Assembly (NCBI RefSeq): GCF_011089885.1
Contig: NZ_JAANBD010000025.1
Location: 372,001 to 436,000 of the forward strand
Reading direction: 5' to 3'
Length of the DNA: 64,000 bases
From: Thioalkalivibrio sp. XN279
Lineage (GTDB): Bacteria > Pseudomonadota > Gammaproteobacteria > Steroidobacterales > XN24
Each line of letters starts with the position of its first letter. The first letter of the stretch is position 1. This document shows positions 1-64,000 of this stretch, piece by piece. The position numbers and the translations under genes were made by a program. The notes under the pieces were generated by a model. That model was not told the origin of the DNA and searched no databases. It was given only the letters and a program-made list of their open reading frames with translations.

Positions 1-615
1 CTTGGAGAGGCCATACGCTCAGAACGTAGAAGTTTGGGGCTATCGTTGAGGAAATTAGGAGATCTTTCCGGGCTCAATCATGGTTATCTGAGTCGCGTCG
101 AACGCGGTGTAGTCCGACCCAGCCGCGAAAAGATCATTCGTATCTCCGATGCTTTTGTTCGTGCAGGGGACTCGCGGCTTGCAACACAGGAGCGAATCAG
201 GCGCAAGATGCTGGTGGCGGCCGACTTATGGGACGAGTTTCTTCCCGACCCAGACGACACGAGAAACCGATTCGCTGCGTTACTCCGGCGTGAGGGATAT
301 CAGGAAAAACAGATCGAAGCTGCTTTAGCATCCGTCTCACCCCAAACGATGAGCCGAGTTTTATCCGGCGAAGAACGGATTCAGAAATATCCAGTATCAG
401 CCCTTACCAACCCGGAAGCGAAGTTGGACCTCTCTCAAGAAGCTGTTGTCATCCCGGACTTTTCGTATACGTTTGGGGCCGGGCTGCGTGCTCAAATCTT
501 GGTTTCAGGCGAGTTGACCGACGAACAACAGCGCGTGCTGGAAACAGTCGCCAAACTGATCCATCAAATCCTGCCCCGACCGTCTTCCACGACCAGGAAA
601 AAAGAAGCGCCCTAG
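1..615 (+). CDS. Xre-family helix-turn-helix regulator (5' end cut by window)
   Basis: The reading frame is open from base 1. The residues before the first available start (a TTG at 34) continue a typical Xre helix-turn-helix (LGEAIRSERRSLGLSLRKL, then a recognition helix around NHGYLSRVERG and the usual VRPS turn), so the true start lies left of the window. The roughly 150 residues after the HTH match no family I recognise. A DNA-binding repressor role is inferred from the HTH. The gene stands alone, convergent with the leftward UDG-like gene, and could be the regulator of a mobile-element or toxin-antitoxin locus outside the window. Confidence 0.75.
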   Translation, partial: LGEAIRSERRSLGLSLRKLGDLSGLNHGYLSRVERGVVRPSREKIIRISDAFVRAGDSRLATQERIRRKMLVAADLWDEFLPDPDDTRNRFAALLRREGYQEKQIEAALASVSPQTMSRVLSGEERIQKYPVSALTNPEAKLDLSQEAVVIPDFSYTFGAGLRAQILVSGELTDEQQRVLETVAKLIHQILPRPSSTTRKKEAP

Positions 616-697
616 ATTCGGGATTCGCCCCACCGCGTTGAGCGCAGAAGTGTTTCGGGTCCAGAGACGACCTTCCTTTTCTTTAGAACGATAGCCG

Positions 698-1723
698 CTA
701 TCCGCGCACCCGCACTGCAAAGCCTTCGCGACACATAGAGGCGATATCCGTGCGAGTCACCTCGTATGTCAGGGGCTTTCCCTGCGGCCGGCGCCAGCCT
801 GTCGAACCCATGTGGTCGTGGAAGTCCGCCACCGATATCTCTCCCATTCTGGCAAGCTCGTGCCAGAAATCATGAATCGGCTGGTATTTGTACGAAGAAG
901 AAGGTTTACGTGCCGCCCTGATCACGGTGTCTGGTCTGAGAGGCGGTTGCCGCCCCCCTCCGCCTGCACCAAGGCCTTGTGCTACGGCAGGAATCTCTGA
1001 ATCTGTGTCGACCGGAGTCTCATCTGGCACCTCAGGTCTCTCAGGTTGGCGACCAAATGCCGCCCCCAGCCATTCGGCCACGCGCTGCCACTCCACGTTC
1101 GACACGCGTGCTCCAGTGGGATGAATGATGCCCAAGACGGGGATCCCACAGGCAAACCCTGATGCGGCAATGCGCCGGCCTCCGGTTCCCGTGATTTGGC
1201 TCTCGGAGACACCAACCACCTGATCGAAGACCCCCAAGCCAAGAGCGAGAACGCGTCGTGGTTGCAAAACGGCCATGAGTTTCTCGCACTCGGCACTGCA
1301 ATAGGCCTCAAGGTCTCGCCTTATGGATGCCGGATTGTCCTGCCATCCCAAGCCGGTCGGATGACGCCCCAGGCTCTTGCTCTTGAAGAACAGCCGGTTG
1401 GTCCCGACTGACTGCGCGAGGGCGCCCGGGGCGCCTGCCGACTCGAAGAGCGATCGCAGCCGGACAGCCAGCGGCCAGTGCTTCGCCAGGTACTCGTTCT
1501 TTCTTGGCCAGGTAAGCACCTCCGCATCGTAAAGATCGCTGGTGTTGAAGCCCGGATTGCTCCCGATAATCATCAACTCTGGGTTCGCGACAGGAGGCCC
1601 GTAGAGGATGCTGTACCGGCACTCCCAGGTCGCATACCGGCCCTCCAGCCCTCGCCACAAGGTATAGGTGCGCTGGTAGAGGTCGGTGCAGTACTCACCC
1701 AACATGCTGCTGTCTGTTCTCAT
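698..1723 (-). CDS. Uracil-DNA-glycosylase-superfamily-like protein
   Basis: A 341-residue protein. The N-terminal two thirds look like the uracil-DNA glycosylase fold: an early strand-loop MIIGSNPGFNTSD resembles the GxNPG water-activating motif I, and a later GIIHPTGARV resembles the HP-containing motif II that inserts into the DNA minor groove. A proline/glycine-rich linker (about residues 230-265) leads to a basic C-terminal domain of unknown type with HDFWHELARMG. If the call is right it would excise or bind a modified base in DNA. A non-enzymatic DNA-binding role is also possible because the motifs are divergent. A second ATG six codons in (1705) is an alternative start. No partner gene is adjacent. 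Confidence 0.5.
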   Translation of the reverse strand: MRTDSSMLGEYCTDLYQRTYTLWRGLEGRYATWECRYSILYGPPVANPELMIIGSNPGFNTSDLYDAEVLTWPRKNEYLAKHWPLAVRLRSLFESAGAPGALAQSVGTNRLFFKSKSLGRHPTGLGWQDNPASIRRDLEAYCSAECEKLMAVLQPRRVLALGLGVFDQVVGVSESQITGTGGRRIAASGFACGIPVLGIIHPTGARVSNVEWQRVAEWLGAAFGRQPERPEVPDETPVDTDSEIPAVAQGLGAGGGGRQPPLRPDTVIRAARKPSSSYKYQPIHDFWHELARMGEISVADFHDHMGSTGWRRPQGKPLTYEVTRTDIASMCREGFAVRVRG

Positions 1724-1875
1724 CTATATGGAAACCTCGTTGAAGTCATGGGATCCGACTCATTCAATCGCTTCCTGCGGGACCGGCCCTAAGTTCCTGG
1801 GAGCAATCGAGCCCAATTAGTTCTGTGGATTCAAGGAACGTGGAATTGCTTCAATCCCGCCAGTTATTCAACCTG

Positions 1876-2295
1876 TCATGCGCCACATGACGTTGATCGG
1901 TTCTTGGCTTGCAAACGCCGGCCCGGCGCCAGCTGTCGTCTGAGGTCGCGCCCGGCGGCTTTGCCATGCGCGCTGCTAACGTGCTGCAAGAGGCGTCGAA
2001 GTGTATGCACCTTACGTCCGCATATGGGACAACATGATTTAAAGTGAGCCCGCAGCAGGTGCTGCTTGTACTTCCTGCGCCCCACGAGACTGTGACATGC
2101 CCGACATCGAATGAGTGTCTCTGGTCGCTTTTTTCTAAGTGTCGGTGGATCCTTTGGTGGATAGAGAATCGCGAATTTCTTGGCATGGTCCGGATAGAGC
2201 CGGGTCAGATCAGGGGAAATCGCGATCCGAGCAGGTTGCTCAGGCATCTTCGCCTTGTCCCAGCGATTCTGCTTCTCGTGATCGAGCTTGGTCAT
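1876..2295 (-). CDS. Small protein with two C2H2-type zinc fingers
   Basis: A 139-residue basic protein with two consecutive C-x2-C-x12-H-x4-H units: CRACHSLVGRRKYKQHLLRAH and, directly after, CPICGRKV...HVSSAH. This spacing is that of classical C2H2 fingers, so nucleic-acid binding is likely. The N-terminus carries no recognisable domain. The start is an ATG preceded by AGAGGA at about 7 bases. It is the third leftward gene downstream of 2936-3667 and 2372-2935, with a 76-base gap, and may be in the same transcript. The exact function is unknown. Confidence 0.55.
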   Translation of the reverse strand: MTKLDHEKQNRWDKAKMPEQPARIAISPDLTRLYPDHAKKFAILYPPKDPPTLRKKRPETLIRCRACHSLVGRRKYKQHLLRAHFKSCCPICGRKVHTLRRLLQHVSSAHGKAAGRDLRRQLAPGRRLQAKNRSTSCGA

Positions 2296-2371
2296 AAAAA
2301 AGTCCTCTCGATGCGGCGAGCATCAGCTAAATTCTGTATCACCTACGGCACGGGGAACCCCTGGCTAATCA

Positions 2372-2935
2372 TCATTCACGTCCGATGTCGCGCAACGCCT
2401 TTCTGATGGCTTTGCGAACCTGCTGCAAGTCGGCGCAGAACAATTCTTTCGCATTGATACTTTTGCCTTCCTTTCGGTACGAACCGTCTTGCCTGAATCG
2501 CTTCAGGGCTCTCTGTGCTCGGGTCTCCACGTCGCCGGCTCGGTCCGTTTGGAAGCTCGCTTCAAGCACCCAGTCCACGGCTCCGCCATATTTCTCTCGC
2601 GACAAAAGCTCAATCCGGGCCCGCGGATCCACCGCCGTTCCGACCTTTCTGCATGCCAGTTCTGTAGAAAACGCCACGTAGACAAAGCCGGGGGAACGGT
2701 GCCGTCTCGTGTAGCCGAGTGAATGCGGATTGCACTGAGCGCACTGGCCACCCGACACTCTCAGTCGGTGCCCAAATGCCCGACATGGCGCTCCGGCGAT
2801 GCTTACTAACGCGTTCGTTGACCGCATTCGCTGCCTCCATTCAGTGCGAGGCAATCCACTCAGATCCTCGATTGAAGAAGCTGGGATGCCGTGATGAGCG
2901 ATAAAATCGCGCTCGATCTTGTTCAAGCGAGCCAT
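2372..2935 (-). CDS. T5orf172 / MUG113-like (GIY-YIG superfamily) protein
   Basis: A 187-residue protein. The central part reads GFVYVAFSTELACRKVGTAV, then DPRARIELLSR and a C-terminal KELFCADLQQVRKAI. This is the order of elements in the T5orf172/MUG113 domain (a VYV..s strand, KVG/KIGT, R-rich helix, kELF.v..) of the GIY-YIG nuclease superfamily. A small zinc-binding-like segment (CRAFGH...CAQCNPH) precedes it. The ATG overlaps the stop of the upstream gene (TAGATG), so the two are translationally coupled. Such proteins are common in phages and mobile elements; nuclease activity has not been shown for most of the family, so catalysis is an inference. Confidence 0.6.
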   Translation of the reverse strand: MARLNKIERDFIAHHGIPASSIEDLSGLPRTEWRQRMRSTNALVSIAGAPCRAFGHRLRVSGGQCAQCNPHSLGYTRRHRSPGFVYVAFSTELACRKVGTAVDPRARIELLSREKYGGAVDWVLEASFQTDRAGDVETRAQRALKRFRQDGSYRKEGKSINAKELFCADLQQVRKAIRKALRDIGRE

Positions 2936-3667
2936 CTACTTGCCCTCCGTGACGAAAGTCTTTTGATCCATCAGTTTTTGGTACGACGTCGCCGTCAGGC
3001 CGCTCCGAATGCCAAGGACCTGTGCTAGCCACTGCACGAGACTTGCCCACTCAAGTGCGGCCAGATGCCTGGCGTGGTCGCTCAGATCGAGATCATGGAG
3101 CCACGTGACAATCCGCACCTGCCCGTCAAGGAAAATGGCTCTCGCATGCCCCGACCGCGTGGGAATTTGCACACACCCCCTCCCCTTCACGAGCGCCCCG
3201 TCAACTAGAGGCTGAAAATGCGCTTTCATGAAGAAGAGCGCCAAGAGTGCGGGTTTCAGTTCATCCGCCCATGCGGCGACCGATAGCTTTTTTCCCCGCG
3301 TTGCGAGCCGCTCCAACGCATGGGCAGTGATGTGAATCCCTGTGGATGTCGCCATGGACTGTCGCGTGCGGTAATCAACCGAAATCATCTGCAACACCAG
3401 CCCTTGGGGTCCTGTGGTCTCAGGTAACGGCTCTAATACCAAGTGGTCGATACGAGCACGTCGTCCACTTGAGACCACAGTGGCTACGGACAACGGGCCG
3501 GATGTTCTTTGGAAGGTATTAAGCCAGTACTTCGTCCAGGGTCGGCGCCGGACCGGCGCCCGCCGTGCGGAGAATGTGGAAAGACGCTCAGAAAGCTGCC
3601 GCCTCGCTTCGGCACATTCGGCTCTTCGGATCCCACGCGCGTGGGTAGGGGTGATTACGCCATACAT
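2936..3667 (-). CDS. Hypothetical protein, partner of the T5orf172 gene
   Basis: About 243 residues with no motif I recognise. The N-terminus is arginine-rich, and the rest has alternating hydrophobic segments (for example LKPALLALFFMKAHF) without a convincing membrane helix. I chose the ATG at 3667, which has GGGAG about 9 bases upstream, over the GTG three codons earlier. Its stop touches the start of the T5orf172 gene (TAGATG), so the pair forms an operon and probably acts together. Function unknown. Confidence 0.5.
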   Translation of the reverse strand: MYGVITPTHARGIRRAECAEARRQLSERLSTFSARRAPVRRRPWTKYWLNTFQRTSGPLSVATVVSSGRRARIDHLVLEPLPETTGPQGLVLQMISVDYRTRQSMATSTGIHITAHALERLATRGKKLSVAAWADELKPALLALFFMKAHFQPLVDGALVKGRGCVQIPTRSGHARAIFLDGQVRIVTWLHDLDLSDHARHLAALEWASLVQWLAQVLGIRSGLTATSYQKLMDQKTFVTEGK

Positions 3668-3835
3668 AGTCCGCACTCCCAGAACAATGTGATGAGTTCT
3701 GGGTTACTAAACGTAGATCGCGGGAAAACATCAGGACTTTGCCTGTCCAAGCCCAGCCGAAACCGGTCAGATGGGGAGCGCCGGGACTGTTTTCGTCCCG
3801 GCGCACGTCGACAGCAGCGGCATTACCTTATTGTT

Positions 3836-4528
3836 TTAATTGGTTTTTTCTGGAACAAGCAGAATCTCGACCATGCCATCATGCGGCTGGACATCGAAAC
3901 CGTTCGTTCTTAGGGCTTCCAGGTAGGCATCGTGCGCCGGGACACGTAGCAGGACGCGACCATCCGAAAGTGCCTGAACCGACACTTCGGGCAGGGCCGG
4001 CGCTGCTTCCCCGGTTTGAGAACCGTCAGGTCCCCTACCCGCCCCGCCGTTGCCGCGCGCCATCCATGGCGAACCTGCTGATTCCAACTCATCGCGCAAG
4101 TAGCGAGCGGCTTCACCAGGGTCAGGCACCGGCAGCACCAGAGCAAACTTGCTCACCAAAGGACTCGACTGTACCGCTGGCTCTGACTCGGTTGAGGCTG
4201 GGGTCTTTTCAGAGACCTGCATGGGAACAAGCGGACTGACCAATATCCCGATCGCGCCAATAGTCGCAGCTAAACCGACCACGGGGGGCCAAATTGTTCT
4301 GCGGTGCTGGACCCTGTTCTTTCGCTCTCGAGCAACGGCAAATTGGATTCGCTCCAGGGCCGCCGGACTCGGCTCGGGGACAGACCGGTCCATACGTTCT
4401 GCCCTCCGCCGAATTGCATCGCGAACTGCACTCGCGGCTTGCGCATCACCGCTCGCAAGCTCCGTCGTTGACTGGCCCCTAAGCACCTTTAGCCAGTCAT
4501 CAGAAGTCTTGTTATCCGGGGAGGTCAT
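3836..4528 (-). CDS. Putative membrane anti-sigma factor
   Basis: A 230-residue protein encoded directly after an ECF sigma factor, overlapping it by an ATGA. Residues 1-75 are cytoplasmic and charged; about residues 79-102 (TIWPPVVGLAATIGAIGILV) form one membrane helix; the rest is a periplasmic tail rich in Pro/Ser/Thr ending in a small alpha/beta segment. This topology and position are those of anti-sigma factors, but I see no ZAS zinc motif (H-x3-C-x2-C), so it would be an unusual class. By context it would hold the sigma factor at the inner membrane until a signal arrives, possibly from the CHAT protein encoded divergently. Confidence 0.6.
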   Translation of the reverse strand: MTSPDNKTSDDWLKVLRGQSTTELASGDAQAASAVRDAIRRRAERMDRSVPEPSPAALERIQFAVARERKNRVQHRRTIWPPVVGLAATIGAIGILVSPLVPMQVSEKTPASTESEPAVQSSPLVSKFALVLPVPDPGEAARYLRDELESAGSPWMARGNGGAGRGPDGSQTGEAAPALPEVSVQALSDGRVLLRVPAHDAYLEALRTNGFDVQPHDGMVEILLVPEKTN

Positions 4529-5112
4529 ACGGGGTCAGTAAGCAACGACAGGCAGGGTTGAAGAAAATCTTTAAGCTTCCGCCGACATTGGCTCAGGTAT
4601 TCAGTCGTCGCGCGAACGGTGCGCCCGATCTGCTCCGAGATATCTGACATGGTATAGCCCTCAACCCAGAGCGTCAGTGCGTAAGCACTCTCAGGCCAGA
4701 CTCGCCCGAAATATTCCAAGCCATTTGCCACGCAGTCTCTCAATTCGTCGCTCTCGGTCAATGATTCCGGTCTGAGCTCGAGCCGGTCAGGTTGGGAAGC
4801 GACATCGTCGGAGACTTGATCGCCAGCCTGCTCGAACCGGCCCGCTCGATGGCGATGATAGTCATATAGACAGTTACGTGCGATGGTCCAGATCCAAGCC
4901 CGTGCCGTGCCTTGTTCAGTGTAACCCGATGCCGATCTATAGATCTTTAGGATGGTTTCCTGCAGCAGATCTTGAGCATCCTCGCCACTCACCCCATGGT
5001 GCACGAAATACCTGAGCATCCTGCTTGCATACTGCTCGTAGAGGTTCTTAATCGCGAGCTGTTGCTCCCGCTTCCCGCGACAAAGAGCGGCGATAATCTC
5101 CGAGTCGGTCAT
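4525..5112 (-). CDS. ECF-type RNA polymerase sigma factor
   Basis: A 195-residue sigma-70 family protein with regions 2 and 4. Region 2 is visible as YEQYASRMLRYF, then GEDAQDLLQETILKIYRS and ARAWIWTIARNCLYDYHRHR (core binding and -10 recognition). Region 4 shows ALTLWVEGYTMSDISEQIGR followed by TTEYLSQCRRKLKDFL, the usual helix-turn-helix for the -35 element. It is the first gene of a leftward operon and its next gene, overlapping by four bases, is a membrane anti-sigma-like protein. The divergent CHAT gene starts 93 bases away, so autoregulation and control of the CHAT gene from the shared intergenic region is likely. Confidence 0.9.
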   Translation of the reverse strand: MTDSEIIAALCRGKREQQLAIKNLYEQYASRMLRYFVHHGVSGEDAQDLLQETILKIYRSASGYTEQGTARAWIWTIARNCLYDYHRHRAGRFEQAGDQVSDDVASQPDRLELRPESLTESDELRDCVANGLEYFGRVWPESAYALTLWVEGYTMSDISEQIGRTVRATTEYLSQCRRKLKDFLQPCLSLLTDPV

Positions 5113-5205
5113 ACACGACTACCATATGTGAACCATGCAATTATTGCTCGGTCCGCTTACAGATACTATCCGTATCATTTTCAGGGACTATCACCGCGGA
5201 ACATC
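5113..5205. promoter_or_regulatory. Divergent promoter region between ECF sigma and CHAT genes
   Basis: A 93-base intergenic region from which both the sigma factor and the CHAT gene must be transcribed. It contains a short inverted repeat GATAC (5162-5166) / GTATC (5172-5176) with a 5-base spacer, a possible operator. A GAACC-like box followed by CGGTC is also present, but the spacing is shorter than the usual ECF promoter, so I do not assign -35/-10 elements. Confidence 0.35.
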
Positions 5206-8200
5206 ATGAGCACGTCCTACGAAATACCCGTCGTCATGGATTGGCCGAAGGGCTTTCGGATACGGGTCCGGCTTTTCATCCTCTCTTTCCTTGCATTGGC
5301 GACGCTATCCCCTCTATCCGCCGGGGGCACAGTCCCGCCTGAACCTGTCGGCGACACGGCCCGGAGGCTTTACGTATCAGGCAACCCGATGCAGGCCATT
5401 ACTATTTGGCAGGATGAGCTTGCATCACTGCTGGAAAACGAGCCGTCTCTGGAGGATATGGGGTTTGTGCGAGAGCTGGCTGAGACCTGCACTCTCGCCC
5501 GCCATGTACATTGCATGCAAAACATCGTCCGCTCGATCCAGAAGGTACAGCCGGCATCTTTCGGGGACCAAGACAAGCTGCTCTTTTTAACTTTGCGGGC
5601 GTACGTGCTGAATCTCTTTACTCTGCACTTTGCCCCCCACTCACAGATAGAAGGCGCACTTGCTGCCCAACCCGCCAGCATCGCCGAGGTCCTTTACTCT
5701 GATCCTGGTCTCTACATTGCGGACCAGTTCGTCAAGAGCCAAATGTGGCTTTCGCTGGGACGCACAGAGAATGCCGAGAAGGCGGCGGATCGGGGGCTGC
5801 TTGCCCTTGCTGCCCTGAAGCCTTCGGCCCGCAGCTTCCGCCAGTACGCCTATCTGCTCGCCACTGCTATTGATATTGAATTGAGAGCGGGGCGCCTGGT
5901 CGAGGCCGATGGCTTGATGCACGCGGCATTGCCCCTCCTACACCAGTACGCCTCCGCACCTAGCCTTGAGTACGCACTCCTCAAGGCGATGGAATCAGAG
6001 CTGAACTTCGCGATGGCCAGGCCAGATGAAGCCGCTTCTGATGCCCAGGAAGCAATAGATGGCCTTGGAGCACTCGACATTCCCGCCTCACGGTTCACGG
6101 ATCGGAGAATTGTGCTACGCGCCATCCAGGCAGGTGCCTGCGTGATCACTGGCGCTGAGCCAGAGTGTCTGGAGTACAGCCTTGGTGCGATGCGAGCAGA
6201 ACGCGTTCATTACGGACCGGCGCCGCCACCCGACGAACCGGATCACTTTGAGAGCTATATCACGCCCATCGAGGTCCTCGCACGGGGTGTCTCCGGCACG
6301 CTAGAAGATGCGGATGCCGATTGGCGGAATCGGGCGTGGACCGTGCTCCATAGTCCTTGGCGATTTGACGTCGATCTCGAGCTCTCAGCAGCGAGATCCG
6401 TGGCCATTGGAATGCTTTCCGCCGATGACCCTTCCTTCGACCATGTCAGCTACGCCAGACAAGCCATAGAGACTTTACGCCAGAGCATTAGCGAGGTGCA
6501 TACGATCACTCCCGGAATCCTGTTTGATCCAGGGCTGTATCGAAAATTCATCGCCATCGCGAGTGCCAGCCTGCTTACTCAGAACAGGACCGCGAGGGGT
6601 TTAGATGCCGAGCTTGTGCTTTATGCAGTGGAGTACTCAACACGCGGCCTGCACTCACGGCAATCCGATGCACTTGCAGAAATCGCCGCCGCAACGAACT
6701 CCAACGTCAGGAAATCTGTGCATACCGCCGCACGTCTGAGATCCAAGCAATCCCACGTTATCCGCCAACTTATCGCGAGAACTGTTGATTCACATGAATC
6801 ACCTAAAGGCACAGGGGCACCTGAGCCTCTCGCGTTGGATTCCGTCAAGTATTGGTCCCTGGCCGACACTACGTTAAACCGGTACAAAGCTGCCGAGACT
6901 CTGCTTGCGAGGTCTGATTACCAAGAACTTCCCCTCGTGCCAAATATGACGGACCTTCAAGCGCACTTGAAACCGGGTGAAGTTCTTCTTGCATTGGGTC
7001 TGGCGCCGGATGGAACGATGAATTCCGTCTGCATCACGGAGGATGACGCCACAGCTATCCAATACCACATCGATCACGAGCAGCTCGCGAAAGATCTCAA
7101 TACACTCAACTCCGCATTGGTGGCCGATCATCCGCCTAGCCTCATGGCCGACAGTACGTACCCCGTGCAGGAGGCGATAAGGGTCTACAACGCGATACTC
7201 AAGCCACGGCGACATGGTCCCGCTCAGTGTATTGAACCAGGGATGACAGTGTTCATCGCACCGTCTGCCATGTTCGCAAATGCTCCGTTGGAGGCCACGC
7301 TAGCCTCGGAGCCACCCAGGGACAATTTCGGCTGGCTTTTGGGCGAAGCGCCCTGGGCTCTACGAGAGAATAGTTTTGTCTATGTCTATTCGGTTCGTGG
7401 CTTCCTTGCCCAACGTCGTATTCTAGAAATCCCAAGAGTTGGAACGGGAACATTGCTCTCGATCGCGGACCCCGCTCTCGATGGCTCCCTGCCGTCCGGT
7501 TCGGAAGCTTTGGCGTCAATTACACGTCGAGCGTCTCCGAAGATGAGCCAAGATGGGCTGGCCGCACTAGCCCGGATCCCAAACACTGCGCGAGAAGCAC
7601 AGAACATCTACAACTTGCTGAGCAACCGGGGCAAACTCATCGTCGGTCCAGCAGCGACAGAAGAAGCCTTCCGCACAGATATCTTGAGTCGCTATCAGTA
7701 TCTCCATTTCGCCACCCATGGCCTGATCAGAAACGATGGCGGAGACCTTGGTGAGTCGGCACTGGTCCTAACCCCCGTTTCAGAAGCCAATCCTTGGAAT
7801 GACGGACTTCTAACCGCATCCGAAATAGCCGACCTGAATCTTGCTGCAGATATCGCGGTGCTCTCCGCATGCAATACCGCGAATGTCGATACTGAGTATT
7901 TCAGTTCAGAGATTCAGGGTCTGACCACGGCTTTTGCCACCGCCGGAGTACCTGCTGTCCTCGCGTCTTTCTGGCCAGTAGAAACTTTCGCCTCAGAAAC
8001 GCTGGTAACTTCCTTCTTTACACATTTCACGCAGTCCGATCGGTCTGCTGCACATGCGCTGACCCGTGCCAAACTCGAATACCTGGAAACTAGCAGGCGG
8101 GCGCTACAACATCCTCGACACTGGGCGGCATTCGCGATGCTAGGTGATACGTTCCGGACCCACGCACCCGAGGCACGCCCCTCGACCTTAACGACCCTCC

Positions 8201-9363
8201 AGGAAGAGGGAGCGGTTCTGGAAATGGCAACGGTCACCGGATCTGCAGACCTCGTGGCAAGCACGGTGTTGGACCGGGGCATCGTGCATCGCATTGGTCC
8301 CTCACTGGATCTCACGGAAATACTGAAAGACATTGCCCCTCGGGGGGTAACGACAACGAGCCAGGATGAGACCTTCGTGTTCGGCGCCGATGCGGCCACA
8401 CTTCCGCAGTCTCTTACCCCGGTCATTCGCCGAGTCTATTCCGCGAACGAGGAGCTTTTAACTCAGTCTTTCCAACTTCAGACGAAAACCGGTTTGGCCA
8501 ACTCAGTAGCCCAGGGCCGCGATAGAACCATCGCTGTCCTGATCGTTCAGAGTGTTGCAAGTCCAAAGCCTGACCAGCTTACAGATAGAAAATTCAGGTT
8601 CTTGGTCGAACTCGTGAAACCCGATGGCCGGTCACCGGAACCGCATCAATTGGCGTTGACCACCCATTACTCTGACGTGGCAGCCGCCAAGATAAGGGCC
8701 TCTTCGGACTACATCCTGGTTTTCGTAACGCCCCGAATGCCGGAAATCAACGAAGACGCGCGCAGTCTAACGTCGTTGAATACGCTTACGCATTGTGCGC
8801 CCCCCCTCTCGACACATCTTGTTTGGCTCAGTTCGGACGGGGCCCAGATGCTGGCTCAACACGTGCTTGAGGACGTGGCGGTTCAGGATGTCATCACAAC
8901 CGAATCTGGCCAATTTATCGCAGTTGGCAAAGAGATGTCGCAGTGTGGCGTGAACGATACGCTCGTGATGGGCGAGCTATCACCAGAGTCCTCATCATGG
9001 CGGAGGCTTGTCTTGGATGAGGCACCCGGTTACACGATTTCCGCCAAGTTCGCCGGGCCGATCGAGAATGGCCACCTACTTCTGGCGGTAACGCGGGCTA
9101 CCGCAAGAGTCTCTTCCGAGGTCTTGTTCGCCCAGAACGATACCGATTGGCGCACTCCGGATATGCCGTACGCACGGCCATGGATTGCCGAGTCCGAGGT
9201 CTTTTGTATCGCACCGGATGAAGCGCCCCTGAACTCACTCTCTCTGAGTTCAGGGATTGGTGTCTCCGGGCTTGCGATTGCGTCCCGAGGTAAGGATGTC
9301 TTTGTCGGAGGCAGCCTTAACGCTCGCCCGTTCGTTTTGGGCACGGTGGCGCCCTGCCACTGA
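5206..9363 (+). CDS. Large exported CHAT-domain (caspase-like) protein
   Basis: 1385 residues from the ATG at 5206, which has GCGGA just upstream; a longer frame to 4972 would overlap the sigma gene and is unlikely. A signal peptide or anchor lies at about residues 15-45 (RLFILSFLALATLSPLSAGG). Residues about 50-700 are helical and TPR-like. The CHAT domain spans about 800-990, with the catalytic His in LHFATHG (H838) and Cys in VLSACNT (C889), both in standard context, followed by the usual GVPAVLASFWPV and WAAFAMLGD blocks. Residues after about 1010 look beta-rich, perhaps propeller-like. CHAT proteases are cysteine peptidases often used in conflict or death pathways. Divergent from an ECF sigma/anti-sigma pair. 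Export would place the protease outside the cytoplasm; its substrate is unknown. Confidence 0.85.
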   Translation: MSTSYEIPVVMDWPKGFRIRVRLFILSFLALATLSPLSAGGTVPPEPVGDTARRLYVSGNPMQAITIWQDELASLLENEPSLEDMGFVRELAETCTLARHVHCMQNIVRSIQKVQPASFGDQDKLLFLTLRAYVLNLFTLHFAPHSQIEGALAAQPASIAEVLYSDPGLYIADQFVKSQMWLSLGRTENAEKAADRGLLALAALKPSARSFRQYAYLLATAIDIELRAGRLVEADGLMHAALPLLHQYASAPSLEYALLKAMESELNFAMARPDEAASDAQEAIDGLGALDIPASRFTDRRIVLRAIQAGACVITGAEPECLEYSLGAMRAERVHYGPAPPPDEPDHFESYITPIEVLARGVSGTLEDADADWRNRAWTVLHSPWRFDVDLELSAARSVAIGMLSADDPSFDHVSYARQAIETLRQSISEVHTITPGILFDPGLYRKFIAIASASLLTQNRTARGLDAELVLYAVEYSTRGLHSRQSDALAEIAAATNSNVRKSVHTAARLRSKQSHVIRQLIARTVDSHESPKGTGAPEPLALDSVKYWSLADTTLNRYKAAETLLARSDYQELPLVPNMTDLQAHLKPGEVLLALGLAPDGTMNSVCITEDDATAIQYHIDHEQLAKDLNTLNSALVADHPPSLMADSTYPVQEAIRVYNAILKPRRHGPAQCIEPGMTVFIAPSAMFANAPLEATLASEPPRDNFGWLLGEAPWALRENSFVYVYSVRGFLAQRRILEIPRVGTGTLLSIADPALDGSLPSGSEALASITRRASPKMSQDGLAALARIPNTAREAQNIYNLLSNRGKLIVGPAATEEAFRTDILSRYQYLHFATHGLIRNDGGDLGESALVLTPVSEANPWNDGLLTASEIADLNLAADIAVLSACNTANVDTEYFSSEIQGLTTAFATAGVPAVLASFWPVETFASETLVTSFFTHFTQSDRSAAHALTRAKLEYLETSRRALQHPRHWAAFAMLGDTFRTHAPEARPSTLTTLQEEGAVLEMATVTGSADLVASTVLDRGIVHRIGPSLDLTEILKDIAPRGVTTTSQDETFVFGADAATLPQSLTPVIRRVYSANEELLTQSFQLQTKTGLANSVAQGRDRTIAVLIVQSVASPKPDQLTDRKFRFLVELVKPDGRSPEPHQLALTTHYSDVAAAKIRASSDYILVFVTPRMPEINEDARSLTSLNTLTHCAPPLSTHLVWLSSDGAQMLAQHVLEDVAVQDVITTESGQFIAVGKEMSQCGVNDTLVMGELSPESSSWRRLVLDEAPGYTISAKFAGPIENGHLLLAVTRATARVSSEVLFAQNDTDWRTPDMPYARPWIAESEVFCIAPDEAPLNSLSLSSGIGVSGLAIASRGKDVFVGGSLNARPFVLGTVAPCH

Positions 9364-9478
9364 GTTTTGGAGGCATGGCTACAGCTAACAGCGAATTGGA
9401 CGCATTAAAGCTCACGGAGCTGACCTCGAGCCGGCTGGCATTCGCCAGATCGTCCTCCCCCCAGCGCTTGTCTCAAAT

Positions 9479-9590
9479 GATCTGCTCTTCCGTAAACCTC
9501 GACTTCTTTATGTACTCATCTTTGGTTGGAGGACCCAAGAAGCCAGCTTCGTCCAGTTCTAAGATGGCGTCGAAAAGCGGGGGGACGTCA
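9479..9590 (-). mobile_element. IS3-family insertion sequence remnant (5' end of orfA plus terminus)
   Basis: About 112 bases that align along their whole length with the 5' end of the IS3-type element at 26834-26946. Both contain the start of orfA (antisense of KKSRFTEEQI), the leader GTTGGAGGACCCAAGAAG and the end with GACGTCA. Here the transposase start is interrupted (ATG becomes CAT-to-TAT on this strand) and the reading frame is lost within about 10 codons, so it is a dead fragment. It sits in the 356-base gap downstream of the CHAT gene; nothing else is recognisable in that gap. Confidence 0.7.
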
Positions 9591-9719
9591 CCGATAAAAA
9601 TCGGACTACGAGCACCACATTCTCGAGCGGCTTATCTAGGGGTCTTTTCCCGCGGCAGAAATACCGGGTTTCCCGCGTCGCGCATGGCTAGGAGTAAGGG
9701 CGCACGGCCCGCTGCTACC

Positions 9720-11573
9720 TCAATTCCCATCACGAAAGATGTTGAATCGGGCTGCTTGATACTCACGTAACTCCCGAAACGCTTGTGCAGATGCCCCTAG
9801 GTAGGCCTCCCGCAGTCGGGCCTTCAACGCCACCTTCTCCCTCTCAACTTCACGAAGCATTTCTTCCCGCATCTCCTCACGATGAAGGCTTTCGTCCACG
9901 AAATTAAAAGCGGCGTCAGTTCCTAGCCATGTGGCGGCCAATAGCACCGGAACGCAGATGATGGCGTAAGGGCCGCACGCTAGACCTGCAGCACCACCGG
10001 TGGTCATCGTGGCCGTCCTTGTCGCACCTTTGGCCGCAATTGCAGACATTGCGCGTTTCATCGCCAACCCATTGACCATTCTTGCGCCCATTCGGCCATT
10101 CAAACGCGTACTCAGAATGCCTGCGCCCACTCCGATCCCGACCAGCGACTTATTGAGATGATCCTCCAGTCGCGCAGCGGGCTGCTGCAGCTCGACGCAG
10201 CTGGCCTCTTGGATCAGTCGATCGACGACAGCATCGTGTCCGCTATAGGCCGCCTTCACTGATGCCTCGAACTCGCCACGGATTCCGTCCGCAGCATCTG
10301 CAATTGCTGGTGCCAATGCATTACGCACATAGGAATCCACCTTCGAGGCCATGTATCTGTCAAACGCATCGGATTCCATAGCAGACGCGGCAAGGTATCC
10401 GAGCTGCGCATACTGCCCCTCAATACTGAAGTTCCAATCCAGGAAGCTATCGACTGCCTGCTCAGTTCGCTCGAAAGCAGCGTCTATGCGCTCATCGAGC
10501 AGGGCAAGGATTCGTGCATCAAGCTCAGCTTGCCGATTGACAAGCTCCTCTGAGGCGCGTTGGGACGCGGTTTGGACGCGACTTGAACGACGCGCTCCGC
10601 AGGGGTCCGTAGGAAGAAGCTGGGAAATTCCTAAGTTCCCTGAATCCGGCCATTTCGGCAAACGTGTACCGCTGTCATGTAGACCATAGAGAATAGCCAG
10701 AGCTGCGCCGAAGCCCATTAGCACTGCTCCCTTCGGAACCCAGCGGGCCTGCGTGTCTAGCTGCACCGTCGATAACTTAGAAAACAGCACGACTATTCCA
10801 AGGAAAACCTGCCAGACCGCGCCAAGTTTCAATGCCATCCACGCGAACGCTAGTCCGGACGCCAAAAGAAGCGCGGGCCCCTTTGCGACGGCGCTGGCGA
10901 GCTGGATCGCATGCCATACCCCAGCGGATATCGCACTATCCAGGCCCAACAACCAACCCACGGGAGCCCATTCGGCCGCCCGATATCCCTTCAGGTAGGC
11001 CGCTTGGAGGAGATCCGGCCAGGACAAATGACTCGACACCGGGACTTCTACCCAGAACACCTGCATCAACGCGACCACGAGCGAAACTAGGGCAAGGTTG
11101 GACCAGAATGCGATTCGCAAGATCACTGCAAGCCGGTACTCAGGCGCTACGTCGTGACCCCAAAGCCTTGATGCGATCCCGAACACCAATAGGAAGCTGG
11201 GGACGCTCACAATGATGACTAACCATTCATGGAGATCAAGTTGTGCCGTTAAAAGCAGCGCCAGGAGCGACGTGAACAAGGCTGTGAAGATCAGTCGAAC
11301 GCGAAGCAGGTTCCCACGCCAGAACCATCGCCGAAAGCGGCTCTCTTCAACCGTGACGTGAGAAAGGAATGCTCGACGATTGAGGACACAAATTGGCACA
11401 AGATACTGATAGACGAGGCAGCCAAGCAGCATGACGACGGCCCCCACCGTCATGGGACTCATGTCTGAGACCGGGTAGGAATGCAGTAAGCCCAATGCGG
11501 TCGCGATTCCGAAGAATGAACCTAGCCAAGGATTTACTTGGGGTTTCGCGATATCTTTCGATTTAGAGGCCAT
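9720..11573 (-). CDS. Large multi-pass membrane protein, function unknown
   Basis: About 617 residues. I chose the second of two close ATGs (11573) because GGGGGAG lies 8 bases upstream; 11579 is the alternative. Residues about 10-310 hold roughly seven to nine hydrophobic helices, including a pair around LIFTALFTSLLALLLTAQ and SVPSFLLVFGIASRLWG. A cytoplasmic or periplasmic helical region with charged heptads follows (about 340-470), then a Gly/Ala-rich hydrophobic hairpin (ATRTATMTTGGAAGLACGPY), and a highly charged coiled-coil tail (HREEMREEMLREVEREKVAL). The overall plan, membrane domain plus glycine-rich insertion segment, would suit a pore-forming or membrane-sensing component, but I recognise no family. 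Third gene of a leftward set with 11640-12047 and 12105-12284. Confidence 0.7.
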   Translation of the reverse strand: MASKSKDIAKPQVNPWLGSFFGIATALGLLHSYPVSDMSPMTVGAVVMLLGCLVYQYLVPICVLNRRAFLSHVTVEESRFRRWFWRGNLLRVRLIFTALFTSLLALLLTAQLDLHEWLVIIVSVPSFLLVFGIASRLWGHDVAPEYRLAVILRIAFWSNLALVSLVVALMQVFWVEVPVSSHLSWPDLLQAAYLKGYRAAEWAPVGWLLGLDSAISAGVWHAIQLASAVAKGPALLLASGLAFAWMALKLGAVWQVFLGIVVLFSKLSTVQLDTQARWVPKGAVLMGFGAALAILYGLHDSGTRLPKWPDSGNLGISQLLPTDPCGARRSSRVQTASQRASEELVNRQAELDARILALLDERIDAAFERTEQAVDSFLDWNFSIEGQYAQLGYLAASAMESDAFDRYMASKVDSYVRNALAPAIADAADGIRGEFEASVKAAYSGHDAVVDRLIQEASCVELQQPAARLEDHLNKSLVGIGVGAGILSTRLNGRMGARMVNGLAMKRAMSAIAAKGATRTATMTTGGAAGLACGPYAIICVPVLLAATWLGTDAAFNFVDESLHREEMREEMLREVEREKVALKARLREAYLGASAQAFRELREYQAARFNIFRDGN

Positions 11574-11639
11574 GGTCATTGCTCCCCCAGATCCTGGATG
11601 ACGCTGGATGCTGTCGCGCCGCGGTCGTCGAACGTGCAT

Positions 11640-12047
11640 TCAGGACTCTTCCGATACATCGGGGCGTTCGATGATGTATTGCAGTCCTTGGTAGCAGAGC
11701 CAGCCGGTGCCCCCTACGGCAACCACGCCACCGGCAATCGCCAAAGGCACCGCCCACGCGGGCGCCGTGCCGATTCCAAACACCGCGAGCGCGGGGCCGG
11801 CCCAGCTGCCAATCGCCGCCCCTCCGACTGCGAATGGGATGGTTCCCGGCATCGCGATTCCACCAGTGGCTATGCCCACGCCGGAACCGACCATGGCGCC
11901 GGCGCCGCCGCCGACGGTAGCCCCTATGGCGCTGATCTTTGCCGTTGACAATACGGGCCCCGCTGCGGCCGCAAGGCCTTTGATCGTTGCCGCAATGCCC
12001 ACAACAGACACTGCACTCGAGCCCAGAACTCTTTCCTTCTTGTTCAT
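11640..12047 (-). CDS. Glycine-zipper-like small membrane protein
   Basis: 135 residues made almost entirely of Gly, Ala, Val and Ile with a short charged N-terminus (MNKKER) and tail. Segments such as GGGAGAMVGSGVGIATGGI are glycine-zipper-like, a pattern seen in pore-forming or membrane-inserting peptides and in some phage and colicin-type proteins. Two or three membrane passes are likely. It lies 66 bases upstream of the large membrane protein and on the same strand, so the two are probably co-expressed. Function unknown. Confidence 0.65.
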   Translation of the reverse strand: MNKKERVLGSSAVSVVGIAATIKGLAAAAGPVLSTAKISAIGATVGGGAGAMVGSGVGIATGGIAMPGTIPFAVGGAAIGSWAGPALAVFGIGTAPAWAVPLAIAGGVVAVGGTGWLCYQGLQYIIERPDVSEES

Positions 12048-12104
12048 ACAATTTCCCTCTTTTGTGGCAGACCCAGTCCGTAGATTCGATCGCGTTGTCG
12101 CGCT

Positions 12105-12284
12105 TTACGCGGAACGTTCAATATCCAACTTCTTTAGTCCGACGCTCCTCGGAGTAATCGCAATCAAGAAGATGGCCATCAAGACAACCACCCGCTGGAT
12201 CAGGATCAAGCTGGTACTCAGCCCGAAGCGAGCGCCGTAAAGCAGCAAGAAAATGGTCTTAGCGCAGAAAAGCTTTGCGAGCAC
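12105..12284 (-). CDS. Predicted 59-residue membrane peptide
   Basis: A short open frame starting with GTG at 12284, with AGGGGAA 5 bases upstream on the coding strand. The peptide has two hydrophobic stretches (about residues 10-28 and 32-44, for example VVVLMAIFLIAITP) and a charged tail ending KKLDIERSA. It would be the first gene of the leftward membrane-protein set, 57 bases before the glycine-zipper gene. Support comes only from the ribosome-binding site, the hydrophobicity and the position. Confidence 0.45.
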   Translation of the reverse strand: MLAKLFCAKTIFLLLYGARFGLSTSLILIQRVVVLMAIFLIAITPRSVGLKKLDIERSA

Positions 12285-12405
12285 TTGAGTTCCCCTTTAT
12301 CCGTTTTGTTTCCCGTTTTGAACTCGCCCTTCCCAGCGAACTCCTTCGACGAAAGATAAGGCGACATACACATCAACGATCCACCTCGAGAGCTTTTTTA
12401 AACTT

Positions 12406-12621
12406 CTATGAGCAGCGGAAGGAACTGAACATATTCGTCAATTGAAACGGGTCCCCCATCCGGATTTTTAAAAGCCCCTTTGGATGAGCGAGATCAGGAC
12501 GGGGGCACAAGACAGGATGATCCGGCTTGCGAAAAACGTGAGTCCTTGGAAAAAGGTCCCGACGCAAATCAACTAGACGGCCAAAAAGGTCTTTTTTCAG
12601 TTTTTTATAGATCCGAGACAT
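12406..12621 (-). CDS. Possible small basic protein
   Basis: A 71-residue frame beginning MSRIYKKLKKDLFGRL, rich in Lys and Arg. The frame continues open upstream to 12843, but that extension lies antisense to the next rightward gene. No clear ribosome-binding site and no recognised motif. It occupies the otherwise empty stretch 12285-12773; apart from it I see only AT-rich DNA that may hold the promoters of the two diverging operons. Confidence 0.25.
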   Translation of the reverse strand: MSRIYKKLKKDLFGRLVDLRRDLFPRTHVFRKPDHPVLCPRPDLAHPKGLLKIRMGDPFQLTNMFSSFRCS

Positions 12622-12773
12622 GAGTGCTTCACGCCGGCGGCTTTCGAGGGACGTGGCCGTGATCTCGCGCCCCTGAGCACCAGGGGGTTTTCGGATCAAA
12701 AAGGCAGAAAAAGCACTCCTCCGTTGACGAAGTAGCTGATATATTGAGCTTTCGCTACACAAGGAGAGTAAGC

Positions 12774-13196
12774 ATGTTTCGGGCATCCATAGAGGCAGCC
12801 GAACCGGCCGCGATGCCAACATGGTTAGCTGAAGAAAAGGCATCAGGGATGATTAGCTTGTGCCTCCAGTCCGCGTTGGTATTCGGCAGTGACCGACGCA
12901 CACCGGTTCGATTCCGCCCCATAGTCCAAGTCAGGCGTAATGGTCCGCTAAGGGCCGTACTACCGTGTACGACCAAGAAATCTCGGACATCGACTGATTT
13001 CTTCGCTTTGACGCCTGACAAAACATTTTGGACCCGGCGTCGTAGTGACGGTGAAGAGAGCAAGGCCTATTTCCGCTACGAAGTAATCGACCCGTCTGCC
13101 GTCGGGGCCAGCATAGGGACGCTTACTCAAGGTGGGCGTATTGAACTGATGCGGTGGCTTCAGGACTGCCACACCAAAGGCCCCTGGCATGAGTAG
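12774..13196 (+). CDS. Small unknown protein, first gene of the CHAT/PurM/ThyA-like operon
   Basis: 140 residues from the ATG at 12774, which has AAGGAGA about 7 bases upstream. It contains a compact beta-rich stretch RPIVQVRRNGPLRAVLPCTTK followed by FFALTPDKTFWTRR, faintly like the strand pattern of MazF/PemK toxins (RPvvvv..., vvplTs), but the resemblance is too weak for an assignment. The last eight bases overlap the next gene (ATGAGTAG). Its role in the operon is unknown; a small regulator or toxin-like RNA-binding protein would be possible. Confidence 0.65.
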   Translation: MFRASIEAAEPAAMPTWLAEEKASGMISLCLQSALVFGSDRRTPVRFRPIVQVRRNGPLRAVLPCTTKKSRTSTDFFALTPDKTFWTRRRSDGEESKAYFRYEVIDPSAVGASIGTLTQGGRIELMRWLQDCHTKGPWHE

Positions 13197-13974
13197 CCTC
13201 GACTCTGAGCTGGCGCATTTGTGGTCGCAGCGCCATGCTCATGACCCTCGCGTGCTAGAGCGTTTGTGCACGCTGATACAACAGCAGTTGATCAGTTTTA
13301 GACCACCAAAAGAATTTTCCCAATTGCAGAGCCTCGATGGGTTGCCAAGCCCGGCTGACCGGGCGCGCCAGTACGTTCAGGACTTTCTGCTCGATAAAGT
13401 CCTGACGGGTAAAGGCGATACAACTTGTGAGAGCGTACGGGCGCTTAAGGTCTTCTACCGGAGGTATCTCATTGATGTCATCCGATCCCATCGCACACGC
13501 GGTAAGTACCTCCAGAGCGATACGGTGGAAACTAGCGGTGAGGTGAGTGTAAGCATTATCGAGAACACCGCTGCACCCGAATCCAACCCAGACTTCGAGG
13601 AACTGGAGTCGCTAAACATCAGGGCTATGGACGTACGAGATTCCGCAAGGCGATTCTTGGAACAACAGGAATCGTGGGTGCAGGCATTCCTCGCCCTTTC
13701 CTACTGTCCGGGTTCCGATTCCGGCGAGACGATGCAGGCTTTGGCGCGACGCCTAAATGTTCGTTCGTATGCCTATAAGGCCGGCAAATTGGGATTCAAT
13801 TGGCACGGCGAGTCACCCGACGCATTCTTTGAGGAGACGCTGGTCGGGCAATGGATCGTCGGTCTAGGTATCCCCATTACGCGCGATAATCGAGCCGCTG
13901 TCCGTGATGCCTTGAAAATTCTTTGCCAAGAGTCGTTATTGATAGCATCGGACCAGGAGGGCGTGCAGCCGTGA
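13189..13974 (+). CDS. Divergent sigma-70-like protein
   Basis: 261 residues. The middle part has the pattern of sigma region 2: a helix with ARQYVQDFLLDKVL and then LKVFYRRYLIDVIRSHRTRGKY, resembling the F-x-RRfLiDl-R element of ECF sigma factors. The C-terminal part has a possible helix-turn-helix (GETMQALARRLNVRSYAYKAGKLG). Homology is remote, so it could also be a sigma-derived DNA-binding regulator. It starts with ATGAGTAG overlapping the previous gene and ends with GTGA overlapping the next, so translation of the whole operon is coupled. Together with 3836-9363 this is the second sigma-plus-CHAT module of the element. Confidence 0.55.
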   Translation: MSSLDSELAHLWSQRHAHDPRVLERLCTLIQQQLISFRPPKEFSQLQSLDGLPSPADRARQYVQDFLLDKVLTGKGDTTCESVRALKVFYRRYLIDVIRSHRTRGKYLQSDTVETSGEVSVSIIENTAAPESNPDFEELESLNIRAMDVRDSARRFLEQQESWVQAFLALSYCPGSDSGETMQALARRLNVRSYAYKAGKLGFNWHGESPDAFFEETLVGQWIVGLGIPITRDNRAAVRDALKILCQESLLIASDQEGVQP

Positions 13975-15206
13975 CCGGAGAATCCAAAGGCTATCGACTA
14001 TCGCCTCCCCTGGCGTGGGTCAAAAGACGACATCTGGGTCTAAGCGACGCGTTGATTGAGGGCGTTCAAAATGGTCGTGTCCCGCCGGAGATCGCCGCGG
14101 CGGCGCGCAATCACCCAGATTGGCAGGCCTACGCTACTGTTGCATCTGAAGAATCTTCCGCCGATGAAACTGCTTCGGAACCCTCATCGCCTCTACCTGC
14201 GGCTGTTCGGGACCGGATCGAGCGTTACGGGCGGTTGCGTTCCGCAAACTTCAGGTCACCCCCGCGACCCGGACAAATCATCTCAGTCGATACGCTGAAT
14301 GTGCCAGCGGGTGTGTCACTGCCGGCATTTATGGGCTCACCGGTGTATGTGCTTCTCGATGGGCCAAGCGCGGAAGTCAATGACATCTGGTACGGCTGGA
14401 TTGCGTCCGGCGAGACCGACTATGCCTGTGCGTGGGACTTGATCCTCCAAGAGTCCGATGGACCGTTTGATCCTGAAGCGGGGATGATCCAGGTATGGAA
14501 TCCAGTGTGGGCCTATCGCCCGGAGGTCGGTCGCGTCGTTGGGGAGCTAAGCGTGGAGCGCCTGCGAGCCGTTAGAGCACTTGCGACGGATTTTCTAAAC
14601 GACGATCCCACCACGGCGACGACAGCACGTCCAGGTCGACTCGCACATCGTTCCCTTAGCAATGGCGTCGAGGTGATCACCGGAACTGCGATGGGCTCAC
14701 CTGACGATCCCCGATGGGAATATCAAAGTATCCTCTTCGAGGCCGCTGAGGCCGTCCGCGAACCAGCTAGGATCGCGCTTCAACAGAAGGCCGCGTCCGA
14801 GAATCAGTTCGGGGACACCCTTTGGACATGGTTGCGCCATGTCTTCGACCAAGTAACCGCAACATTCCCTGACATGGTTTTGACACCGCAACTCGCGGTG
14901 CCGATGAGCTCCGATGCATCAAGCCCTCCAGATGACTCCTTGGAAGGCGTACTACTGGTATGGTCAGGCCGGGCGCGCATTCGCGTGTTACCGGGGAGTT
15001 CACCAGAGCAAGGACAGCTCGAAGTCGAAGCGATTGAACACCTTCTGATCGTCCAGATTACGCGAGATGACCAAGTGCTAGATCGCATCGACATTTCTCC
15101 AGGCGCGTGCGAGACACTTGCCTGGGAGGGTCCGGCAACCTTGTCACTAACCGCACTGGGCGAAACAAGATGCGTCCATTTTGCGTCGAGAGACTCCCAC
15201 GAATAG
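13971..15206 (+). CDS. Unknown soluble protein of the CHAT/PurM/ThyA-like operon
   Basis: About 411 residues from the GTG at 13971, which overlaps the previous stop by four bases (GTGA) and has AGGAGG about 10 bases upstream. No signal peptide and no membrane helix. The first half has PRPGQIISVDTL, then PVYVLLDGPSAEVNDIWYGW and a segment around IQVWNPVWAYRPEVGRVVGEL. The last 80 residues look like a beta-sandwich (LLVWSGRARIRVL ... LLIVQITRDDQVLDRIDI). I recognise no family. Its place between a sigma-like protein and a CHAT protease makes an adaptor or anti-sigma-like role possible. Confidence 0.65.
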   Translation: MTGESKGYRLSPPLAWVKRRHLGLSDALIEGVQNGRVPPEIAAAARNHPDWQAYATVASEESSADETASEPSSPLPAAVRDRIERYGRLRSANFRSPPRPGQIISVDTLNVPAGVSLPAFMGSPVYVLLDGPSAEVNDIWYGWIASGETDYACAWDLILQESDGPFDPEAGMIQVWNPVWAYRPEVGRVVGELSVERLRAVRALATDFLNDDPTTATTARPGRLAHRSLSNGVEVITGTAMGSPDDPRWEYQSILFEAAEAVREPARIALQQKAASENQFGDTLWTWLRHVFDQVTATFPDMVLTPQLAVPMSSDASSPPDDSLEGVLLVWSGRARIRVLPGSSPEQGQLEVEAIEHLLIVQITRDDQVLDRIDISPGACETLAWEGPATLSLTALGETRCVHFASRDSHE

Positions 15207-17260
15207 TGGCAACCGATATAACGACGCCTTTCCTCGCTTTACGGATCACACGAACCCGCGAAGGGTTCTCATGCGCTTACCTCACCAATACCGCCAATAG
15301 CGGGACTCGCACAGTCGACGTAGGAAGCCTCGCCGACCTTCCAATTGCTTTGCGGTCTGCTATCGATCCCGGTTGGGCAGAAAACCATCGGGGATTACTT
15401 CTCTTGGATGGCAATTCCGTTCCCACGGCGTTCGACTTTGAATGGGAAGAGGTCGACTGGGCCGGACTGCCTCTGAGACAACAGGCAACCGTCGTCCGCG
15501 GCCATCGTTGGACAAGCACTCTTCCAAGCACAAGCTCTGGCTCAATTCGTTGGCTGAACCTTTTCCCGGGTGATGAATACGAGTTCCGGGAGCTTCAGCC
15601 TTGGGTTAGTTCGGGTCGCCTCAGACGAGCCACATGGCATGGACTCGGACGCGATTGGCATGGCTGCGTCGAAACATTCGTGGTGGCACATGGCGACCGG
15701 CGCGGCATACTGGATCGCGATGGCTTTCCTGTTAAGTGGCCGGAGTTACTCCCAATCCCTCGACATATCTGGCTACTCGCTTGCGCAGAGGGCAGTGCAA
15801 TATCACTTCTCGCGCAGAACTTCCTTCAGAGAGGCGCCGACTCAGTGGTTTGCGCAACATGTCGCGTGGATGCTCCAAAGATGGCGCGGATAATCGACGC
15901 ACGCATGCGGGCTCGTGATACAGATCCGGAAGCCTCCCCCATTCAAACGGTCCTCGCCATGGGTCGCGAGATTAACTCATCCGAAGCTGGTGGAGTCTTC
16001 TCCCTCACATTGTGGGGCGAAATGCCATTAGACACCGGTAGCGGCGCCCCTTGGAATCATGCGCACTGGCAAAGATGGAACGGTAGACGTCCGACAAAAG
16101 CCTTGGATGACCGCCATACTGCAGCCGACTTTGCCTCTGCCATGGATTCATGGCGCGCGGATTGCCTTTGGCCTGTTACCGAACAATCACTTCATCCGGC
16201 GATGATCTGGGCTGCCGAGCGATATGACCACCAGGCTATGCTTGAGCTTCGCGGACGAGCGCCACTTGACTCGACGGCTGAGTCCCTTCGGGCGTATGCC
16301 AAGGACGCACGCCGTACCGGAGATTACAGACGCGCAATGGACTATGTGACAACCGCATTGCGTGACCGCCCGCCATTGCCCATAAGCAAGGACTTGTTTC
16401 TGCTACGCGCGAACATCCTGATCGATATGAATCTTCCCAATGCTGCCCAAAGATCCCTTGATGAGCATGAGGACTGTGCTGATTCATCCGACGACGAGGC
16501 CACGAGGATCGCAGACGAAGCGAAGCGTTTGGATGCCCTTGCACGCGTGTGCATTCGGCTCGGGCGGCCCGACCTGGCTCGGGACAAACTGGAACGAAAA
16601 CTGTCTCTGAGCTCTTCCGGCGCATTGGGACAGGACCGCCCTCGAGTACAGACAAGCCTGCTTTACCTCTTGGCATGGAGCCTGCTGACAGCGGATGGCG
16701 GACTTCAGGCGCGTCGAGCACGAGCAAAAGAACTGGCTCAATGGGGCATCAATTTTCTTCGCCCCGAGTCCGTTGCCAACACACCAGAAGCCAATCACGA
16801 CAAACTCTATCTCGCGCGGGCTCTAGCCGCCTACGCTTGGGCAAGCGGTGATTACGATATCGCGCGAATGCTGGCGCCATGGAGGCATTTTGCTAGAGAG
16901 CGCCTTGGCGATGTCGATCCCGGCCCATGGAGTTACATAATCCACTTCGGCCACCTGATGGCAGAGCGTGATCCCTCTTTAGTACACGAGAGCGATTATC
17001 AGCGTGCCCAAGACGCCCTGAAGGAGGCACGGTATGACCTCGAGTCGGCGATCTTCGCCACCCTCGCCGAAGACGTGATGACACGAGACACCATGTACCG
17101 GCGATTCAACACGCGCCGCAAGGCTCTATTACACGATGCCACGGACGAGGTGACGACTGCCGAAGCAGAACAGCGTGCCGAGACCGAGCACGCTGTCCTA
17201 TTTGCCACGAGGGAACATATTACGGAACGCATGGTGATGACGGGAGTTTTGCCGCTGTGA
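15170..17260 (+). CDS. CHAT-TPR protease-like protein
   Basis: About 696 residues. The first third carries a CHAT (caspase-like) core: FVVAHGD with the presumed catalytic His (H174 from this start) and IWLLACAEGSAISLLAQNFL with the presumed Cys (C205), followed by GADSVVCATCRVDA, the strand that closes the fold. The second half consists of TPR-like helix pairs (for example RTGDYRRAMDYVTTALRDRPPL). The ATG at 15170 overlaps the preceding gene by 37 bases; a GTG at 15206 in a TAGTG overlap is an equally good start. The protein is cytoplasmic, unlike the exported CHAT protein at 5206-9363. It is likely the effector peptidase of the operon; whether PurM- and ThyA-like partners produce its trigger is an open inference. 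Confidence 0.75.
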   Translation: MRPFCVERLPRIVATDITTPFLALRITRTREGFSCAYLTNTANSGTRTVDVGSLADLPIALRSAIDPGWAENHRGLLLLDGNSVPTAFDFEWEEVDWAGLPLRQQATVVRGHRWTSTLPSTSSGSIRWLNLFPGDEYEFRELQPWVSSGRLRRATWHGLGRDWHGCVETFVVAHGDRRGILDRDGFPVKWPELLPIPRHIWLLACAEGSAISLLAQNFLQRGADSVVCATCRVDAPKMARIIDARMRARDTDPEASPIQTVLAMGREINSSEAGGVFSLTLWGEMPLDTGSGAPWNHAHWQRWNGRRPTKALDDRHTAADFASAMDSWRADCLWPVTEQSLHPAMIWAAERYDHQAMLELRGRAPLDSTAESLRAYAKDARRTGDYRRAMDYVTTALRDRPPLPISKDLFLLRANILIDMNLPNAAQRSLDEHEDCADSSDDEATRIADEAKRLDALARVCIRLGRPDLARDKLERKLSLSSSGALGQDRPRVQTSLLYLLAWSLLTADGGLQARRARAKELAQWGINFLRPESVANTPEANHDKLYLARALAAYAWASGDYDIARMLAPWRHFARERLGDVDPGPWSYIIHFGHLMAERDPSLVHESDYQRAQDALKEARYDLESAIFATLAEDVMTRDTMYRRFNTRRKALLHDATDEVTTAEAEQRAETEHAVLFATREHITERMVMTGVLPL

Positions 17261-18405
17261 CGATGGGCCAGCTTGACCCCTACTCCGCTGATGACGACAG
17301 GACAGTTCGCGAACTCGGCGAACGCTCTGTCGTAGCCAATTTGACAAGCGCCATGCGTTTGCCCGAATTCCTATTGGACGGCTATGGGCATGATGCGGCA
17401 TTCGTCGACATCCTCCTGGGTTCTAATGAGGTACTCGCGATCAACACCGATCGCTCCGGCATCAATATTGCCTACAAACTCGGCCTCGCGGGGCCCGAGT
17501 GCATCGGGGATCTCGGAATCTCGCACGCGGTTAGCGACATTGTTGTAGCCGGCGGCACACCACGAGCGATAACCATTGGACTGCTATTGCCCCCGGAAAC
17601 AACGATGGGATTCGTTCGCGGCGTAATGAGAGGCGCTGAAGTCGCCGCCGAACGTTATGGCGCGTCAATCGTCGGCGGAGACACTAAGCAGAACCCCAAG
17701 TTCGCGATCGTTGTTACCGCGATCGGCACGGTATTACGAGATAAGCGCCTGGGGCGGTCCGGCGCACGACCAGGTGACGCACTCGTCGTGACAGGAACTC
17801 TCGGGTCTATGCTTCTCGGCCGGATGACACTTCGCAATCCCGTAGAGATCGACGACGATACCCGCCTAATTCTCACGAACGCACTCGTAGAACAGCGTCC
17901 GCCTTTCCATCTCGGCCTTGCGGTCGCCAAATCTGGGATCGCCCATGCGGGAATCGACATCAGCGACGGCCTACCGGGTGCGATACATGCGATTTGCGGC
18001 GCCAGCGGCCTCGGCGCCTTAGTCGATGAGGATCGAATCCCGCTGCATTCTCGCTTAACAGGGATCATCAAATCGTCTGGCTTGACTCCACTAAGCCTCA
18101 GTGCAGCCGGCGGAGATTGGCAGTATCTGTATTCCATTCCTACTGGCCAGTTGGCGACCCTGAAGGAACTTGCTGAAGTAGCGGGGACGGCAGTTACGGA
18201 AATCGGACGAGTTATCGAGCGACCTATCCTCGCGGTCCGAACGATTGATCGGGAGTGGCGCGAACTCAAGCGGATTGAGCATGACAGCTTCGCTGATAGC
18301 GCCACAGGCGGCGGCCATTTCGACAATATCAGCCCGCAGATGTCTTGCGTCGGAGAGCTGCTGGACGAACGTCAATGTGACATTCTTTTCGGTGTCAATG
18401 CTTGA
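17257..18405 (+). CDS. PurM/ThiL-like (AIR synthase-related) ATP enzyme
   Basis: 382 residues beginning with GTG overlapping the previous stop (GTGA); an ATG two codons on (17263) is an alternative. The order of motifs is that of the PurM/ThiL/HypE/SelD superfamily: GYGHDAAF (the Gly-Asp/His-Asp-Ala-Ala nucleotide loop), LAINTDRS, SDIVVAGGTPRAITIGLLLP, GASIVGGDTKQ, DALVVTGTLGSMLLG and GIDISDGLPGAI. These bind ATP and metal across a dimer interface. Members phosphorylate or activate a small molecule; the substrate cannot be read from sequence. It is unlikely to be the housekeeping ThiL because it is embedded in a CHAT operon on a mobile element and has no thiamine neighbours. Confidence 0.8.
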   Translation: MTMGQLDPYSADDDRTVRELGERSVVANLTSAMRLPEFLLDGYGHDAAFVDILLGSNEVLAINTDRSGINIAYKLGLAGPECIGDLGISHAVSDIVVAGGTPRAITIGLLLPPETTMGFVRGVMRGAEVAAERYGASIVGGDTKQNPKFAIVVTAIGTVLRDKRLGRSGARPGDALVVTGTLGSMLLGRMTLRNPVEIDDDTRLILTNALVEQRPPFHLGLAVAKSGIAHAGIDISDGLPGAIHAICGASGLGALVDEDRIPLHSRLTGIIKSSGLTPLSLSAAGGDWQYLYSIPTGQLATLKELAEVAGTAVTEIGRVIERPILAVRTIDREWRELKRIEHDSFADSATGGGHFDNISPQMSCVGELLDERQCDILFGVNA

Positions 18406-19150
18406 CCCAGCTCCACTATTCAGGACCGTTGATATGCAGGAGGCAGTGCAGCGAATGGATTCTCACAAATCTCTGCGCGTAGTGCGCACACAAACGATTG
18501 GTGAATGCTGGTTACGATGTATCCGAAATGTCCTTGACTACGGAGAGCGGCATCACGACCAGGACGTCGAATTACTAGAAGTCCTTGGACTAGCTCTCGA
18601 GATCGAGCGACCGGCTGAATCGGATCCAATAATTGATGCATACAGCGACAAGACCGTGCTCGCGCGAACCCTGGCAAAGTTCGCAAAGGGGGCCTCCATG
18701 CCCGATCGGCCCTTCACCTACGGTGAGCGAATCTACGACATGATGGGTGTCGACCAGTTCGAGTGGATCGTCTCGCGGCTAGAAAGGATGCGAGAGACCA
18801 AGTCGGCTACGATCGGCCTGCTAATCCCCGGAAGCTCGTCGCCGAACTTGCCCTGCCTTACGACCATCGATGTAAAAATCCGAAAAGACAATCTCGATCT
18901 ACAATTTTTTTTCCGTAGCCAGAACATCTTTGGGCGGCAGTATGCGAACCTCGCTGCACTCGCTCGATTGCAATTTGATCTCGCCATGCGATGTGGCGCG
19001 GCCCCCGGCATGTTACGCGGATACGTCGCCTCAGCGCATATCTACGAATTCGACCTTGAGGAAGCACACCGTATTTCGCGCGGTGACATGCTGCGGATTT
19101 CTGACAAATACTATTCAAGCGGCCCTGCTTCGGTGCGTAGCCAAGCATAA
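18398..19150 (+). CDS. Thymidylate-synthase-like enzyme (ThyA fold)
   Basis: 250 residues from the ATG at 18398, which overlaps the previous gene by eight bases; ATGs at 18434 and 18455 are alternatives. ThyA landmarks appear in order: TYGERIYD (early substrate loop), NLPCLTT with the catalytic Cys (C153), FFFRSQNIFGRQYANLAAL matching RSxDxxLGxPFN, and ASAHIYEFDLEEA matching the H-x-Y sugar-binding motif. The nucleophile, RS, the Asn that distinguishes uracil from cytosine and HxY are all kept, but the Asp of RSxD is Asn here and the LGLPF loop is shortened. It likely binds dUMP or a related pyrimidine nucleotide and may methylate or hydroxymethylate it, or act only as a sensor. Last gene of the six-gene operon. 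Confidence 0.8.
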   Translation: MLDPAPLFRTVDMQEAVQRMDSHKSLRVVRTQTIGECWLRCIRNVLDYGERHHDQDVELLEVLGLALEIERPAESDPIIDAYSDKTVLARTLAKFAKGASMPDRPFTYGERIYDMMGVDQFEWIVSRLERMRETKSATIGLLIPGSSSPNLPCLTTIDVKIRKDNLDLQFFFRSQNIFGRQYANLAALARLQFDLAMRCGAAPGMLRGYVASAHIYEFDLEEAHRISRGDMLRISDKYYSSGPASVRSQA

Positions 19151-19208
19151 CGTGCAGAGGATGAAAAATGCAGCGAAGAGAAGTGAGCCTGTCGTTCGAG
19201 AGGTACTG

Positions 19209-22200
19209 CTAACTCTCGTTTGCCACCTGCCCCGAGTCGATAGCGAAAGACCATCTTTCTTTACTGCGGTCGAACCGAGTGACCAACCGCACATCAAGTA
19301 TTTGTCCAGCGGCGAGCGGATGACCATCAGGAGAGACTATGGCTGAAGGCAGGAAAAAGATGTCCGAATCAAACGCATCATTTTCGGCAAACCCGAAACT
19401 ACCCTCTGGGTGAATCCACTTTATATGGACTTTCCACCTTCGAGCTCTCAATCGCCTATCTACACCTGCTCGTTCGGTTATATCCACAAGATCCTCTAGA
19501 AGGAATCTCGGCTCGCGTCCGCGTTTCCCTGAAGAAGATCTGCTTTTCGTTGGTAGAACCGAAATGCCCGTGCGCAGCCCTGGCGGAATATCCTCCAAAT
19601 TGATCAATCCGACTTCCAAGGCGCTAGCAAGCTGTTCGCGAGACGACTCATAGAGGAGTCGTGTGAGATGGTGCTCATCAAGATCGCTCCTCCCGACAAC
19701 GCGACATCTGGCCAAGCGGATCGCGTTCATGACGGACATCCTTGCCAATATGGCACGGAGCCGTTCGCTATCACCGCGGATCTCTCGGGGGCTTACAACC
19801 CGTTCACGCACCAAGATGCTCAATAGGCGTAGAGAAAGTCTCGGATCATCAGCGATCCGTCGGAGCTCCGCCCGATAATTCGGTAACATCCTGCGCACAT
19901 TCTCTCGGACCTTCTCACGTTCTGTTCGCAGTATGTCGATCAGATCAATCTCTAACTGTGCGCCTGTCGCCTCGCTTATGGCATTCTCCCAAGTCGAAAG
20001 AAAAGACTCCGCGGATATCTTTCGTCTTCGCCGTAGCGCACACAACTCTGCAACTTTCGCAACGGACAGCACTTCTGAAATGGACGGGCGTGGCTCGACC
20101 TCAACGAGCAGGCGTTGTGCAGCGCTCAGATCTTTGGACCAGGATGAGCCCCCTGAGAGGGTATCCGGTAGAAGCTCTATCCATGGGAAGCGACCGCCAG
20201 ACACGAACTCCTGGAGAAGGCGTAGTCGCAGGATGCCGGACTCATGTGAGCTAGCCGAATACCAAAACGCCCCGCTACGTAACGTAGATCTCAAGTACGG
20301 CGAAATCGGATACTTGGGTGGCAATCGGGCCGCCACCGTGATCTCCATAGTCTCCTGTGAAACGTCCTCTCCCCGAAGGGCAAGGAGCACAGCATGCGTC
20401 CATGGATCACCCTCAAAAGGCATTGAAGCGAGACGCTTTACGTCGCGTGTAGCGACGGTCGTTATCAATGGGTCTAGCTTCCATGCGGCAACCATCAAGG
20501 CATCAGATGGCTGACCAATGAGCTCAAAAGCAAAAGCCAAGACCATTCCCCAGTTGGAGCGGCCGGTTACCGAGTAAACTTCTAATGACGTGGAATCGAG
20601 ATCTTCATGCCGTGCATACAGGTACTCGGCACATAGATACTCTTGAATCGTTTCGTGCCAAAAGCCGACCGAACGTCCCGTTTCATCCCGAGTGAGGAGG
20701 AAACCCTGCGCCATTTGGTCGATGAAGCGATCGTCATCTCTACCGAGGATCGGGGTCAGAAGGCTACGTGCTAGATCAATACCTAGGGTGTTCCACCCGC
20801 GTTGGCGAGTCCGGAATGCCAGCAATGATAGAGCATCGATCACCTGCTCTTGCGACCAGGGGAATACCCCTCCACCTATCCGCGCCTGGTTCATCTCGCG
20901 GCGGCACCAGATCTCAAGAAAGCGACGATAAAGGGCGGCTCGACCCGTCGGAATATCCCTGGATTCCCGAGCAATTTCAGCGACGATTCGCAGTAGTATC
21001 GGACTGCCCGAGATCAAGTCGCCGCCAGGTTGTCGGCGCAGTTGCTCCAAGACGTCGGCAGCCAGCCCGTGATCTAGGAGATAGGCTGTTAGAAATTGAA
21101 GTTGTTGGGTCGAATCCATAGATCGGATTTCGACGCGTGGCACTTCTAACTGCTCAACATCGCTCGTCGATCGGGTGGATATATACACCCGTGCATCCGG
21201 ATACTCGACAAGCATATTGGAAAGTTCGTTGCGACAATTCTCGTACAATGAGTCCGGACATTGGTTAAGGGCATCAAGGTAAAGGACGACCTGACCCTCT
21301 GCGACCCCAGCTGCTAGATACTCCCACTCGACGCCGCTGCTCCTTTGCAGCAGGCCAGCTAGTCCCTCCGTAGAGTATTGGGCGAGCGATGCAAAAATTG
21401 GCCACGGTCGCCCGCGCTCCCATTGCTTCGCATTACGCAAGGCAAGGATTCTTAGGCAGGTGCTCTTCCCGGACCCCGCCTCCCCAATCAGAACCGCGCG
21501 GTGTTGCCCCTCTAGCAGGCCAATGACCGAGCCACGAGATAGGTCTTCCTGCGAAGCCCTATGTCCGATCACATCCTGGCCGCCGGCAGAGGATGGTCTT
21601 GCCTTTGGCTGGAGCCATTCTTCATCTAGCTCTGGTATCGGGGCCTCAGCGTCGATACGACGCTTCCCGGATGGAATCTCTCTCAGGACTCCTTTGAGCG
21701 GTGTGAAGAAATCTTCAAACGGGGAAAGTTGTCTCTTTACTCTCTCGAGATAAGGGAAGATCTGCGTTTCCAGTTCGCCAGCTCGGCTGGGGCCCTGGAG
21801 TCGCACAAGGAACTGATCCCACAGCCGCTGCGCCTCCGGTGCGAAGTTTTCGGGAGGGTCGCTGTCAGAAGTTTCAACAACGGGATCCTCAGGCGCCACC
21901 CCACGTACCTGACCAACGCTCCCGCGCCTACGCACATAGACAACTGTTTCAGATCGATCGTGTGTCGTCCTCTTAACCAATATGTGGGGAAATCCCGGAG
22001 GTCGGGGCTTGACGAGAATTGCTACGACAACACGGTCCCCACAGAGAAACTCTTCGAGTTCGATCGACCTTTCATAGAGGCCAGGATTGACCACCTCGAT
22101 GTGTCCTTCCGTGCCGGTCCTCCAACCTCGCGCCGGATGTAGTACCTGTTGCAGGACTACGTCCCGCCGGAACGCCTCAGCTCCGTGGCGGTCACGCTTT

Positions 22201-22493
22201 CTGTCGGGATCACTCGCCTCGATTCCGACCGGCTGTCCGGAATCATCGACCCCGAGCAGCACGACGCCGCCAACGGTATTGGCCAGGGCGATCACCGCCC
22301 TGGCAACGTCCCATCGGTAATCGTGTTTGTTCTCAGGCGCCTTGAAATGCCCACCTAAGGGATAGGTGGCCGCCTTGAATTCTAGCCAATCCCTCTCGCT
22401 CCCATCCGCAAGTGCAAGCAGGGCGGCGAGACCACCGCGGGGGTGTTTGAGAACACGGCTTGCCAGCTGGCTTGCGGTTACCGGCTTAACCAT
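19209..22493 (-). CDS. Schlafen(AlbA_2)-NACHT-cold-shock-domain protein
   Basis: 1094 residues. Residues about 35-200 form an AlbA_2/Schlafen domain (DWLEFKAATYP, then VIALANTVGGVVLLGVDDSG). A NACHT-type NTPase follows: Walker A IGEAGSGKST at about 336-345, Walker B QVVLYLDALNQC at about 401-412, then arginine-finger and winged-helix regions (YISTRSTSD, GSPILLRIVAEIAR, GFWHETIQEYLCAEYL). The centre is helical repeats, and the last 65 residues resemble a cold-shock OB fold (EGSFGFAE, SDIFFLPSAI). Schlafen-type domains can be RNA nucleases, NACHT is a switch module of prokaryotic NLR-like immunity, and CSD binds single-stranded nucleic acid. The start has GGAGG 8 bases upstream. Divergent from the viperin gene, convergent with the ThyA-like gene. 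Confidence 0.85.
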   Translation of the reverse strand: MVKPVTASQLASRVLKHPRGGLAALLALADGSERDWLEFKAATYPLGGHFKAPENKHDYRWDVARAVIALANTVGGVVLLGVDDSGQPVGIEASDPDRKRDRHGAEAFRRDVVLQQVLHPARGWRTGTEGHIEVVNPGLYERSIELEEFLCGDRVVVAILVKPRPPGFPHILVKRTTHDRSETVVYVRRRGSVGQVRGVAPEDPVVETSDSDPPENFAPEAQRLWDQFLVRLQGPSRAGELETQIFPYLERVKRQLSPFEDFFTPLKGVLREIPSGKRRIDAEAPIPELDEEWLQPKARPSSAGGQDVIGHRASQEDLSRGSVIGLLEGQHRAVLIGEAGSGKSTCLRILALRNAKQWERGRPWPIFASLAQYSTEGLAGLLQRSSGVEWEYLAAGVAEGQVVLYLDALNQCPDSLYENCRNELSNMLVEYPDARVYISTRSTSDVEQLEVPRVEIRSMDSTQQLQFLTAYLLDHGLAADVLEQLRRQPGGDLISGSPILLRIVAEIARESRDIPTGRAALYRRFLEIWCRREMNQARIGGGVFPWSQEQVIDALSLLAFRTRQRGWNTLGIDLARSLLTPILGRDDDRFIDQMAQGFLLTRDETGRSVGFWHETIQEYLCAEYLYARHEDLDSTSLEVYSVTGRSNWGMVLAFAFELIGQPSDALMVAAWKLDPLITTVATRDVKRLASMPFEGDPWTHAVLLALRGEDVSQETMEITVAARLPPKYPISPYLRSTLRSGAFWYSASSHESGILRLRLLQEFVSGGRFPWIELLPDTLSGGSSWSKDLSAAQRLLVEVEPRPSISEVLSVAKVAELCALRRRRKISAESFLSTWENAISEATGAQLEIDLIDILRTEREKVRENVRRMLPNYRAELRRIADDPRLSLRLLSILVRERVVSPREIRGDSERLRAILARMSVMNAIRLARCRVVGRSDLDEHHLTRLLYESSREQLASALEVGLINLEDIPPGLRTGISVLPTKSRSSSGKRGREPRFLLEDLVDITERAGVDRRLRARRWKVHIKWIHPEGSFGFAENDAFDSDIFFLPSAIVSPDGHPLAAGQILDVRLVTRFDRSKERWSFAIDSGQVANES

Positions 22494-22783
22494 CTCTTTT
22501 ACCTCCGGCCTGCTCCGTGGCCTACGGCGCCAGTCGCTCTGAGCGATTCATCCGGCCTGCAACTCTGGCTGGTTCGTCTGGCAATCGATATTACGCGATC
22601 CCGGGTTCAGAAGGGGACCCTTAGCCGATCCTTTCGACTATATCCCCGATCAGTCCCAAACGCCCATGGCATATGGCTGCCTGCAACTTCGACCCTTGGA
22701 GCCGCGCGTTTGAAATTCGTCCCAGTTCCATCGTTAGAAAAAGCAAAGCGAAAACACGGAAGACTCCATTGGCACGTAATCAT

Positions 22784-23767
22784 ATGCTCAAAAATCCGAT
22801 CAGCACCCTCGCCGGCCCGTGTCGTTCAAATTCAATCGTAGTGAACTGGCACATCACTGAAGCCTGCAATTATCGGTGTGATTTTTGTTACGCGAAGTGG
22901 GTCAAGCCCAAGCAACGAGAGCTAATTCACGACGGCCGTGCCACACAACTCCTCCTGGAAGAGGTCCACAGCCTATTCTCAAATTACGGAACGACCGTTC
23001 GCCTGAATCTAGCCGGAGGTGAACCTCTGCTATACCCCGATAGTTTGATGTCGTTGGTAACAACAGCCAAGAAGATTGGCTTCGATGTATCCATAATCAC
23101 GAACGGGAGCCAGTTGGACCGTACTTTGCTGGAATTCCTGGCCCTTCATCTGAGCATGATCGGGGTCAGCATCGACTCCGGGGAACTCGACACCAATCTT
23201 GCGATTGGCAGGGCTGACAAGCGTAATGGATCTTTACGGTCAAGCACCGATTTCAGAAACATCTTCGAGCAGGCCCGCCGAATTAACCCGGACATTAACC
23301 TGAAGGTAAACACGGTGGTCAATTCGCTCAATTGGAAAGAAGATATGAACGCCTTGATGGCGTATCTGCAACCCCAGAGATGGAAGGTTCTTCAGCTGTT
23401 ACCCACCTATAGCCCCAAACTCGCAGTGACGGCTCGGCAGTTCACGGAATTTGTCGAACGCCACGCTAACCTGTCGAATGTAATGAATGTCGAAGATAAT
23501 GAATCGATGACTGAGTCATACATAATGATCGACCCGATCGGCCGCTTCTTTCAGAATTCACGCGGGGCCGACACGCAGTATCGATACAGCCAGCCAATCC
23601 TGTCGGTTGGGGCACGAGTCGCCTTTTCCGAACTCGTTTGGAACGCCAGAAAGTTCGCTTCCCGGTACGCGAATCTCAGCGCTTCACAGAATCCCATCCG
23701 GCAGAAAACTCACTCACGGATCGGCTCAGCAACAGTCAGCCCGAGACAATCACCCCGAACCTTCTAA
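22784..23767 (+). CDS. Prokaryotic viperin (radical SAM ddhNTP synthase)
   Basis: 327 residues from the ATG at 22784; a TTG at 22769 or the ATG at 22673 are possible upstream starts, but the core begins at residue 20. The radical SAM cluster motif is C28-x3-C32-x2-C35 in CNYRCDFC, the glycine motif is NLAGGEP, and the viperin-specific blocks follow: IITNGSQL, SIDSGELDTNLAIGR, LKVNTVVNSLNWKEDM, QPQRWKVLQLLP and MTESYIMIDPIGRF. These match human viperin nearly block for block. Viperins convert CTP, UTP or GTP to 3'-deoxy-3',4'-didehydro nucleotides that terminate viral RNA synthesis. The tail (about 30 residues, basic) is extra. The nucleotide preference cannot be read here. No nucleotide kinase gene is adjacent. 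Confidence 0.9.
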   Translation: MLKNPISTLAGPCRSNSIVVNWHITEACNYRCDFCYAKWVKPKQRELIHDGRATQLLLEEVHSLFSNYGTTVRLNLAGGEPLLYPDSLMSLVTTAKKIGFDVSIITNGSQLDRTLLEFLALHLSMIGVSIDSGELDTNLAIGRADKRNGSLRSSTDFRNIFEQARRINPDINLKVNTVVNSLNWKEDMNALMAYLQPQRWKVLQLLPTYSPKLAVTARQFTEFVERHANLSNVMNVEDNESMTESYIMIDPIGRFFQNSRGADTQYRYSQPILSVGARVAFSELVWNARKFASRYANLSASQNPIRQKTHSRIGSATVSPRQSPRTF

Positions 23768-23860
23768 GTATTAGTTGGTTTGATCAGGGAGATCTGATAT
23801 CCAATGAGCTACGAGCTGGCCCATGCTTCTGAATGTAAAGCGATTTCACCAGAGGCGAAC

Positions 23861-24373
23861 ATGATGCGTGCCCTGATCTTTGTACTCTTCTGCGTCGTCG
23901 CTGTGCCCACCGTCCATGCAGATGATGATGACCCCGTCCTCGCCTTCTCCGTTGGCGGCTTCTCTGGCGATGACACGAGCGGCATCGCCGTGGGCGTGTA
24001 CTCCCTGCAGCCGAATCGCCTTGGGTGGTACGTGAACGCCACGATCTCTTCCTTGATCGAAGACGACGAGTACTTCAGGCCCATTCCTGGGGACATCCGC
24101 GTTGACAGCGATACCGATTCCATTACGCTCAGCGTTGGCCTGACCTGGTCCGTCAGCAGAGTGACAACCTACTTCGGAGCGGGCTTCTCCAGCGTGGGGC
24201 AGTACGGCCTTTACCGGACCCCGAGCTTCTCCTACTGGTACGAGGAGAGCACTGACACCAAGGGCAACTTTAACGCCGGTTTACTGTTTGGCCTCTCCCA
24301 AAGCATCGGCCTGGATGTCGGGGCGAACAGTGCGAACGAGGAAGTCACGCTGGGTCTGAACTGGCGGTTTTGA
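23861..24373 (+). CDS. Secreted or outer-membrane beta-barrel-like protein
   Basis: About 170 residues. The start is at tandem ATGs (23861/23864) with GAGG 6 bases upstream; the frame is open to 23804. A clear signal peptide (MRALIFVLFCVVAVPTVHA) is followed by short alternating strands with aromatic girdle residues (RLGWYVNATISSL, DSITLSVGLTWSV, TTYFGAGF) and a C-terminal Phe (LGLNWRF), as in outer-membrane beta barrels. It may be transcribed with the viperin gene 93 bases upstream, but its role is unknown; it may be a surface-altering cargo gene. Confidence 0.65.
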   Translation: MMRALIFVLFCVVAVPTVHADDDDPVLAFSVGGFSGDDTSGIAVGVYSLQPNRLGWYVNATISSLIEDDEYFRPIPGDIRVDSDTDSITLSVGLTWSVSRVTTYFGAGFSSVGQYGLYRTPSFSYWYEESTDTKGNFNAGLLFGLSQSIGLDVGANSANEEVTLGLNWRF

Positions 24374-25004
24374 GAAGCGACGTATAGATATGGGTTGCGA
24401 CAATCTGCGCGTCGTGTCATGGCCGACCAAAGTCTATACACCGGTCGGCCCGAAGACACGAGATCGGTGGAGGGATTCATTGAATGAGTTTGGTGACATG
24501 GAATTGATGCCGGGTCTTTTGCCGGTACCGCGTAATCCGAACCATGCGTGATGTGGGCTACCCTCAAACTACCCAAGCAGCCCGACTCGATTGAGACCGT
24601 ATCCAACGCAAATGGCCGACGACACGCCTAGCCTCCGCCTCCGCAATCGGGCGCGGCATGCCACCATCGAATTCACTGACGGCAGCCCGTTCCTCGAATA
24701 GCTCGCGCTCGTCGTCAGTGAGGCCCCCTAGGCTTTCCAATAGACTCCCGTCCCAGCCGCAACATTAGTCACATTTACACGATGCGAGGGCTGCAGGATG
24801 CCGCGGGTGATGGCTCACAGGATGATCCACATGCGTGGCATCACCCATTATTTGCACCGGACTAATGAGCGAGCGCCACCCTGAACGCTGCTAGGGCGAT
24901 GGGTTGGCCGATTTAGCTGAGAGTCCGTCATCTGATCTTGACCCCAAAATGGGCTTCCAATAGCTTCGATTCGTGATCCTTCAAACGGCAGCACCATCAA
25001 CGCT
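24374..25004. other. Decayed intergenic stretch
   Basis: About 630 bases with no intact gene. It holds a leftward coding fragment at 24564-24764 (listed separately). Around 24530-24560 there are about 35 bases, including CATGCGTGATGTGG, that recur at about 28890-28920. The rest has many stops in all frames and looks like erosion of older cargo genes. Confidence 0.5.
24564..24764 (-). pseudogene. Fragment of a plasmid/ICE-type protein
   Basis: A 66-codon frame without a start codon, bounded upstream by TAA. It encodes LLESLGGLTDDERELFEERAA followed by SEFDGGMPRPIAEAEARR, a pattern I have seen at the ends of mobile-element replication or primase-type proteins (ERAAxxEFDGGxxRxEAE). No start, no ribosome-binding site and a scrambled tail, so it is a remnant. 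The parent protein is not certain. Confidence 0.4.
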
Positions 25005-25307
25005 ATGTCCCACACTTCCACTGACGATAAGCCCTTGAAGTCGACGGAGACATTTCGCCTACAAATCTGAAGGATCGGGGACGAAGTAAGCGTGCTGTTG
25101 CCACCCGAACTCCTCAAGACCGCCAACCTGGGCCCAGGCGACTATGTGGAGATCTAAATCCGGGGGCACACCATCACTGCATTGCCGGCGATTCCACCTC
25201 GCCTCTCCCTTGACCAACTCCTTGCTGAACACCCCTACGAACTAAACAAGACTGAAGAAGCAATAGCCTTTGAGCAGGCCCCGCCAGTAGGCAAGGAGAT
25301 CATTTAA
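25005..25307 (+). pseudogene. Broken paralogue of the AbrB/MazE-like gene at 34951
   Basis: From the ATG at 25005 the frame reads TFRLQI-stop-RIGDEVSVLLPPELL, then GPGDYVEI-stop, and continues to SLDQLLAEHPYEL and EQAPPVGKEII before the natural TAA. It aligns end to end with the intact protein at 34951-35253 (RPFRLEIRRIGAGVGVLLPA ... EQAPPAGKEII). Two in-frame stops (TGA at 25068, TAA in the middle) inactivate it. It shows that this antitoxin-like gene was duplicated in the element and one copy decayed. Confidence 0.75.
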
Positions 25308-25545
25308 TTTTCATCTGGCCCGCCGCGACCTCGAGGCCCGGCATCTCCCACCTGCTTCTCGGCATCCCAGGTTTCTAGACCCGCACTCGATTCGTATCTG
25401 ATCGAGTATCGGCGAGCTGGGCCACGGGCCCGCCCTGCGCCATTCAATTATTCCGAGTCCGCCTGCCACTTCCTCTAGCGCACCCGTGCGGAGATCTGTG
25501 TCTTCTCGCGCATCAGCGCCGTTCCGGTGGCGCTGCACGCCAGCC

Positions 25546-25575
25546 ATACAGGTATACCTGTATACCGTTACGGTA
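25546..25575. promoter_or_regulatory. Two overlapping palindromes, possible operator
   Basis: ATACAGGTATACCTGTAT (25546-25563) is a perfect 18-base palindrome. It runs straight into TACCGTTACGGTA (25563-25575), a perfect 6+1+6 palindrome. Both have the size of binding sites for dimeric repressors. No gene starts directly downstream, so they may be the operator of a lost toxin-antitoxin or regulator gene, perhaps that of the pseudogene just upstream. Confidence 0.4.
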
Positions 25576-25607
25576 CTGTGGATAAGTCCATTTCGATGGG
25601 CTTGGCA

Positions 25608-25639
25608 ATACTTTCGACAATCCACATTATCGAAAGTAT
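25608..25639. repeat. Perfect 10-base inverted repeat
   Basis: ATACTTTCGA (25608-25617) and TCGAAAGTAT (25630-25639) are exact inverted copies separated by 12 bases. It lies 32 bases after the palindrome pair. It could be a second operator, a recombination site or a hairpin in RNA; no U-run follows, so a terminator is unlikely. Confidence 0.4.
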
Positions 25640-26041
25640 GGCGAGAGCGCTGTGGTTCTAAAGCTTACTATCCCTGGCGGCGCCCGAAGCACAGCTGTTC
25701 CCGTATTGGCCTGCCCCGGCTTTCGCGCACACCCTCTTCAGGTGTCTGTGAAACCCGGGGCAGGCCATGTGGACCTTCCTGGGTGTAGCTCGTCTGGCAT
25801 CGAAGTCCCGAACCTTACTTTTCTGCAGCGAATGAAAGCCGAATCCTAGGCCCGGACTTGGGAGAAGCTCAGCGGAAAAGTACTTATTTCTCTGAATGTG
25901 GGAATCTGGTCACATTAGCGGACGTTCGCTCCTAGGAATATTCAAAGTCGTTGTGTCAATGAAAAGGCATCACATCGTCTTAATTCCTCTCACGCGGCTA
26001 GTTAGCCGCCAGTTTGGACAAGCTTAGATCAAGGAAGACCA

Positions 26042-26413
26042 GTGAAAAATCTACTCCTCGCCGTCGCTTTTGTTTTGGTATCAGGCTGTGCTTCGATTAC
26101 CAACGACCCGATGGTGCCGGTTGCGCTCTCATTCAGTAACGCGTCGAGCGGAAAGTGCGACCTCTCGAATAAGAGGGGCTCCTGGTCGAGCTCCATTCCC
26201 AATACCGTCAGCATCAGGAGATCGGATGACCACCTTCAATATCGGTGCCGCACTAAAGCAGGTGAGGAGGTAACTGGCTCGATTCCCAGCACAATGGGTG
26301 GGAAGATCGTCGCGAGCGCCGTATTTCTGGATTTCGGTATCGTAGATTCGATTACCGACAAGCACAGAGAGTATCCGGCCAGCTACGTGATTCCAGTGCC
26401 GGTATCTGAATGA
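26042..26413 (+). CDS. Small lipoprotein
   Basis: 123 residues starting with GTG at 26042, preceded by AAGGAAG. An N-terminal lipoprotein signal (KNLLLAVAFVLVSGCAS) has a standard lipobox with the lipidated Cys at residue 16. The mature part is small with two further Cys (KCDL and YRCRT) that could form a disulfide, and a late hydrophobic segment (GGKIVASAVFLDFGIVDSI). It resembles generic small lipoproteins of plasmids and phages. It would sit in the inner or outer membrane. Function unknown. Confidence 0.65.
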   Translation: MKNLLLAVAFVLVSGCASITNDPMVPVALSFSNASSGKCDLSNKRGSWSSSIPNTVSIRRSDDHLQYRCRTKAGEEVTGSIPSTMGGKIVASAVFLDFGIVDSITDKHREYPASYVIPVPVSE

Positions 26414-26569
26414 TCTGAGGCTTGAGCTCGGGTGGCGGAGAGAGGACTTTCTTCTCGGCACCCGCCTCTCTCACCGCGGACCTCCCGGGTTGCACCCACG
26501 CACACGTAGAGATGGTTCGGCCGGTTCGGACAATGCTCGGACGCACTCGGACCTCGCTCTGCCCAGAAT

Positions 26570-26946
26570 GCCGATTGACACGACGGCGCCTGGCCGGCTT
26601 CAGAGCTTTTTTCGCACCACCTCGCCGAGGATGTGCTTATCCAGGGTCAGATCGGCCACCACGCGCTTGAGGCGGGCGTTCTCGTCGCGCAGTTGCCGTC
26701 ACTCCCCGCAGCTCGGTCAGGTCCAGCTTGCCGTACTTTTTCTTCCAGACGTAGAAGCTCGCTTCGCTGACCCCCAGCTGCCGGCAGACATCCGCGACCG
26801 GAGTGCCGCTCTCGGCCTGGCGCAGGGCGTAGGTGATCTGCTCCTCGGTAAATCTCGACTTCTTCATGTCCTCGTCTCCCGTTGGAGGACCCAAGAAGCG
26901 AGCTTAGTCCAGTTCTAAAGTGACGTAGAAAACTGGGACGACGTCA
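26570..26946 (-). mobile_element. Truncated IS3-family element with frameshifted orfA
   Basis: Reading leftward from 26867, orfA begins KKSRFTEEQITYALRQAESG, then SEASFYVWKKKYGKLDL, the usual IS3 OrfA helix-turn-helix. A one-base change of frame after TELR breaks it; the other frame completes the leucine-zipper end (RDENARLKRVVADLTLDKH) and stops at 26600. The A-rich GAAAAAAGC slip site and the first orfB residues (KPARRR) follow, then the homology stops. OrfB, with the DDE catalytic residues, is missing, so it cannot move. The outer end with GACGTCA lies near 26946. The fragment at 9479-9590 is a second, more eroded copy. Confidence 0.8.
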
Positions 26947-26952
26947 GTTCAC

Positions 26953-28692
26953 TTAACACCCGACATCTTTTCCGAGAAAGTCTGGCCAGGTCGTGAAGTC
27001 AGGATATCCGCCTGACTTCCTATTGTTTGGATTACGTCTGATATTAGCGAGCCTTGGGTCTGACTTTACCGCTCTCTCAAATTCTGCCCGTGAACGGAGT
27101 CCCATTGGCCGGACTATGCGACGAGCTTCCTCGAACGGCAGGAATTCACCGCGCTCTCGCTCGTGGAAAAACATTGTGAAATTAATGCCGTAAGTCTGTC
27201 GGATTGACGCTGGCGCGCCATCAGGTAAGCGTCTAGCTTTATGTGCTTCGATATACTGACTCTTGGTGGTTATGCCCAACTTGCGGCAAATTTGACGCAG
27301 CTTTTGCCAAGGTATCCGATTGCTCTCGCAGCTCCGCACGGCTCTCTTGTGCGTCCGATTAAGTTCGTCCTCAACCTTCTTCCTGAGACCTTTTTTACCG
27401 AGCAGATTATATAGGTCACGGTGCTGGGGCGACTGGAAGTCACTAAGCCTAACCAAGTCATTTTTCTCCGCATAAGCCAAGAAATCAGATACTGCCCAAT
27501 CCTCACCCAGCGGGCGGCTGCTCACATCGTAACGGATACTTTTGTCGACCTTGATTGCAACTCCAATGCTTCGGAACTGTTCGACCACATGGGCAACGAA
27601 CGGGTAGAGGCTCTCCATTCTGTATATTTCTGCCTCGATTTGGACCAGGGGTAGTTCGCGCCGACGATACTGCTTGATCTTTCGCTCACGTTTCCGCAGA
27701 TATCCTGAGTACCATTTGGGAAGCACTTCACTGCGCTGGCGGTAGCCAGCCTCGGACACAGCCCAAACTTCAATAAAAAACGTTGAATCTAGCAGGCGGC
27801 CGTCCGCCTCGCGTGCCCTGCGACTGTCGGCCCATGGCAATAAGGGATGCCGTTCGTAACGAAAGCCAGATACATGCAGAAGATTGAATACGATCATTTC
27901 GGCTCGGCTGTCGTAGGTTAACCCGTCCATTCCTCGCAGCGCTTCCCATTTTCCGCTTGATTCCATTTGTTTGCGCAATTCGTCAAGCACACCCAACTTT
28001 CTAGCGTTCGCCACCGCTGCAACGTATCCAAGGTTGAAGTCCGAGTAGCAGTTAAACTGGCTCGCGATCTCAATCCATTGATCCATGGATAAGTTCGCCC
28101 ATTTCACGGGCGGTCGGCGACCGCCCTTATCGACGAAAATCCTTCGGACAGCAGGGCGGCTTGCAACCTCGTGGTAAAGTTGAATATCCGAGCGCTGAAT
28201 TACCGAGATCGAGCCGTAGTCTTCGTCCTCCAGCAACTTCGCTAATTCTGCATCCGTCAGAGCGCGGTACTGGTCACGACGAGAGATATGCTGGCGTATT
28301 GGACGCTTCTTCGGCGCAGTCTCAGCGCGACAGGGCCAGCAAAAATGGCGGCCGATATGATTAGTCAGGGAGCGCTCTCGCAACACTTGGTAGAGGGGCC
28401 CGTCCGACTTGGACAGCTCCGAAATCCCTTTGCACCCCAACTTTTGGGCCAGCGCAATCGCGAGAGCCACGAGCTGATTGTTGGACATTGCATTGTATTC
28501 ACCATACCGACCACCGCCACCGACTACGGAGAGCCAACTCTCTATCTCGTTTTTCTCTTTTAGTACTCTTGCCAGTGCTGGATCGCTTCGCGCAAGGGCC
28601 GCAACGGTCCGCTCTCCGGTATCGAGTGCCGCAGCTCGACGACCTTCAACGGTCATCTTCTTAAATCTATCCAATTGCTCTTCGATCTTCAC
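26953..28692 (-). CDS. Putative PD-(D/E)XK nuclease with integrase-type repeats
   Basis: 579 residues, cytoplasmic. A central block (about residues 260-325) reads YDSRAEMIVFNLLHVSGFRYERH, then PWADSRRAREADGRLLDSTFFIEVWAV; an early Glu, a strand with Asp and a downstream I-E-V-W are the order of a PD-(D/E)XK nuclease core, although the exact active site is not certain. Flanking regions carry short repeats with W-x-x-I/F (MDQWIEIASQFNCYSDF; DWAVSDFLAYAEKNDL; LPFEEARRIVRPMGLRSRAEF with a final TWPDFLG) resembling the phage-integrase repeat unit (INT_rpt), thought to bind DNA. A free-standing site-specific nuclease of a mobile element is a reasonable guess. It has its own leftward transcript. Confidence 0.55.
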   Translation of the reverse strand: MKIEEQLDRFKKMTVEGRRAAALDTGERTVAALARSDPALARVLKEKNEIESWLSVVGGGGRYGEYNAMSNNQLVALAIALAQKLGCKGISELSKSDGPLYQVLRERSLTNHIGRHFCWPCRAETAPKKRPIRQHISRRDQYRALTDAELAKLLEDEDYGSISVIQRSDIQLYHEVASRPAVRRIFVDKGGRRPPVKWANLSMDQWIEIASQFNCYSDFNLGYVAAVANARKLGVLDELRKQMESSGKWEALRGMDGLTYDSRAEMIVFNLLHVSGFRYERHPLLPWADSRRAREADGRLLDSTFFIEVWAVSEAGYRQRSEVLPKWYSGYLRKRERKIKQYRRRELPLVQIEAEIYRMESLYPFVAHVVEQFRSIGVAIKVDKSIRYDVSSRPLGEDWAVSDFLAYAEKNDLVRLSDFQSPQHRDLYNLLGKKGLRKKVEDELNRTHKRAVRSCESNRIPWQKLRQICRKLGITTKSQYIEAHKARRLPDGAPASIRQTYGINFTMFFHERERGEFLPFEEARRIVRPMGLRSRAEFERAVKSDPRLANIRRNPNNRKSGGYPDFTTWPDFLGKDVGC

Positions 28693-28735
28693 AATGGAGC
28701 GCTCCTGCTATCACGGATGCCGTTGAGTCCAAGGA

Positions 28736-29080
28736 TCAGGCTTGCTCGAACGCCATGGGACCCACACTGCCAGGGGTCACGACCAAGCTTTCTGGGGTGC
28801 CGTAATTTTCGCGCTCACTGAAACAAGGTGAGATGATGAAACTGGAGATACTGAAATGGCCCGAAGAAGCTTCAGTGGGTTGACCGTACGCCCGCAATCG
28901 GAGCCATGCGTGATGTGGTATTTCCCTTTGTTGAAGGTCACCCCGCACTCTTGCCGCTGCGCGCGCCGATGTCAGTGGTGCACTCGCCCCATAGGGTCGA
29001 TACCGATCCGCGAGCTCGCTCACGGTAATCATCGGCAAGAACGTATCACCCTCATAGCGACCTCGCCGGAACTTAGCCAC
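28736..29080 (-). CDS. Doubtful small gene, probably decayed
   Basis: The frame starts with GTG at 29080, overlapping the previous gene's stop by eight bases, and begins AKFRRGRYEGDTFLPMITV. The second half passes through the sequence shared with the 24.53 kb region and looks non-coding (Ser-rich). A frameshift after about residue 45 is possible; another frame gives KGKYHITHGSDCG. I treat it as a likely remnant. The remaining bases between 28693 and 29072 show nothing else. Confidence 0.25.
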   Translation of the reverse strand: MAKFRRGRYEGDTFLPMITVSELADRYRPYGASAPLTSARAAARVRGDLQQREIPHHAWLRLRAYGQPTEASSGHFSISSFIISPCFSERENYGTPESLVVTPGSVGPMAFEQA

Positions 29081-29384
29081 GGTTCAGTTCCTCGGCCGAT
29101 GCGGCAGCACACCGACGTTCACGCCGCTCACGGGCCTCGGCGAGGCTGTAGATCTTTGCGGGTCCCAAGGCCGGCATCAGCACCTCTCGTGTGGGCTTCA
29201 CGGGAGCGGCCGCAGGTTGCCGGCCCCGACCGGCGATAGGCATATCCGCATCATTGATGCCAAACGACACCAACCACTTCCACGGGTCCCGTACGAATAC
29301 GGCAAATGGGATCTCGTAGTCGAGCAGGTTCGCACGACAGTAGATCTCGCCCCAATAGTTCAAGTGCTCATCGGTCAGGTGCAT
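29073..29384 (-). CDS. Small hypothetical protein
   Basis: 103 residues beginning MHLTDEHLNYWGEIYC, with a compact helical N-terminus, a central FAVFVRDPWKWLVSFG and a charged Ala/Arg-rich tail. It resembles small conserved proteins of integrative elements in style, but I cannot name a family. No Shine-Dalgarno is obvious. The downstream frame 28736-29080 overlaps its stop. The roughly 310 bases between this gene and 29697 show no gene. Confidence 0.5.
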   Translation of the reverse strand: MHLTDEHLNYWGEIYCRANLLDYEIPFAVFVRDPWKWLVSFGINDADMPIAGRGRQPAAAPVKPTREVLMPALGPAKIYSLAEARERRERRCAAASAEELNRG

Positions 29385-29696
29385 TGCAGGGATTCCTTGA
29401 TCAGCTGGACCTGATACCAGCCTCTCACGGAACCGGAATTACGCAAGCGCGCCTGAATTCTATGGGTTACGAAAAATCCGTCCTGCTACGCATGGAGCTT
29501 TCATGGCTAAAGCGTCGCATCCCTTGGCGACCATCACTGAGCTGGTTACGTCAGCCTCGCCCAGCCTTTTTGGCTTGCCAAATTTGAAGATCCACTTCGG
29601 TTGTCGCGGCGGCCGGACGAGACGGTCGCTTGCCTGATTCCCGATCAGTGTGACCTTGGTCTGGACACTTTCGTCAACGGCCAAGGAGCACACAGC

Positions 29697-31439
29697 ATGT
29701 TTGATGACGGCACCACAAATCCTGATTCCTCGGACGGCCAGGAGCCGATGCCCCTCAACACTGAGTCACGCTCGAAAGAGATGCCCCTCTCGGACGAGGA
29801 CATTGCGGCCAATGCGCTGATTCTCTCGATCGCTTTCTCCACGCGGCGGCTCAACGCGTCGGCCCTGACCCTGACTGACTATCCCGAGGTGGCCAGGTAC
29901 TACCGCCCGGAACTCAACGGCGGGATTCCTGCCAGTCGCATCCCGCGGTTTCTTGATCTGCCAGTCGTCTGGGCTTGTGAGGCTGTCCCCGGCGAAGTTC
30001 ATCGCTGGAAGGCGATGCCCCAGAACTTTACACGGACGGTGCTCAAGGCGACCCACCACGCTGGACCCTGGATCTCACCCGAATCGGCTCCGGGAAAGGC
30101 CTCTCGCTACGGGGCGCTGCGTGACCAGGGCCTGTCCCCCACCCCGGGCTGCCCCGGTTGCTCCGGCCGGATGGCCACCGAGGAAAACAACCTCTTGAGC
30201 GCCTATCCGGAGGTGGCGAAGTACTGGGACTACGAGCGCAACACCTACGGGCCGGAGGTTTACCTGCCCCGCAGCCTTTGCGAGGTTCACTGGATCGATC
30301 CGGATTCCGGCCGGCGCTCCACCGCATCGATCGTCTCCCGGACCCAGCGGAACAAGATCGGAACCAACCGCCAGGACTGTGGGCTGGAGGCCACCGAGAC
30401 CAACAACCTCGCCCTCCTCCATCCCGACGTCGCGGCACGGCTGGTGTCGGACGCCGACGGGCATCCCGTGGATCCTGCGACGGTGTCACCGCACTCCAAT
30501 CGGATGATGACCTGGCGCTGCCCGGATCCGCGCCATCCGGACTTCCAGGCGGTCGTCTTCGCCGTGGTCCGGGCAGAGACAGATGGCTCCCGGACCCATG
30601 GGTGCCCGGCATGCCGTGGCTTTGTCCTCGCCCCAGGGTGCAGCCTGGAGGATTTCTACCCAGAGATCGCTGCCGACTACGAGCGGGCCGGCACGAATCT
30701 CGTCCCCGCCAGCGAGGTCATTCCGGGCACCAACGCCGACGCCAACTTCGCCTGTGGCACCTGCGGGCATCATTGGTCGACTTCGGTCCACCAGAGGACC
30801 CGCATGGGTCAGGGGTGTCCCGCCTGCTTCGGCTCGGCCGTCACGCCCACTAACAATCTCGCCGTCCGTTACCCGGAACTCCTCAGCGAGTGGCATCTGG
30901 ACAATACCGTCCAGCCCACGGAGTTGCGGCCCGCCTCCATGCAATCGGTGCTGTGGTGCTGCAAGAGGAACCGCGCCCACGTGTGGCGGGCCAAGCCCGC
31001 CGACCGGACCCGCAAGGATTTCGGTACGGGGTGCCCGCACTGCGACACCTCGGGAGTTTCCAAGTGGCAGGTCGAGTTCTTCTCGGCGCTCAAGGAGCAT
31101 CTGCCCACGTTGGAGTTCGAGACGGAGGATGAACGGCCCGACGCCTGCCTGTTGCCAGGAACCGCATTCGTGTTCGATGCAATCCTGCCCGAGCACCAGA
31201 TCGCCTTCGAGTACGACGGTTACTTTTGGCACAGCGAGCCTGAGCATCACGATCGCGACCGGCGCAAGAACGCCGAGGCCGAAGCCCAGGGCATCACGGT
31301 GATCAGGATCCGTCTGGGCCTTGACGCCATCGGCCCGTACGACCTCGTCGTTGGCAAGCGTCCCGAGGTCTCACTTTGGATCAGCGTCCTTATGAAACAG
31401 ATCCACAATGCGATTAATGCCCGGGAGCAAACCTGCTGA
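29697..31439 (+). CDS. Zinc-ribbon-repeat protein with Vsr-like endonuclease domain
   Basis: 580 residues from the ATG at 29697, with AAGGAG 9 bases upstream (frame open to 29601). The middle contains repeated treble-clef/zinc-ribbon units of the DUF4379 type: a helix with NNLL..YPEVAKYWDYERN, later NNLAVRYPELLSEWHLDN, each followed by W.C/H..W and GCPxC (GCPGCSG, GCPACRG, GCPACFGS, GCPHCDTS). The C-terminus is a Vsr-like PD-(D/E)XK nuclease: FVFDAILPEHQIAFEYDGYFWH, then DRDRRKNAEAEAQGITVIRIR, with D, E and the H/W/D-K pattern intact. The repeats would recognise DNA and the C-terminus cut it. Its own transcript; a defence or mobile-element nuclease is likely. Confidence 0.75.
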   Translation: MFDDGTTNPDSSDGQEPMPLNTESRSKEMPLSDEDIAANALILSIAFSTRRLNASALTLTDYPEVARYYRPELNGGIPASRIPRFLDLPVVWACEAVPGEVHRWKAMPQNFTRTVLKATHHAGPWISPESAPGKASRYGALRDQGLSPTPGCPGCSGRMATEENNLLSAYPEVAKYWDYERNTYGPEVYLPRSLCEVHWIDPDSGRRSTASIVSRTQRNKIGTNRQDCGLEATETNNLALLHPDVAARLVSDADGHPVDPATVSPHSNRMMTWRCPDPRHPDFQAVVFAVVRAETDGSRTHGCPACRGFVLAPGCSLEDFYPEIAADYERAGTNLVPASEVIPGTNADANFACGTCGHHWSTSVHQRTRMGQGCPACFGSAVTPTNNLAVRYPELLSEWHLDNTVQPTELRPASMQSVLWCCKRNRAHVWRAKPADRTRKDFGTGCPHCDTSGVSKWQVEFFSALKEHLPTLEFETEDERPDACLLPGTAFVFDAILPEHQIAFEYDGYFWHSEPEHHDRDRRKNAEAEAQGITVIRIRLGLDAIGPYDLVVGKRPEVSLWISVLMKQIHNAINAREQTC

Positions 31440-31500
31440 GACGCAGCAGCGATCTCACGCTGACGTGAACCCCTAGCGCCCCGTCTAAGAGGAGCAGATC

Positions 31501-31764
31501 ATGTATCCGATCCGTGCGCCGCCTGGCAAGAAGGTTCCTGGATATTTTTTTGAAGACATTCACGTTGCAGATGGTTCTCCTACAGAGCGCCTCCGCGCTT
31601 ACTGGGCTTATCGCCACAGCAGTCCATCTGGGCACGCCGTGTCAACGTTGTCGGATTGGCGTCAGGGCGACGCGAGCAACGCCTCGGCCCCAGGCTCGAG
31701 GAACAGGTGGGCGTTGCCTTTGTTAAACATCATCGGCGGCTTGGTCTCACTCTGCGGGGCATAG
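31501..31764 (+). CDS. Possible small protein overlapping the next gene
   Basis: 87 residues with a very good ribosome-binding site (AAGAGGAG 6 bases before ATG). The first 55 residues (PGYFFEDIHVADGSPTERL) look plausible; the last 30 lie antisense to the end of the leftward lipoprotein gene. The frame could be truncated by that junction. Weak evidence otherwise. Confidence 0.3.
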   Translation: MYPIRAPPGKKVPGYFFEDIHVADGSPTERLRAYWAYRHSSPSGHAVSTLSDWRQGDASNASAPGSRNRWALPLLNIIGGLVSLCGA

Positions 31765-32588
31765 ATCCACGCCCATGCGGGGAGGTTGGCACTGAAACGC
31801 TGTAGGAAGTCGTGGTCAGAACTGATCGGCAGCGGCTGCGGCTTGTAGCCCTCGCGTTCGATTTGGATCGAGGGACCATAGATGGTGCCCGTGCGCTGGT
31901 TTTCCTTGTCGCCGTACTGCCAGTTGCGCCACATCCACACCTCATTGCCCGCCAGGTCAGTGGAGCGCACTGGGTCGCGAGGGAGCACCAACGCGTAGCA
32001 CTTCCGGCCATCGCCCGGATCGACACACTCCTCGGGGCCAGAGACCCTATACCCCGTATAGGATTTCTCATGGACCTGGATGTCCTCAGGCAACGCGGCT
32101 AGCATCGCCTCCGTCAGGATGCGCTGCATCTCCTTGCGCAGCTCGTTAAACGTCTCGAAGCTCTTATCGTCCCCGGGGCGCAAGGGGTACCAGATAATCA
32201 CCTGCGGCGTGCCGGCCGGGTGGTCGCGCGTGGGCGAGTACAGCAACAAGCCCAACCCGAAGGTCATCAAGCCGTCAAAGTTCGTGACGTCCACGCCCCG
32301 GAACGCGGCTGTCGCAGAGCCGCCTACGGTAATGCCCAGGCCTACCGCGTTGATGCCGACATTCAACGCATCATCGAGCTTCATATAGTCGGGGTTCTCG
32401 ATGATCTTGGCGAGTTGCTCTTCGGTGACATCGAACAGCGGCCCACGCTCGGGATGCGTCAGTCCCGTGAACAGCGCCACCTGCAGCGCCTTGCTGCCCT
32501 CCGTGGCCTGGTGTACTGGCTCACGCGTCGGGGCAGTCATGCAACCGACAGCCAGGAACAATACCGGTATCAAGCTTAAGATGCGCAT
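31662..32588 (-). CDS. Lipoprotein of unknown function
   Basis: About 308 residues from the ATG at 32588, which has GGAGGA 4 bases upstream. The N-terminus is a lipoprotein signal (RILSLIPVLFLAVGCM) with the lipobox Cys near residue 15. The mature protein has no membrane helix except a weak hydrophobic stretch around NVGINAVGLGITVGGSA. It contains an IIWYPLRPGDDKS segment and a cysteine pair (EECVDPGDGRKCYALV). It is cell-envelope located. I know similar conserved lipoproteins from integrative elements but cannot give a role. Confidence 0.65.
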   Translation of the reverse strand: MRILSLIPVLFLAVGCMTAPTREPVHQATEGSKALQVALFTGLTHPERGPLFDVTEEQLAKIIENPDYMKLDDALNVGINAVGLGITVGGSATAAFRGVDVTNFDGLMTFGLGLLLYSPTRDHPAGTPQVIIWYPLRPGDDKSFETFNELRKEMQRILTEAMLAALPEDIQVHEKSYTGYRVSGPEECVDPGDGRKCYALVLPRDPVRSTDLAGNEVWMWRNWQYGDKENQRTGTIYGPSIQIEREGYKPQPLPISSDHDFLQRFSANLPAWAWIYAPQSETKPPMMFNKGNAHLFLEPGAEALLASP

Positions 32589-32920
32589 CCAGTCCTCCAT
32601 GAGCGGCGGCAACGTCAATGTTTCATCGCCTTAGCAATGAGCCAACAATGCTATCGGCGGCCGGATTTCTAACTTAAGGTTTCTTCTCCGACACTGCCGG
32701 GTTGATGGCATCTCCTGCGGGCCTTTTCCGACCGCATGTTCCATCGGTATGGCCTGAATGGCCTCATACCGACTCAGCCCGACGGACCTCTGCGGTGTGG
32801 CGGTTTGTTGTCCGAAAAAGAATCCAATGACCACCACGGTTGGGGCCGGTCTAGTGCACTTGCTTGGATGGCGCAATTCCGAGGCCCCATAGGGGTCGGG
32901 CACAGGGCATAATCGCAGCC

Positions 32921-33436
32921 ATGCATCTCATATATCGCGCGATTGCAGCTTTCTGCCTTGTCCTCCTCGCCGGCATTGCAGCGGCGTCAAGCCCCCACGG
33001 CAACGTGGAGAATCCGCGTCCCGGCTATCTCTACGGCGAAGTGGTCAAGATTGCCGACGGCGACACCCTCACCCTGCTCACCCCTGCCAAGGAGCAGGTG
33101 CGCATACGCCTCGCTGAGATCGATACGCCCGAGCGCGGGCAGCCGTACGCGCAAAAAGCCCAGGATGCGCTTTCGAGATTGGTCTGGGGCAAGCCACTTG
33201 CGGTCCGGGTAGTGGACACCGATCGATATGATCGGACCGTGGGACGGATCTATGTCGGCGAAATCGACGTATCCGCAGAAATGGTCCGCCTCGGAGCCGC
33301 CTGGGTTTATCGACGCTACGCGACCGATGCGAGCTTGTTTGACCTGGAGGCCGAAGCCCGCGAGGCTGGACGAGGGCTTTGGGGCTTATCCGAGGCAGAG
33401 CGCGCGCCCCCATGGGAGTGGCGACACCGAAACTAA
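32921..33436 (+). CDS. Secreted staphylococcal-type nuclease (thermonuclease)
   Basis: 171 residues with a signal peptide (YRAIAAFCLVLLAGIAAAS). The SNase fold signatures are all present: VVKIADGDTLTLL (metal-binding Asp), VRIRLAEIDTPERGQPY (catalytic Arg and Asp/Glu), YDRTVGRIYVGEIDV (second Arg), MVRLGAAWVYRRY and EAREAGRGLW. It should be a calcium-dependent sugar-nonspecific nuclease acting in the periplasm or outside. Length is normal for the family. Such genes are frequent cargo of conjugative elements, perhaps to process extracellular or incoming DNA. Confidence 0.85.
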   Translation: MHLIYRAIAAFCLVLLAGIAAASSPHGNVENPRPGYLYGEVVKIADGDTLTLLTPAKEQVRIRLAEIDTPERGQPYAQKAQDALSRLVWGKPLAVRVVDTDRYDRTVGRIYVGEIDVSAEMVRLGAAWVYRRYATDASLFDLEAEAREAGRGLWGLSEAERAPPWEWRHRN

Positions 33437-33497
33437 ACGCTGGGCTCCCAAGGGCTCTGGCCTGGGTTCTGCTAAATAGCGGCCATGGGCTCGCACT

Positions 33498-33743
33498 TCA
33501 AGCTTCGGTTGGTTTCGCCCGGCGCCCCGCGCGCTTGGTGCTTGTTCTAACCGGTGGCATGGAACCTACTCCGGAATTACCCGTAGCTGGGAGTTTTCGC
33601 CAGAGTCTCGGCCGAACCTCATGGTAGGCCACGCCGCAGCAAGGGCAGCGCCAGATATTAGGATCGATCTCCACCGGCTGGCAGCCGTCAGGGAAAAGGT
33701 CGCGTACTGTATCAATACAGGATCCACAGATCATGTGGCTCAT
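33498..33743 (-). CDS. Small zinc-ribbon protein
   Basis: About 81 residues from the ATG at 33743; the frame is open to an ATG at 33833, which lacks a ribosome-binding site. Two CxxC knuckles (ICGSCID and CPCCGVAYHEV) separated by about 25 residues form a likely zinc ribbon. The basic tail (TSTKRAGRRAKPTEA) would suit nucleic-acid binding. Function unknown. Confidence 0.45.
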   Translation of the reverse strand: MSHMICGSCIDTVRDLFPDGCQPVEIDPNIWRCPCCGVAYHEVRPRLWRKLPATGNSGVGSMPPVRTSTKRAGRRAKPTEA

Positions 33744-33906
33744 TCTCACGGACTCGCAGACGTAGCGCACGACAACATATCTCGCCAATTCCGCAAGAAA
33801 TTGCAGCAAACCTCGTGCCGCCATATCGATCATGCAGCGGACATCTCTGCCCCACGCACAGACACATCGCGCCCCAACAGGCTCGAATTCGAGATGCTTC
33901 GCTTCC

Positions 33907-34332
33907 CTACTCCACAGAACCCGATGACGCCCTGACTAAATAATCGCGAACAATTTCCGCCTGTCCATCCGCCACGAGTTCTCGTGGGGATTTCGTGCCA
34001 AGATCGGGGATAGGCGTGTCGAACCATCGCAGCGAATGATCCCGCTGACCCCTATTGAGCCAGGTGGCCAAGCCGATGATTTGCTCGGCCTGCGCCTCTG
34101 GAGTTGCCGCCATGGGGCACTCCAGCACTGGCGGGACAGCTGTTCCGAAGCCCGATCCTTGCTTCGGCCGTGGCCGCCAACTGACTTCCACGGACCCATC
34201 CGGCATCTCTGTCTTCAACTCCGCGAAGTCGCGCAAGGCAGCCTCCAGGCGAGCATTCGCGGGTGCCGCTCTCCCCATTTGTTCGACGAACGACGAGAAA
34301 TCCGCTGGCGTGAGAATGATTTTTTCGGCCAT
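33907..34332 (-). CDS. Antitoxin-like protein with Xre/MbcA/ParS-type C-terminus
   Basis: About 141 residues from the ATG at 34332, with AAGGAG 11 bases upstream. The C-terminus (ATWLNRGQRDHSLRWFDTPIPDL, then SPRELVADGQAEIVRDYL) matches the toxin-binding domain of MbcA/ParS/Xre antitoxins (the former DUF2384): a helix, then P-x-x-L-l-x-x-G-x-x-x-V-x-x-x-L. The N-terminus lacks a clear HTH. No RES or other toxin gene adjoins it, so it is an orphan or acts with a small unknown gene. Confidence 0.55.
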   Translation of the reverse strand: MAEKIILTPADFSSFVEQMGRAAPANARLEAALRDFAELKTEMPDGSVEVSWRPRPKQGSGFGTAVPPVLECPMAATPEAQAEQIIGLATWLNRGQRDHSLRWFDTPIPDLGTKSPRELVADGQAEIVRDYLVRASSGSVE

Positions 34333-34485
34333 CCCCAATTGGCTCCTTCGAGTGCGGGAACCATATTTATCGCACAACATCCCTTCCTGCCATAAGCTGT
34401 CTCGCGCTTCTCGCTAATCTTGCTGCAGCGCACCTTCAAGATGAAGCACGACCGTGGTCAACCCAAAAACTGAACGAGCACAGCC

Positions 34486-34722
34486 ATGCCAACTATCAGG
34501 ACCAACCTTGGTGAAACGTTTTCTGCTGAGTGTGCGGAACAGATCTTTGCTCTGCTCAGAGCCGACACATGGTTTCCAGAAACGAGTCTCCCAGAGTTCG
34601 CGCATGCGCTGGCTCGACGCGCATCTATTCAGGTTGGGGCCGACGTTGAGTTCACTGGCGACTATGAAGCGCTATTGAGGCGACTCGAAGAGGTCGGGCT
34701 CGTGACGCGGCTTGAGCTCTAA
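34486..34722 (+). CDS. Small hypothetical protein
   Basis: 78 residues, acidic, predicted all-helical (SAECAEQIFALLRADTWFPE, DYEALLRRLEEVGLVTRLEL). The start is ATG with a weak ACGAG box. Its size and position among antitoxin-like genes suggest a regulator or toxin-antitoxin component, but no family is recognised. Confidence 0.45.
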   Translation: MPTIRTNLGETFSAECAEQIFALLRADTWFPETSLPEFAHALARRASIQVGADVEFTGDYEALLRRLEEVGLVTRLEL

Positions 34723-34950
34723 CGAGTTACCCGGGCACTCCAATCATCGCGTGGAACTGCCCCGCCATACCCGGGGCACTCCACGATACGCCCCGGCGCG
34801 GTGGGGACATCGATCGACACCAGTAAGACCAGATCTGAGTGAACGCTTGCGCAACGACAGGATATACCCGTCCTTATAAACATTGGCGCTGGGACTTTCA
34901 TCGGCTAGCATCCAGTGGCACGTGCATCGCCAGCGAGATTCAATCCACCC

Positions 34951-35253
34951 ATGCCGCCCTCCGCTCCAAAGTCACGCCTGCCACGATCTGCGCGGCCTTT
35001 CCGCTTAGAGATCAGGCGGATCGGGGCAGGCGTGGGAGTCCTGTTGCCGGCGGAGCTGCTCGATGCCGCCAATCTCCGTATTGGAGACTTTCTGGGAGCC
35101 GAGTTGCTGCCTGGACAGATCATGCTCTCCAAGACCCGGCAGCCCCCTCTCACCCTAGAACAATTGGTGGCCGAACATCCCTGGGAATTGGATAGGAGCG
35201 AGGACGCGAGGGCATGGGAACAGGCCCCGCCTGCCGGCAAGGAGATCATCTAG
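34951..35253 (+). CDS. AbrB/MazE-like swapped-hairpin protein
   Basis: About 100 residues from the ATG at 34951; the pseudogene copy at 25005 supports this start by alignment, and an upstream GTG at 34915 also exists. RLEIRRIGAGVGVLLPAELL, then LRIGDFLGAELLPGQI, is the looped-hinge strand pattern of AbrB/MazE/SpoVT DNA-binding antitoxins. The tail (LTLEQLVAEHPWEL, EQAPPAGKEII) is of the kind that wraps a toxin. No toxin is recognisable next to it. Probably an antitoxin or autoregulator. Confidence 0.6.
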   Translation: MPPSAPKSRLPRSARPFRLEIRRIGAGVGVLLPAELLDAANLRIGDFLGAELLPGQIMLSKTRQPPLTLEQLVAEHPWELDRSEDARAWEQAPPAGKEII

Positions 35254-35450
35254 GGCATCCCATGCCACCGGTCGGTGGGTAATGCTAACTGGCCAGAACC
35301 GTGCATCCCCGGCCGGCCAGGACCGTCACCATGGTGAGCGAACTTGGGACCTGTGCCGTTCGCCCTGGAGTCGCGACGTGTCCGAGCAGTCAGCCGTGGG
35401 GCGGCTAGCCCTTGAGAATGGGTCTTGTTTCTCGAATTTAGCGATTTTCG

Positions 35451-35828
35451 CTAGTTTCCCGAATTTCGATATGTATGCCACTGTCGAGGGCACCACCCAA
35501 GACATGGCTTCGCCCTGCCTGCGGCCCAGAATCCCCGACGGGTAGTTGTGGGCATGTTGAGCACAAGTCTCCTGCGCCCGGCCTCAGCCGGTGCGCGGAC
35601 GAATAGCCGGCCGTCGCCCGCCCCTGACCATTTGCGCCGAGCCGGCATGCTCAGCGCTTCGGCCAGCGATTGACGCTGCCCTGACAGCCGCTCGTATTCT
35701 TGGATCGACAGCAGAACAAACTGCACGTTGCCCCGTTGAGTAATAAATACCGGGCCGGCAGCTGTGGCCCGCTTCGCTGCGCATGGGGTTTTAGCCAGAT
35801 CCCGACTGGTCATGTAGATCTTGCTCAT
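35451..35828 (-). CDS. Phd/YefM-type antitoxin with altered C-terminus
   Basis: About 125 residues from the ATG at 35828. The N-terminal 70 residues match Phd/YefM antitoxins: MTSRDLAKTPCAAKRATAAG, then PVFITQRGNVQFVLLSIQEY and SLAEALSMP. After that the usual acidic toxin-wrapping tail is replaced by a basic unrelated sequence, so a frameshift near 35640 is likely. A VapC/PIN or Doc toxin gene does not follow. Probably an orphaned or decaying antitoxin. Confidence 0.6.
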   Translation of the reverse strand: MSKIYMTSRDLAKTPCAAKRATAAGPVFITQRGNVQFVLLSIQEYERLSGQRQSLAEALSMPARRKWSGAGDGRLFVRAPAEAGRRRLVLNMPTTTRRGFWAAGRAKPCLGWCPRQWHTYRNSGN

Positions 35829-36128
35829 GTTCCGCCTCTCAGGATCCGGCTCGAACGGCACTGAGCTACCCCGTTCAGTGCGCGGATCGGGCTCAAGACC
35901 CACCTTAACTCTTGTGCTTGAGCCTCCACTGGCAGGACTGCGCACTATGCAGGCGATTCTAACCGCTCGTTCGGCAGCCTTGGCGATTAGAGCCGTAGTA
36001 CCCCGCGACCATCTCTCGGACCTGAAACACCCGACGAGCGGCCTTGGAGAGCGGCTTGGGCCGTAGGGCTCATGCCCTGAGCCACAACACCGCCTATAGT
36101 GGCGCCAATCATCAAGAGAGGATCGGCT

Positions 36129-36467
36129 ATGGGCAGTGAAGCTCTCGCCTTATGTGACTGCGGACTGAGGGCCACCAGCCTGATCGGCGGTGGGTTCAGT
36201 AACTTTCATGAGACCTGCCTGTTCCCGGCACTTTGCCGTGGCTGTCACCAGGTGGTGGAGGTCAACCTGTTGCAGCCGCCGCTCAGTTGCCCGGAGTGCG
36301 GCGGCCGAGAGGTCACACCCTATACCGACCCCAGCCTAGCCAAGGGCGATGGCAAGGATGAAATGATCACGTGGGGTGAGCACAATCTGACCAGCGGCCA
36401 CTACCAGTGCCCTGCCTGCGGTGAATTCACGCTACGTTTTATGCCCAGCGGGCTGCTTTGGGACTGA
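36129..36467 (+). CDS. Multi-cysteine zinc-ribbon protein
   Basis: 112 residues from the ATG at 36129, with AGAGAGGA 7 bases upstream. CxC/CxxC pairs recur: LCDCG, LCRGCHQ, SCPECGG and QCPACGE, enough for two zinc ribbons. No enzyme motif. Possibly a nucleic-acid-binding or adaptor protein; the fourth small gene of the antitoxin-rich region. Confidence 0.55.
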   Translation: MGSEALALCDCGLRATSLIGGGFSNFHETCLFPALCRGCHQVVEVNLLQPPLSCPECGGREVTPYTDPSLAKGDGKDEMITWGEHNLTSGHYQCPACGEFTLRFMPSGLLWD

Positions 36468-36512
36468 ACTGGCTGAAAAAGATATCTGAGGCGGGGTCGA
36501 CAACGCGCAATC

Positions 36513-36989
36513 ATGCCAGCACTTTCTCGATCAATAGAGGACAACACTCTGGACGGCACGATCAGCTTGCTGGGCGGCCAGAAGACGCTCGGGCGCCCCG
36601 TTACAGACGACTACCAGGCCCACGACCTTATCGTCGCCGGGCTGCCTGTGCGCGCAGCTCTGCAACTCATCAGTTCGCTTGACCTCCTCCCGACCGACCC
36701 GTCTTGGCCGCGCCCGCTCGGAGCCAGCCGGACCACTGTCGCGCGATGGAAGAACGCGCCCGCCGCCAGCCGCTTGAGTCGTACGCACAGTGCCCGGACT
36801 TGGGTCCTCGCCGCCACGCTGATACGGGCAGCCCGCGTGCTAGGGTCTCAGCGTGATGCGGAGAGATGGCTCATGGCACATATTCCTGCACTGGACCACC
36901 GCCGCCCGGTGGATCTCCTGGCGACCCCGATGGGCGTGAAGCTCCTGGCGGATCATCTTCTTCGGCTTAAAGAAGGCGTCTATACATAG
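36513..36989 (+). CDS. Xre/MbcA/ParS-type antitoxin
   Basis: 158 residues. It has the layout of RES-Xre antitoxins: an N-terminal helical part (DLIVAGLPVRAALQLISSL), a helix-turn-helix-like LGASRTTVARWKNA, and the toxin-binding C-terminus RAARVLGSQRDAERWLM followed by RPVDLLATPMGVKLLADHL. The expected downstream partner is a RES-domain NAD-degrading toxin, but the next gene is a leftward recombinase protein. It is thus a solitary antitoxin, possibly neutralising a toxin elsewhere. Confidence 0.7.
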   Translation: MPALSRSIEDNTLDGTISLLGGQKTLGRPVTDDYQAHDLIVAGLPVRAALQLISSLDLLPTDPSWPRPLGASRTTVARWKNAPAASRLSRTHSARTWVLAATLIRAARVLGSQRDAERWLMAHIPALDHRRPVDLLATPMGVKLLADHLLRLKEGVYT

Positions 36990-37039
36990 CGCGCAGTAGG
37001 CATCCCGTCCGCGCGCCTACACATTAATATCCGGGCCTC

Positions 37040-37399
37040 TTAAGACTCCCCGTCGAACCGTGCCGGAACGGAAGGGCGACCTCCAACTCCCCGGCTTCGC
37101 TTCTCCCCTTTTGAATTGCGCCAAGGCCCATGGAGTTCTTTGTCCCAATGTTGCCTCTTGCCTCTCGACTTGACGTAGCGCTCAACGGTTAGCCAGTAGT
37201 CGTATCGGGTCGCACTCTTGTGCTTCGCCAACCCATGCTCTAGCACCCAACGCAAATGTTTTACCTGCCAGCGGTAATGGCTTCTGATACCGAACCGCTT
37301 CAGAATTAACTCCCGGACCTTCTTGATGCGCCGCTCATGACCATCCTGGGTCGACTCAGCACCGGGGCAGCAGCGCGTGATTAAATCATCTTCTTTCAT
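37040..37399 (-). CDS. Recombinase-associated small protein
   Basis: About 119 residues. It starts at the ATG overlapping the integrase stop (ATGA), so it is co-translated with that gene. The middle looks like a SAM-like core-binding helix bundle (YRWQVKHLRWVLEHGLAKHK, then YWLTVERYVKSRGK), as in the N-terminal part of tyrosine recombinases. It may be an accessory factor for the recombinase at 37396. Confidence 0.5.
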   Translation of the reverse strand: MKEDDLITRCCPGAESTQDGHERRIKKVRELILKRFGIRSHYRWQVKHLRWVLEHGLAKHKSATRYDYWLTVERYVKSRGKRQHWDKELHGPWRNSKGEKRSRGVGGRPSVPARFDGES

Positions 37400-38388
37400 G
37401 CGCATCGCCCCCCGATAAATCTGGGGCAAAGTTGCTCGCGGCGCCCACCGTAATAAGCGGTCGTAATTGATGGACGGCGGTGTCCCAGTTCGATGGAGAC
37501 GCGCATCCTCGCCTCACGATCCGCATCCTTCCCCGCGGTGCGTTGGCCACCGGCCATCACCGGAGCAGGGAAACCAGATATCTGCTCGTAGCGATCACAT
37601 GCGTACGCTGCCCTTAGCTCGTGATATCCATCGATTCCAAATTCCTTCAGAACCTTTCGAGCACGCTGCACCTCACCCAACTTGAAGTGTTTGTAACGCT
37701 CCGCGGGGTCTAATAGGTTGCACGACCCCATGGGGCGAACCGAGATCGCGAAGTCGATAGCGAGTTGCAACCGTTCCGTGAGTGGGATCTGCCGCCTCGG
37801 AACGATTCCCCCTTTGGTTCCATCGACCACGCGGATACTCCCAGACGGCGCCTCACTTAACCACCGATCGAGATTGGCCAGACAAAACTCCTCACGCCTC
37901 AGGCCACCATACCGCGCCAGCCCAACACCAGCGGCGACGCGTGACAGTCCCTCGACCGTAAGTGCCTCGATTAGCGATTCAATGACCGCGTGATCCATAC
38001 CATCCGGCGGGACTGTGCGAATGTAGGTTCGTGAGCCAGAAAACTCGCTCGGAGAAATCCAGAACTGATCGCTGCCTGTAAGGACCTTGAACACCTGGTT
38101 TGAAGCAGATAGATGGTTCTGCGCCGTTCCGACAGCGACCTCCGCCTCCTGAACCTCGTCGCGTTTATGCGCACCATATTCCTCAAGCGTAAGCTGCGGG
38201 TCGCCGCGGGCGAGGTCCCCGATACCATTCTCCTTCGCCCAATTGAAGAACGGTGTGGCGCTGTAGATGAACCTCTTCTCCGAAGGAAAGCGGTCCGGGT
38301 CCGAGCACGCCTTGTAGGCACGCCGGACTGCAAACCGTATGCTCTTCCCCCAGCCGAAATTCCTCTTCGCCTGGTATCTGCCAACCAC
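37396..38388 (-). CDS. Tyrosine-recombinase-like integrase domain protein
   Basis: 330 residues. The catalytic part shows ARYGGLRREEFCL (first Arg, motif I), YHELRAAYACDRY (H-x-x-R box), and ELGHRRPSITTAYYGG (second His and nucleophile Tyr). The spacing is normal for phage-integrase-type recombinases, but the divergence from the integrase at 41998 is large. It resembles the extra integrase-domain proteins of large integrative elements rather than the main integrase. Its partner at 37040 overlaps its stop. Confidence 0.75.
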   Translation of the reverse strand: MVGRYQAKRNFGWGKSIRFAVRRAYKACSDPDRFPSEKRFIYSATPFFNWAKENGIGDLARGDPQLTLEEYGAHKRDEVQEAEVAVGTAQNHLSASNQVFKVLTGSDQFWISPSEFSGSRTYIRTVPPDGMDHAVIESLIEALTVEGLSRVAAGVGLARYGGLRREEFCLANLDRWLSEAPSGSIRVVDGTKGGIVPRRQIPLTERLQLAIDFAISVRPMGSCNLLDPAERYKHFKLGEVQRARKVLKEFGIDGYHELRAAYACDRYEQISGFPAPVMAGGQRTAGKDADREARMRVSIELGHRRPSITTAYYGGRREQLCPRFIGGRCA

Positions 38389-39090
38389 TACTCAACCTCC
38401 TCGGGGAACTACCCCGGTCAAAAAGTCACTGCGTCATGTCCCATGGACTACACGCGCCTAAGTGCGCCTTCCGCCACCTCGCTCTCGACGACTTGATTGC
38501 ATTGAGCCAGCTTCGGGCTGGCCTCCGTGCGGAAAGCCCCATTTTGGAAATATCTCGGCATGGGTATTGCCTGGGCTGTAACGCCCCTGTTGACTTACGT
38601 GCTCGCGAGCTTTGCCCTTCGGGCGGCGAGGTGCTCGGTATCGGGTTGCTGGTTGGCGACTCGATGTGCAACGTCGTAGGCATGCCTTGCGCATGCCCAA
38701 CTTGGGGAATAGCCGCTCACATTCTTCACGAGATACAGCCCAAGGAGACTGCCGCACAGCGCCCTATGAAGATGAAAGCCTATTCCTTGAGTTTTAGTTA
38801 CGAAGCGTAGTGGGCTTGTTTTAGCCCTAATGCACTGTATCTAAAACTGTTTTTTGCCCTTCTTCAATTGCCTCAGTGTTTCTACTCGGCAGCAACAAAA
38901 GAAAAGCACGACCGCGTATGCATATCGGAACGACCGGACGGACACCATTCAGCAACTCAAATTTGCGCAGTGGCGCATTCAGCTGCGGAACATAGGATCC
39001 ATCTGACGACCCGATTGAGCGGACCTAGTGGTATTGCACCACCAGCACGATCGGCATGAGACGCACCAACGCGATGTACGAGGGGTGAAC

Positions 39091-39118
39091 CGTCCACGGT
39101 GATTACTCACCGTGGACG
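39091..39118. repeat. Perfect 12-base stem hairpin
   Basis: CGTCCACGGTGA and TCACCGTGGACG are exact inverted copies around the tetraloop TTAC. There is no following T-run, so it is not a standard terminator. A perfect stem of this length in a gene-free region about 650 bases upstream of a partition operon could be a protein-binding site, a conjugative or replication structure, or a recombination site. Confidence 0.5.
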
Positions 39119-39638
39119 AAACCAACCTCATCGTGCAAGCGCGAGAGTTAGTTTCAGTCTGATATTGCCTGGCCACAACAACACTGCGACCAAAGCGAAC
39201 GGGGTTGAAGGCTGGTTGAGTTTATAGAGGCCAGCTACCTCTTTGGTAAAACCGTTGGGACAACACGTTTAATCAGTCTCGGGGGCTGACCCTGATGTCC
39301 CGTCAAATCTTGGCGGACACTGTAATCCTCTTGCCCCTCAAAATCCCGGTAATTCGTCCCAGTTCTCAATCAAGGCTAAGAGTAGTGGCGCTCTTAGAAG
39401 CAAATTCCATCCCTATCGAGCTTCACTAGACGTTTTCTTTGGCGCTAACCGCCAACACGGTGCGCTTTTCTGAGGACCTAGCTATTCGTCCCGACGGCCC
39501 ACCCCCATGGCTGCCCTCGGAGGGGGTCGCTAATGCCTGCAGAAAATGCAGTTTATCGCCCTGTCAGAGGCCCGCCCTGCCGGCATTCTGAGCGTAATGG
39601 CGTCGTCGCGAGGCACATCTGAAACGGAGCCATGAATC

Positions 39639-39712
39639 ACCCCATTGGGGTAATGGTCGGTCTGCATCGCCGCTCGATTGCGTTCGGCGATGCCCGGAGT
39701 GACCCCTTGGGG
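39639..39712. promoter_or_regulatory. Cluster of stem-loops upstream of the parM-like gene
   Basis: Three inverted repeats in 75 bases: ACCCCA-T-TGGGGT (39639-39651), GCATCGCCG/CGGCGATGC with a 12-base loop (39664-39693) and CCCC-TT-GGGG (39703-39712). Type II plasmid partition loci place their centromere (parC) and autoregulated promoter directly before parM, so these repeats are a candidate centromere bound by the ParR-like protein. The repeats are not simple iterons, so a leader-RNA structure is the alternative. Confidence 0.4.
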
Positions 39713-39765
39713 ACACCTCGGAAGAAGGCTCCCACAAGTAACAACGTTTTTTTGAGGAAAATTTA

Positions 39766-40740
39766 ATGTTCATCTTAGGTATCGATATCGGCTACTCCAA
39801 TCTGAAGCTTGCGCACGGGCAAGCCACTGCTCCTGAGCCCTATATCTGGACCTGCCCTTCTGGTGCGGCACCGGTTGAAGACTCCGTGCTTTCATCAGGC
39901 CGTAGCCAGCGCGGCCACCACGTGTTGGTCAATGGCCGCATCTGGGTCGTCGGGCACTCCCAGCATGGCCTTGTCACCACATCCCAGCGCAGCCTCAACA
40001 ACGACTACACCGAGACGGACGCATACCGTGCCCTGTTCCACCTCGCCCTACTACGGACGGGAGCGGATCATGTCGATCGTGTTGTCACCGGCCTCCCTGT
40101 CAGTGAGTGCCTCGAACACGGGCGGATTCAGAATCTGGAGGAAATGCTCGCAGGCACTCACGAAGTCGCTGAAGGGATGCGGATATCTGTGGGTGAGGTC
40201 AAGGTGGTTCCTCAGCCCGGCGGATCCTTGATCCTGGCATCGAGACGGAGGGAACTCTCGCAGTTTATCGAGACAGGCTTTGTCTCTGTGATTGACCCGG
40301 GGTTCTTCTCCACCGATTGGCTCACCTTAGATGGCGGGCGCATCGTCGAATCCCTCTCTGGCACGAATATGCGCGCTGTTTCAGTTGTGCTGCAGCGAGC
40401 TGCTGAGCTGATTCGCCAGTCGGAGGGCAGCCGTCCTCCTCTCGAAATGCTGGAAGATGCGGTTCGGAACGAGAAGCCGACCATCCTCGTCGCAGGCCAC
40501 CACTTCGACTACCGCCCGCTACTTGCGACCGCAGCGCAGGAGGTCGGAGTGGCGTCGATGAGCGAGATCACCCAGAACCTCAGGGTGGAGACCCGTCGAC
40601 TTGACATGGTCATCGTCACAGGAGGCGGAGCAGCCATCTATCGACAGATCCTCGAGACGGTCCTGCCCAAGACCCGCATCGAGGTGCTTGACAACCCGGT
40701 GATGGCCAATGCAACCGGCTTTTGGCTCGCAGGTCACTAA
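39766..40740 (+). CDS. ParM/StbA-like actin-type partition ATPase
   Basis: 324 residues, preceded by TTGAGGAAAA at about 8 bases. Actin-fold nucleotide motifs are clear: phosphate 1 ILGIDIGYSNLKLAHG, phosphate 2 FVSVIDPGFFSTDWL, adenosine MVIVTGGGAAIYR, and the connecting NPVMANATGFWLAG. These are typical of ParM/StbA and the Alp family. The protein should polymerise with ATP and push copies of the element apart, or stabilise the excised circular form. It is followed two bases later by a small ParR-like gene. Length matches ParM (about 320). Confidence 0.85.
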   Translation: MFILGIDIGYSNLKLAHGQATAPEPYIWTCPSGAAPVEDSVLSSGRSQRGHHVLVNGRIWVVGHSQHGLVTTSQRSLNNDYTETDAYRALFHLALLRTGADHVDRVVTGLPVSECLEHGRIQNLEEMLAGTHEVAEGMRISVGEVKVVPQPGGSLILASRRRELSQFIETGFVSVIDPGFFSTDWLTLDGGRIVESLSGTNMRAVSVVLQRAAELIRQSEGSRPPLEMLEDAVRNEKPTILVAGHHFDYRPLLATAAQEVGVASMSEITQNLRVETRRLDMVIVTGGGAAIYRQILETVLPKTRIEVLDNPVMANATGFWLAGH

Positions 40741-40742
40741 CC

Positions 40743-41009
40743 ATGATGGTCGTCAAGCTAAAGATCTCAGATGGCTCGTGGCCGGAGCTGGCAGCCGAAC
40801 TGGAACGTCTGCCGTCATCTCAGCGAGCGCAAAGGATCCGGATTCTTGCCCATATAGGACTGATCGTATCGAAGAACGGAATTTCAATCGTTCAGGGCGC
40901 GCCGAATCCACCAGGGCTCGAGACGCCAACAAGCAAGCCATCAGACGCCGCGAAAGAGCAGATTCTGGGCTTCGGAAGGCCGACCAAGCTTGGTGGCCAT
41001 CAGCCATGA
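40743..41009 (+). CDS. ParR/StbB-like adaptor of the partition locus
   Basis: 88 residues starting at the first of tandem ATGs, two bases after the parM-like stop. The N-terminal half (VKLKISDGSWPELAAELERL, then RAQRIRILAHIGLIV) has the strand-plus-helices layout of ribbon-helix-helix ParR proteins, and the tail is flexible and Pro-rich. Assignment rests mainly on position and size. It would bind the upstream repeats and cap the ParM filament. Confidence 0.6.
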   Translation: MMVVKLKISDGSWPELAAELERLPSSQRAQRIRILAHIGLIVSKNGISIVQGAPNPPGLETPTSKPSDAAKEQILGFGRPTKLGGHQP

Positions 41010-41192
41010 CGCTCCTGTCGAGAAAGCGAAGGCCGGCTTTGCATCGCGCTCGCTTATCTCGGACTTGCGTTTCCGAGAACTTCGGTAGCCTGAATCTGAT
41101 GGAACTCATCGTTCGGTCGGATTCCGCTCTACTTTATACAGCCACGTGCAACCATCACCGAGCGTTGCCTTTGCGTGAAAGAGGAACTGCCA

Positions 41193-41591
41193 ATGCTCGC
41201 TGAGAATTTCAGGATTCCCTTACCGGGCAGCCGCGATTCGCAGCGGTGCGTTGACCGAAGCGACCTAACTAACTGCTCACCCAGAATAGTCGGTCGAGGA
41301 CCAGGAATTAGGTCCTCCATCAACCCGTTCAGTTGGGCATTACGCATCGCGTCCCTTCTTACGCCCGATACAGAGCATGGGCTGAAACACGAAACCAAAA
41401 GGCGGGAGCGGATTCCTCTTGGTGAACCTCACGCGGCCGTCACGGGAAAAGTCGCTAAGGTTGCACCGCGGGCCGCATTGAGACTAATGCGTGCGGAAAT
41501 TGCTGTTTATTGGCAGGTAGGACCCTTGAATTCGCCAGAAGCTTGTAGCTCAAGACTTCGGGTTCGCCCCGGATTCGCTACCCGGAACTAA
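41193..41591 (+). CDS. Doubtful open frame between partition and integration genes
   Basis: 132 residues from an ATG with AAAGAGG 8 bases upstream. The translation (LAENFRIPLPGSRDSQ ...) has irregular composition and no motif. It is the only candidate gene in the 600-base stretch 41010-41608; the rest of that stretch shows nothing recognisable and may hold the promoter of the excisionase-integrase pair. Confidence 0.25.
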   Translation: MLAENFRIPLPGSRDSQRCVDRSDLTNCSPRIVGRGPGIRSSINPFSWALRIASLLTPDTEHGLKHETKRRERIPLGEPHAAVTGKVAKVAPRAALRLMRAEIAVYWQVGPLNSPEACSSRLRVRPGFATRN

Positions 41592-41608
41592 CCCGTGGAA
41601 TTTGAGTT

Positions 41609-42019
41609 ATGACGCTCGCTGCAAGACTTACTGCTCGTGCCAGACAAAGACAACCTGCCAGAGATCAGGAGCAATCTAAACGGGCGTCACATGCCGCGCC
41701 TCAGGCAGCGAAGGATCAACGACCCGATGGACGTCAATGCCAGAACGTATCCCAATTCCCAAGCCAGCATGTCGACATCAACACCAGGGGGGCCTCAGCC
41801 CGCGGCATCCCGAACGCGACTGGTGGTCCAGCTCATTCGGCGGCGGAATGGGTCCGTATAAATAAGTTCTCCGAACTCACGGGGTACTCCGAGGCAGCCG
41901 TCCGGACGAAGATTCAACGCGGAATCTGGAGGATGAATGTGATTTGGCGCAAAGCCCCCGATGGTCGAATTCATATCAATCTGGAGGCGTTCTACGCATG
42001 GCTAAGAAGCGAGGTGTAA
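41609..42019 (+). CDS. Excisionase-like recombination directionality factor
   Basis: 136 residues. The C-terminal 60 residues form a MerR-like winged helix of the excisionase type: WVRINKFSELTGYSEAAVRT, then QRGIWRMNVIWRKAPDGRIH and LEAFYAWLRSEV. The N-terminal 75 residues are low-complexity and basic, and the real start may be further in. Its end overlaps the integrase gene by 22 bases, so the two are co-translated. It should bend the attachment site and favour excision of the element. Confidence 0.75.
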   Translation: MTLAARLTARARQRQPARDQEQSKRASHAAPQAAKDQRPDGRQCQNVSQFPSQHVDINTRGASARGIPNATGGPAHSAAEWVRINKFSELTGYSEAAVRTKIQRGIWRMNVIWRKAPDGRIHINLEAFYAWLRSEV

Positions 42020-43134
42020 GGCCCGCCAGTGACACCAGCATAGAGATCGACTTCATGTATCGCGGCATGCGTTGCCGCGAGCGGATTAATCTTGAGCCCT
42101 CGAAAGCGAACCTGAATCATGCATCCTTGATGCGGCGACGCATTCTCGATGAGATTGCATTGGGCACGTTCGAGTACGGCGCGCACTTCCCAGACTCGCC
42201 CCGTGCCAGATCTCTTGCTCGCAATCCGTCCTCCGTGATTACCGTGGGTGAAGCCTTGGAGGCGTACTTGGAGGACAACCGAACCGCTTTGGCCTACTCC
42301 ACATGGCTGGATTATCGGAACTCGATCCTAAACCAGCTTATCCCAGCCCTAGGGCATCTAACCCTCGATGAGCTAAAGAGAAGTCACGTCAGGGAGTTCA
42401 TCAGCAACAAAGAAGCCTCTCCGAAGCGTTTGAGAAACATTCTTATCCCCCTGAGAGCGGTGCTAGCGGAGCTGGCCGAGGATGAGTTCATAGCAGTTGA
42501 TCCACTGGCCGGCTGGCAGCCGCGGTTTCCTCGCAGAGATCGAGAGCTCGACGAAGATGCAAGCGACGTCATCGACCCGTTCAGCCTCGAAGAAATACGA
42601 GCGATCGTTTCGGCAGCCGGTCCCGGATGTCGGCACATGCTCCAGTTCGGCTTTTGGACAGGCCTCAGAATCAGCGAGTTAATCGGTCTACGTTGGAGGG
42701 ACGTGGAAGACGAGCGAGTCTCAATCCGTATGACACGCGTTCGTAAAAGGTTGAAGGACCCAAAAACAACGCGTAGTCGACGCATTATCACCCTTTTGAA
42801 ACCAGCAGCCGACGCTTTACGGGAGCAAGCATCCTTAACGAATCGCGATGGCACGTGGGTGTTCTTGAATCCTGATGGCGGCCACTGGCTAACCTCTGAT
42901 CAACTCAGAAAGCGCGCGTGGAAGCCCACGATCGAGAAGGCCGGAGTCCGATACCGGTATCCCTATCAGATGCGCCACACGTTTGCTTCGATGATGCTAA
43001 CTGCCGGAGAGAACCCTGCGTGGGTATCAACTCAGATGGGGCATTGCGATTTGGCGATGATATACAAGCGTTACGGACGATGGATTCCCGACAATGCTCC
43101 CAAGGCGGGAGCTCTTGCCGAAGCCAGATGGTAG
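41998..43134 (+). CDS. int: Tyrosine-type site-specific integrase
   Basis: 378 residues from the ATG at 41998 (TGGAGG 10 bases upstream); the frame is open to 41944. Residues 1-65 are an arm-binding DUF3596-like domain (IEIDFMYRGMRCRERINLEP). A SAM-like core-binding domain follows (LAYSTWLDYRNSILNQLIPAL). The catalytic domain has Arg in TGLRISELIGLRW, H-x-x-R in YQMRHTFASMML, GHCDL and the nucleophile Tyr in IYKRYGRW. It most likely integrates this element into ssrA, whose 3' end repeat lies 1.75 kb downstream. Confidence 0.9.
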   Translation: MAKKRGVRPASDTSIEIDFMYRGMRCRERINLEPSKANLNHASLMRRRILDEIALGTFEYGAHFPDSPRARSLARNPSSVITVGEALEAYLEDNRTALAYSTWLDYRNSILNQLIPALGHLTLDELKRSHVREFISNKEASPKRLRNILIPLRAVLAELAEDEFIAVDPLAGWQPRFPRRDRELDEDASDVIDPFSLEEIRAIVSAAGPGCRHMLQFGFWTGLRISELIGLRWRDVEDERVSIRMTRVRKRLKDPKTTRSRRIITLLKPAADALREQASLTNRDGTWVFLNPDGGHWLTSDQLRKRAWKPTIEKAGVRYRYPYQMRHTFASMMLTAGENPAWVSTQMGHCDLAMIYKRYGRWIPDNAPKAGALAEARW

Positions 43135-43166
43135 CCAAATAAAGTGGTATGTGTTGCCACGCCCGA

Positions 43167-44636
43167 CTACCGGGCCCTGCCTCGGAAGTAGTAGTAGGCC
43201 GGAGAGTACGACTGTGTAGCTTCGCTCCGCCGATTGGGATTCCGGTCCTCGGAGTAGATCGGAATAGATATGGAATCAGTGCGTTTACCCAACACTCCGT
43301 CTCTTCTATACCGCGTGCCGTAAAGCAGGAACGAAGCACGATCCTCGTCCATAACGACATGTGCATGAGTGACTCTTATGCGGACAGTGCGGCCTTGTTG
43401 TTCCGTTACCACGATATCACCCGGACTTACACCCAGCAGTTGCCGACAAATAGACTCCTGTTCAGCCTCGATACCGGCTCGCCAATTCTCTAGCTCATCT
43501 TCTAGATTACGCCACGCCTCTTTCGCTTGGGTGATTGGTCCAGGTCCGTTCGCGCCGGCCCAGATCCGCTCGAACAGTGCCACTTCATCAGCGGGAACTG
43601 CATCTACAACATGTCCTAACGCGTCGCTCATGATCGACAGCACTTGTTCGGCACGGCACAAAGCATTCAATCGCTTCTCTACCAGGTGCCCAGACGTATA
43701 ACTGACTACCGTCGGAAGCCTCTTATCAGGACTTGGCTCGGGAATGAGATCAACCGACATGAGGTCGGCAAGCTTCACCTTGTTGGTCTCGAACCTCTCC
43801 TCCTCGCCCACCTGATATCCGGATCGGTCACGACGACAGTCGAACCAGACGGAACTCCGGGACACACAAATCTTTGCTTGAGCTCTGCCATCCGAAAAAG
43901 GCGATTCGAGGTAGTTGACCACCCAGGCATGCGCGCCACGATTAAGATTCGCACTCACGTGACTAAGCTCGAAATCCCGAGCGAGCTTCGCCATCGACGC
44001 GAGACGCTGTTGCACGTCCGCCGTGAGTCGGAGGAGCAGGATCGGCCCCCCATCCCTCGAATATGCCTTCGGAGGGCTTCGCCTAAACGCGATCACCTGC
44101 TCTTGCGTGTGGGGCAGGAGCTTCCCTACCAAATTGGTCATACTTTGGGTGGTTCCGCGGCTGGGCCCCTTTCCATCGTTCGCACGCTTGTACCAATGCG
44201 TGAACCGCCCTTGCATGAGCAGCAAGAGGTCGGCCAGCAGTGCGGGCGTCGCAGAAATGATGCCGTTGTATGCAAACCGGATTTCATCCGTGCGTGCGCC
44301 AGCGGGATCGAGTTCTTTCAGCGCACGCGCTAAGAGCCCCATCTGCAACTCTGTCAAAGGGATTCGCGCGGCTCCTGGACGACGGACTTCTCGCCTTCGA
44401 CGTTCGCGAATCTCCCTTTCTGTTTCCTCTAGAAACGAGACCAACGGTGGCTTCCGAGGCGTCTGTCCGGACGATACCCGGGCCCAGTATCCTCTCGGAG
44501 GCTTCGGCACTTGGAGGCGTCTACAGAGCTTGCCTAGAGCGACATCGGACATACCGAGTGACCGCGCTACCTCGGTGGCTGGTCGCTCCCAAACAAGCGC
44601 GAACAGTTCTTCACGCGAGACCTTCTTGCTTTCCAT
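43167..44636 (-). CDS. Hypothetical protein with N-terminal HTH
   Basis: About 489 residues from the ATG at 44636; in-frame ATGs at 44678 and 44720 are possible. The N-terminus (SREELFALVWERPATEVARSL, then GMSDVALGKLCRRLQVP and PPRGYWAR) is a helix-turn-helix found at the start of many uncharacterised proteins of mobile elements. The long C-terminal part has no domain I recognise and ends in a low-complexity Tyr/Arg tail (YYYFRGRAR). Convergent with the integrase and the last gene before the attachment site. Perhaps a regulator or a defence gene. Confidence 0.65.
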   Translation of the reverse strand: MESKKVSREELFALVWERPATEVARSLGMSDVALGKLCRRLQVPKPPRGYWARVSSGQTPRKPPLVSFLEETEREIRERRRREVRRPGAARIPLTELQMGLLARALKELDPAGARTDEIRFAYNGIISATPALLADLLLLMQGRFTHWYKRANDGKGPSRGTTQSMTNLVGKLLPHTQEQVIAFRRSPPKAYSRDGGPILLLRLTADVQQRLASMAKLARDFELSHVSANLNRGAHAWVVNYLESPFSDGRAQAKICVSRSSVWFDCRRDRSGYQVGEEERFETNKVKLADLMSVDLIPEPSPDKRLPTVVSYTSGHLVEKRLNALCRAEQVLSIMSDALGHVVDAVPADEVALFERIWAGANGPGPITQAKEAWRNLEDELENWRAGIEAEQESICRQLLGVSPGDIVVTEQQGRTVRIRVTHAHVVMDEDRASFLLYGTRYRRDGVLGKRTDSISIPIYSEDRNPNRRSEATQSYSPAYYYFRGRAR

Positions 44637-44819
44637 CTGTCTACCGTGACCGTGATTAACGGGGCCGTGGTCACCCATCCCGATGGTAAGACGGCGTAAC
44701 TTGCGGAAAGATGGCCGCACTATAGATTTTCTATACTATGCGGGCGTGTGTTTCTAGAGTGCCGCCCCCGATACCGGGCTCAAAGCGACTGGGTCATCCG
44801 GTTCATGGCGTATCGGCTT

Positions 44820-44841
44820 TTTCTGTCAGCTTTCTGTCAGC
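44820..44841. repeat. Tandem 11-base direct repeat near the attachment site
   Basis: TTTCTGTCAGC occurs twice in a row (44820-44830 and 44831-44841), 45 bases before the ssrA 3' repeat. Short direct repeats at this distance from a core site are typical arm-type sites for a tyrosine integrase. About 100 bases upstream, TATAGA-TTT-TCTATA near 44723-44737 is a small palindrome in the promoter region of the leftward HTH gene. Confidence 0.4.
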
Positions 44842-44885
44842 GCCGACGTCTTTTTACTTATATACAATAGGTTACGGACCTATTT

Positions 44886-44914
44886 CGCGGGTTCGATTCC
44901 CGCCGCCTCCACCA
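44886..44914 (+). other. Attachment site: duplicated 3' end of tmRNA gene ssrA (attR)
   Basis: The 29 bases read CGCGGGTTCGATTCCCGC then CGCCTCCACCA: a T-arm with 5-bp stem, the 3' strand of an acceptor stem, discriminator A and encoded CCA. CGCCTCC fits a GGGGGCG-type tmRNA acceptor with one G-U pair. No D-arm, anticodon arm or tag-peptide region lies upstream, so this is a partial copy, as left at one end of an element integrated into the 3' end of ssrA. The intact gene should lie left of the window. A near copy TTCCCGCCGCCTCCGACCAA at 44948-44967 may be part of the original terminator or a degenerate second site. Confidence 0.75.
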
Positions 44915-44967
44915 AATGATGAAGGGTCGCTCCGCAAGGGGCGGCGCTTCCCGCCGCCTCCGACCAA

Positions 44968-45408
44968 TCAGGCGTCGACCTGTCCAGGCACGACCAGGAC
45001 AGGGAAGCGGCGCGCGGCCAGCACCTCTTCGCTGACGCTGCCGAGCATGCGGCGATAGAGCATCCCGCGGCCCTGCGAGCCGACGACAATCAGGTCGGCC
45101 GACCATCGGCTCGCCTCCTGGATGATCGTCTGCGCCGGCAATCCCCGGACCAGCAGCGTGGAGCACGCGATGCCGCTGGCGCCAAGCTCGCCGGCCAGTC
45201 GATCGAGCAGTTCGCGCCGGTCCCGCAATTCCTCGGGCACAGGCTCTTCCACCTCTTTGCGGGAGAGCTGCCGGCCGAGCATGTCGGCCTCGCGGGGAGC
45301 GACGTTAAGGAGCAGCACTTCCGTGGTGTCGGTGTCCGCGAGGCGGCGCACCATCCCCACGACAAGATCGGCGAAGTCTGAACGATCAACGGCGGCGACG
45401 ATTCTCAT
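44968..45408 (-). CDS. Universal stress protein (UspA family)
   Basis: 146 residues, one UspA domain. The first strand is RIVAAVDRSDFADLVV and the ATP-binding loop is IVVGSQGRGMLYRRMLGSVSEEV, matching G-x2-G-x9-G-S. The last strand is FPVLVVPG. It is a cytoplasmic stress-response protein, probably ATP-binding. It is the first core gene beyond the element; its stop lies one base past the imperfect second ssrA-like repeat. Confidence 0.9.
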   Translation of the reverse strand: MRIVAAVDRSDFADLVVGMVRRLADTDTTEVLLLNVAPREADMLGRQLSRKEVEEPVPEELRDRRELLDRLAGELGASGIACSTLLVRGLPAQTIIQEASRWSADLIVVGSQGRGMLYRRMLGSVSEEVLAARRFPVLVVPGQVDA

Positions 45409-45482
45409 CCGGTATTACTCTCGGCCCGGTCAGGCATGGCGGGCAGTGTGGCAGTATAAAACAGCTTCCTTGCAGGCTGGCG

Positions 45483-46073
45483 TCAGAACGTCCAGACCAC
45501 GCCCACGCTTACCAGCGACACGTCGGTGTCCTCGACGTCGAAGTATTCGTACTCGGCACGCACCTCCGCCGAAAACAGGCTGAAACGGGCGCCGATGCCG
45601 TAAGCGGGGTCGGTGCCGCTGTCGCTGCCGATCCGGGTGTCATCCAATGACAGGTCCGCGGACCAGTCGATGAAGCCGGCCTTGGCGAACACGCCGACCG
45701 GGCCCAGCTCGACTCCTGCCAGGCCGAACACGTCCCAGCCGGTCAGGTCGAATTCGACGTCGCTGCCGGCGATCCGGTCGGATGGGGCGCCGAAGTCGAC
45801 GTAGCCGCCCTCGATGGCGAGGTCGATGACGAAAGCATCGATATTGAACCCGGCGAAGCCCTTCCAGGCGGAGGCACCGTCGTCGAATTCGACCGACCCC
45901 TCGCCGGCATCGGATATGTCCCCTTCCAGGAACGAGCGGCCTAGGCTGCCGCCGAGGTAAAAGCCGGAGTCTGCATACGTCGGCGCCGGGGTGGCCAACA
46001 GGACAGCGACCAGCAGCGCCGTGGCGGGTACGCCGGATCGGCGGGTGAGCTTGAGAGTGGCCGTGTTATCCAT
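45483..46073 (-). CDS. OmpA-like outer-membrane beta-barrel protein
   Basis: 196 residues. A signal peptide (about residues 14-35, ATALLVAVLLATPAPTYA) is followed by eight or so amphipathic strands beginning SGFYLGGSLGRSFLEGD and ending VSLVSVGVVWTF with the C-terminal Phe needed for barrel assembly. The family is the outer-membrane beta-barrel/OmpW-like group. Role likely structural or porin-like. Divergent from opgG. Confidence 0.75.
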   Translation of the reverse strand: MDNTATLKLTRRSGVPATALLVAVLLATPAPTYADSGFYLGGSLGRSFLEGDISDAGEGSVEFDDGASAWKGFAGFNIDAFVIDLAIEGGYVDFGAPSDRIAGSDVEFDLTGWDVFGLAGVELGPVGVFAKAGFIDWSADLSLDDTRIGSDSGTDPAYGIGARFSLFSAEVRAEYEYFDVEDTDVSLVSVGVVWTF

Positions 46074-46251
46074 CTGCGGGGTTCCATGTTGCGGAATGAC
46101 GGGGTGCGCCGGGGCGTCGTGACCGAGCCGTTGCCGGAGTTCCTAGAAAACGAGGGTTACAGTAATATGTCAAGCATGTTTCGCGATTCGATCCGCGGAC
46201 GCCGGATTCAGGCCCTCGCCCCCAACCGCCACCCTACTCTGCATCGTCCCC

Positions 46252-47793
46252 ATGGCTAGCCTGCGCGGCAAACTTTTCTTCCTCCCCCTATGCATCGTGC
46301 TGCTGGCGCCAGGCGCCGGAGTTCCCAGCAGTGCGCTGGCGCAGGCCGGGCCCGCACTCGCCGAAGGCGAGCGCTTCTCCCGGGACACCGTCATCGAACA
46401 GGCGCGACAGCTTGCGCAACAGCCCTTCGCACGGCCGCCGCAGGCGCCGGAATCGCTGGCGCAGATGGATTACTCCGAGTACCGCAAGATCAACTACCAG
46501 CAGGACGCGGCGGTCTGGGGGAGCTCGCCGACACGCTTCTCCGTGCAATTGTTCGCACCGGGCTACCTCTACCGCGACCTCGTGGATATCGAGATCGTCG
46601 AAAACGGCAGGAGCCGTCCGCTGGTGGTCGGGGAAGATTCCTTCCTCGTGCCCGATCCGGAACTGGCGCAGCTGCTGGCGGAGATCGGGAAGTACGCCGG
46701 CTTCCGCCTGCATTACCCCCTGAACAGTCCCCACTACGCGGACGAGTTCCTGGTCTTCCAGGGCGCCAGCTATTTCCGCGGCGTGTCGCAGGGCCAGTCA
46801 TATGGCCTGTCGGCCCGCGGCCTGGCGATCGACGTGGCTGGCCCCAAGGGCGAGGAACACCCTATCTTTCGCAAGTTCTGGGTGGAGCGTCCTTCGAGCA
46901 GCCAGGACTCGATGGTGGTGCACGCCCTGCTCGACAGCCGGCGCGTGACTGGAGCCTACCGTTTCGGGATTTATCCAGGTGCTCCGCTGCGCATGGAGAT
47001 CGAGGCCACCCTGTTCCCGCGCGAAGACATCGAGCACATCGGCCTTGCGCCACTGACATCGATGTTCATGCATGGCCCACTGGATCATGCCGATGTGCCC
47101 GACTACCGGCCGGCGGTGCACGATTCCGAGGGGCTGGCCATCAGGCGCGGCAACGGCGAGCGCATCTGGCGCCCCCTGGCCAACCCGCGCACGCTGCAGA
47201 TCAGTGCCTTCATCGACGAGAACCCCGCCGGTTTCGGACTCGTGCAGCGCGCACGCGACTTCGGTCACTACCAGGATCTCGAAGCCCGTTATGAGCGCCG
47301 CCCTTCCGCCTGGGTGCAACCGCTGGGCGACTGGGGCAAGGGCCATGTGCAACTGGTCGAGATCCCGTCGAACTCGGAAGGCAACGACAACATCGTTGCG
47401 TACTGGCGCCCGGCGCAGGGCCTGCGCAAGGGGGAACCTTTCTCCTATGCGTACCGCCTGACCTGGCCGGAGGACGTCTCGCCGAGCCCCGGGCTGGCGC
47501 GCGTCGTGCGCAGCGCCGGCGGGCAGAAGCTGTTCAGCGAGCTGAAGGAAGTGATGATCGACTACAGTGATCTGTCCGCGAAAGCCGTGGAGGACAGCGT
47601 GGTTCATGCCAGCATCTCGCGGGGGCGCATCGTTGAGTCCCGCGTCCAGGCCAACCCGGCGGTCAATGGCGCGCGCGTCTTCCTTAGCCTGGAGACGGAC
47701 GATCCGGAGACTGCAGAAATCCGTGTCGACCTGAAACGGGGTGACCGGCCGCTGGCGGAAACCTGGCTGTATCGCTGGCTCAATGAGTACTGA
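46252..47793 (+). CDS. opgG: Glucan biosynthesis periplasmic protein OpgG
   Basis: 513 residues with a signal peptide (about residues 5-30). It covers the MdoG family over its full length: FARPPQAPESLAQMDYSEYRK near the N-terminus, IRYRP-like region replaced by AVWGSSPTRFSVQLFAPGYLY, LAPLTSMFMHG and RPLANPRTLQISAF in the middle, and FGLVQRARDFGHYQDLEARYE. It acts in the periplasm in the branching and backbone synthesis of osmoregulated periplasmic glucans. It overlaps opgH by 11 bases, forming the standard opgGH operon. OpgD is a paralogue, but linkage to opgH favours OpgG. Confidence 0.9.
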   Translation: MASLRGKLFFLPLCIVLLAPGAGVPSSALAQAGPALAEGERFSRDTVIEQARQLAQQPFARPPQAPESLAQMDYSEYRKINYQQDAAVWGSSPTRFSVQLFAPGYLYRDLVDIEIVENGRSRPLVVGEDSFLVPDPELAQLLAEIGKYAGFRLHYPLNSPHYADEFLVFQGASYFRGVSQGQSYGLSARGLAIDVAGPKGEEHPIFRKFWVERPSSSQDSMVVHALLDSRRVTGAYRFGIYPGAPLRMEIEATLFPREDIEHIGLAPLTSMFMHGPLDHADVPDYRPAVHDSEGLAIRRGNGERIWRPLANPRTLQISAFIDENPAGFGLVQRARDFGHYQDLEARYERRPSAWVQPLGDWGKGHVQLVEIPSNSEGNDNIVAYWRPAQGLRKGEPFSYAYRLTWPEDVSPSPGLARVVRSAGGQKLFSELKEVMIDYSDLSAKAVEDSVVHASISRGRIVESRVQANPAVNGARVFLSLETDDPETAEIRVDLKRGDRPLAETWLYRWLNEY

Positions 47794-49927
47794 GCGCGAC
47801 GCAACAGCAGCAGCAGATCCGGATGCCCCGCTGTTAGCACTGCCGCAGGAAAGCCCGCTGCCCATGCCGCGGCGGTCCCTGCATGAGCCGCGCCAGCCGC
47901 TGCGCGCGCGCACTTCGTGGGGCGCCCGGCTGAGAGTCGCCCTCGCGCGCGCCTACATCACCGCAGCCACGCTGGCGCTGGCGGGCTACGGCACCTGGGA
48001 AATGCATGGCGTGCTGAGCGTCGGCTCGATCACGCCTTTGCAGTGGGTCTTCCTGGTGTTGTTCGGCATCAACTTCACCTGGATCTCCTTCGCCTTCGCC
48101 CAGGCCACGCTCGGCTTCGCCCGCAGCCTGCTGCCGCGGCTGTGGCGGGTACCCGAGCACCAGGGCGAGCTGCCGTTCAAGACCGCCATCCTGCTGCCGG
48201 TGTACAACGAGTCGCCGCAGCGGATCGCCGCCGCCATCATGGCCATGCGCGGCGAGCTGGCCGCGCGTGAGCCCGGCAAGTACGCCTTCTTCATCCTCAG
48301 CGACACCAACCAGGCCGATGCCTGGGTCGCCGAAGAAGCCGTGTTCCGCCCGGTGATCCTCGAGGCCGACGCTGCCTGCCCGGTGTTCTATCGGCGCCGC
48401 GGCAACAACGCCGAGCGCAAGGCCGGCAACATCGCCGACTGGGTGCGACGCTGGGGCGGTGATTACGAGGCCATGATCGTTCTCGACGCCGACAGCATCA
48501 TCAGCCCCGATACCCTGGTGACGCTCAGTCGGCGGATGGTCGCGGCTCCGGGAGTCGGGCTCATCCAGACACTGCCGCGCATCGTGCGTGCGCGCAGCCT
48601 CTACGGGCGGGCGCAGCAGTTTGCCAACCAGTGTTACGGCCCGATCTATGGCGGTGGGCTCGCGGCATGGCATGGCCTGTCGTCCAACTTCTGGGGCCAC
48701 AACGCAATCATCCGCACCCGGGCGTTTGCCGAGTCCTGCTCCCTGCCGCTGCTGCAAGGCAAACCGCCCTTCGGCGGCGCCGTGCTGAGCCATGACTTCA
48801 TCGAGGCCGCGCTGCTGCGTCGCGCCGGCTGGGGCGTTCGCTTCGACGTCGATCTCCAGCAGAGCTGGGAAGAGGCGCCACCGTCGCTGGTCGACGTGCT
48901 GGTGCGGGACCGACGCTGGTGCCAGGGCAACCTGCAGCACAGCCGTTTCCTGTTCGCGCGTGGCCTGACGCTCACGAGCCGGCTGCACCTGCTCACCGGC
49001 ATCATGGCTTATGCCAGCGCCGCGCTCTGGCTGCTGCTGGTGATCGTCGGCCTGGTGATCGCAGTGCAGGCCAAGTTCGTGCGCCCGGAGTACTTTGCCG
49101 AACCGTCGCTGTTCCCGATCTGGCCGGTGTTTGATTCCGCGCGCGCCCTGCAGCTGTTCGTGGTTTCCATGGCCGTGGTGCTGGCGCCCAAGGTCTTCGG
49201 CTGGTTTGCGGCGCTGGTCAACATCCGCCTGTGCCTGCGTTTCGGCGGGCCGCTCCTGCTGACCCTCAGCACCCTGTTTGAAACCCTGCTGTCGGCCTTG
49301 TACGCGCCAATCCTGATGTTCACCCAGACCCATGTCATCTGGGGTGTGCTGCATGGCAGTGACAGCGGCTGGAAGCCCCAGCGCCGCGACGACGGGACGC
49401 TGGGCTGGGCGGCGGCCGCGCGTGCCCACCGGGCACATATGCTGCTGGGCGTGACCCTGGCGCTGATCGCCTGGGCGGTGCACGAAGCGCTGTTCCTGTG
49501 GCTCTTGCCCATTACGCTCGGCCTGGTGCTGGCGGTGCCGCTGAGCTGGGCCAGCGGCGGCACCCGTCGCGGCAAGCTCTTTGCGGCGCTCGGCCTGCTG
49601 CGGGCGCCCGAGGAGAAGCGGCCCGCACCCGTGCTGGCCAGGCTCCAGGCCGAACTCGAACGGCAACCTGGCCTGGGCGACGAGAAGGCGCTGACACGGC
49701 TGGCCGAGGATCCGTCCCTGCTGGCATGGCATCGCGCCCAGCTCGCTCCTGCCACGGGGAAACCCGCCTTGGCGGACTTCAACGCAGCAACAGTGACCGC
49801 GGCCTGGAAGGCCGAGCATGCAAACACTCTCGATGAATTGAACCAGTGGCTGGATCCAGCCGAGACGCTCGCGCTCATCAACCGTCCGGATGGGCTTGAC
49901 CGCCTGCAGTCGTTGCGCGACAGCTAG
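47783..49927 (+). CDS. opgH: Glucan glucosyltransferase OpgH
   Basis: 714 residues from the ATG overlapping the opgG stop. An inner-membrane family 2 glycosyltransferase: N-terminal helices (ITAATLALAGYGTWEM; LQWVFLVLFGINFTWISFAF), the catalytic domain with TAILLPVYNESPQR, MIVLDADSI (metal-binding D-x-D), SHDFIEAALLRRAGW, and RDRRWCQGNLQHSR (the Q/RxxRW motif), then about six C-terminal helices. It makes the linear beta-1,2-glucan backbone from UDP-glucose and passes it to the periplasm. The length is a little shorter than E. coli OpgH, mainly at the N-terminus. Confidence 0.93.
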   Translation: MSTERDATAAADPDAPLLALPQESPLPMPRRSLHEPRQPLRARTSWGARLRVALARAYITAATLALAGYGTWEMHGVLSVGSITPLQWVFLVLFGINFTWISFAFAQATLGFARSLLPRLWRVPEHQGELPFKTAILLPVYNESPQRIAAAIMAMRGELAAREPGKYAFFILSDTNQADAWVAEEAVFRPVILEADAACPVFYRRRGNNAERKAGNIADWVRRWGGDYEAMIVLDADSIISPDTLVTLSRRMVAAPGVGLIQTLPRIVRARSLYGRAQQFANQCYGPIYGGGLAAWHGLSSNFWGHNAIIRTRAFAESCSLPLLQGKPPFGGAVLSHDFIEAALLRRAGWGVRFDVDLQQSWEEAPPSLVDVLVRDRRWCQGNLQHSRFLFARGLTLTSRLHLLTGIMAYASAALWLLLVIVGLVIAVQAKFVRPEYFAEPSLFPIWPVFDSARALQLFVVSMAVVLAPKVFGWFAALVNIRLCLRFGGPLLLTLSTLFETLLSALYAPILMFTQTHVIWGVLHGSDSGWKPQRRDDGTLGWAAAARAHRAHMLLGVTLALIAWAVHEALFLWLLPITLGLVLAVPLSWASGGTRRGKLFAALGLLRAPEEKRPAPVLARLQAELERQPGLGDEKALTRLAEDPSLLAWHRAQLAPATGKPALADFNAATVTAAWKAEHANTLDELNQWLDPAETLALINRPDGLDRLQSLRDS

Positions 49928-50049
49928 CCGACTTCTGCGGGCGCTGGCCTATCAAGGACTAAGGCCGTGAGGGTGCGACAGCGTACAGACCTCCTGATGT
50001 AAAGAGCAGACTGTGAAGCAGCGTACCGCACTCTTCACAGGACACAGTC

Positions 50050-50460
50050 ATGTCTCGACAACCCCTTCCCTTGCAGGCGATCCGCGGATTGCCTGTCTTC
50101 ATTGCGCTCGCCGCTGCAGGTTTTCTTGCTCTGGCAGGTTGCGCCACGCCACCCCTACCGCCGACCGAGCAGCTGCAGGCCGCCGAGTCGGCGATCTCAA
50201 ACGCCGAGCAGGCCCGAGTCGCTGACTATGCGTCCGCCGAATTGACCCTGGCCCGCGAGAAGCTGGCCCTGGCCAACACCGCCGCGCGCAACGACCAGAT
50301 GGTGCAGGCCGAATACCTCGCCGTCGAGTCGCGGATGCACGCCGAACTTGCGTTGGCCCGGGCCGAGGAGCTGAAAGCCAAGGCTGTCAATGACGACATG
50401 AAGCAGAGCATTGACACCCTCAAGCAGGAAATGCAGCGCGCCGCAGGAGGAAGTCAATGA
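50050..50460 (+). CDS. DUF4398-type lipoprotein
   Basis: 136 residues. A lipoprotein signal peptide ends LALAGCATPP with the lipobox Cys. The mature part is a long helix rich in Ala/Glu (AAESAISNAEQARVADYASA, then LTLAREKLALANTAA), typical of DUF4398 proteins, which are encoded beside OmpA-like lipoproteins. Its stop overlaps the start of the next gene by four bases (ATGA). Likely a periplasmic structural partner of that protein. Confidence 0.85.
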   Translation: MSRQPLPLQAIRGLPVFIALAAAGFLALAGCATPPLPPTEQLQAAESAISNAEQARVADYASAELTLAREKLALANTAARNDQMVQAEYLAVESRMHAELALARAEELKAKAVNDDMKQSIDTLKQEMQRAAGGSQ

Positions 50461-51332
50461 ACCGCTCACGCATATCTTCAACCCGTACCGCGCTCCTCAT
50501 CGCCGGCTTCTTTCTGCTATCGGCCTGCGCCACGGCGCCCAAGCCACCGGAAGTGCCGCTGGATTCCCGCGTGAAGCTGACGGCGCTCCAGTCCAACCCC
50601 GAACTCGCCACCCGCGCGCCGGTAGAAATGAAGGAGGCCGAGGCCGCCGTCAAGGCAGCCGAAACGCCTCGCACGGATGATGAGGCCTACGCTGCGCACC
50701 TGCTGTTACTCGCCGACCAGAAGGTGGAAATCGCCCGCGCGCGCGCCCAGAGCCGCCTGTACGAAGACCAGCGCCAGGCGCTCAGCGAACAAAGCGAGCG
50801 CGCCCGCCTCGAGGCCCGCACGCTGGAAGCCGACCGCGCCCGCATGGATGCGACAGCGGCACGCGCCGATGCGGCCAGCGCGCGCGACGAGATCGCTGCC
50901 TCGCGCGCGACACGCCAGGACCTGGAACGCCAGATCGCGGAGCTCAACGCTCGCGAGACCGATCGCGGCCTGGTCGTCACCCTGGGCGACGTACTGTTCG
51001 CGACGGGCAAGTCCAACCTGATGGGGGGCGCCGGGGCCAACCTCGACAAGCTGGCGGCCTTCCTCGGCGAGTACCCTGATCGCACCGTGCTCATCGAAGG
51101 CCACACCGACAGCGTCGGCAGCGAGGCGTCGAACCAGCTCCTGTCACAACGACGCGCAGATTCAGTTAAGTCTTACCTGGTCAACCGCGGCGTGCAGGCG
51201 AATCGCATCAGCACGGCCGGGTTGGGCGAGGGCTCTCCGGTGGCCAGCAACGACACCGCCACGGGGCGCCAGCAGAATCGCCGGGTCGAGGTGATCATTT
51301 CGAACACCACGCCTGTCCCCTCCCGCAACTAA
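50457..51332 (+). CDS. DUF4398/OmpA-domain lipoprotein
   Basis: 291 residues: a lipoprotein signal (LLIAGFFLLSACAT), a long Arg/Ala/Glu coiled-coil region (about residues 50-165), and a C-terminal OmpA peptidoglycan-binding domain with VVTLGDVLFATGKSNL, RTVLIEGHTDSVGSE, NQLLSQRRADSVKSYL and the final RRVEVII. The Asp and Arg that bind diaminopimelate are present. It tethers the outer membrane to peptidoglycan. Overlaps the preceding DUF4398 gene. Confidence 0.9.
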   Translation: MNRSRISSTRTALLIAGFFLLSACATAPKPPEVPLDSRVKLTALQSNPELATRAPVEMKEAEAAVKAAETPRTDDEAYAAHLLLLADQKVEIARARAQSRLYEDQRQALSEQSERARLEARTLEADRARMDATAARADAASARDEIAASRATRQDLERQIAELNARETDRGLVVTLGDVLFATGKSNLMGGAGANLDKLAAFLGEYPDRTVLIEGHTDSVGSEASNQLLSQRRADSVKSYLVNRGVQANRISTAGLGEGSPVASNDTATGRQQNRRVEVIISNTTPVPSRN

Positions 51333-51355
51333 TTGTCCGCGCCACGCCGAGGCCC

Positions 51356-51374
51356 GCCCGGCCTAAAGCCGGGC
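51356..51374 (+). terminator. Candidate terminator hairpin
   Basis: GCCCGGC and GCCGGGC pair around CTAAA, followed by CGGCTCTTT. It lies 24 bases after the OmpA-domain gene. The T-run is short, so termination may be partial. Confidence 0.45.
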
Positions 51375-51416
51375 CGGCTCTTTCTCCCCAACCACCAACA
51401 ACTCCAGGAGCATCTC

Positions 51417-51596
51417 ATGGACAAGCACCAGATCAAGGGCCAGATGCACAAGGCCAAAGGCAAGGTCAAAGAAGTGACCGGCCGCACCATCGGCAACGAC
51501 GAGATGGAGCGCGAGGGCAAGGTCGAGCATGCCAAGGGCTCCGCTCAAAAGGCCTACGGCGACCTCAAGACCGACGTCAAAGAGGTCACCAAGTGA
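51417..51596 (+). CDS. CsbD-family stress protein
   Basis: 59 residues from the ATG at 51417, 8 bases after CCAGGAG. DKHQIKGQMHKAKGKVKEVTG, then GNDEMEREGKVEHAKGSAQK, is the CsbD signature: repeated KGK/EGK with no hydrophobic core. These small, highly charged proteins rise in general stress. It overlaps the following PRC-barrel gene by four bases (GTGA). Confidence 0.9.
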   Translation: MDKHQIKGQMHKAKGKVKEVTGRTIGNDEMEREGKVEHAKGSAQKAYGDLKTDVKEVTK

Positions 51597-52000
51597 GCCG
51601 CGCCGCCGCTGATCTGCCGCGCAGCGGGGCCGCCATCAGCCAGCCGAAGCTGCTGAGCGCCACCACCATCACGGGCGACGACGTCTTCAATCTCAAGGAC
51701 GAGAAGCTGGGCACGATCGAAGACATCATGCTGGACATGGAGAACGGCAAGATTCGCTATGCCGTGCTCTCCTCCGGAGGATTCCTCGGCATGGGGGACC
51801 GCCTGTTCGCGATTCCCTGGAGCGCGATGAAGATCGACGCCCTGCACAAGCGCTTCACGCTCGACGTGGATATCGAACGCCTCAAGGCGGCGCCGGGCTT
51901 CAACAAGGAGGCCTGGCCCAGCTGGAGCGATCCAAGCTGGAGCGCGAGCGTCGACGCCTATTACCGGACGATTCAGCCCGGCACCACCCCCAACCGCTGA
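51593..52000 (+). CDS. PRC-barrel domain protein
   Basis: 135 residues beginning with GTG overlapping the CsbD stop. SATTITGDDVFNLKDEKLGT, then IEDIMLDMENGKIRYAVLSS and RLFAIPWSAMKID, form the PRC barrel; a tail ending with YYRTIQPG follows. PRC-barrel proteins with this layout accompany CsbD genes in stress clusters; a ligand is not known. Cytoplasmic. Confidence 0.85.
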   Translation: MSRAAADLPRSGAAISQPKLLSATTITGDDVFNLKDEKLGTIEDIMLDMENGKIRYAVLSSGGFLGMGDRLFAIPWSAMKIDALHKRFTLDVDIERLKAAPGFNKEAWPSWSDPSWSASVDAYYRTIQPGTTPNR

Positions 52001-52022
52001 ATGATCAGCCAGGAAGATTCAC

Positions 52023-52346
52023 ATGATTGAGAACACCAGGGCTAGCGCGACCAACTCGGGTCCCGTTGGCGGCCATACGACGACGGCAGGGGTGGACCGC
52101 CTCGCCGCCGGCGCCCACAGCGGCATTCACACCGCGGCAGAGGCGGCCCACCGGGTCGTCGACAGCGCCGACGAGGCGGCCAATCACGCCACCGACGCGA
52201 TGGCCAGGGCCGGCAACAAGGCCGGCGTGAAGGGTGAGGAGCTCTACGCGGCGGGGGCCGGCTACATGCGGGATCATCCCGTGGTCACGCTCGGCGCGGC
52301 GGTGGCAGCAGGCTACTTGCTGAGCCGGTTGCTGGCCACGCGCTAG
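52023..52346 (+). CDS. YqjD/ElaB-like (DUF883) membrane-anchored protein
   Basis: 107 residues. An Ala/His-rich helical part (RLAAGAHSGIHTAAEAAHR) is followed by GYMRDHPVVTLGAAVAAGYLLSRLL, the conserved C-terminal membrane anchor of the ElaB/YqjD/DUF883 family. The E. coli homologue binds ribosomes at the inner membrane in stationary phase. It is followed by YqjE- and YqjK-like genes, the same order as in E. coli yqjDEK. Confidence 0.8.
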   Translation: MIENTRASATNSGPVGGHTTTAGVDRLAAGAHSGIHTAAEAAHRVVDSADEAANHATDAMARAGNKAGVKGEELYAAGAGYMRDHPVVTLGAAVAAGYLLSRLLATR

Positions 52347-52363
52347 CGCCACGCGCGGGATCC

Positions 52364-52774
52364 ATGTCCCTCCACAGTGACACCCCCCCGGTGGCGACGC
52401 ACGACGCCTCAGCGCCGCCACCGGATTTTGGCCAACACGCCGCCAGCCTCGCGAGCGAGGTGCGCGGGCTGGTTCATGACCACATCGAACTGGCCACCCT
52501 GGAGAGCCGCCTGTTCATCGTCCGCGTCTCGAGGATGGGGATGATTGCAGTCTTCTCCGGCCTCGTGCTGGCCAGCGCATGGCTGGCTCTCGCCGGTGCG
52601 GCGGCCTTGGTCCTGATTGATCGAGGTATGGCGCCGCCCATGGCCATGACGCTGCTCGCCCTCGCCAACCTTGTGCTCGGCCTTGGCGCCTGGCTGTTGC
52701 TCAGGGCCACCGGCGCTCGGTTGGGCTGGCCAGCCACTCAGCGCACCATCAGGCCACCGCCCCCATGTCAATGA
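52364..52774 (+). CDS. YqjE/holin-X-like membrane protein
   Basis: 136 residues. An N-terminal amphipathic part (SLASEVRGLVHDHIELATLE) precedes two hydrophobic helices (MGMIAVFSGLVLASAWLALA and AMTLLALANLVLGLGAWLLL). This is the YqjE/Actinobacterial holin-X layout. It overlaps the next gene by 10 bases. Inner membrane; no lytic role is implied. Confidence 0.8.
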   Translation: MSLHSDTPPVATHDASAPPPDFGQHAASLASEVRGLVHDHIELATLESRLFIVRVSRMGMIAVFSGLVLASAWLALAGAAALVLIDRGMAPPMAMTLLALANLVLGLGAWLLLRATGARLGWPATQRTIRPPPPCQ

Positions 52775-53043
52775 AATCGCGCATCCGGCAGGCTGAGCGC
52801 AGCATCCACCTGCGGCGCGCTCGTTTCCGCTTCGCCCTCGGCGGAGTGAGGCACTCGGTCGGCAAGCGCATGGTATCGCCTGGCGCGCTGATCGCAGCGG
52901 GCCTGTTCGGCGCCGCGCTACACCAGGACCGCCGCCTGCAGGGCTTGCGGCTGCTGGCCTTGCTGGAAGAGGTGAATGCCGGGCTTCGGCTGTTGCTCAA
53001 GTTGGTGCGCTATGCAACCGACACGACGCGCGCGAAGGAATAA
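52765..53043 (+). CDS. YqjK-like protein
   Basis: 92 residues, basic N-terminus (SRIRQAERSIHLRRARFR), a short hydrophobic segment (SPGALIAAGLFGAALHQ) and a Leu-rich end (RLLALLEEVNAGLRLLLKL). Size, charge pattern and position after YqjD- and YqjE-like genes support the call; sequence similarity itself is weak. Confidence 0.6.
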   Translation: MSMKSRIRQAERSIHLRRARFRFALGGVRHSVGKRMVSPGALIAAGLFGAALHQDRRLQGLRLLALLEEVNAGLRLLLKLVRYATDTTRAKE

Positions 53044-53082
53044 GCTGATTTCTTCAACACCGAGAACAGAGCGATAAACATC

Positions 53083-53487
53083 ATGACCAATTCCCTCTAC
53101 CGCAATACGCTCATCGTCGCGGGTATCGCCGTCGCCCTCGGGCTCGCTGGCTGCGGCAAGAATGCCGCAGAACCCACCGCAGATACGACCCGAAACTCGA
53201 CCGTAGCTGAGGCTGCGAAAACCACGGGCGAAGCCGCCAAGGCGACCGGCGCGGCCGCCACCCAGGCCGTGTCCGACACCTGGATCACCACCAAGATCAA
53301 GTCCGTTCTGCTCGCCGATCCCGACGCCAAGGGTCTCGATGTGAATGTCGATACCAAGGATGGCGTGGTGATGTTGGAAGGCGAGCTGGCAACCCAGGCC
53401 GCCGTCGATCACGTCACGGCGCTTGCTGCGGACGTGGAAGGCGTGAAGCGTGTCGACGCCACGGCGCTGACCGTCGCTCGCCCGTAA
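53083..53487 (+). CDS. BON-domain lipoprotein
   Basis: 134 residues. A lipoprotein signal ends LGLAGCGKN. After an Ala/Thr-rich linker comes one BON domain: DTWITTKIKSVLLADPDAKG, then VNVDTKDGVVMLEGELATQA and a final VKRVDATALTV. BON (OsmY-type) domains bind phospholipid or peptidoglycan and protect the envelope under osmotic stress. It ends the rightward stress-gene run. Confidence 0.88.
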   Translation: MTNSLYRNTLIVAGIAVALGLAGCGKNAAEPTADTTRNSTVAEAAKTTGEAAKATGAAATQAVSDTWITTKIKSVLLADPDAKGLDVNVDTKDGVVMLEGELATQAAVDHVTALAADVEGVKRVDATALTVARP

Positions 53488-53502
53488 GCCGGGCAAACGC
53501 AT

Positions 53503-53533
53503 CCGGGGCACGGGACAAGCATCCGCGCCCCGG
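53503..53533. terminator. Candidate terminator between convergent genes
   Basis: CCGGGGC and GCCCCGG pair across a 17-base loop and are followed by CTCTTT. It lies between the convergent BON and phospholipase-D-type genes and could serve the rightward transcript. Confidence 0.4.
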
Positions 53534-53554
53534 CTCTTTGGCGCACGGCCACTG

Positions 53555-54967
53555 CTACAGCCAGTAGGCCACGACGCGCGCGAACCGTTCCTTGATGCGC
53601 AGCCATACTGACCGGCGCCGCCACTCCGCAAGCAGGATCTCCTCGGACTCGGCCAGGTCTGCCGCGAACATCGCGTCCATCTGCCCGGCAAACTCTCCGC
53701 CCAGCACCACCGCGTTGATCTCGTCGTTATGCAGGAAGCTGCGCAAGTCCAGGTTGCTGGAACCTATGGTGGACCACACGCCGTCGACGACTGCGGTCTT
53801 TGCATGCATCACCGCACCCTGTCGCTCGTAAATCCTCACTCCGGCCTTCAGCAGTTTCGTGTAGTACGAGCGGCCGAGGTGAAAGATCGCCGCGGAATCC
53901 GTGTGGCTCGGCAACACCAGCTTCACCTCAACGCCCCGTTGTGCCGCGCCGGTCAGCGCCTTGAGCAGTACCGGATCGGGCCCGAAGTAGGCAACCGTCA
54001 CGTGAACCTCAGCCTCTGCGCGCATGATTGCGGACACCAGCGTCAGGTAAATCGGGCTGGCCTCGTCCTCCGCCCTGCTGCCTATGGCGCGCACGATCTC
54101 GTCGCCTTGTGCGGACAGCTCGGGATAGTAATGCCTTGGCTTCGGCGGAGCCTCTGCCTGCCGCGTCCAGGTGTCGAGGAAGAGCCGCTGGAACTCCGCC
54201 ACGACGGGCCCCTCGACCATGATGTGCGTGTCGCGCCAACCCTCGTCGTTTTCCGCGGCACCGGGCTGTATTTTGCCCGGTGCCGGCTTTCCTGCGGGTG
54301 AGCTCGAATAGCTCTGGCTGATATTCACGCCCCCGATGAAGGCGGTGCGACCATCGACCACCAGCTGCTTGCGGTGATCGCGGTTGTTCATCTGCCAGGT
54401 CTTTGGGTTCTTAGCCAGCGGGTTCACCGGATTGAACTCGAGCACCGCGATGCCGCCCTCGCGCAGGTCCTCAAAGAATGATTCCGGCGTCAGCAACCCG
54501 CCCACGCTGTCATACAGGATGTTGACCTGGACCCCGCTCGCCTGCTTCTCGAGCAACAAGTGGGCGAACTCCTGGCCGAGCTTGCCGTCGTCGAAAATAT
54601 AGGTCTCGAGATTGACGTGATCGACAGCGGCGCGGATCGCGTCGAGCATCGCCTCGTGCGTATCCGGACCGTTCTGCAGCAGCGTCACCTTGTTGCCGAG
54701 CACCAGCGGGCTGCCGATGGAGATTTCCTGCTCGTAGGCGAGATGCTTGCGCAGCATGTCGGGTGCGGCATTTTCGTCTTCCAGCTGCTGGAGCAGCTGC
54801 TCGCCACGCACTTCAGATAGGACGCCGCTCCCTCCCTGGAACAGCACCTCAGTGGAAGACGTCGGGTCCAGTTCGGTGCTCGGCAAGACCGCGCAGCCGG
54901 CCAGGCTCAGCAGCCCGGCCGCGATCTGCACGGTCCAACGCGCCGTTCTACAAAGCGCGCCGGCCAT
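53555..54967 (-). CDS. Phospholipase D / cardiolipin-synthase-like lipoprotein
   Basis: 470 residues. A lipoprotein-type signal (IAAGLLSLAGCAVLP) is followed by two HKD catalytic motifs: DHRKQLVVDGRTAFIGGVN and MHAKTAVVDGVWSTIGSSNLD, with conserved N/G/S downstream of each. Two HKD motifs make one active site. The family includes cardiolipin synthases and other phosphatidyl-transferring enzymes. The lipid anchor is unusual for ClsA and fits the PLD-like lipoproteins found beside stress genes. It overlaps the upstream lmo0937-like gene by 20 bases. Confidence 0.85.
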   Translation of the reverse strand: MAGALCRTARWTVQIAAGLLSLAGCAVLPSTELDPTSSTEVLFQGGSGVLSEVRGEQLLQQLEDENAAPDMLRKHLAYEQEISIGSPLVLGNKVTLLQNGPDTHEAMLDAIRAAVDHVNLETYIFDDGKLGQEFAHLLLEKQASGVQVNILYDSVGGLLTPESFFEDLREGGIAVLEFNPVNPLAKNPKTWQMNNRDHRKQLVVDGRTAFIGGVNISQSYSSSPAGKPAPGKIQPGAAENDEGWRDTHIMVEGPVVAEFQRLFLDTWTRQAEAPPKPRHYYPELSAQGDEIVRAIGSRAEDEASPIYLTLVSAIMRAEAEVHVTVAYFGPDPVLLKALTGAAQRGVEVKLVLPSHTDSAAIFHLGRSYYTKLLKAGVRIYERQGAVMHAKTAVVDGVWSTIGSSNLDLRSFLHNDEINAVVLGGEFAGQMDAMFAADLAESEEILLAEWRRRSVWLRIKERFARVVAYWL

Positions 54968-55097
54968 TGATGAGCTGCAACAGGACCATGATCACCGCGA
55001 TCACCAGCAGCACGTGCACGAACCCGCCGATGGTGGTTCCGGAGACCAGCCCCAGCAACCAAAGCACGAGAAGAACAACAGCAATTGTGTACAGCAT
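54948..55097 (-). CDS. lmo0937-family small membrane protein
   Basis: 49 residues from the ATG at 55097. It has two hydrophobic helices (LYTIAVVLLVLWLLGLVSG and FVHVLLVIAVIMVLLQLING) joined by TTIG, the signature of the lmo0937 family. A longer frame from 55154 adds residues of unlikely composition. It overlaps the start of the phospholipase-D-type gene, so they are co-expressed. Confidence 0.85.
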   Translation of the reverse strand: MLYTIAVVLLVLWLLGLVSGTTIGGFVHVLLVIAVIMVLLQLINGRRAL

Positions 55098-55332
55098 GGT
55101 CAGCACTCCGTTGGATGAGCCGGCGGCAAGAACTGTTCCGTGTGCCGAACTCACAACTAAACCCTATTCCTTTGCAGGACCGCCTTCTGTGCGGTGTAAC
55201 ACCGAAGGGCCGGCATGGCCAGGCCGGCTCGGTGCGCCAGCGAACTGAACTTCCGACGCCAATCCACGATGCTGAGTACGGGTGGCGAGTTGCCACATCA
55301 CCGCAGCGCTGGGCGCTGTAAAGGAATAGCTG

Positions 55333-55887
55333 ATGAACAGAGTTCTGCATCGAATGAGATTTATCCTCGCCGGAACGATTCTCACCCTGGCACTCGGCGC
55401 CTGCGCGACCGCACCGGTCTCCGTCGAGGGCAAGGCAGACATCGAGAAGGATGCCGCCACCACGCTGGCCGCGGCCAAGGCAGCCGATCCGACGCTGGCT
55501 CCGGTCTTTGACACATCCGCCGGCTACGCGGTGTTCCCGAGGGTCGGCAAGGCCGCAGCGGGCGTCGGCGGCGCCTACGGCAGGGGCGTGCTCTACGAGC
55601 AGGGTCGTGCAGTGGGTTACTGCGACCTGACACAGGCCACCGTGGGCATGCAGCTCGGTGGGCAGGTCTATTCCGAGATCATCGCCTTTGAGACAGGGAA
55701 GGACGTCGCAAGCTTCAAGGAAGGCGGTTTCCGCTTTGCCGCCCAGGCCACCGCGGTCGCCCTGAAGTCCGGCGCCGGCGCCAACGCGACCTACACGGAC
55801 GGCGTCGCCGTTTTCACCATGGACGAAAGCGGGCTGATGTACGAAGCCGCCGTCGGCGGACAGAAGTTCAGCTACCAGGCCAGGTAA
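55333..55887 (+). CDS. SYLF-domain (Ysc84-like) lipoprotein
   Basis: 184 residues. A lipoprotein signal ends LTLALGACATAP. The mature part is a SYLF/Ysc84 lipid-binding domain: FDTSAGYAVFPRVGKAAAGV, then GGAYGRGVLYEQGRAVGYCD, QATVGMQLGGQVYSEIIAFE and FTMDESGLMYEAAVGGQKF. It probably binds phospholipid at the outer membrane. Its own promoter lies in the 179-base gap shared with the divergent lmo0937-like gene. Confidence 0.88.
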   Translation: MNRVLHRMRFILAGTILTLALGACATAPVSVEGKADIEKDAATTLAAAKAADPTLAPVFDTSAGYAVFPRVGKAAAGVGGAYGRGVLYEQGRAVGYCDLTQATVGMQLGGQVYSEIIAFETGKDVASFKEGGFRFAAQATAVALKSGAGANATYTDGVAVFTMDESGLMYEAAVGGQKFSYQAR

Positions 55888-55909
55888 CACCGGCCCACTG
55901 GAGATTTAC

Positions 55910-56128
55910 ATGGACGCTTTCAAGATCCTCGCGCTCATCCTGATTATCGGTGGCGGGCTGGGACTCGCCTACGGCGGCTTCAGCTACACCCGGGAGACGC
56001 ATTCGACGGACATCGGTCCGGTGCACCTCGAGATGAAGGAAGAACAGCGTGTCAACATTCCCCTGTGGGCCGGCCTGGCTGCCGTGATCGGTGGGGGGCT
56101 GATCCTCGTGGTGCCACGCAAGTCCTAA
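55910..56128 (+). CDS. DUF3185-family membrane protein
   Basis: 72 residues with two membrane helices (FKILALILIIGGGLGLAYGG and PLWAGLAAVIGGGLILVV) and a short periplasmic segment with THSTDIGPVHLEMKEEQ. This fits DUF3185. It is 22 bases after the SYLF gene and overlaps the convergent peptidase gene by four bases. Confidence 0.8.
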   Translation: MDAFKILALILIIGGGLGLAYGGFSYTRETHSTDIGPVHLEMKEEQRVNIPLWAGLAAVIGGGLILVVPRKS

Positions 56129-57012
56129 AGGCCCGGACCGCACTTGCTCGCGCAGGCATTCGCCTCGTCACATGCAATTTCCCCTGCTGCGGCGAGTTCA
56201 CTGAGTGCCTGCGCGAGATTTTCGCACGCGGCGCGGAACCCCGGCGCGAGCTCCAGTGCATGGCGGTAGGCGGCTGCCGCCGCCGTGACGTCGCCTTGCA
56301 GGTAGCGCACATTCCCCAGCGCTGTCCATGCCATCGGTTCATCCGGCCACCGCGCCACGGCCGCTGCATAGCCCTCGGCGGCCAGTTCCAGATCCCCCGT
56401 AGACTCGAAGGGCGCCACCGCGCGCAGCCAGCCAAGCACATCCGCACTGGCGGGCGGCTCGCCAGCCTTCACCACGACCATTGCCCAGCGCCCGCCACGA
56501 TCCCAGCTGGCCAGGAACGGCACCGCCCCGCGCTCCTCGCGGCGCGTAGTGCCGGAACGGAGCAGGAACCTCTCGGCTGCGGGGTCGAAGCCTACCAGCA
56601 CGGCGTAATGCCAGACCGGCCAGCGCTCGAGGCGGAGATTCTGCAGTAACAGCACGGGTTGCCCGCTGCGCAGCTCCATCAGGATGGGGGCGAGAGTCTC
56701 CGGCAGCACGTAGGGGACGCGCCCTTGGCTGCGCGTCGCCACGATCATCTCCGCCTGCAGGCTACCCTTGCGGTCCGGCACATAAACGCGCTGGACCAGC
56801 TGCTGCGGCGAGACGTCGATGCCGCTGTGCACGAGCACGGTGGCGAGCGCCGCGGGGCCACACTGGTATTCATCCTGCGGGAAGAAGGGAACCTGGTCGA
56901 GCTCGACCGGCAGTCCGGCCTCGCGTAGAACCTGGCGCTCGGGGCCCACGGCACATGCGCTCAGCACAAGCTGAGCGATGGCGACTAACATGAGAAGGTT
57001 GTGCGAGCGCAC
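56125..57012 (-). CDS. PA2778-family cysteine peptidase with TPR
   Basis: 295 residues. A signal peptide or lipobox (LVAIAQLVLSACAVG) leads to a C39-like papain-fold domain with FFPQDEYQCGPAALATVLVH (catalytic Cys), VLLLQN, WHYAVLVGFD (catalytic His) and a following RSGTTRREE. C-terminal TPR units (AAEGYAAAVARWPDEPMAWT; AAAYRHALELAPGFRAACEN) may bind the partner. Together with the next gene it forms the PA2778-PA2779 pair known from Pseudomonas. Confidence 0.88.
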   Translation of the reverse strand: MRSHNLLMLVAIAQLVLSACAVGPERQVLREAGLPVELDQVPFFPQDEYQCGPAALATVLVHSGIDVSPQQLVQRVYVPDRKGSLQAEMIVATRSQGRVPYVLPETLAPILMELRSGQPVLLLQNLRLERWPVWHYAVLVGFDPAAERFLLRSGTTRREERGAVPFLASWDRGGRWAMVVVKAGEPPASADVLGWLRAVAPFESTGDLELAAEGYAAAVARWPDEPMAWTALGNVRYLQGDVTAAAAAYRHALELAPGFRAACENLAQALSELAAAGEIACDEANACASKCGPGL

Positions 57013-57073
57013 GCCGATATGCGACCAGCCCGCAGCAGCGCCTGGCGCTGCTGCGGCCGTCGCTACTCCGCGA

Positions 57074-57445
57074 TCAGATTCGGCTGAAGATGTTGATGAC
57101 GCCTGTCACCTCGAGAATGAACAGCACCACGAATACCACGCCGATCACGGCCAGCACGTCACCGCCGGCCGGGGCTGTTTCCATGCTGTCGGCCAGTTGC
57201 CGGAGCTCGAGGTCGGACATCGTTGCCATCCGCTCCCGGACCATGTCGGGCGACACGCCCCAGGCCAGCAGCTGTGCCTCAACTGCCTCTCCCGCAAGCA
57301 CCACGTCGATCCGGTCCAGCGTGTGCGAGCGAGCCTCCTCCGCCACCATCTGCTCCGTACCCACGATCCCCGCAGCGGCAGGCATCGAGGTCACTAGCAT
57401 GGCTGCCAGCGTGAGGGCGATTACGACACTGTTTCTGTTTCTCAT
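57074..57445 (-). CDS. PA2779-family protein
   Basis: 123 residues: signal peptide (IALTLAAMLVTSMPAAAG), a helical part containing TLDRIDVVLAGEAVEAQLLA and MATMSDLELRQLADSM, then a C-terminal membrane helix (LAVIGVVFVVLFILEVTGVI). This is the PA2779 layout. It lies 61 bases upstream of the PA2778-type peptidase on the same strand, and may be its substrate or anchor. Confidence 0.88.
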   Translation of the reverse strand: MRNRNSVVIALTLAAMLVTSMPAAAGIVGTEQMVAEEARSHTLDRIDVVLAGEAVEAQLLAWGVSPDMVRERMATMSDLELRQLADSMETAPAGGDVLAVIGVVFVVLFILEVTGVINIFSRI

Positions 57446-57535
57446 TACCCGACTCCTTGGAGATTACCGTCACCTGTGCCAGGCGTCGTGATTGGCGCCC
57501 GGATCGCAGCCACTGGCTGCATTCTCCGGCTTAGG

Positions 57536-58924
57536 TTAATCGCGAGGCGTACCCGCGATCTGTGCGATACCGCGCTTAGTGCGGTCCGAATGACCATTGA
57601 CAGCGCGAGCCCGCGCGAAGCGGAAACCCGCCTGGCGGCCGGCCTTGGCCTGGTACATCGCCACATCGGCGCGTCGCATAAGGGCGTCGACGTCATCGCC
57701 GTGGTCGGGGTAGAGGCTGATTCCAATACTGCCACTGATTCGCACGGGACGACCCTCGATGACGTGTTCAGCATTAACAGCCGCCAGGACTTTCTCGGCC
57801 ACATATGCTGCGTCCTGCCTGCACTCGATCTCCGTCAAGAGGATCACGAACTCATCGCCGCTCCGCCGGCATACCGTATCGCTCTCCCGCACGCAGGCCT
57901 CGAGACGCCGGGCGACGGCAACAAGAAGCTGGTCGCCGAATTCATGCCCGTGCAAATCATTGACGTCCTTGAACCTGTTCAGGTCCATGAACAAGAGAGC
58001 GACCTGCTTGTGGTGGCGATGAGCAAGGCTAAACACCTGGTCCAGTCGCTCTTTCAGCAGCGCGGTGTTGGCCAGCCCGGTGAGGTGGTCGTGCCGGGCC
58101 TCGTGACACATCTGCTCCGACATGAGACGGGATCGAGCCACGTCATGGAAGACGATGACGGCGCCGGTCACGGCCCCGTCGCGGTCGTGAATGGGGGCTG
58201 CAGAATCCTCAATCCCGAGCTCGGTTCCGTCGCGCCTCTGCAGCAAGCAGCCCATCGCCAGGCCAACGGTACGGTCTTCCGCGACGGCGCGCTCAGCGGG
58301 ATTCGCTGCGGCAGTGCGCGACACCCCATCGATGATCTGGAAGACTGTCCCCAGCGGTTGGCCCAGCGCCTCCTCCCGCGACCAGCCGGTCAGGCTCTCC
58401 GCCTCCAGGTTCAGGTAGGTGACGGTGCCGGCGAGATCCGTCACCAGGACGGCGTCGCCAATCGAGCCGAGCGTCACCTGGGCGCGCTCTTTCTCGGCGA
58501 ACAGCGCTGCTTCCGCCTTGCGCAGCACGGACTCGGCCACCTTCCGCTCCGTGATGTCCTCCACCACCAGGAGGACGGCGGTGGATCCGCCCTCCCCTTG
58601 CACGTTCGAGGCATGCAGCTGGGCCCACACCATGCCGCCGTCCGGCCGCTGCAGGCGGACTTCAGCGTGGAACGCCTCGCCGGCCGCGACGGCGTCCCGC
58701 CACTCGTGGTTGACGCGTTCCCGGTCGTCCGGGTGCAGCGCGCCGGTCCATGGCGCCCCGCAAGCCTGTGCATGGGCGAGCCCGGTGATCTCTAGGTACG
58801 CCGCGTTGGCGTAAATGCATCTGCCCGTCCTGTCGGACAGGCAGATGCCCAACGGAGAGAACTCGCATAGCCGGACGGCCAGCTCCGCGCCAAAAAGTTG
58901 CTGCTCTTCGCGATGTGCCGCCAT
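57536..58924 (-). CDS. PAS-PAS-GGDEF diguanylate-cyclase-like protein
   Basis: About 462 residues from the ATG at 58924; the frame is open to 59083. PAS 1 covers about residues 12-130 (FSPLGICLSDRTGRCIYANA; ending VVEDITERK), PAS 2 about 140-265 (GSIGDAVLVTDLAGTVTYLN; FHDVARSR). The GGDEF domain follows (DHLTGLANTALLKERLDQVF; LFMDLNRFKDVND). The signature loop is RRSGDEF, with Ser for the first Gly, a substitution found in some active enzymes. An RESD inhibitory site lies five residues before it. No EAL domain. Third gene of the sortase cluster, 31 bases after the substrate gene. Confidence 0.85.
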   Translation of the reverse strand: MAAHREEQQLFGAELAVRLCEFSPLGICLSDRTGRCIYANAAYLEITGLAHAQACGAPWTGALHPDDRERVNHEWRDAVAAGEAFHAEVRLQRPDGGMVWAQLHASNVQGEGGSTAVLLVVEDITERKVAESVLRKAEAALFAEKERAQVTLGSIGDAVLVTDLAGTVTYLNLEAESLTGWSREEALGQPLGTVFQIIDGVSRTAAANPAERAVAEDRTVGLAMGCLLQRRDGTELGIEDSAAPIHDRDGAVTGAVIVFHDVARSRLMSEQMCHEARHDHLTGLANTALLKERLDQVFSLAHRHHKQVALLFMDLNRFKDVNDLHGHEFGDQLLVAVARRLEACVRESDTVCRRSGDEFVILLTEIECRQDAAYVAEKVLAAVNAEHVIEGRPVRISGSIGISLYPDHGDDVDALMRRADVAMYQAKAGRQAGFRFARARAVNGHSDRTKRGIAQIAGTPRD

Positions 58925-58955
58925 TCCGGTTGTGATCACCCTGCCGTGTTCGGAC

Positions 58956-59582
58956 TCAGCGCCTGCGGCCCACGCGCATACCAGCGGCAGCGAGCAAGGA
59001 AAGGAAACCGCCAAGAGCGAACCACGGCAGCACACCGGCCGTCGCGGGCAACGTGGCGGCACGCGGCTCCACCGCGGCGACACGCGTTGGGGCTGGCGGG
59101 GCTGGCGGCTTCACCACTGCGACCTGGTCGACCGGCGCCCCGGGCTGGGTCACGAAGCCATAGGTCCCTTCCGGGACATACAGGTTGACGAGCTGGTCGC
59201 TACGCAGCTGCGAGAACGGCGTTGCCCGGTCGTCGATGTAGGCCACCTGGCCGGTGGCCGGCTGCAACGTCACTTCTTCGACGTGGCGATCGCGGCTGTC
59301 GCGGAGGCTGAAGGACACCGTGCCATCCTGCTCGACGCGCAGAAACTTCGCCTCGAACCGCGCCCAGCTCTCGCCGCTCGCCATGACGACTTCGCGGCAC
59401 GCTTCAATCAACCTCGGGTGGTTGCTTGTCATGTCCGCGTTCCAGTCCACCTCTGCGCAACTCTTCGCTTGTTCGCGTTCCTGCGGGAACGGCTCTTGCT
59501 GTGCCCCGGCCACGCTGAGCAATGAGGCGCTTAACGCCATTGCCGTCAGGCAGCTAAGTGCCTTGGTTTGCATAACCTTCAT
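58956..59582 (-). CDS. Predicted sortase substrate with LPxT-type sorting signal
   Basis: 208 residues from the ATG at 59582, with AAGGAG 6 bases upstream. A signal peptide (LSCLTAMALSASLLSVAGAQ) precedes a soluble domain of about 120 residues, a Pro/Ala-rich linker (VKPPAPPAPTRVAAVEPRAA) and a C-terminal sorting signal: LPATAG, hydrophobic helix (VLPWFALGGFLSLLAAAGM) and RVGRRR. The layout is the LPxTG-type cell-wall signal of Gram-positive bacteria with A at the position before T. It starts 14 bases after the class D sortase gene, which should cleave it. In a Gram-negative cell the acceptor is unknown. Confidence 0.8.
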   Translation of the reverse strand: MKVMQTKALSCLTAMALSASLLSVAGAQQEPFPQEREQAKSCAEVDWNADMTSNHPRLIEACREVVMASGESWARFEAKFLRVEQDGTVSFSLRDSRDRHVEEVTLQPATGQVAYIDDRATPFSQLRSDQLVNLYVPEGTYGFVTQPGAPVDQVAVVKPPAPPAPTRVAAVEPRAATLPATAGVLPWFALGGFLSLLAAAGMRVGRRR

Positions 59583-59596
59583 CACGTTCTCCTTGT

Positions 59597-60268
59597 TTAC
59601 ATGAGCTCGTCGGCCACGGTCGCTCGCACGACGTAGCGCTGTGGCGCGTTGCCGACGAAATAGAAGGGATAACAAGTCACCAGCGTGAGCATCGGCTCGC
59701 CAGTATCTTCGAGCACATACACGTCGCCGGGATCCACGACCTCGAGGGCGTTGATGCGATAAACGAGGACCCGGTCAGGCAGCGCCAGCTCCAGGAGGTC
59801 ACCGATCGCCACGTCCTTCAGCCCGCGGAAATGGGTATCGCGATGCGCCGCGATGCCGACATTACCCGCAGCGCCCGGAAATGCCGTGCCCTCGACCAAG
59901 CCTGCTCCCCGGCGGAGCACCTGCTCCGTGGTGCCTTGGTAGACGGGCACTTCCAGCGCGATGCCGGGAACCCGCAGCACGGCAATCACGCCCCCCGGGT
60001 CCTGCGCCACGCCTGCAATTACTGCGGCGGGCGATGTGGCTGCTGCTGTAGCTGTAGCAGTGGCCGCAGCTGACACAAGCTGCATCCTGGCGGGCACTAA
60101 CGCTCCTGCTTGCGCTTCGCGTAGCCACTCGTCGGGTGCAAGTTGCTGCACTTCCGCGAAGGAGGCCAAGCCTTCCCGGCGCTGGTGCTCGCCCCAGTAA
60201 CGATTGCCGAAGTACAAGGCCAGCAACGTCGTGCCGAGAATCCACAGCAACATCTCTGAAATCTTCAT
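59597..60268 (-). CDS. Class D-type sortase
   Basis: 223 residues. An N-terminal membrane anchor (MLLWILGTTLLALYFG) and an Ala/Thr-rich stalk are followed by the sortase beta barrel: IAVLRVPGIALEVPVYQGT, GIAAHRDTHFRGL with the catalytic His, LTLVTCYPFYFVG with the nucleophile Cys, and NAPQRYVVRA with the catalytic Arg. The TLVTCYPF and HRDTHFRGL context fits class D/proteobacterial sortases. It acts at the outer face of the inner membrane on the product of the next gene. Confidence 0.9.
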   Translation of the reverse strand: MKISEMLLWILGTTLLALYFGNRYWGEHQRREGLASFAEVQQLAPDEWLREAQAGALVPARMQLVSAAATATATAAATSPAAVIAGVAQDPGGVIAVLRVPGIALEVPVYQGTTEQVLRRGAGLVEGTAFPGAAGNVGIAAHRDTHFRGLKDVAIGDLLELALPDRVLVYRINALEVVDPGDVYVLEDTGEPMLTLVTCYPFYFVGNAPQRYVVRATVADELM

Positions 60269-60449
60269 CTTCTTCGCATGCTACGAGTCGCATCTCCTGG
60301 TAAGTCTTTGCAAGTGTCGAACAGGGGGCTTACGCCTGTCTGTACACAAGCGCACATAGCGCAGGAACGCGCCATGGTGGGATGCCGTCCGAAAAGGGAT
60401 TAGAGGTTGTGCGCCGCAACCGGATGGCCGCGCCGCGGCCGCGTCCACG

Positions 60450-61178
60450 TCAATCGTCGCGGCGCGATACCGTGAAAGGCAACAGGCGGTCGGTTTCTCT
60501 TTTCACCACCGCATAACACTCGCAGCACAGGCTCTCCAGCCGGGGCCGGTCCAGCACCGTTATGTGGCCGCGGTGATACTCGATGACGCCCTCGCTCTGC
60601 AGCTTGCCGGCAGCCTCGGTGACGCCTTCACGTCGCACACCGAGCATGTTGGCGATCAGTTCCTGGGTCATGGTCAGCCGGTTGTCCGGCAGGCGGTCCA
60701 GCGAGAGCAAGAGCCAGCGGCACAACTGCTGGTCGATCGTATGGTGCCGGTTGCACACCGCAGTCTGCGCCATCTGCGTGATCAGGGCCTGGGTGTAGCG
60801 CAGCATCAAGTGCTGAAAATCCTCATGGCGGTCGAACTCTCGCATGAGTGCCCGACCCGGTAGCCGGAAGGCGTGGCCGCCACTCTGCACGATCGCCCGG
60901 CTCGGCGTGGATTCGCCACCCATGAAGAGCGCCACGCCGACGATTCCCTCGTTCCCTACCAGCGAGATCTCGGCAGAAGCGCCATTTTTCATCACATACA
61001 ACAAGGAAACTATTGATTCCGTGGGGAAATAGACGTAGCGAATTTTATTCCCAGACTCGTAAAGCACCTTGCCCAGCGGCATCTCGACGAGCTTCAGCTG
61101 CGGCGCGAGGCGCTCCCGCACCGGCTCCGGAAGGGCGGCCAGAAGCAAGTTCTGTTGTGTTACACGTATGGCAGTCAT
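60450..61178 (-). CDS. Crp/Fnr-family regulator (copy 1)
   Basis: 242 residues. A cyclic-nucleotide-binding-like barrel (KLVEMPLGKVLYESG, VYFPTESIVSLLYVMKNGAS, EISLVGNEGIVGVALFMGGE) lacks the usual cAMP-binding R-S/T pair. A long dimer helix (YTQALITQMAQTAVCNRHHT) leads to a winged helix (MTQELIANMLGVRREGVTEA). No Fe-S cysteines in the N-terminus. It is closely similar along its whole length to the gene at 62149-62892, with the same dimer-helix sequence. Confidence 0.85.
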   Translation of the reverse strand: MTAIRVTQQNLLLAALPEPVRERLAPQLKLVEMPLGKVLYESGNKIRYVYFPTESIVSLLYVMKNGASAEISLVGNEGIVGVALFMGGESTPSRAIVQSGGHAFRLPGRALMREFDRHEDFQHLMLRYTQALITQMAQTAVCNRHHTIDQQLCRWLLLSLDRLPDNRLTMTQELIANMLGVRREGVTEAAGKLQSEGVIEYHRGHITVLDRPRLESLCCECYAVVKRETDRLLPFTVSRRDD

Positions 61179-61291
61179 GCGGCAGCCTGATGACCAATCT
61201 GGGCCAATACTGCTCGAATTATAGCCAATATGTGCGGTACCTTACCGAGCGGCGATGAGACGCTCGACGTACCAGGCGCAGGCTTACGGGC

Positions 61292-61999
61292 TCAGTGCCG
61301 CTGGCGTGTCTGAAATACCTCGTAGCACTCGCAGGACATCGCCTCCAGGCCATTACGATCCAGGACCCGGACATTGCCGCGCGTATAGTTGATGAGCCCC
61401 CGACCCTGCAGGTCCCCGGCCGCAATCGTGATGCTGCTACGCCGCACGCCGAGCATGTCCGCCAGGTCGCTGTGGGTAAGGTAAAACCGACCATCTGCCA
61501 TCCGGTCCGCGGCAAGCAGCAGGGCCCGCGCCAGGCGCTGTTCGATCCTGTGATAGCGGATACATCCTCCGACCAGCGAAAGCTCGACGAGCCGCGTGTA
61601 AAGGTAGCGGCTAATTATCTTCCGTAACACCGGTGAAACCTGTATCCGCCGCCGCAGGTTCGGCGCCCTGATGCGCAGGGCGCTGCCCGGCGCATGCACT
61701 ACGGCCTTCATCGGAACCGTATCGATACCGAGCACCAGCGTCGCCCCGAGCATCCCGTCCTGGCCGATCAACGCCATGTCCATCGGCTTGTGGTCATGCA
61801 GCACCGATACCAGCGAGACCAGTCCGCTGGTGGGAAAGTAGGCGTGCCGGTATGGCGTATCGACGTCACACAGGACGTCGCCGGCTCGCATCGCAAATGG
61901 TTCACACAACGACAGGAGCTGCTTGCGCTCCCCGCGCGGCAGGCTGGCAACCAAGGTATTTGCTTCCGAGACCGGGGACTGGAGCGGGATGTTGGCCAC
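61292..61999 (-). CDS. Crp/Fnr-family regulator (copy 2, divergent)
   Basis: About 235 residues from the GTG at 61999, which has AAGGAG 5 bases upstream; ATGs at 62047 and 62122 are longer options. Effector barrel: EPFAMRAGDVLCDVDTPYRH, YFPTSGLVSLVSVLHDHKPM, LIGQDGMLGATLVLG. Dimer helix and winged helix: LTHSDLADMLGVRRSSITIA. It has the same architecture as its two neighbours but is clearly more distant in sequence than they are from each other. Confidence 0.85.
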   Translation of the reverse strand: MANIPLQSPVSEANTLVASLPRGERKQLLSLCEPFAMRAGDVLCDVDTPYRHAYFPTSGLVSLVSVLHDHKPMDMALIGQDGMLGATLVLGIDTVPMKAVVHAPGSALRIRAPNLRRRIQVSPVLRKIISRYLYTRLVELSLVGGCIRYHRIEQRLARALLLAADRMADGRFYLTHSDLADMLGVRRSSITIAAGDLQGRGLINYTRGNVRVLDRNGLEAMSCECYEVFQTRQRH

Positions 62000-62148
62000 A
62001 TGAGCTCCTTCAACGCGGCAATGGCCAGGCAGGCACGAAGAGCACATCGTGTCACCTCGATCAGAGCCAGAGTGCTTGGCATCCGTTGCCGCTGTCTGTG
62101 CGTCGCCGCACGAAGCCGTCACCCAAGCCGGCCGGCGCGCACACGGCC

Positions 62149-62892
62149 TCAGTCATTCATCTCGGTGCTGCGACGGCCAGCCGGCACGTATGGCAGCAAG
62201 CGGTCGGTCTCCTCCTTTACCACCGCGTAGCATTCACAACTCAAGGCCTCGAGTTTCTCCCGATCCAGCACCTTTATCTGCCCGCGGTGATAATCGATCA
62301 CGCCCAGCCGCTGCAGCTTGCCCGCCGCTTCGGTGACGCCTTCGCGGCGCACGCCCAACATGTTGGCGATCAGTTCCTGGGTCATGGTGAGTTCACTGGA
62401 CCTGAGGCGGTCCAGCGACAGAAGCAGCCAGCGGCAAAGCTGCTGGTCGATCGTATGGTGACGGTTGCACACTGCGGTTTGGGCCATCTGCGTGATCAGC
62501 GCCTGCGTGTAGCGCAGCATCAGCACCTGCAAGTCTCCATGACGGTTGAACTCGTCCTTGAGCCGTTGCCCCGCAAGCTTGTAAGCATGCCCGGCGCTTT
62601 GGACGATCGCGCGGCTGGTGGTGCTCTCTCCGCCCATGAAGACTGCGATGCCGACGATCCCCTCGTTGCCCACCACCGAGATCTCTGCCGAGGCGCCGTT
62701 CTCCATCACATACAGGAGGGAAACGATGCAATTCGTCGGGAAGTAAACCTGTTGTGAAGACTGGCCCGACTCGTAGAGCACCTTGCCCAACGGCATGTCG
62801 ACCAGTTCAAGATGCGTCCGGAGGCGGAGCTGCGCTTGGTGCGGCAAGGCCGCCAGCAAGTGGTTCTGCTCGGGGGCAGGAATGAGGGCCAT
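62149..62892 (-). CDS. Crp/Fnr-family regulator (copy 3)
   Basis: 247 residues. Same blocks as copy 1: LVDMPLGKVLYESGQS, VYFPTNCIVSLLYVMENGAS, EISVVGNEGIVGIAVFMGGE, YTQALITQMAQTAVCNRHHT and MTQELIANMLGVRREGVTEA. The winged helices of copies 1 and 3 are identical in the recognition region, so they probably bind the same operators. The two copies flank the more divergent copy 2, suggesting duplication. Confidence 0.85.
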   Translation of the reverse strand: MALIPAPEQNHLLAALPHQAQLRLRTHLELVDMPLGKVLYESGQSSQQVYFPTNCIVSLLYVMENGASAEISVVGNEGIVGIAVFMGGESTTSRAIVQSAGHAYKLAGQRLKDEFNRHGDLQVLMLRYTQALITQMAQTAVCNRHHTIDQQLCRWLLLSLDRLRSSELTMTQELIANMLGVRREGVTEAAGKLQRLGVIDYHRGQIKVLDREKLEALSCECYAVVKEETDRLLPYVPAGRRSTEMND

Positions 62893-63072
62893 GGGAATTC
62901 CATTGCGATGCTACCGTGCAAGAACGCTATCGTGTCAGCTGCGCCCCTTCCGTTCGATACCGCACAGAGGTGTGGCCTGGGTTCCGCGGAGGTGCGGTTC
63001 CAAGCAGTGCACCATCCGAGTGCAGCGAGATGCAGGCGCCCGCAAGCGATGCAGGTCGGGCGCAACCGGCCG

Positions 63073-64000
63073 CTAAGGACGAATAGCCTGGATCAGCGCA
63101 TGGGCCGGATAGCGCCCTGGGTTCACCGCAGGTAATGCTGTTTGGCCTGCGGCCTGCGCCGTCACCAGTTCGAGCAACGCTTGTTGCTTCGTGCCAGGCA
63201 CCGGGGTGACCAGGTCACCAGCTGCGGCAGCCGCCGCACGCGCCTTTGCCGGATCGTTATTGGCAGCACGATCGGCGGCCTCCATTGCATGGATCGCGAG
63301 CCAGGCCGTGGCGGCGCCCCGCTCGACATCCGCACTCCGGCTCGCGCCGAAATCCGACTGGAAGCGTGCCAGTCCCGCGCGGGCCTCAACAGTGCGGCGC
63401 TCGCCGAACAGTATTGCAACCTCCATCCATCGTGCCTGCATCAGCAAGCTGATCGTCCAGCGTCGATTGGCGGGGTCGCTCGACGTCAGCTCGAGGGCAT
63501 TGGTGAGCGCCCAGGCGTTCACGCCACGGGCTTCGGCCCATTGGCCGTCCAGCAGCAAGGCTTCGGCACGAGTGTTGGCGGCGGACGTCGCAATGTCACG
63601 CCACAATGAATTGGCAGGGTCCTGGTCGAGTAGTGCCTGCATCTCCACGAGCGCATCGCGGGCACGTGTCGCCGCCATCACAACCGCGCCTTGCGCGAGG
63701 GCATTCGTCGCAAGCGCATCATGGGCACGGGCCATGGACATGCGCACGCTGCTGTTGCGCGGATCCGCCGCCCGCAACGCCGTCAGGATCGTAAGCTCGG
63801 CCATGCGCTCAGCCTCGGCCGCCTGGGAATTTCCCGACTGGAAAAAGGCGTCTGCGAGCCAGGCGCGAGCCTGGCTGCTGTCCCACAAGGCCGAGGTATC
63901 ACCCGGCGCCTCCGCGGCCAGCTGGTCAGTAACTGCAACGTAGCGTTGAAACTGGGTAATGGCGTCGTCGGGGCGCCTCAGGTCGAGGTAAAGTGCCCCA
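63073..64000 (-). CDS. TPR-rich protein, N-terminal part outside the window
   Basis: The frame is open to the right edge; the first TTG in the window (63888) is internal, because residues before it (ALYLDLRRPDDAITQFQRYV) continue the repeat pattern. The visible 309 residues are tetratricopeptide-like helix pairs rich in Ala (VRMSMARAHDALATNALAQG; DIATSAANTRAEALLLDGQW). This kind of C-terminus is common in proteins whose N-terminus is a Ser/Thr kinase or a DNA-binding domain, but that part is not visible. Convergence and promoters cannot be judged. Confidence 0.7.
   Translation of the reverse strand, partial: GALYLDLRRPDDAITQFQRYVAVTDQLAAEAPGDTSALWDSSQARAWLADAFFQSGNSQAAEAERMAELTILTALRAADPRNSSVRMSMARAHDALATNALAQGAVVMAATRARDALVEMQALLDQDPANSLWRDIATSAANTRAEALLLDGQWAEARGVNAWALTNALELTSSDPANRRWTISLLMQARWMEVAILFGERRTVEARAGLARFQSDFGASRSADVERGAATAWLAIHAMEAADRAANNDPAKARAAAAAAGDLVTPVPGTKQQALLELVTAQAAGQTALPAVNPGRYPAHALIQAIRP

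Follow-up and report, generated by a model that had tools for sequence, protein, structure and literature searches.

A prokaryotic viperin gene lies back to back with a SLFN-NACHT gene in an ssrA-integrated island of Thioalkalivibrio sp. XN279

In a 64,000-nucleotide stretch of DNA from Thioalkalivibrio sp. XN279 (hereafter the window), a prokaryotic viperin (pVip) gene and a gene encoding a SLFN-NACHT protein diverge from a 290-base intergenic region. This arrangement had been described in a sequence-only reading of the window and was borne out here, as both open reading frames were located and the viperin exceeded the cut-off of its equivalog model. We infer that the two genes are probably independent defences that stand back to back in one acquired island integrated at ssrA. 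The biochemical activities assigned to both proteins below are predictions from family membership and domain content. Taken alone, the locus extends the known kinds by one viperin and by a NACHT protein of unusual architecture, with a SLFN effector and a cold-shock-like C-terminus. The wider comparison outweighs the locus itself: the tree of this viperin subfamily shows repeated replacement of the upstream gene. The coordinates of the features are summarized in Table 1.

Table 1 Features of the window and of the compared loci
Feature	Position	Strand	Basis or remark
CHAT-domain protein, 1463 aa	4972..9363	+	In island; weak PADLOC BovA match (18 bits)
Small protein, sigma-factor-like (by eye)	13189..13974	+	First gene of operon
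TPR protein with CHAT-like LACAEG...GADSVV stretch (by eye)	15107..17260	+	Precedes the ThiL-like/ThyA-like pair
AIR-synthase-fold (AIRS) protein, closest to ThiL	17257..18405	+	Short overlaps (a few bases) with neighbouring operon genes
Thymidylate-synthase-fold protein, closest to methanogen-type TIGR03283	18398..19150	+	Convergent with the NACHT gene
SLFN/AlbA_2 + NACHT + C-terminal cold-shock-like protein, 1094 aa	19209..22493	-	Pfam, motifs, PDB matches
Divergent intergenic region, 290 bases	22494..22783	.	No promoter-like match, palindrome or ankyrin-type hairpin
pVip, prokaryotic viperin, 327 aa	22784..23767	+	Curated models and family residues
Tyrosine integrase (Arm-DNA-bind_2, Phage_integrase)	41944..43134	+	Beside right island end
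attR, 29-base copy of tmRNA 3' end	44886..44914	+	Repeat comparison
attL, 3' end of intact ssrA	G000:C25:351564-351592		ssrA gene at G000:C25:351231-351592
Hairpins between ankyrin and viperin genes (examples)	L031:9864-9937, L042:9852-9916, L068:9842-9918, L098:9840-9903		17 more loci

The viperin gene

Viperin is an antiviral enzyme that animals also possess. Curated models and conserved residues confirmed, at the level of sequence, that the gene encodes a genuine and intact prokaryotic viperin, a family reportedly described by Bernheim et al. in 2021. The protein scored 334.7 bits over residues 18-295 against the NCBIfam viperin equivalog NF038283, whose cut-off is 180 bits. It was also matched by the PADLOC model of pVip "not associated with kinases" (PDLC02903) with an E value of 1.8e-96, and this model outscored the kinase-associated one. 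In common with known pVip, it has an intact radical-SAM cluster motif CxxxCxxC (C28-x3-C32-x2-C35) and retains the family residues GGEP (78-81), IGR143, RWK201 and ExNxxMxxSY (E237xN239xxM242xxS245Y246). Among the nearest solved structures are viperins and viperin-like enzymes. The window viperin scored 321 bits, against at most 94 bits for any other match in its own genome and in 295 genomes of the order; therefore, the match is not a generic radical-SAM one, and this gene is the one true pVip among the 296 genomes of the order. Its identity to 80 retained relatives was 40-51%. The likely start codon is the ATG at 22784, which leaves 290 bases to the NACHT gene, and it was preferred because the lengths of homologues and the N-terminus of the relatives fit it. 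An alternative in-frame ATG upstream at 22673 would give a protein of 364 aa and a gap of about 180 bases.

The C-terminal tail beyond the conserved R294 is unusual and has no clear similarity to the tails of relatives. Together with its position as the sole pVip of the order, this tail would fit a decayed or idle passenger whose product has no antiviral role in this host. However, tail length differs among the relatives anyway, and the frame is open over its full length with every alignment-invariant residue present. We consider such a passenger improbable. Since the gene belongs to the prokaryotic viperin family, its protein is expected to form a ddhNTP: the enzyme would turn at least one of the NTPs into its ddhNTP, and the ddhNTPs would then terminate the RNA chains made by phage polymerases. 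Such chain termination is the activity for which the viperin family is known.

The SLFN-NACHT gene

The protein encoded on the opposite strand contains a SLFN_AlbA_2 domain (aa 33-192; 35.4 bits, Pfam gathering cut-off 25.3) and a NACHT domain (aa 333-472; 29.2 bits, gathering cut-off 26.7) with Walker A (GEAGSGKS, 337) and Walker B (VVLYLDALN, 402) motifs. The SLFN signature is present as E33xxxxE38FK (ExxxxEFK) and ANTVGG (ANTxGG). Judging from these motifs, which also occur in related non-nuclease domains, the domain is a potential Schlafen-type nuclease. The best PDB matches of the N-terminus were Schlafen proteins, at statistically insignificant scores. For the last 85 residues, all 20 listed PDB matches were cold-shock proteins (best E value 0.0077), and the Pfam CSD model aligned there (aa ~1023-1071) below its cut-off, with an E value of 0.097.

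This protein resembles bNACHT, Avs and EruA in its central NACHT ATPase with Walker A/B motifs, N-terminal effector-like domain and long C-terminal part, but differs from them in its SLFN/AlbA_2 effector and cold-shock-like C-terminus. Its score against the EruA model was 29 bits, where the cut-off is 1000, and the PADLOC search gave no convincing match. No full-length relative was detected in 369 genomes of the class and 398 of the phylum, viral contigs contained no relatives, and plasmids gave matches at the level of the NACHT domain only, with no full-length relative. From its domains, the protein is predicted to be an oligomerising STAND sensor. Its C-terminal part, ending in a cold-shock fold of nucleic-acid-binding type, may sense a ligand, upon which the NACHT ATPase would assemble and switch on the Schlafen-type domain at the N-terminus; cleavage or binding of tRNA/RNA or DNA by this domain would then stop the infected cell. 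The protein encoded at L112:1-2184 has a SLFN start resembling that of the window protein and, by eye, an NB-ARC-like ATPase instead of NACHT, suggesting that SLFN-STAND fusions are a broader theme.

The intergenic region and the convergent operon

The sequence-only reading had proposed that the 290 bases act as a shared promoter co-regulating viperin and NACHT. In the corresponding model, ThyA/PurM enzymes encoded beyond the NACHT gene would supply or balance nucleotides for ddhNTP synthesis. The divergent orientation over 290 bases and the nucleotide-related folds beyond the NACHT gene are in line with this model, but no promoter-like or palindromic signal was found. The region 19100-24450 contained no sigma-70-like sites (2.6 expected), and the best inverted repeat in the intergenic region scored 7, within the range of shuffled sequences (5.5 to 9). 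Similarity to the intergenic region of the sister locus, L030, did not rise above that of shuffled sequences, and a covariance model detected no ankyrin-type hairpin in the window. The missing promoter motif is only a weak argument against coupling; co-regulation of viperin and NACHT is possible, although the proposed shared promoter finds no support in the sequence.

The enzymes belong to a plus-strand operon of five overlapping genes (13189-19150), which encode the sigma-like protein, an unknown protein, the TPR protein with the CHAT-like stretch, and the ThiL-like and ThyA-like proteins. This operon is convergent with the NACHT gene, and 58 bases lie between its end and the NACHT stop codon. 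The AIRS protein scored 174.3 bits against the thiamine-phosphate kinase ThiL model TIGR01379 (cut-off 184), and the ThyA protein 96.5 bits against the methanogen-type thymidylate synthase model TIGR03283 (cut-off 174.6); both are thus under the cut-offs of their nearest families. An assignment of the AIRS protein as PurM was rejected (23.4 bits with the purM model, cut-off 236). No relatives of the TPR protein were found in plasmids or 369 genomes of the class, none of the ThyA protein in 398 genomes of the phylum at an E value of 1e-12, and no ThiL-like matches in viral contigs.

The genes of the supposed ThyA/PurM-like nucleotide-enzyme operon therefore exist, but the enzymes are closest to ThiL and a methanogen-type synthase rather than to PurM and ordinary ThyA, and they follow a TPR gene in an operon of their own. 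Because this operon is convergent with the NACHT gene and neither enzyme has a relative beside the 86 related viperins described below, we regard it as a separate unit. The ThiL-like and ThyA-like genes and the TPR protein would then constitute a third operon beside the two defences, and a shared promoter with nucleotide supply is very unlikely.

Neighbours of related viperins

The 86 loci compared comprised the best 80 of the 231 viperin relatives that a single scan of 84,980 species genomes yielded, and six from plasmids. No relatives of the window NACHT, ThyA, AIRS or TPR protein were encoded around these viperins (E value 0.01 in the NACHT ORF search). STAND or NACHT was likewise absent from the 25 most frequent Pfam families listed for 42 large neighbours, a list in which a single NACHT instance could be hidden. 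Hence, with a NACHT relative at 0 of 86 loci, the viperin-NACHT pairing is not conserved in the loci examined, and the interpretation given in the sequence-only reading found support only in part. Nor does the locus resemble the neighbourhoods of known pVip genes with nucleotide kinases: no kinase of this kind adjoins the window viperin, and a kinase-like neighbour occurs at 5/86 relatives only, where a DUF4145 gene and a deoxynucleoside-kinase-like gene are found in a marine Pseudoalteromonas/Psychromonas clade.

Where the window viperin has SLFN-NACHT as its neighbour, the relatives have an ankyrin protein, HicA, a kinase or other genes. The ankyrin protein (PADLOC "Ankyrin", PDLC02908), the most frequent partner type, neighbours viperin at 33 of the 86 loci, and in 28 of these 33 it is encoded directly upstream and divergently. 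Co-directional genes include an FGE-sulfatase-like gene of ~620-660 aa beside 11 viperins and an unknown gene of 640-810 aa beside nine. A HicA-like gene, recognized by eye, is next to about 10 of the 86; linkage of HicA and viperin has been published (PMC10865869). The window is similar to the HicA contexts in that viperins are paired there with other potential RNases, but it has no HicA, and the role of potential RNase would here fall to the SLFN domain of the NACHT protein. A TPR-associated viperin type has been mentioned for Archaea (PMC12988326).

In 28 of the 83 relatives whose upstream gene could be read, that gene is divergent and encodes at least 500 aa. This slot is thus often occupied by a large gene, which may reflect function rather than accident; the window protein is so far its single NACHT occupant. 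In the viperin tree the partner types form clusters and yet switch repeatedly (19 changes, compared with a mean of 47.9 after shuffling). The nearest relative of the window viperin, L030 (50% identity), is its sister in the tree, and its divergent upstream gene (L030:8159-9862) encodes a 567-aa Nudix-domain protein, which could act on modified nucleotides.

These observations raise the alternative that a divergent large sensor or regulator works with viperin, switching it on or limiting it, and that SLFN-NACHT-CSD has replaced the ankyrin protein here as Nudix has in the sister. The repeated changes on the tree, the frequent divergent ankyrin partner and the large divergent non-ankyrin genes of both sisters argue for such an exchangeable partner, as does the conserved intergenic element of the ankyrin class described below, which suggests coupling in that class. 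Against it, there is one NACHT instance only, the window has no ankyrin-type element, and adjacency by chance is expected inside a defence island; moreover, the sister relationship is modestly supported (SH-aLRT 83) in what is a quick tree. The NACHT protein also has no sequence similarity to the ankyrin or other partners (hhalign probability with the ankyrin family, 0.1%). The locus shares with the ankyrin-viperin pair the viperin subfamily and a large divergent gene immediately upstream, but differs from it in an unrelated partner and in lacking the covarying hairpin. An exchangeable partner is therefore unlikely, and we retain two independent defences as the preferred reading; if true, the alternative would link a bacterial NLR relative directly to ddhNTP immunity.

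Two ankyrin-partner remnants were observed on Acinetobacter plasmids (L149:5343-7262 and L150:5343-7261) beside IS1006; no viperin is annotated in their vicinity, and they are apparently broken viperin pairs.

The hairpin of the ankyrin-viperin loci

A long inverted repeat, TGAAA-n5-CGTACCCCC ... GGGGGTACG-n5-TTTCA, lies between the ankyrin and viperin genes. In an alignment of 16 sequences, 84% of the cells pair and 14 of the 18 pairs have changed on both sides, and neither shuffles nor slid registers of the alignment came near the observed pairing. A covariance model run against 1.5 Mb, including the window and the other viperins, recovered the hairpin at 21 of the 33 ankyrin loci and at no other place; as 16 of those 21 loci had served to build the model and the other five are mostly close relatives, this recovery is not an independent confirmation. 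In 12 whole genomes, the hairpin was present at one place per genome, and in two of them the same repeat was also matched on the opposite strand. Since the loop length varies, the element seems to be a hairpin rather than an operator of fixed spacing. Its conservation between the genes suggests a real coupling of ankyrin and viperin, in which it may be an attenuator or operator; more speculatively, it could be a leader attenuator with C/G runs that respond to ddhNTPs. With this hairpin and the changing upstream partners, it becomes possible to test directly what switches bacterial viperins on.

The island at ssrA

The two genes lie in a 65,293-base (65.3-kb) island that has integrated at the ssrA (tmRNA) 3' end and is flanked by a 29-base direct repeat. 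A tRNA-Ala predicted at 43521 was rejected as the attachment site, as it falls within an ORF; the true junction is formed by the 3' end of tmRNA. The G+C content is 57% in the part of the island within the window and 65% outside it. The DNA to the right of ~44.9 kb is closely matched in both other genomes of the genus, in which positions 1-19900 of the window have only short repeat matches. The viperin and NACHT genes look horizontally acquired because both are rare, the former in the order and the latter in the genomes of the class and phylum. The left end of the island contains type III-like restriction-modification genes, a gene for a UvrD-PD-(D/E)XK protein and one for a TmtA-like sacsin protein. 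Since the locus is a typical integrated defence island, it is no surprise that the viperin and NACHT genes, as two defence genes, are neighbours in it. At the same ssrA site, another genome of the genus (G011) carries different DNA.
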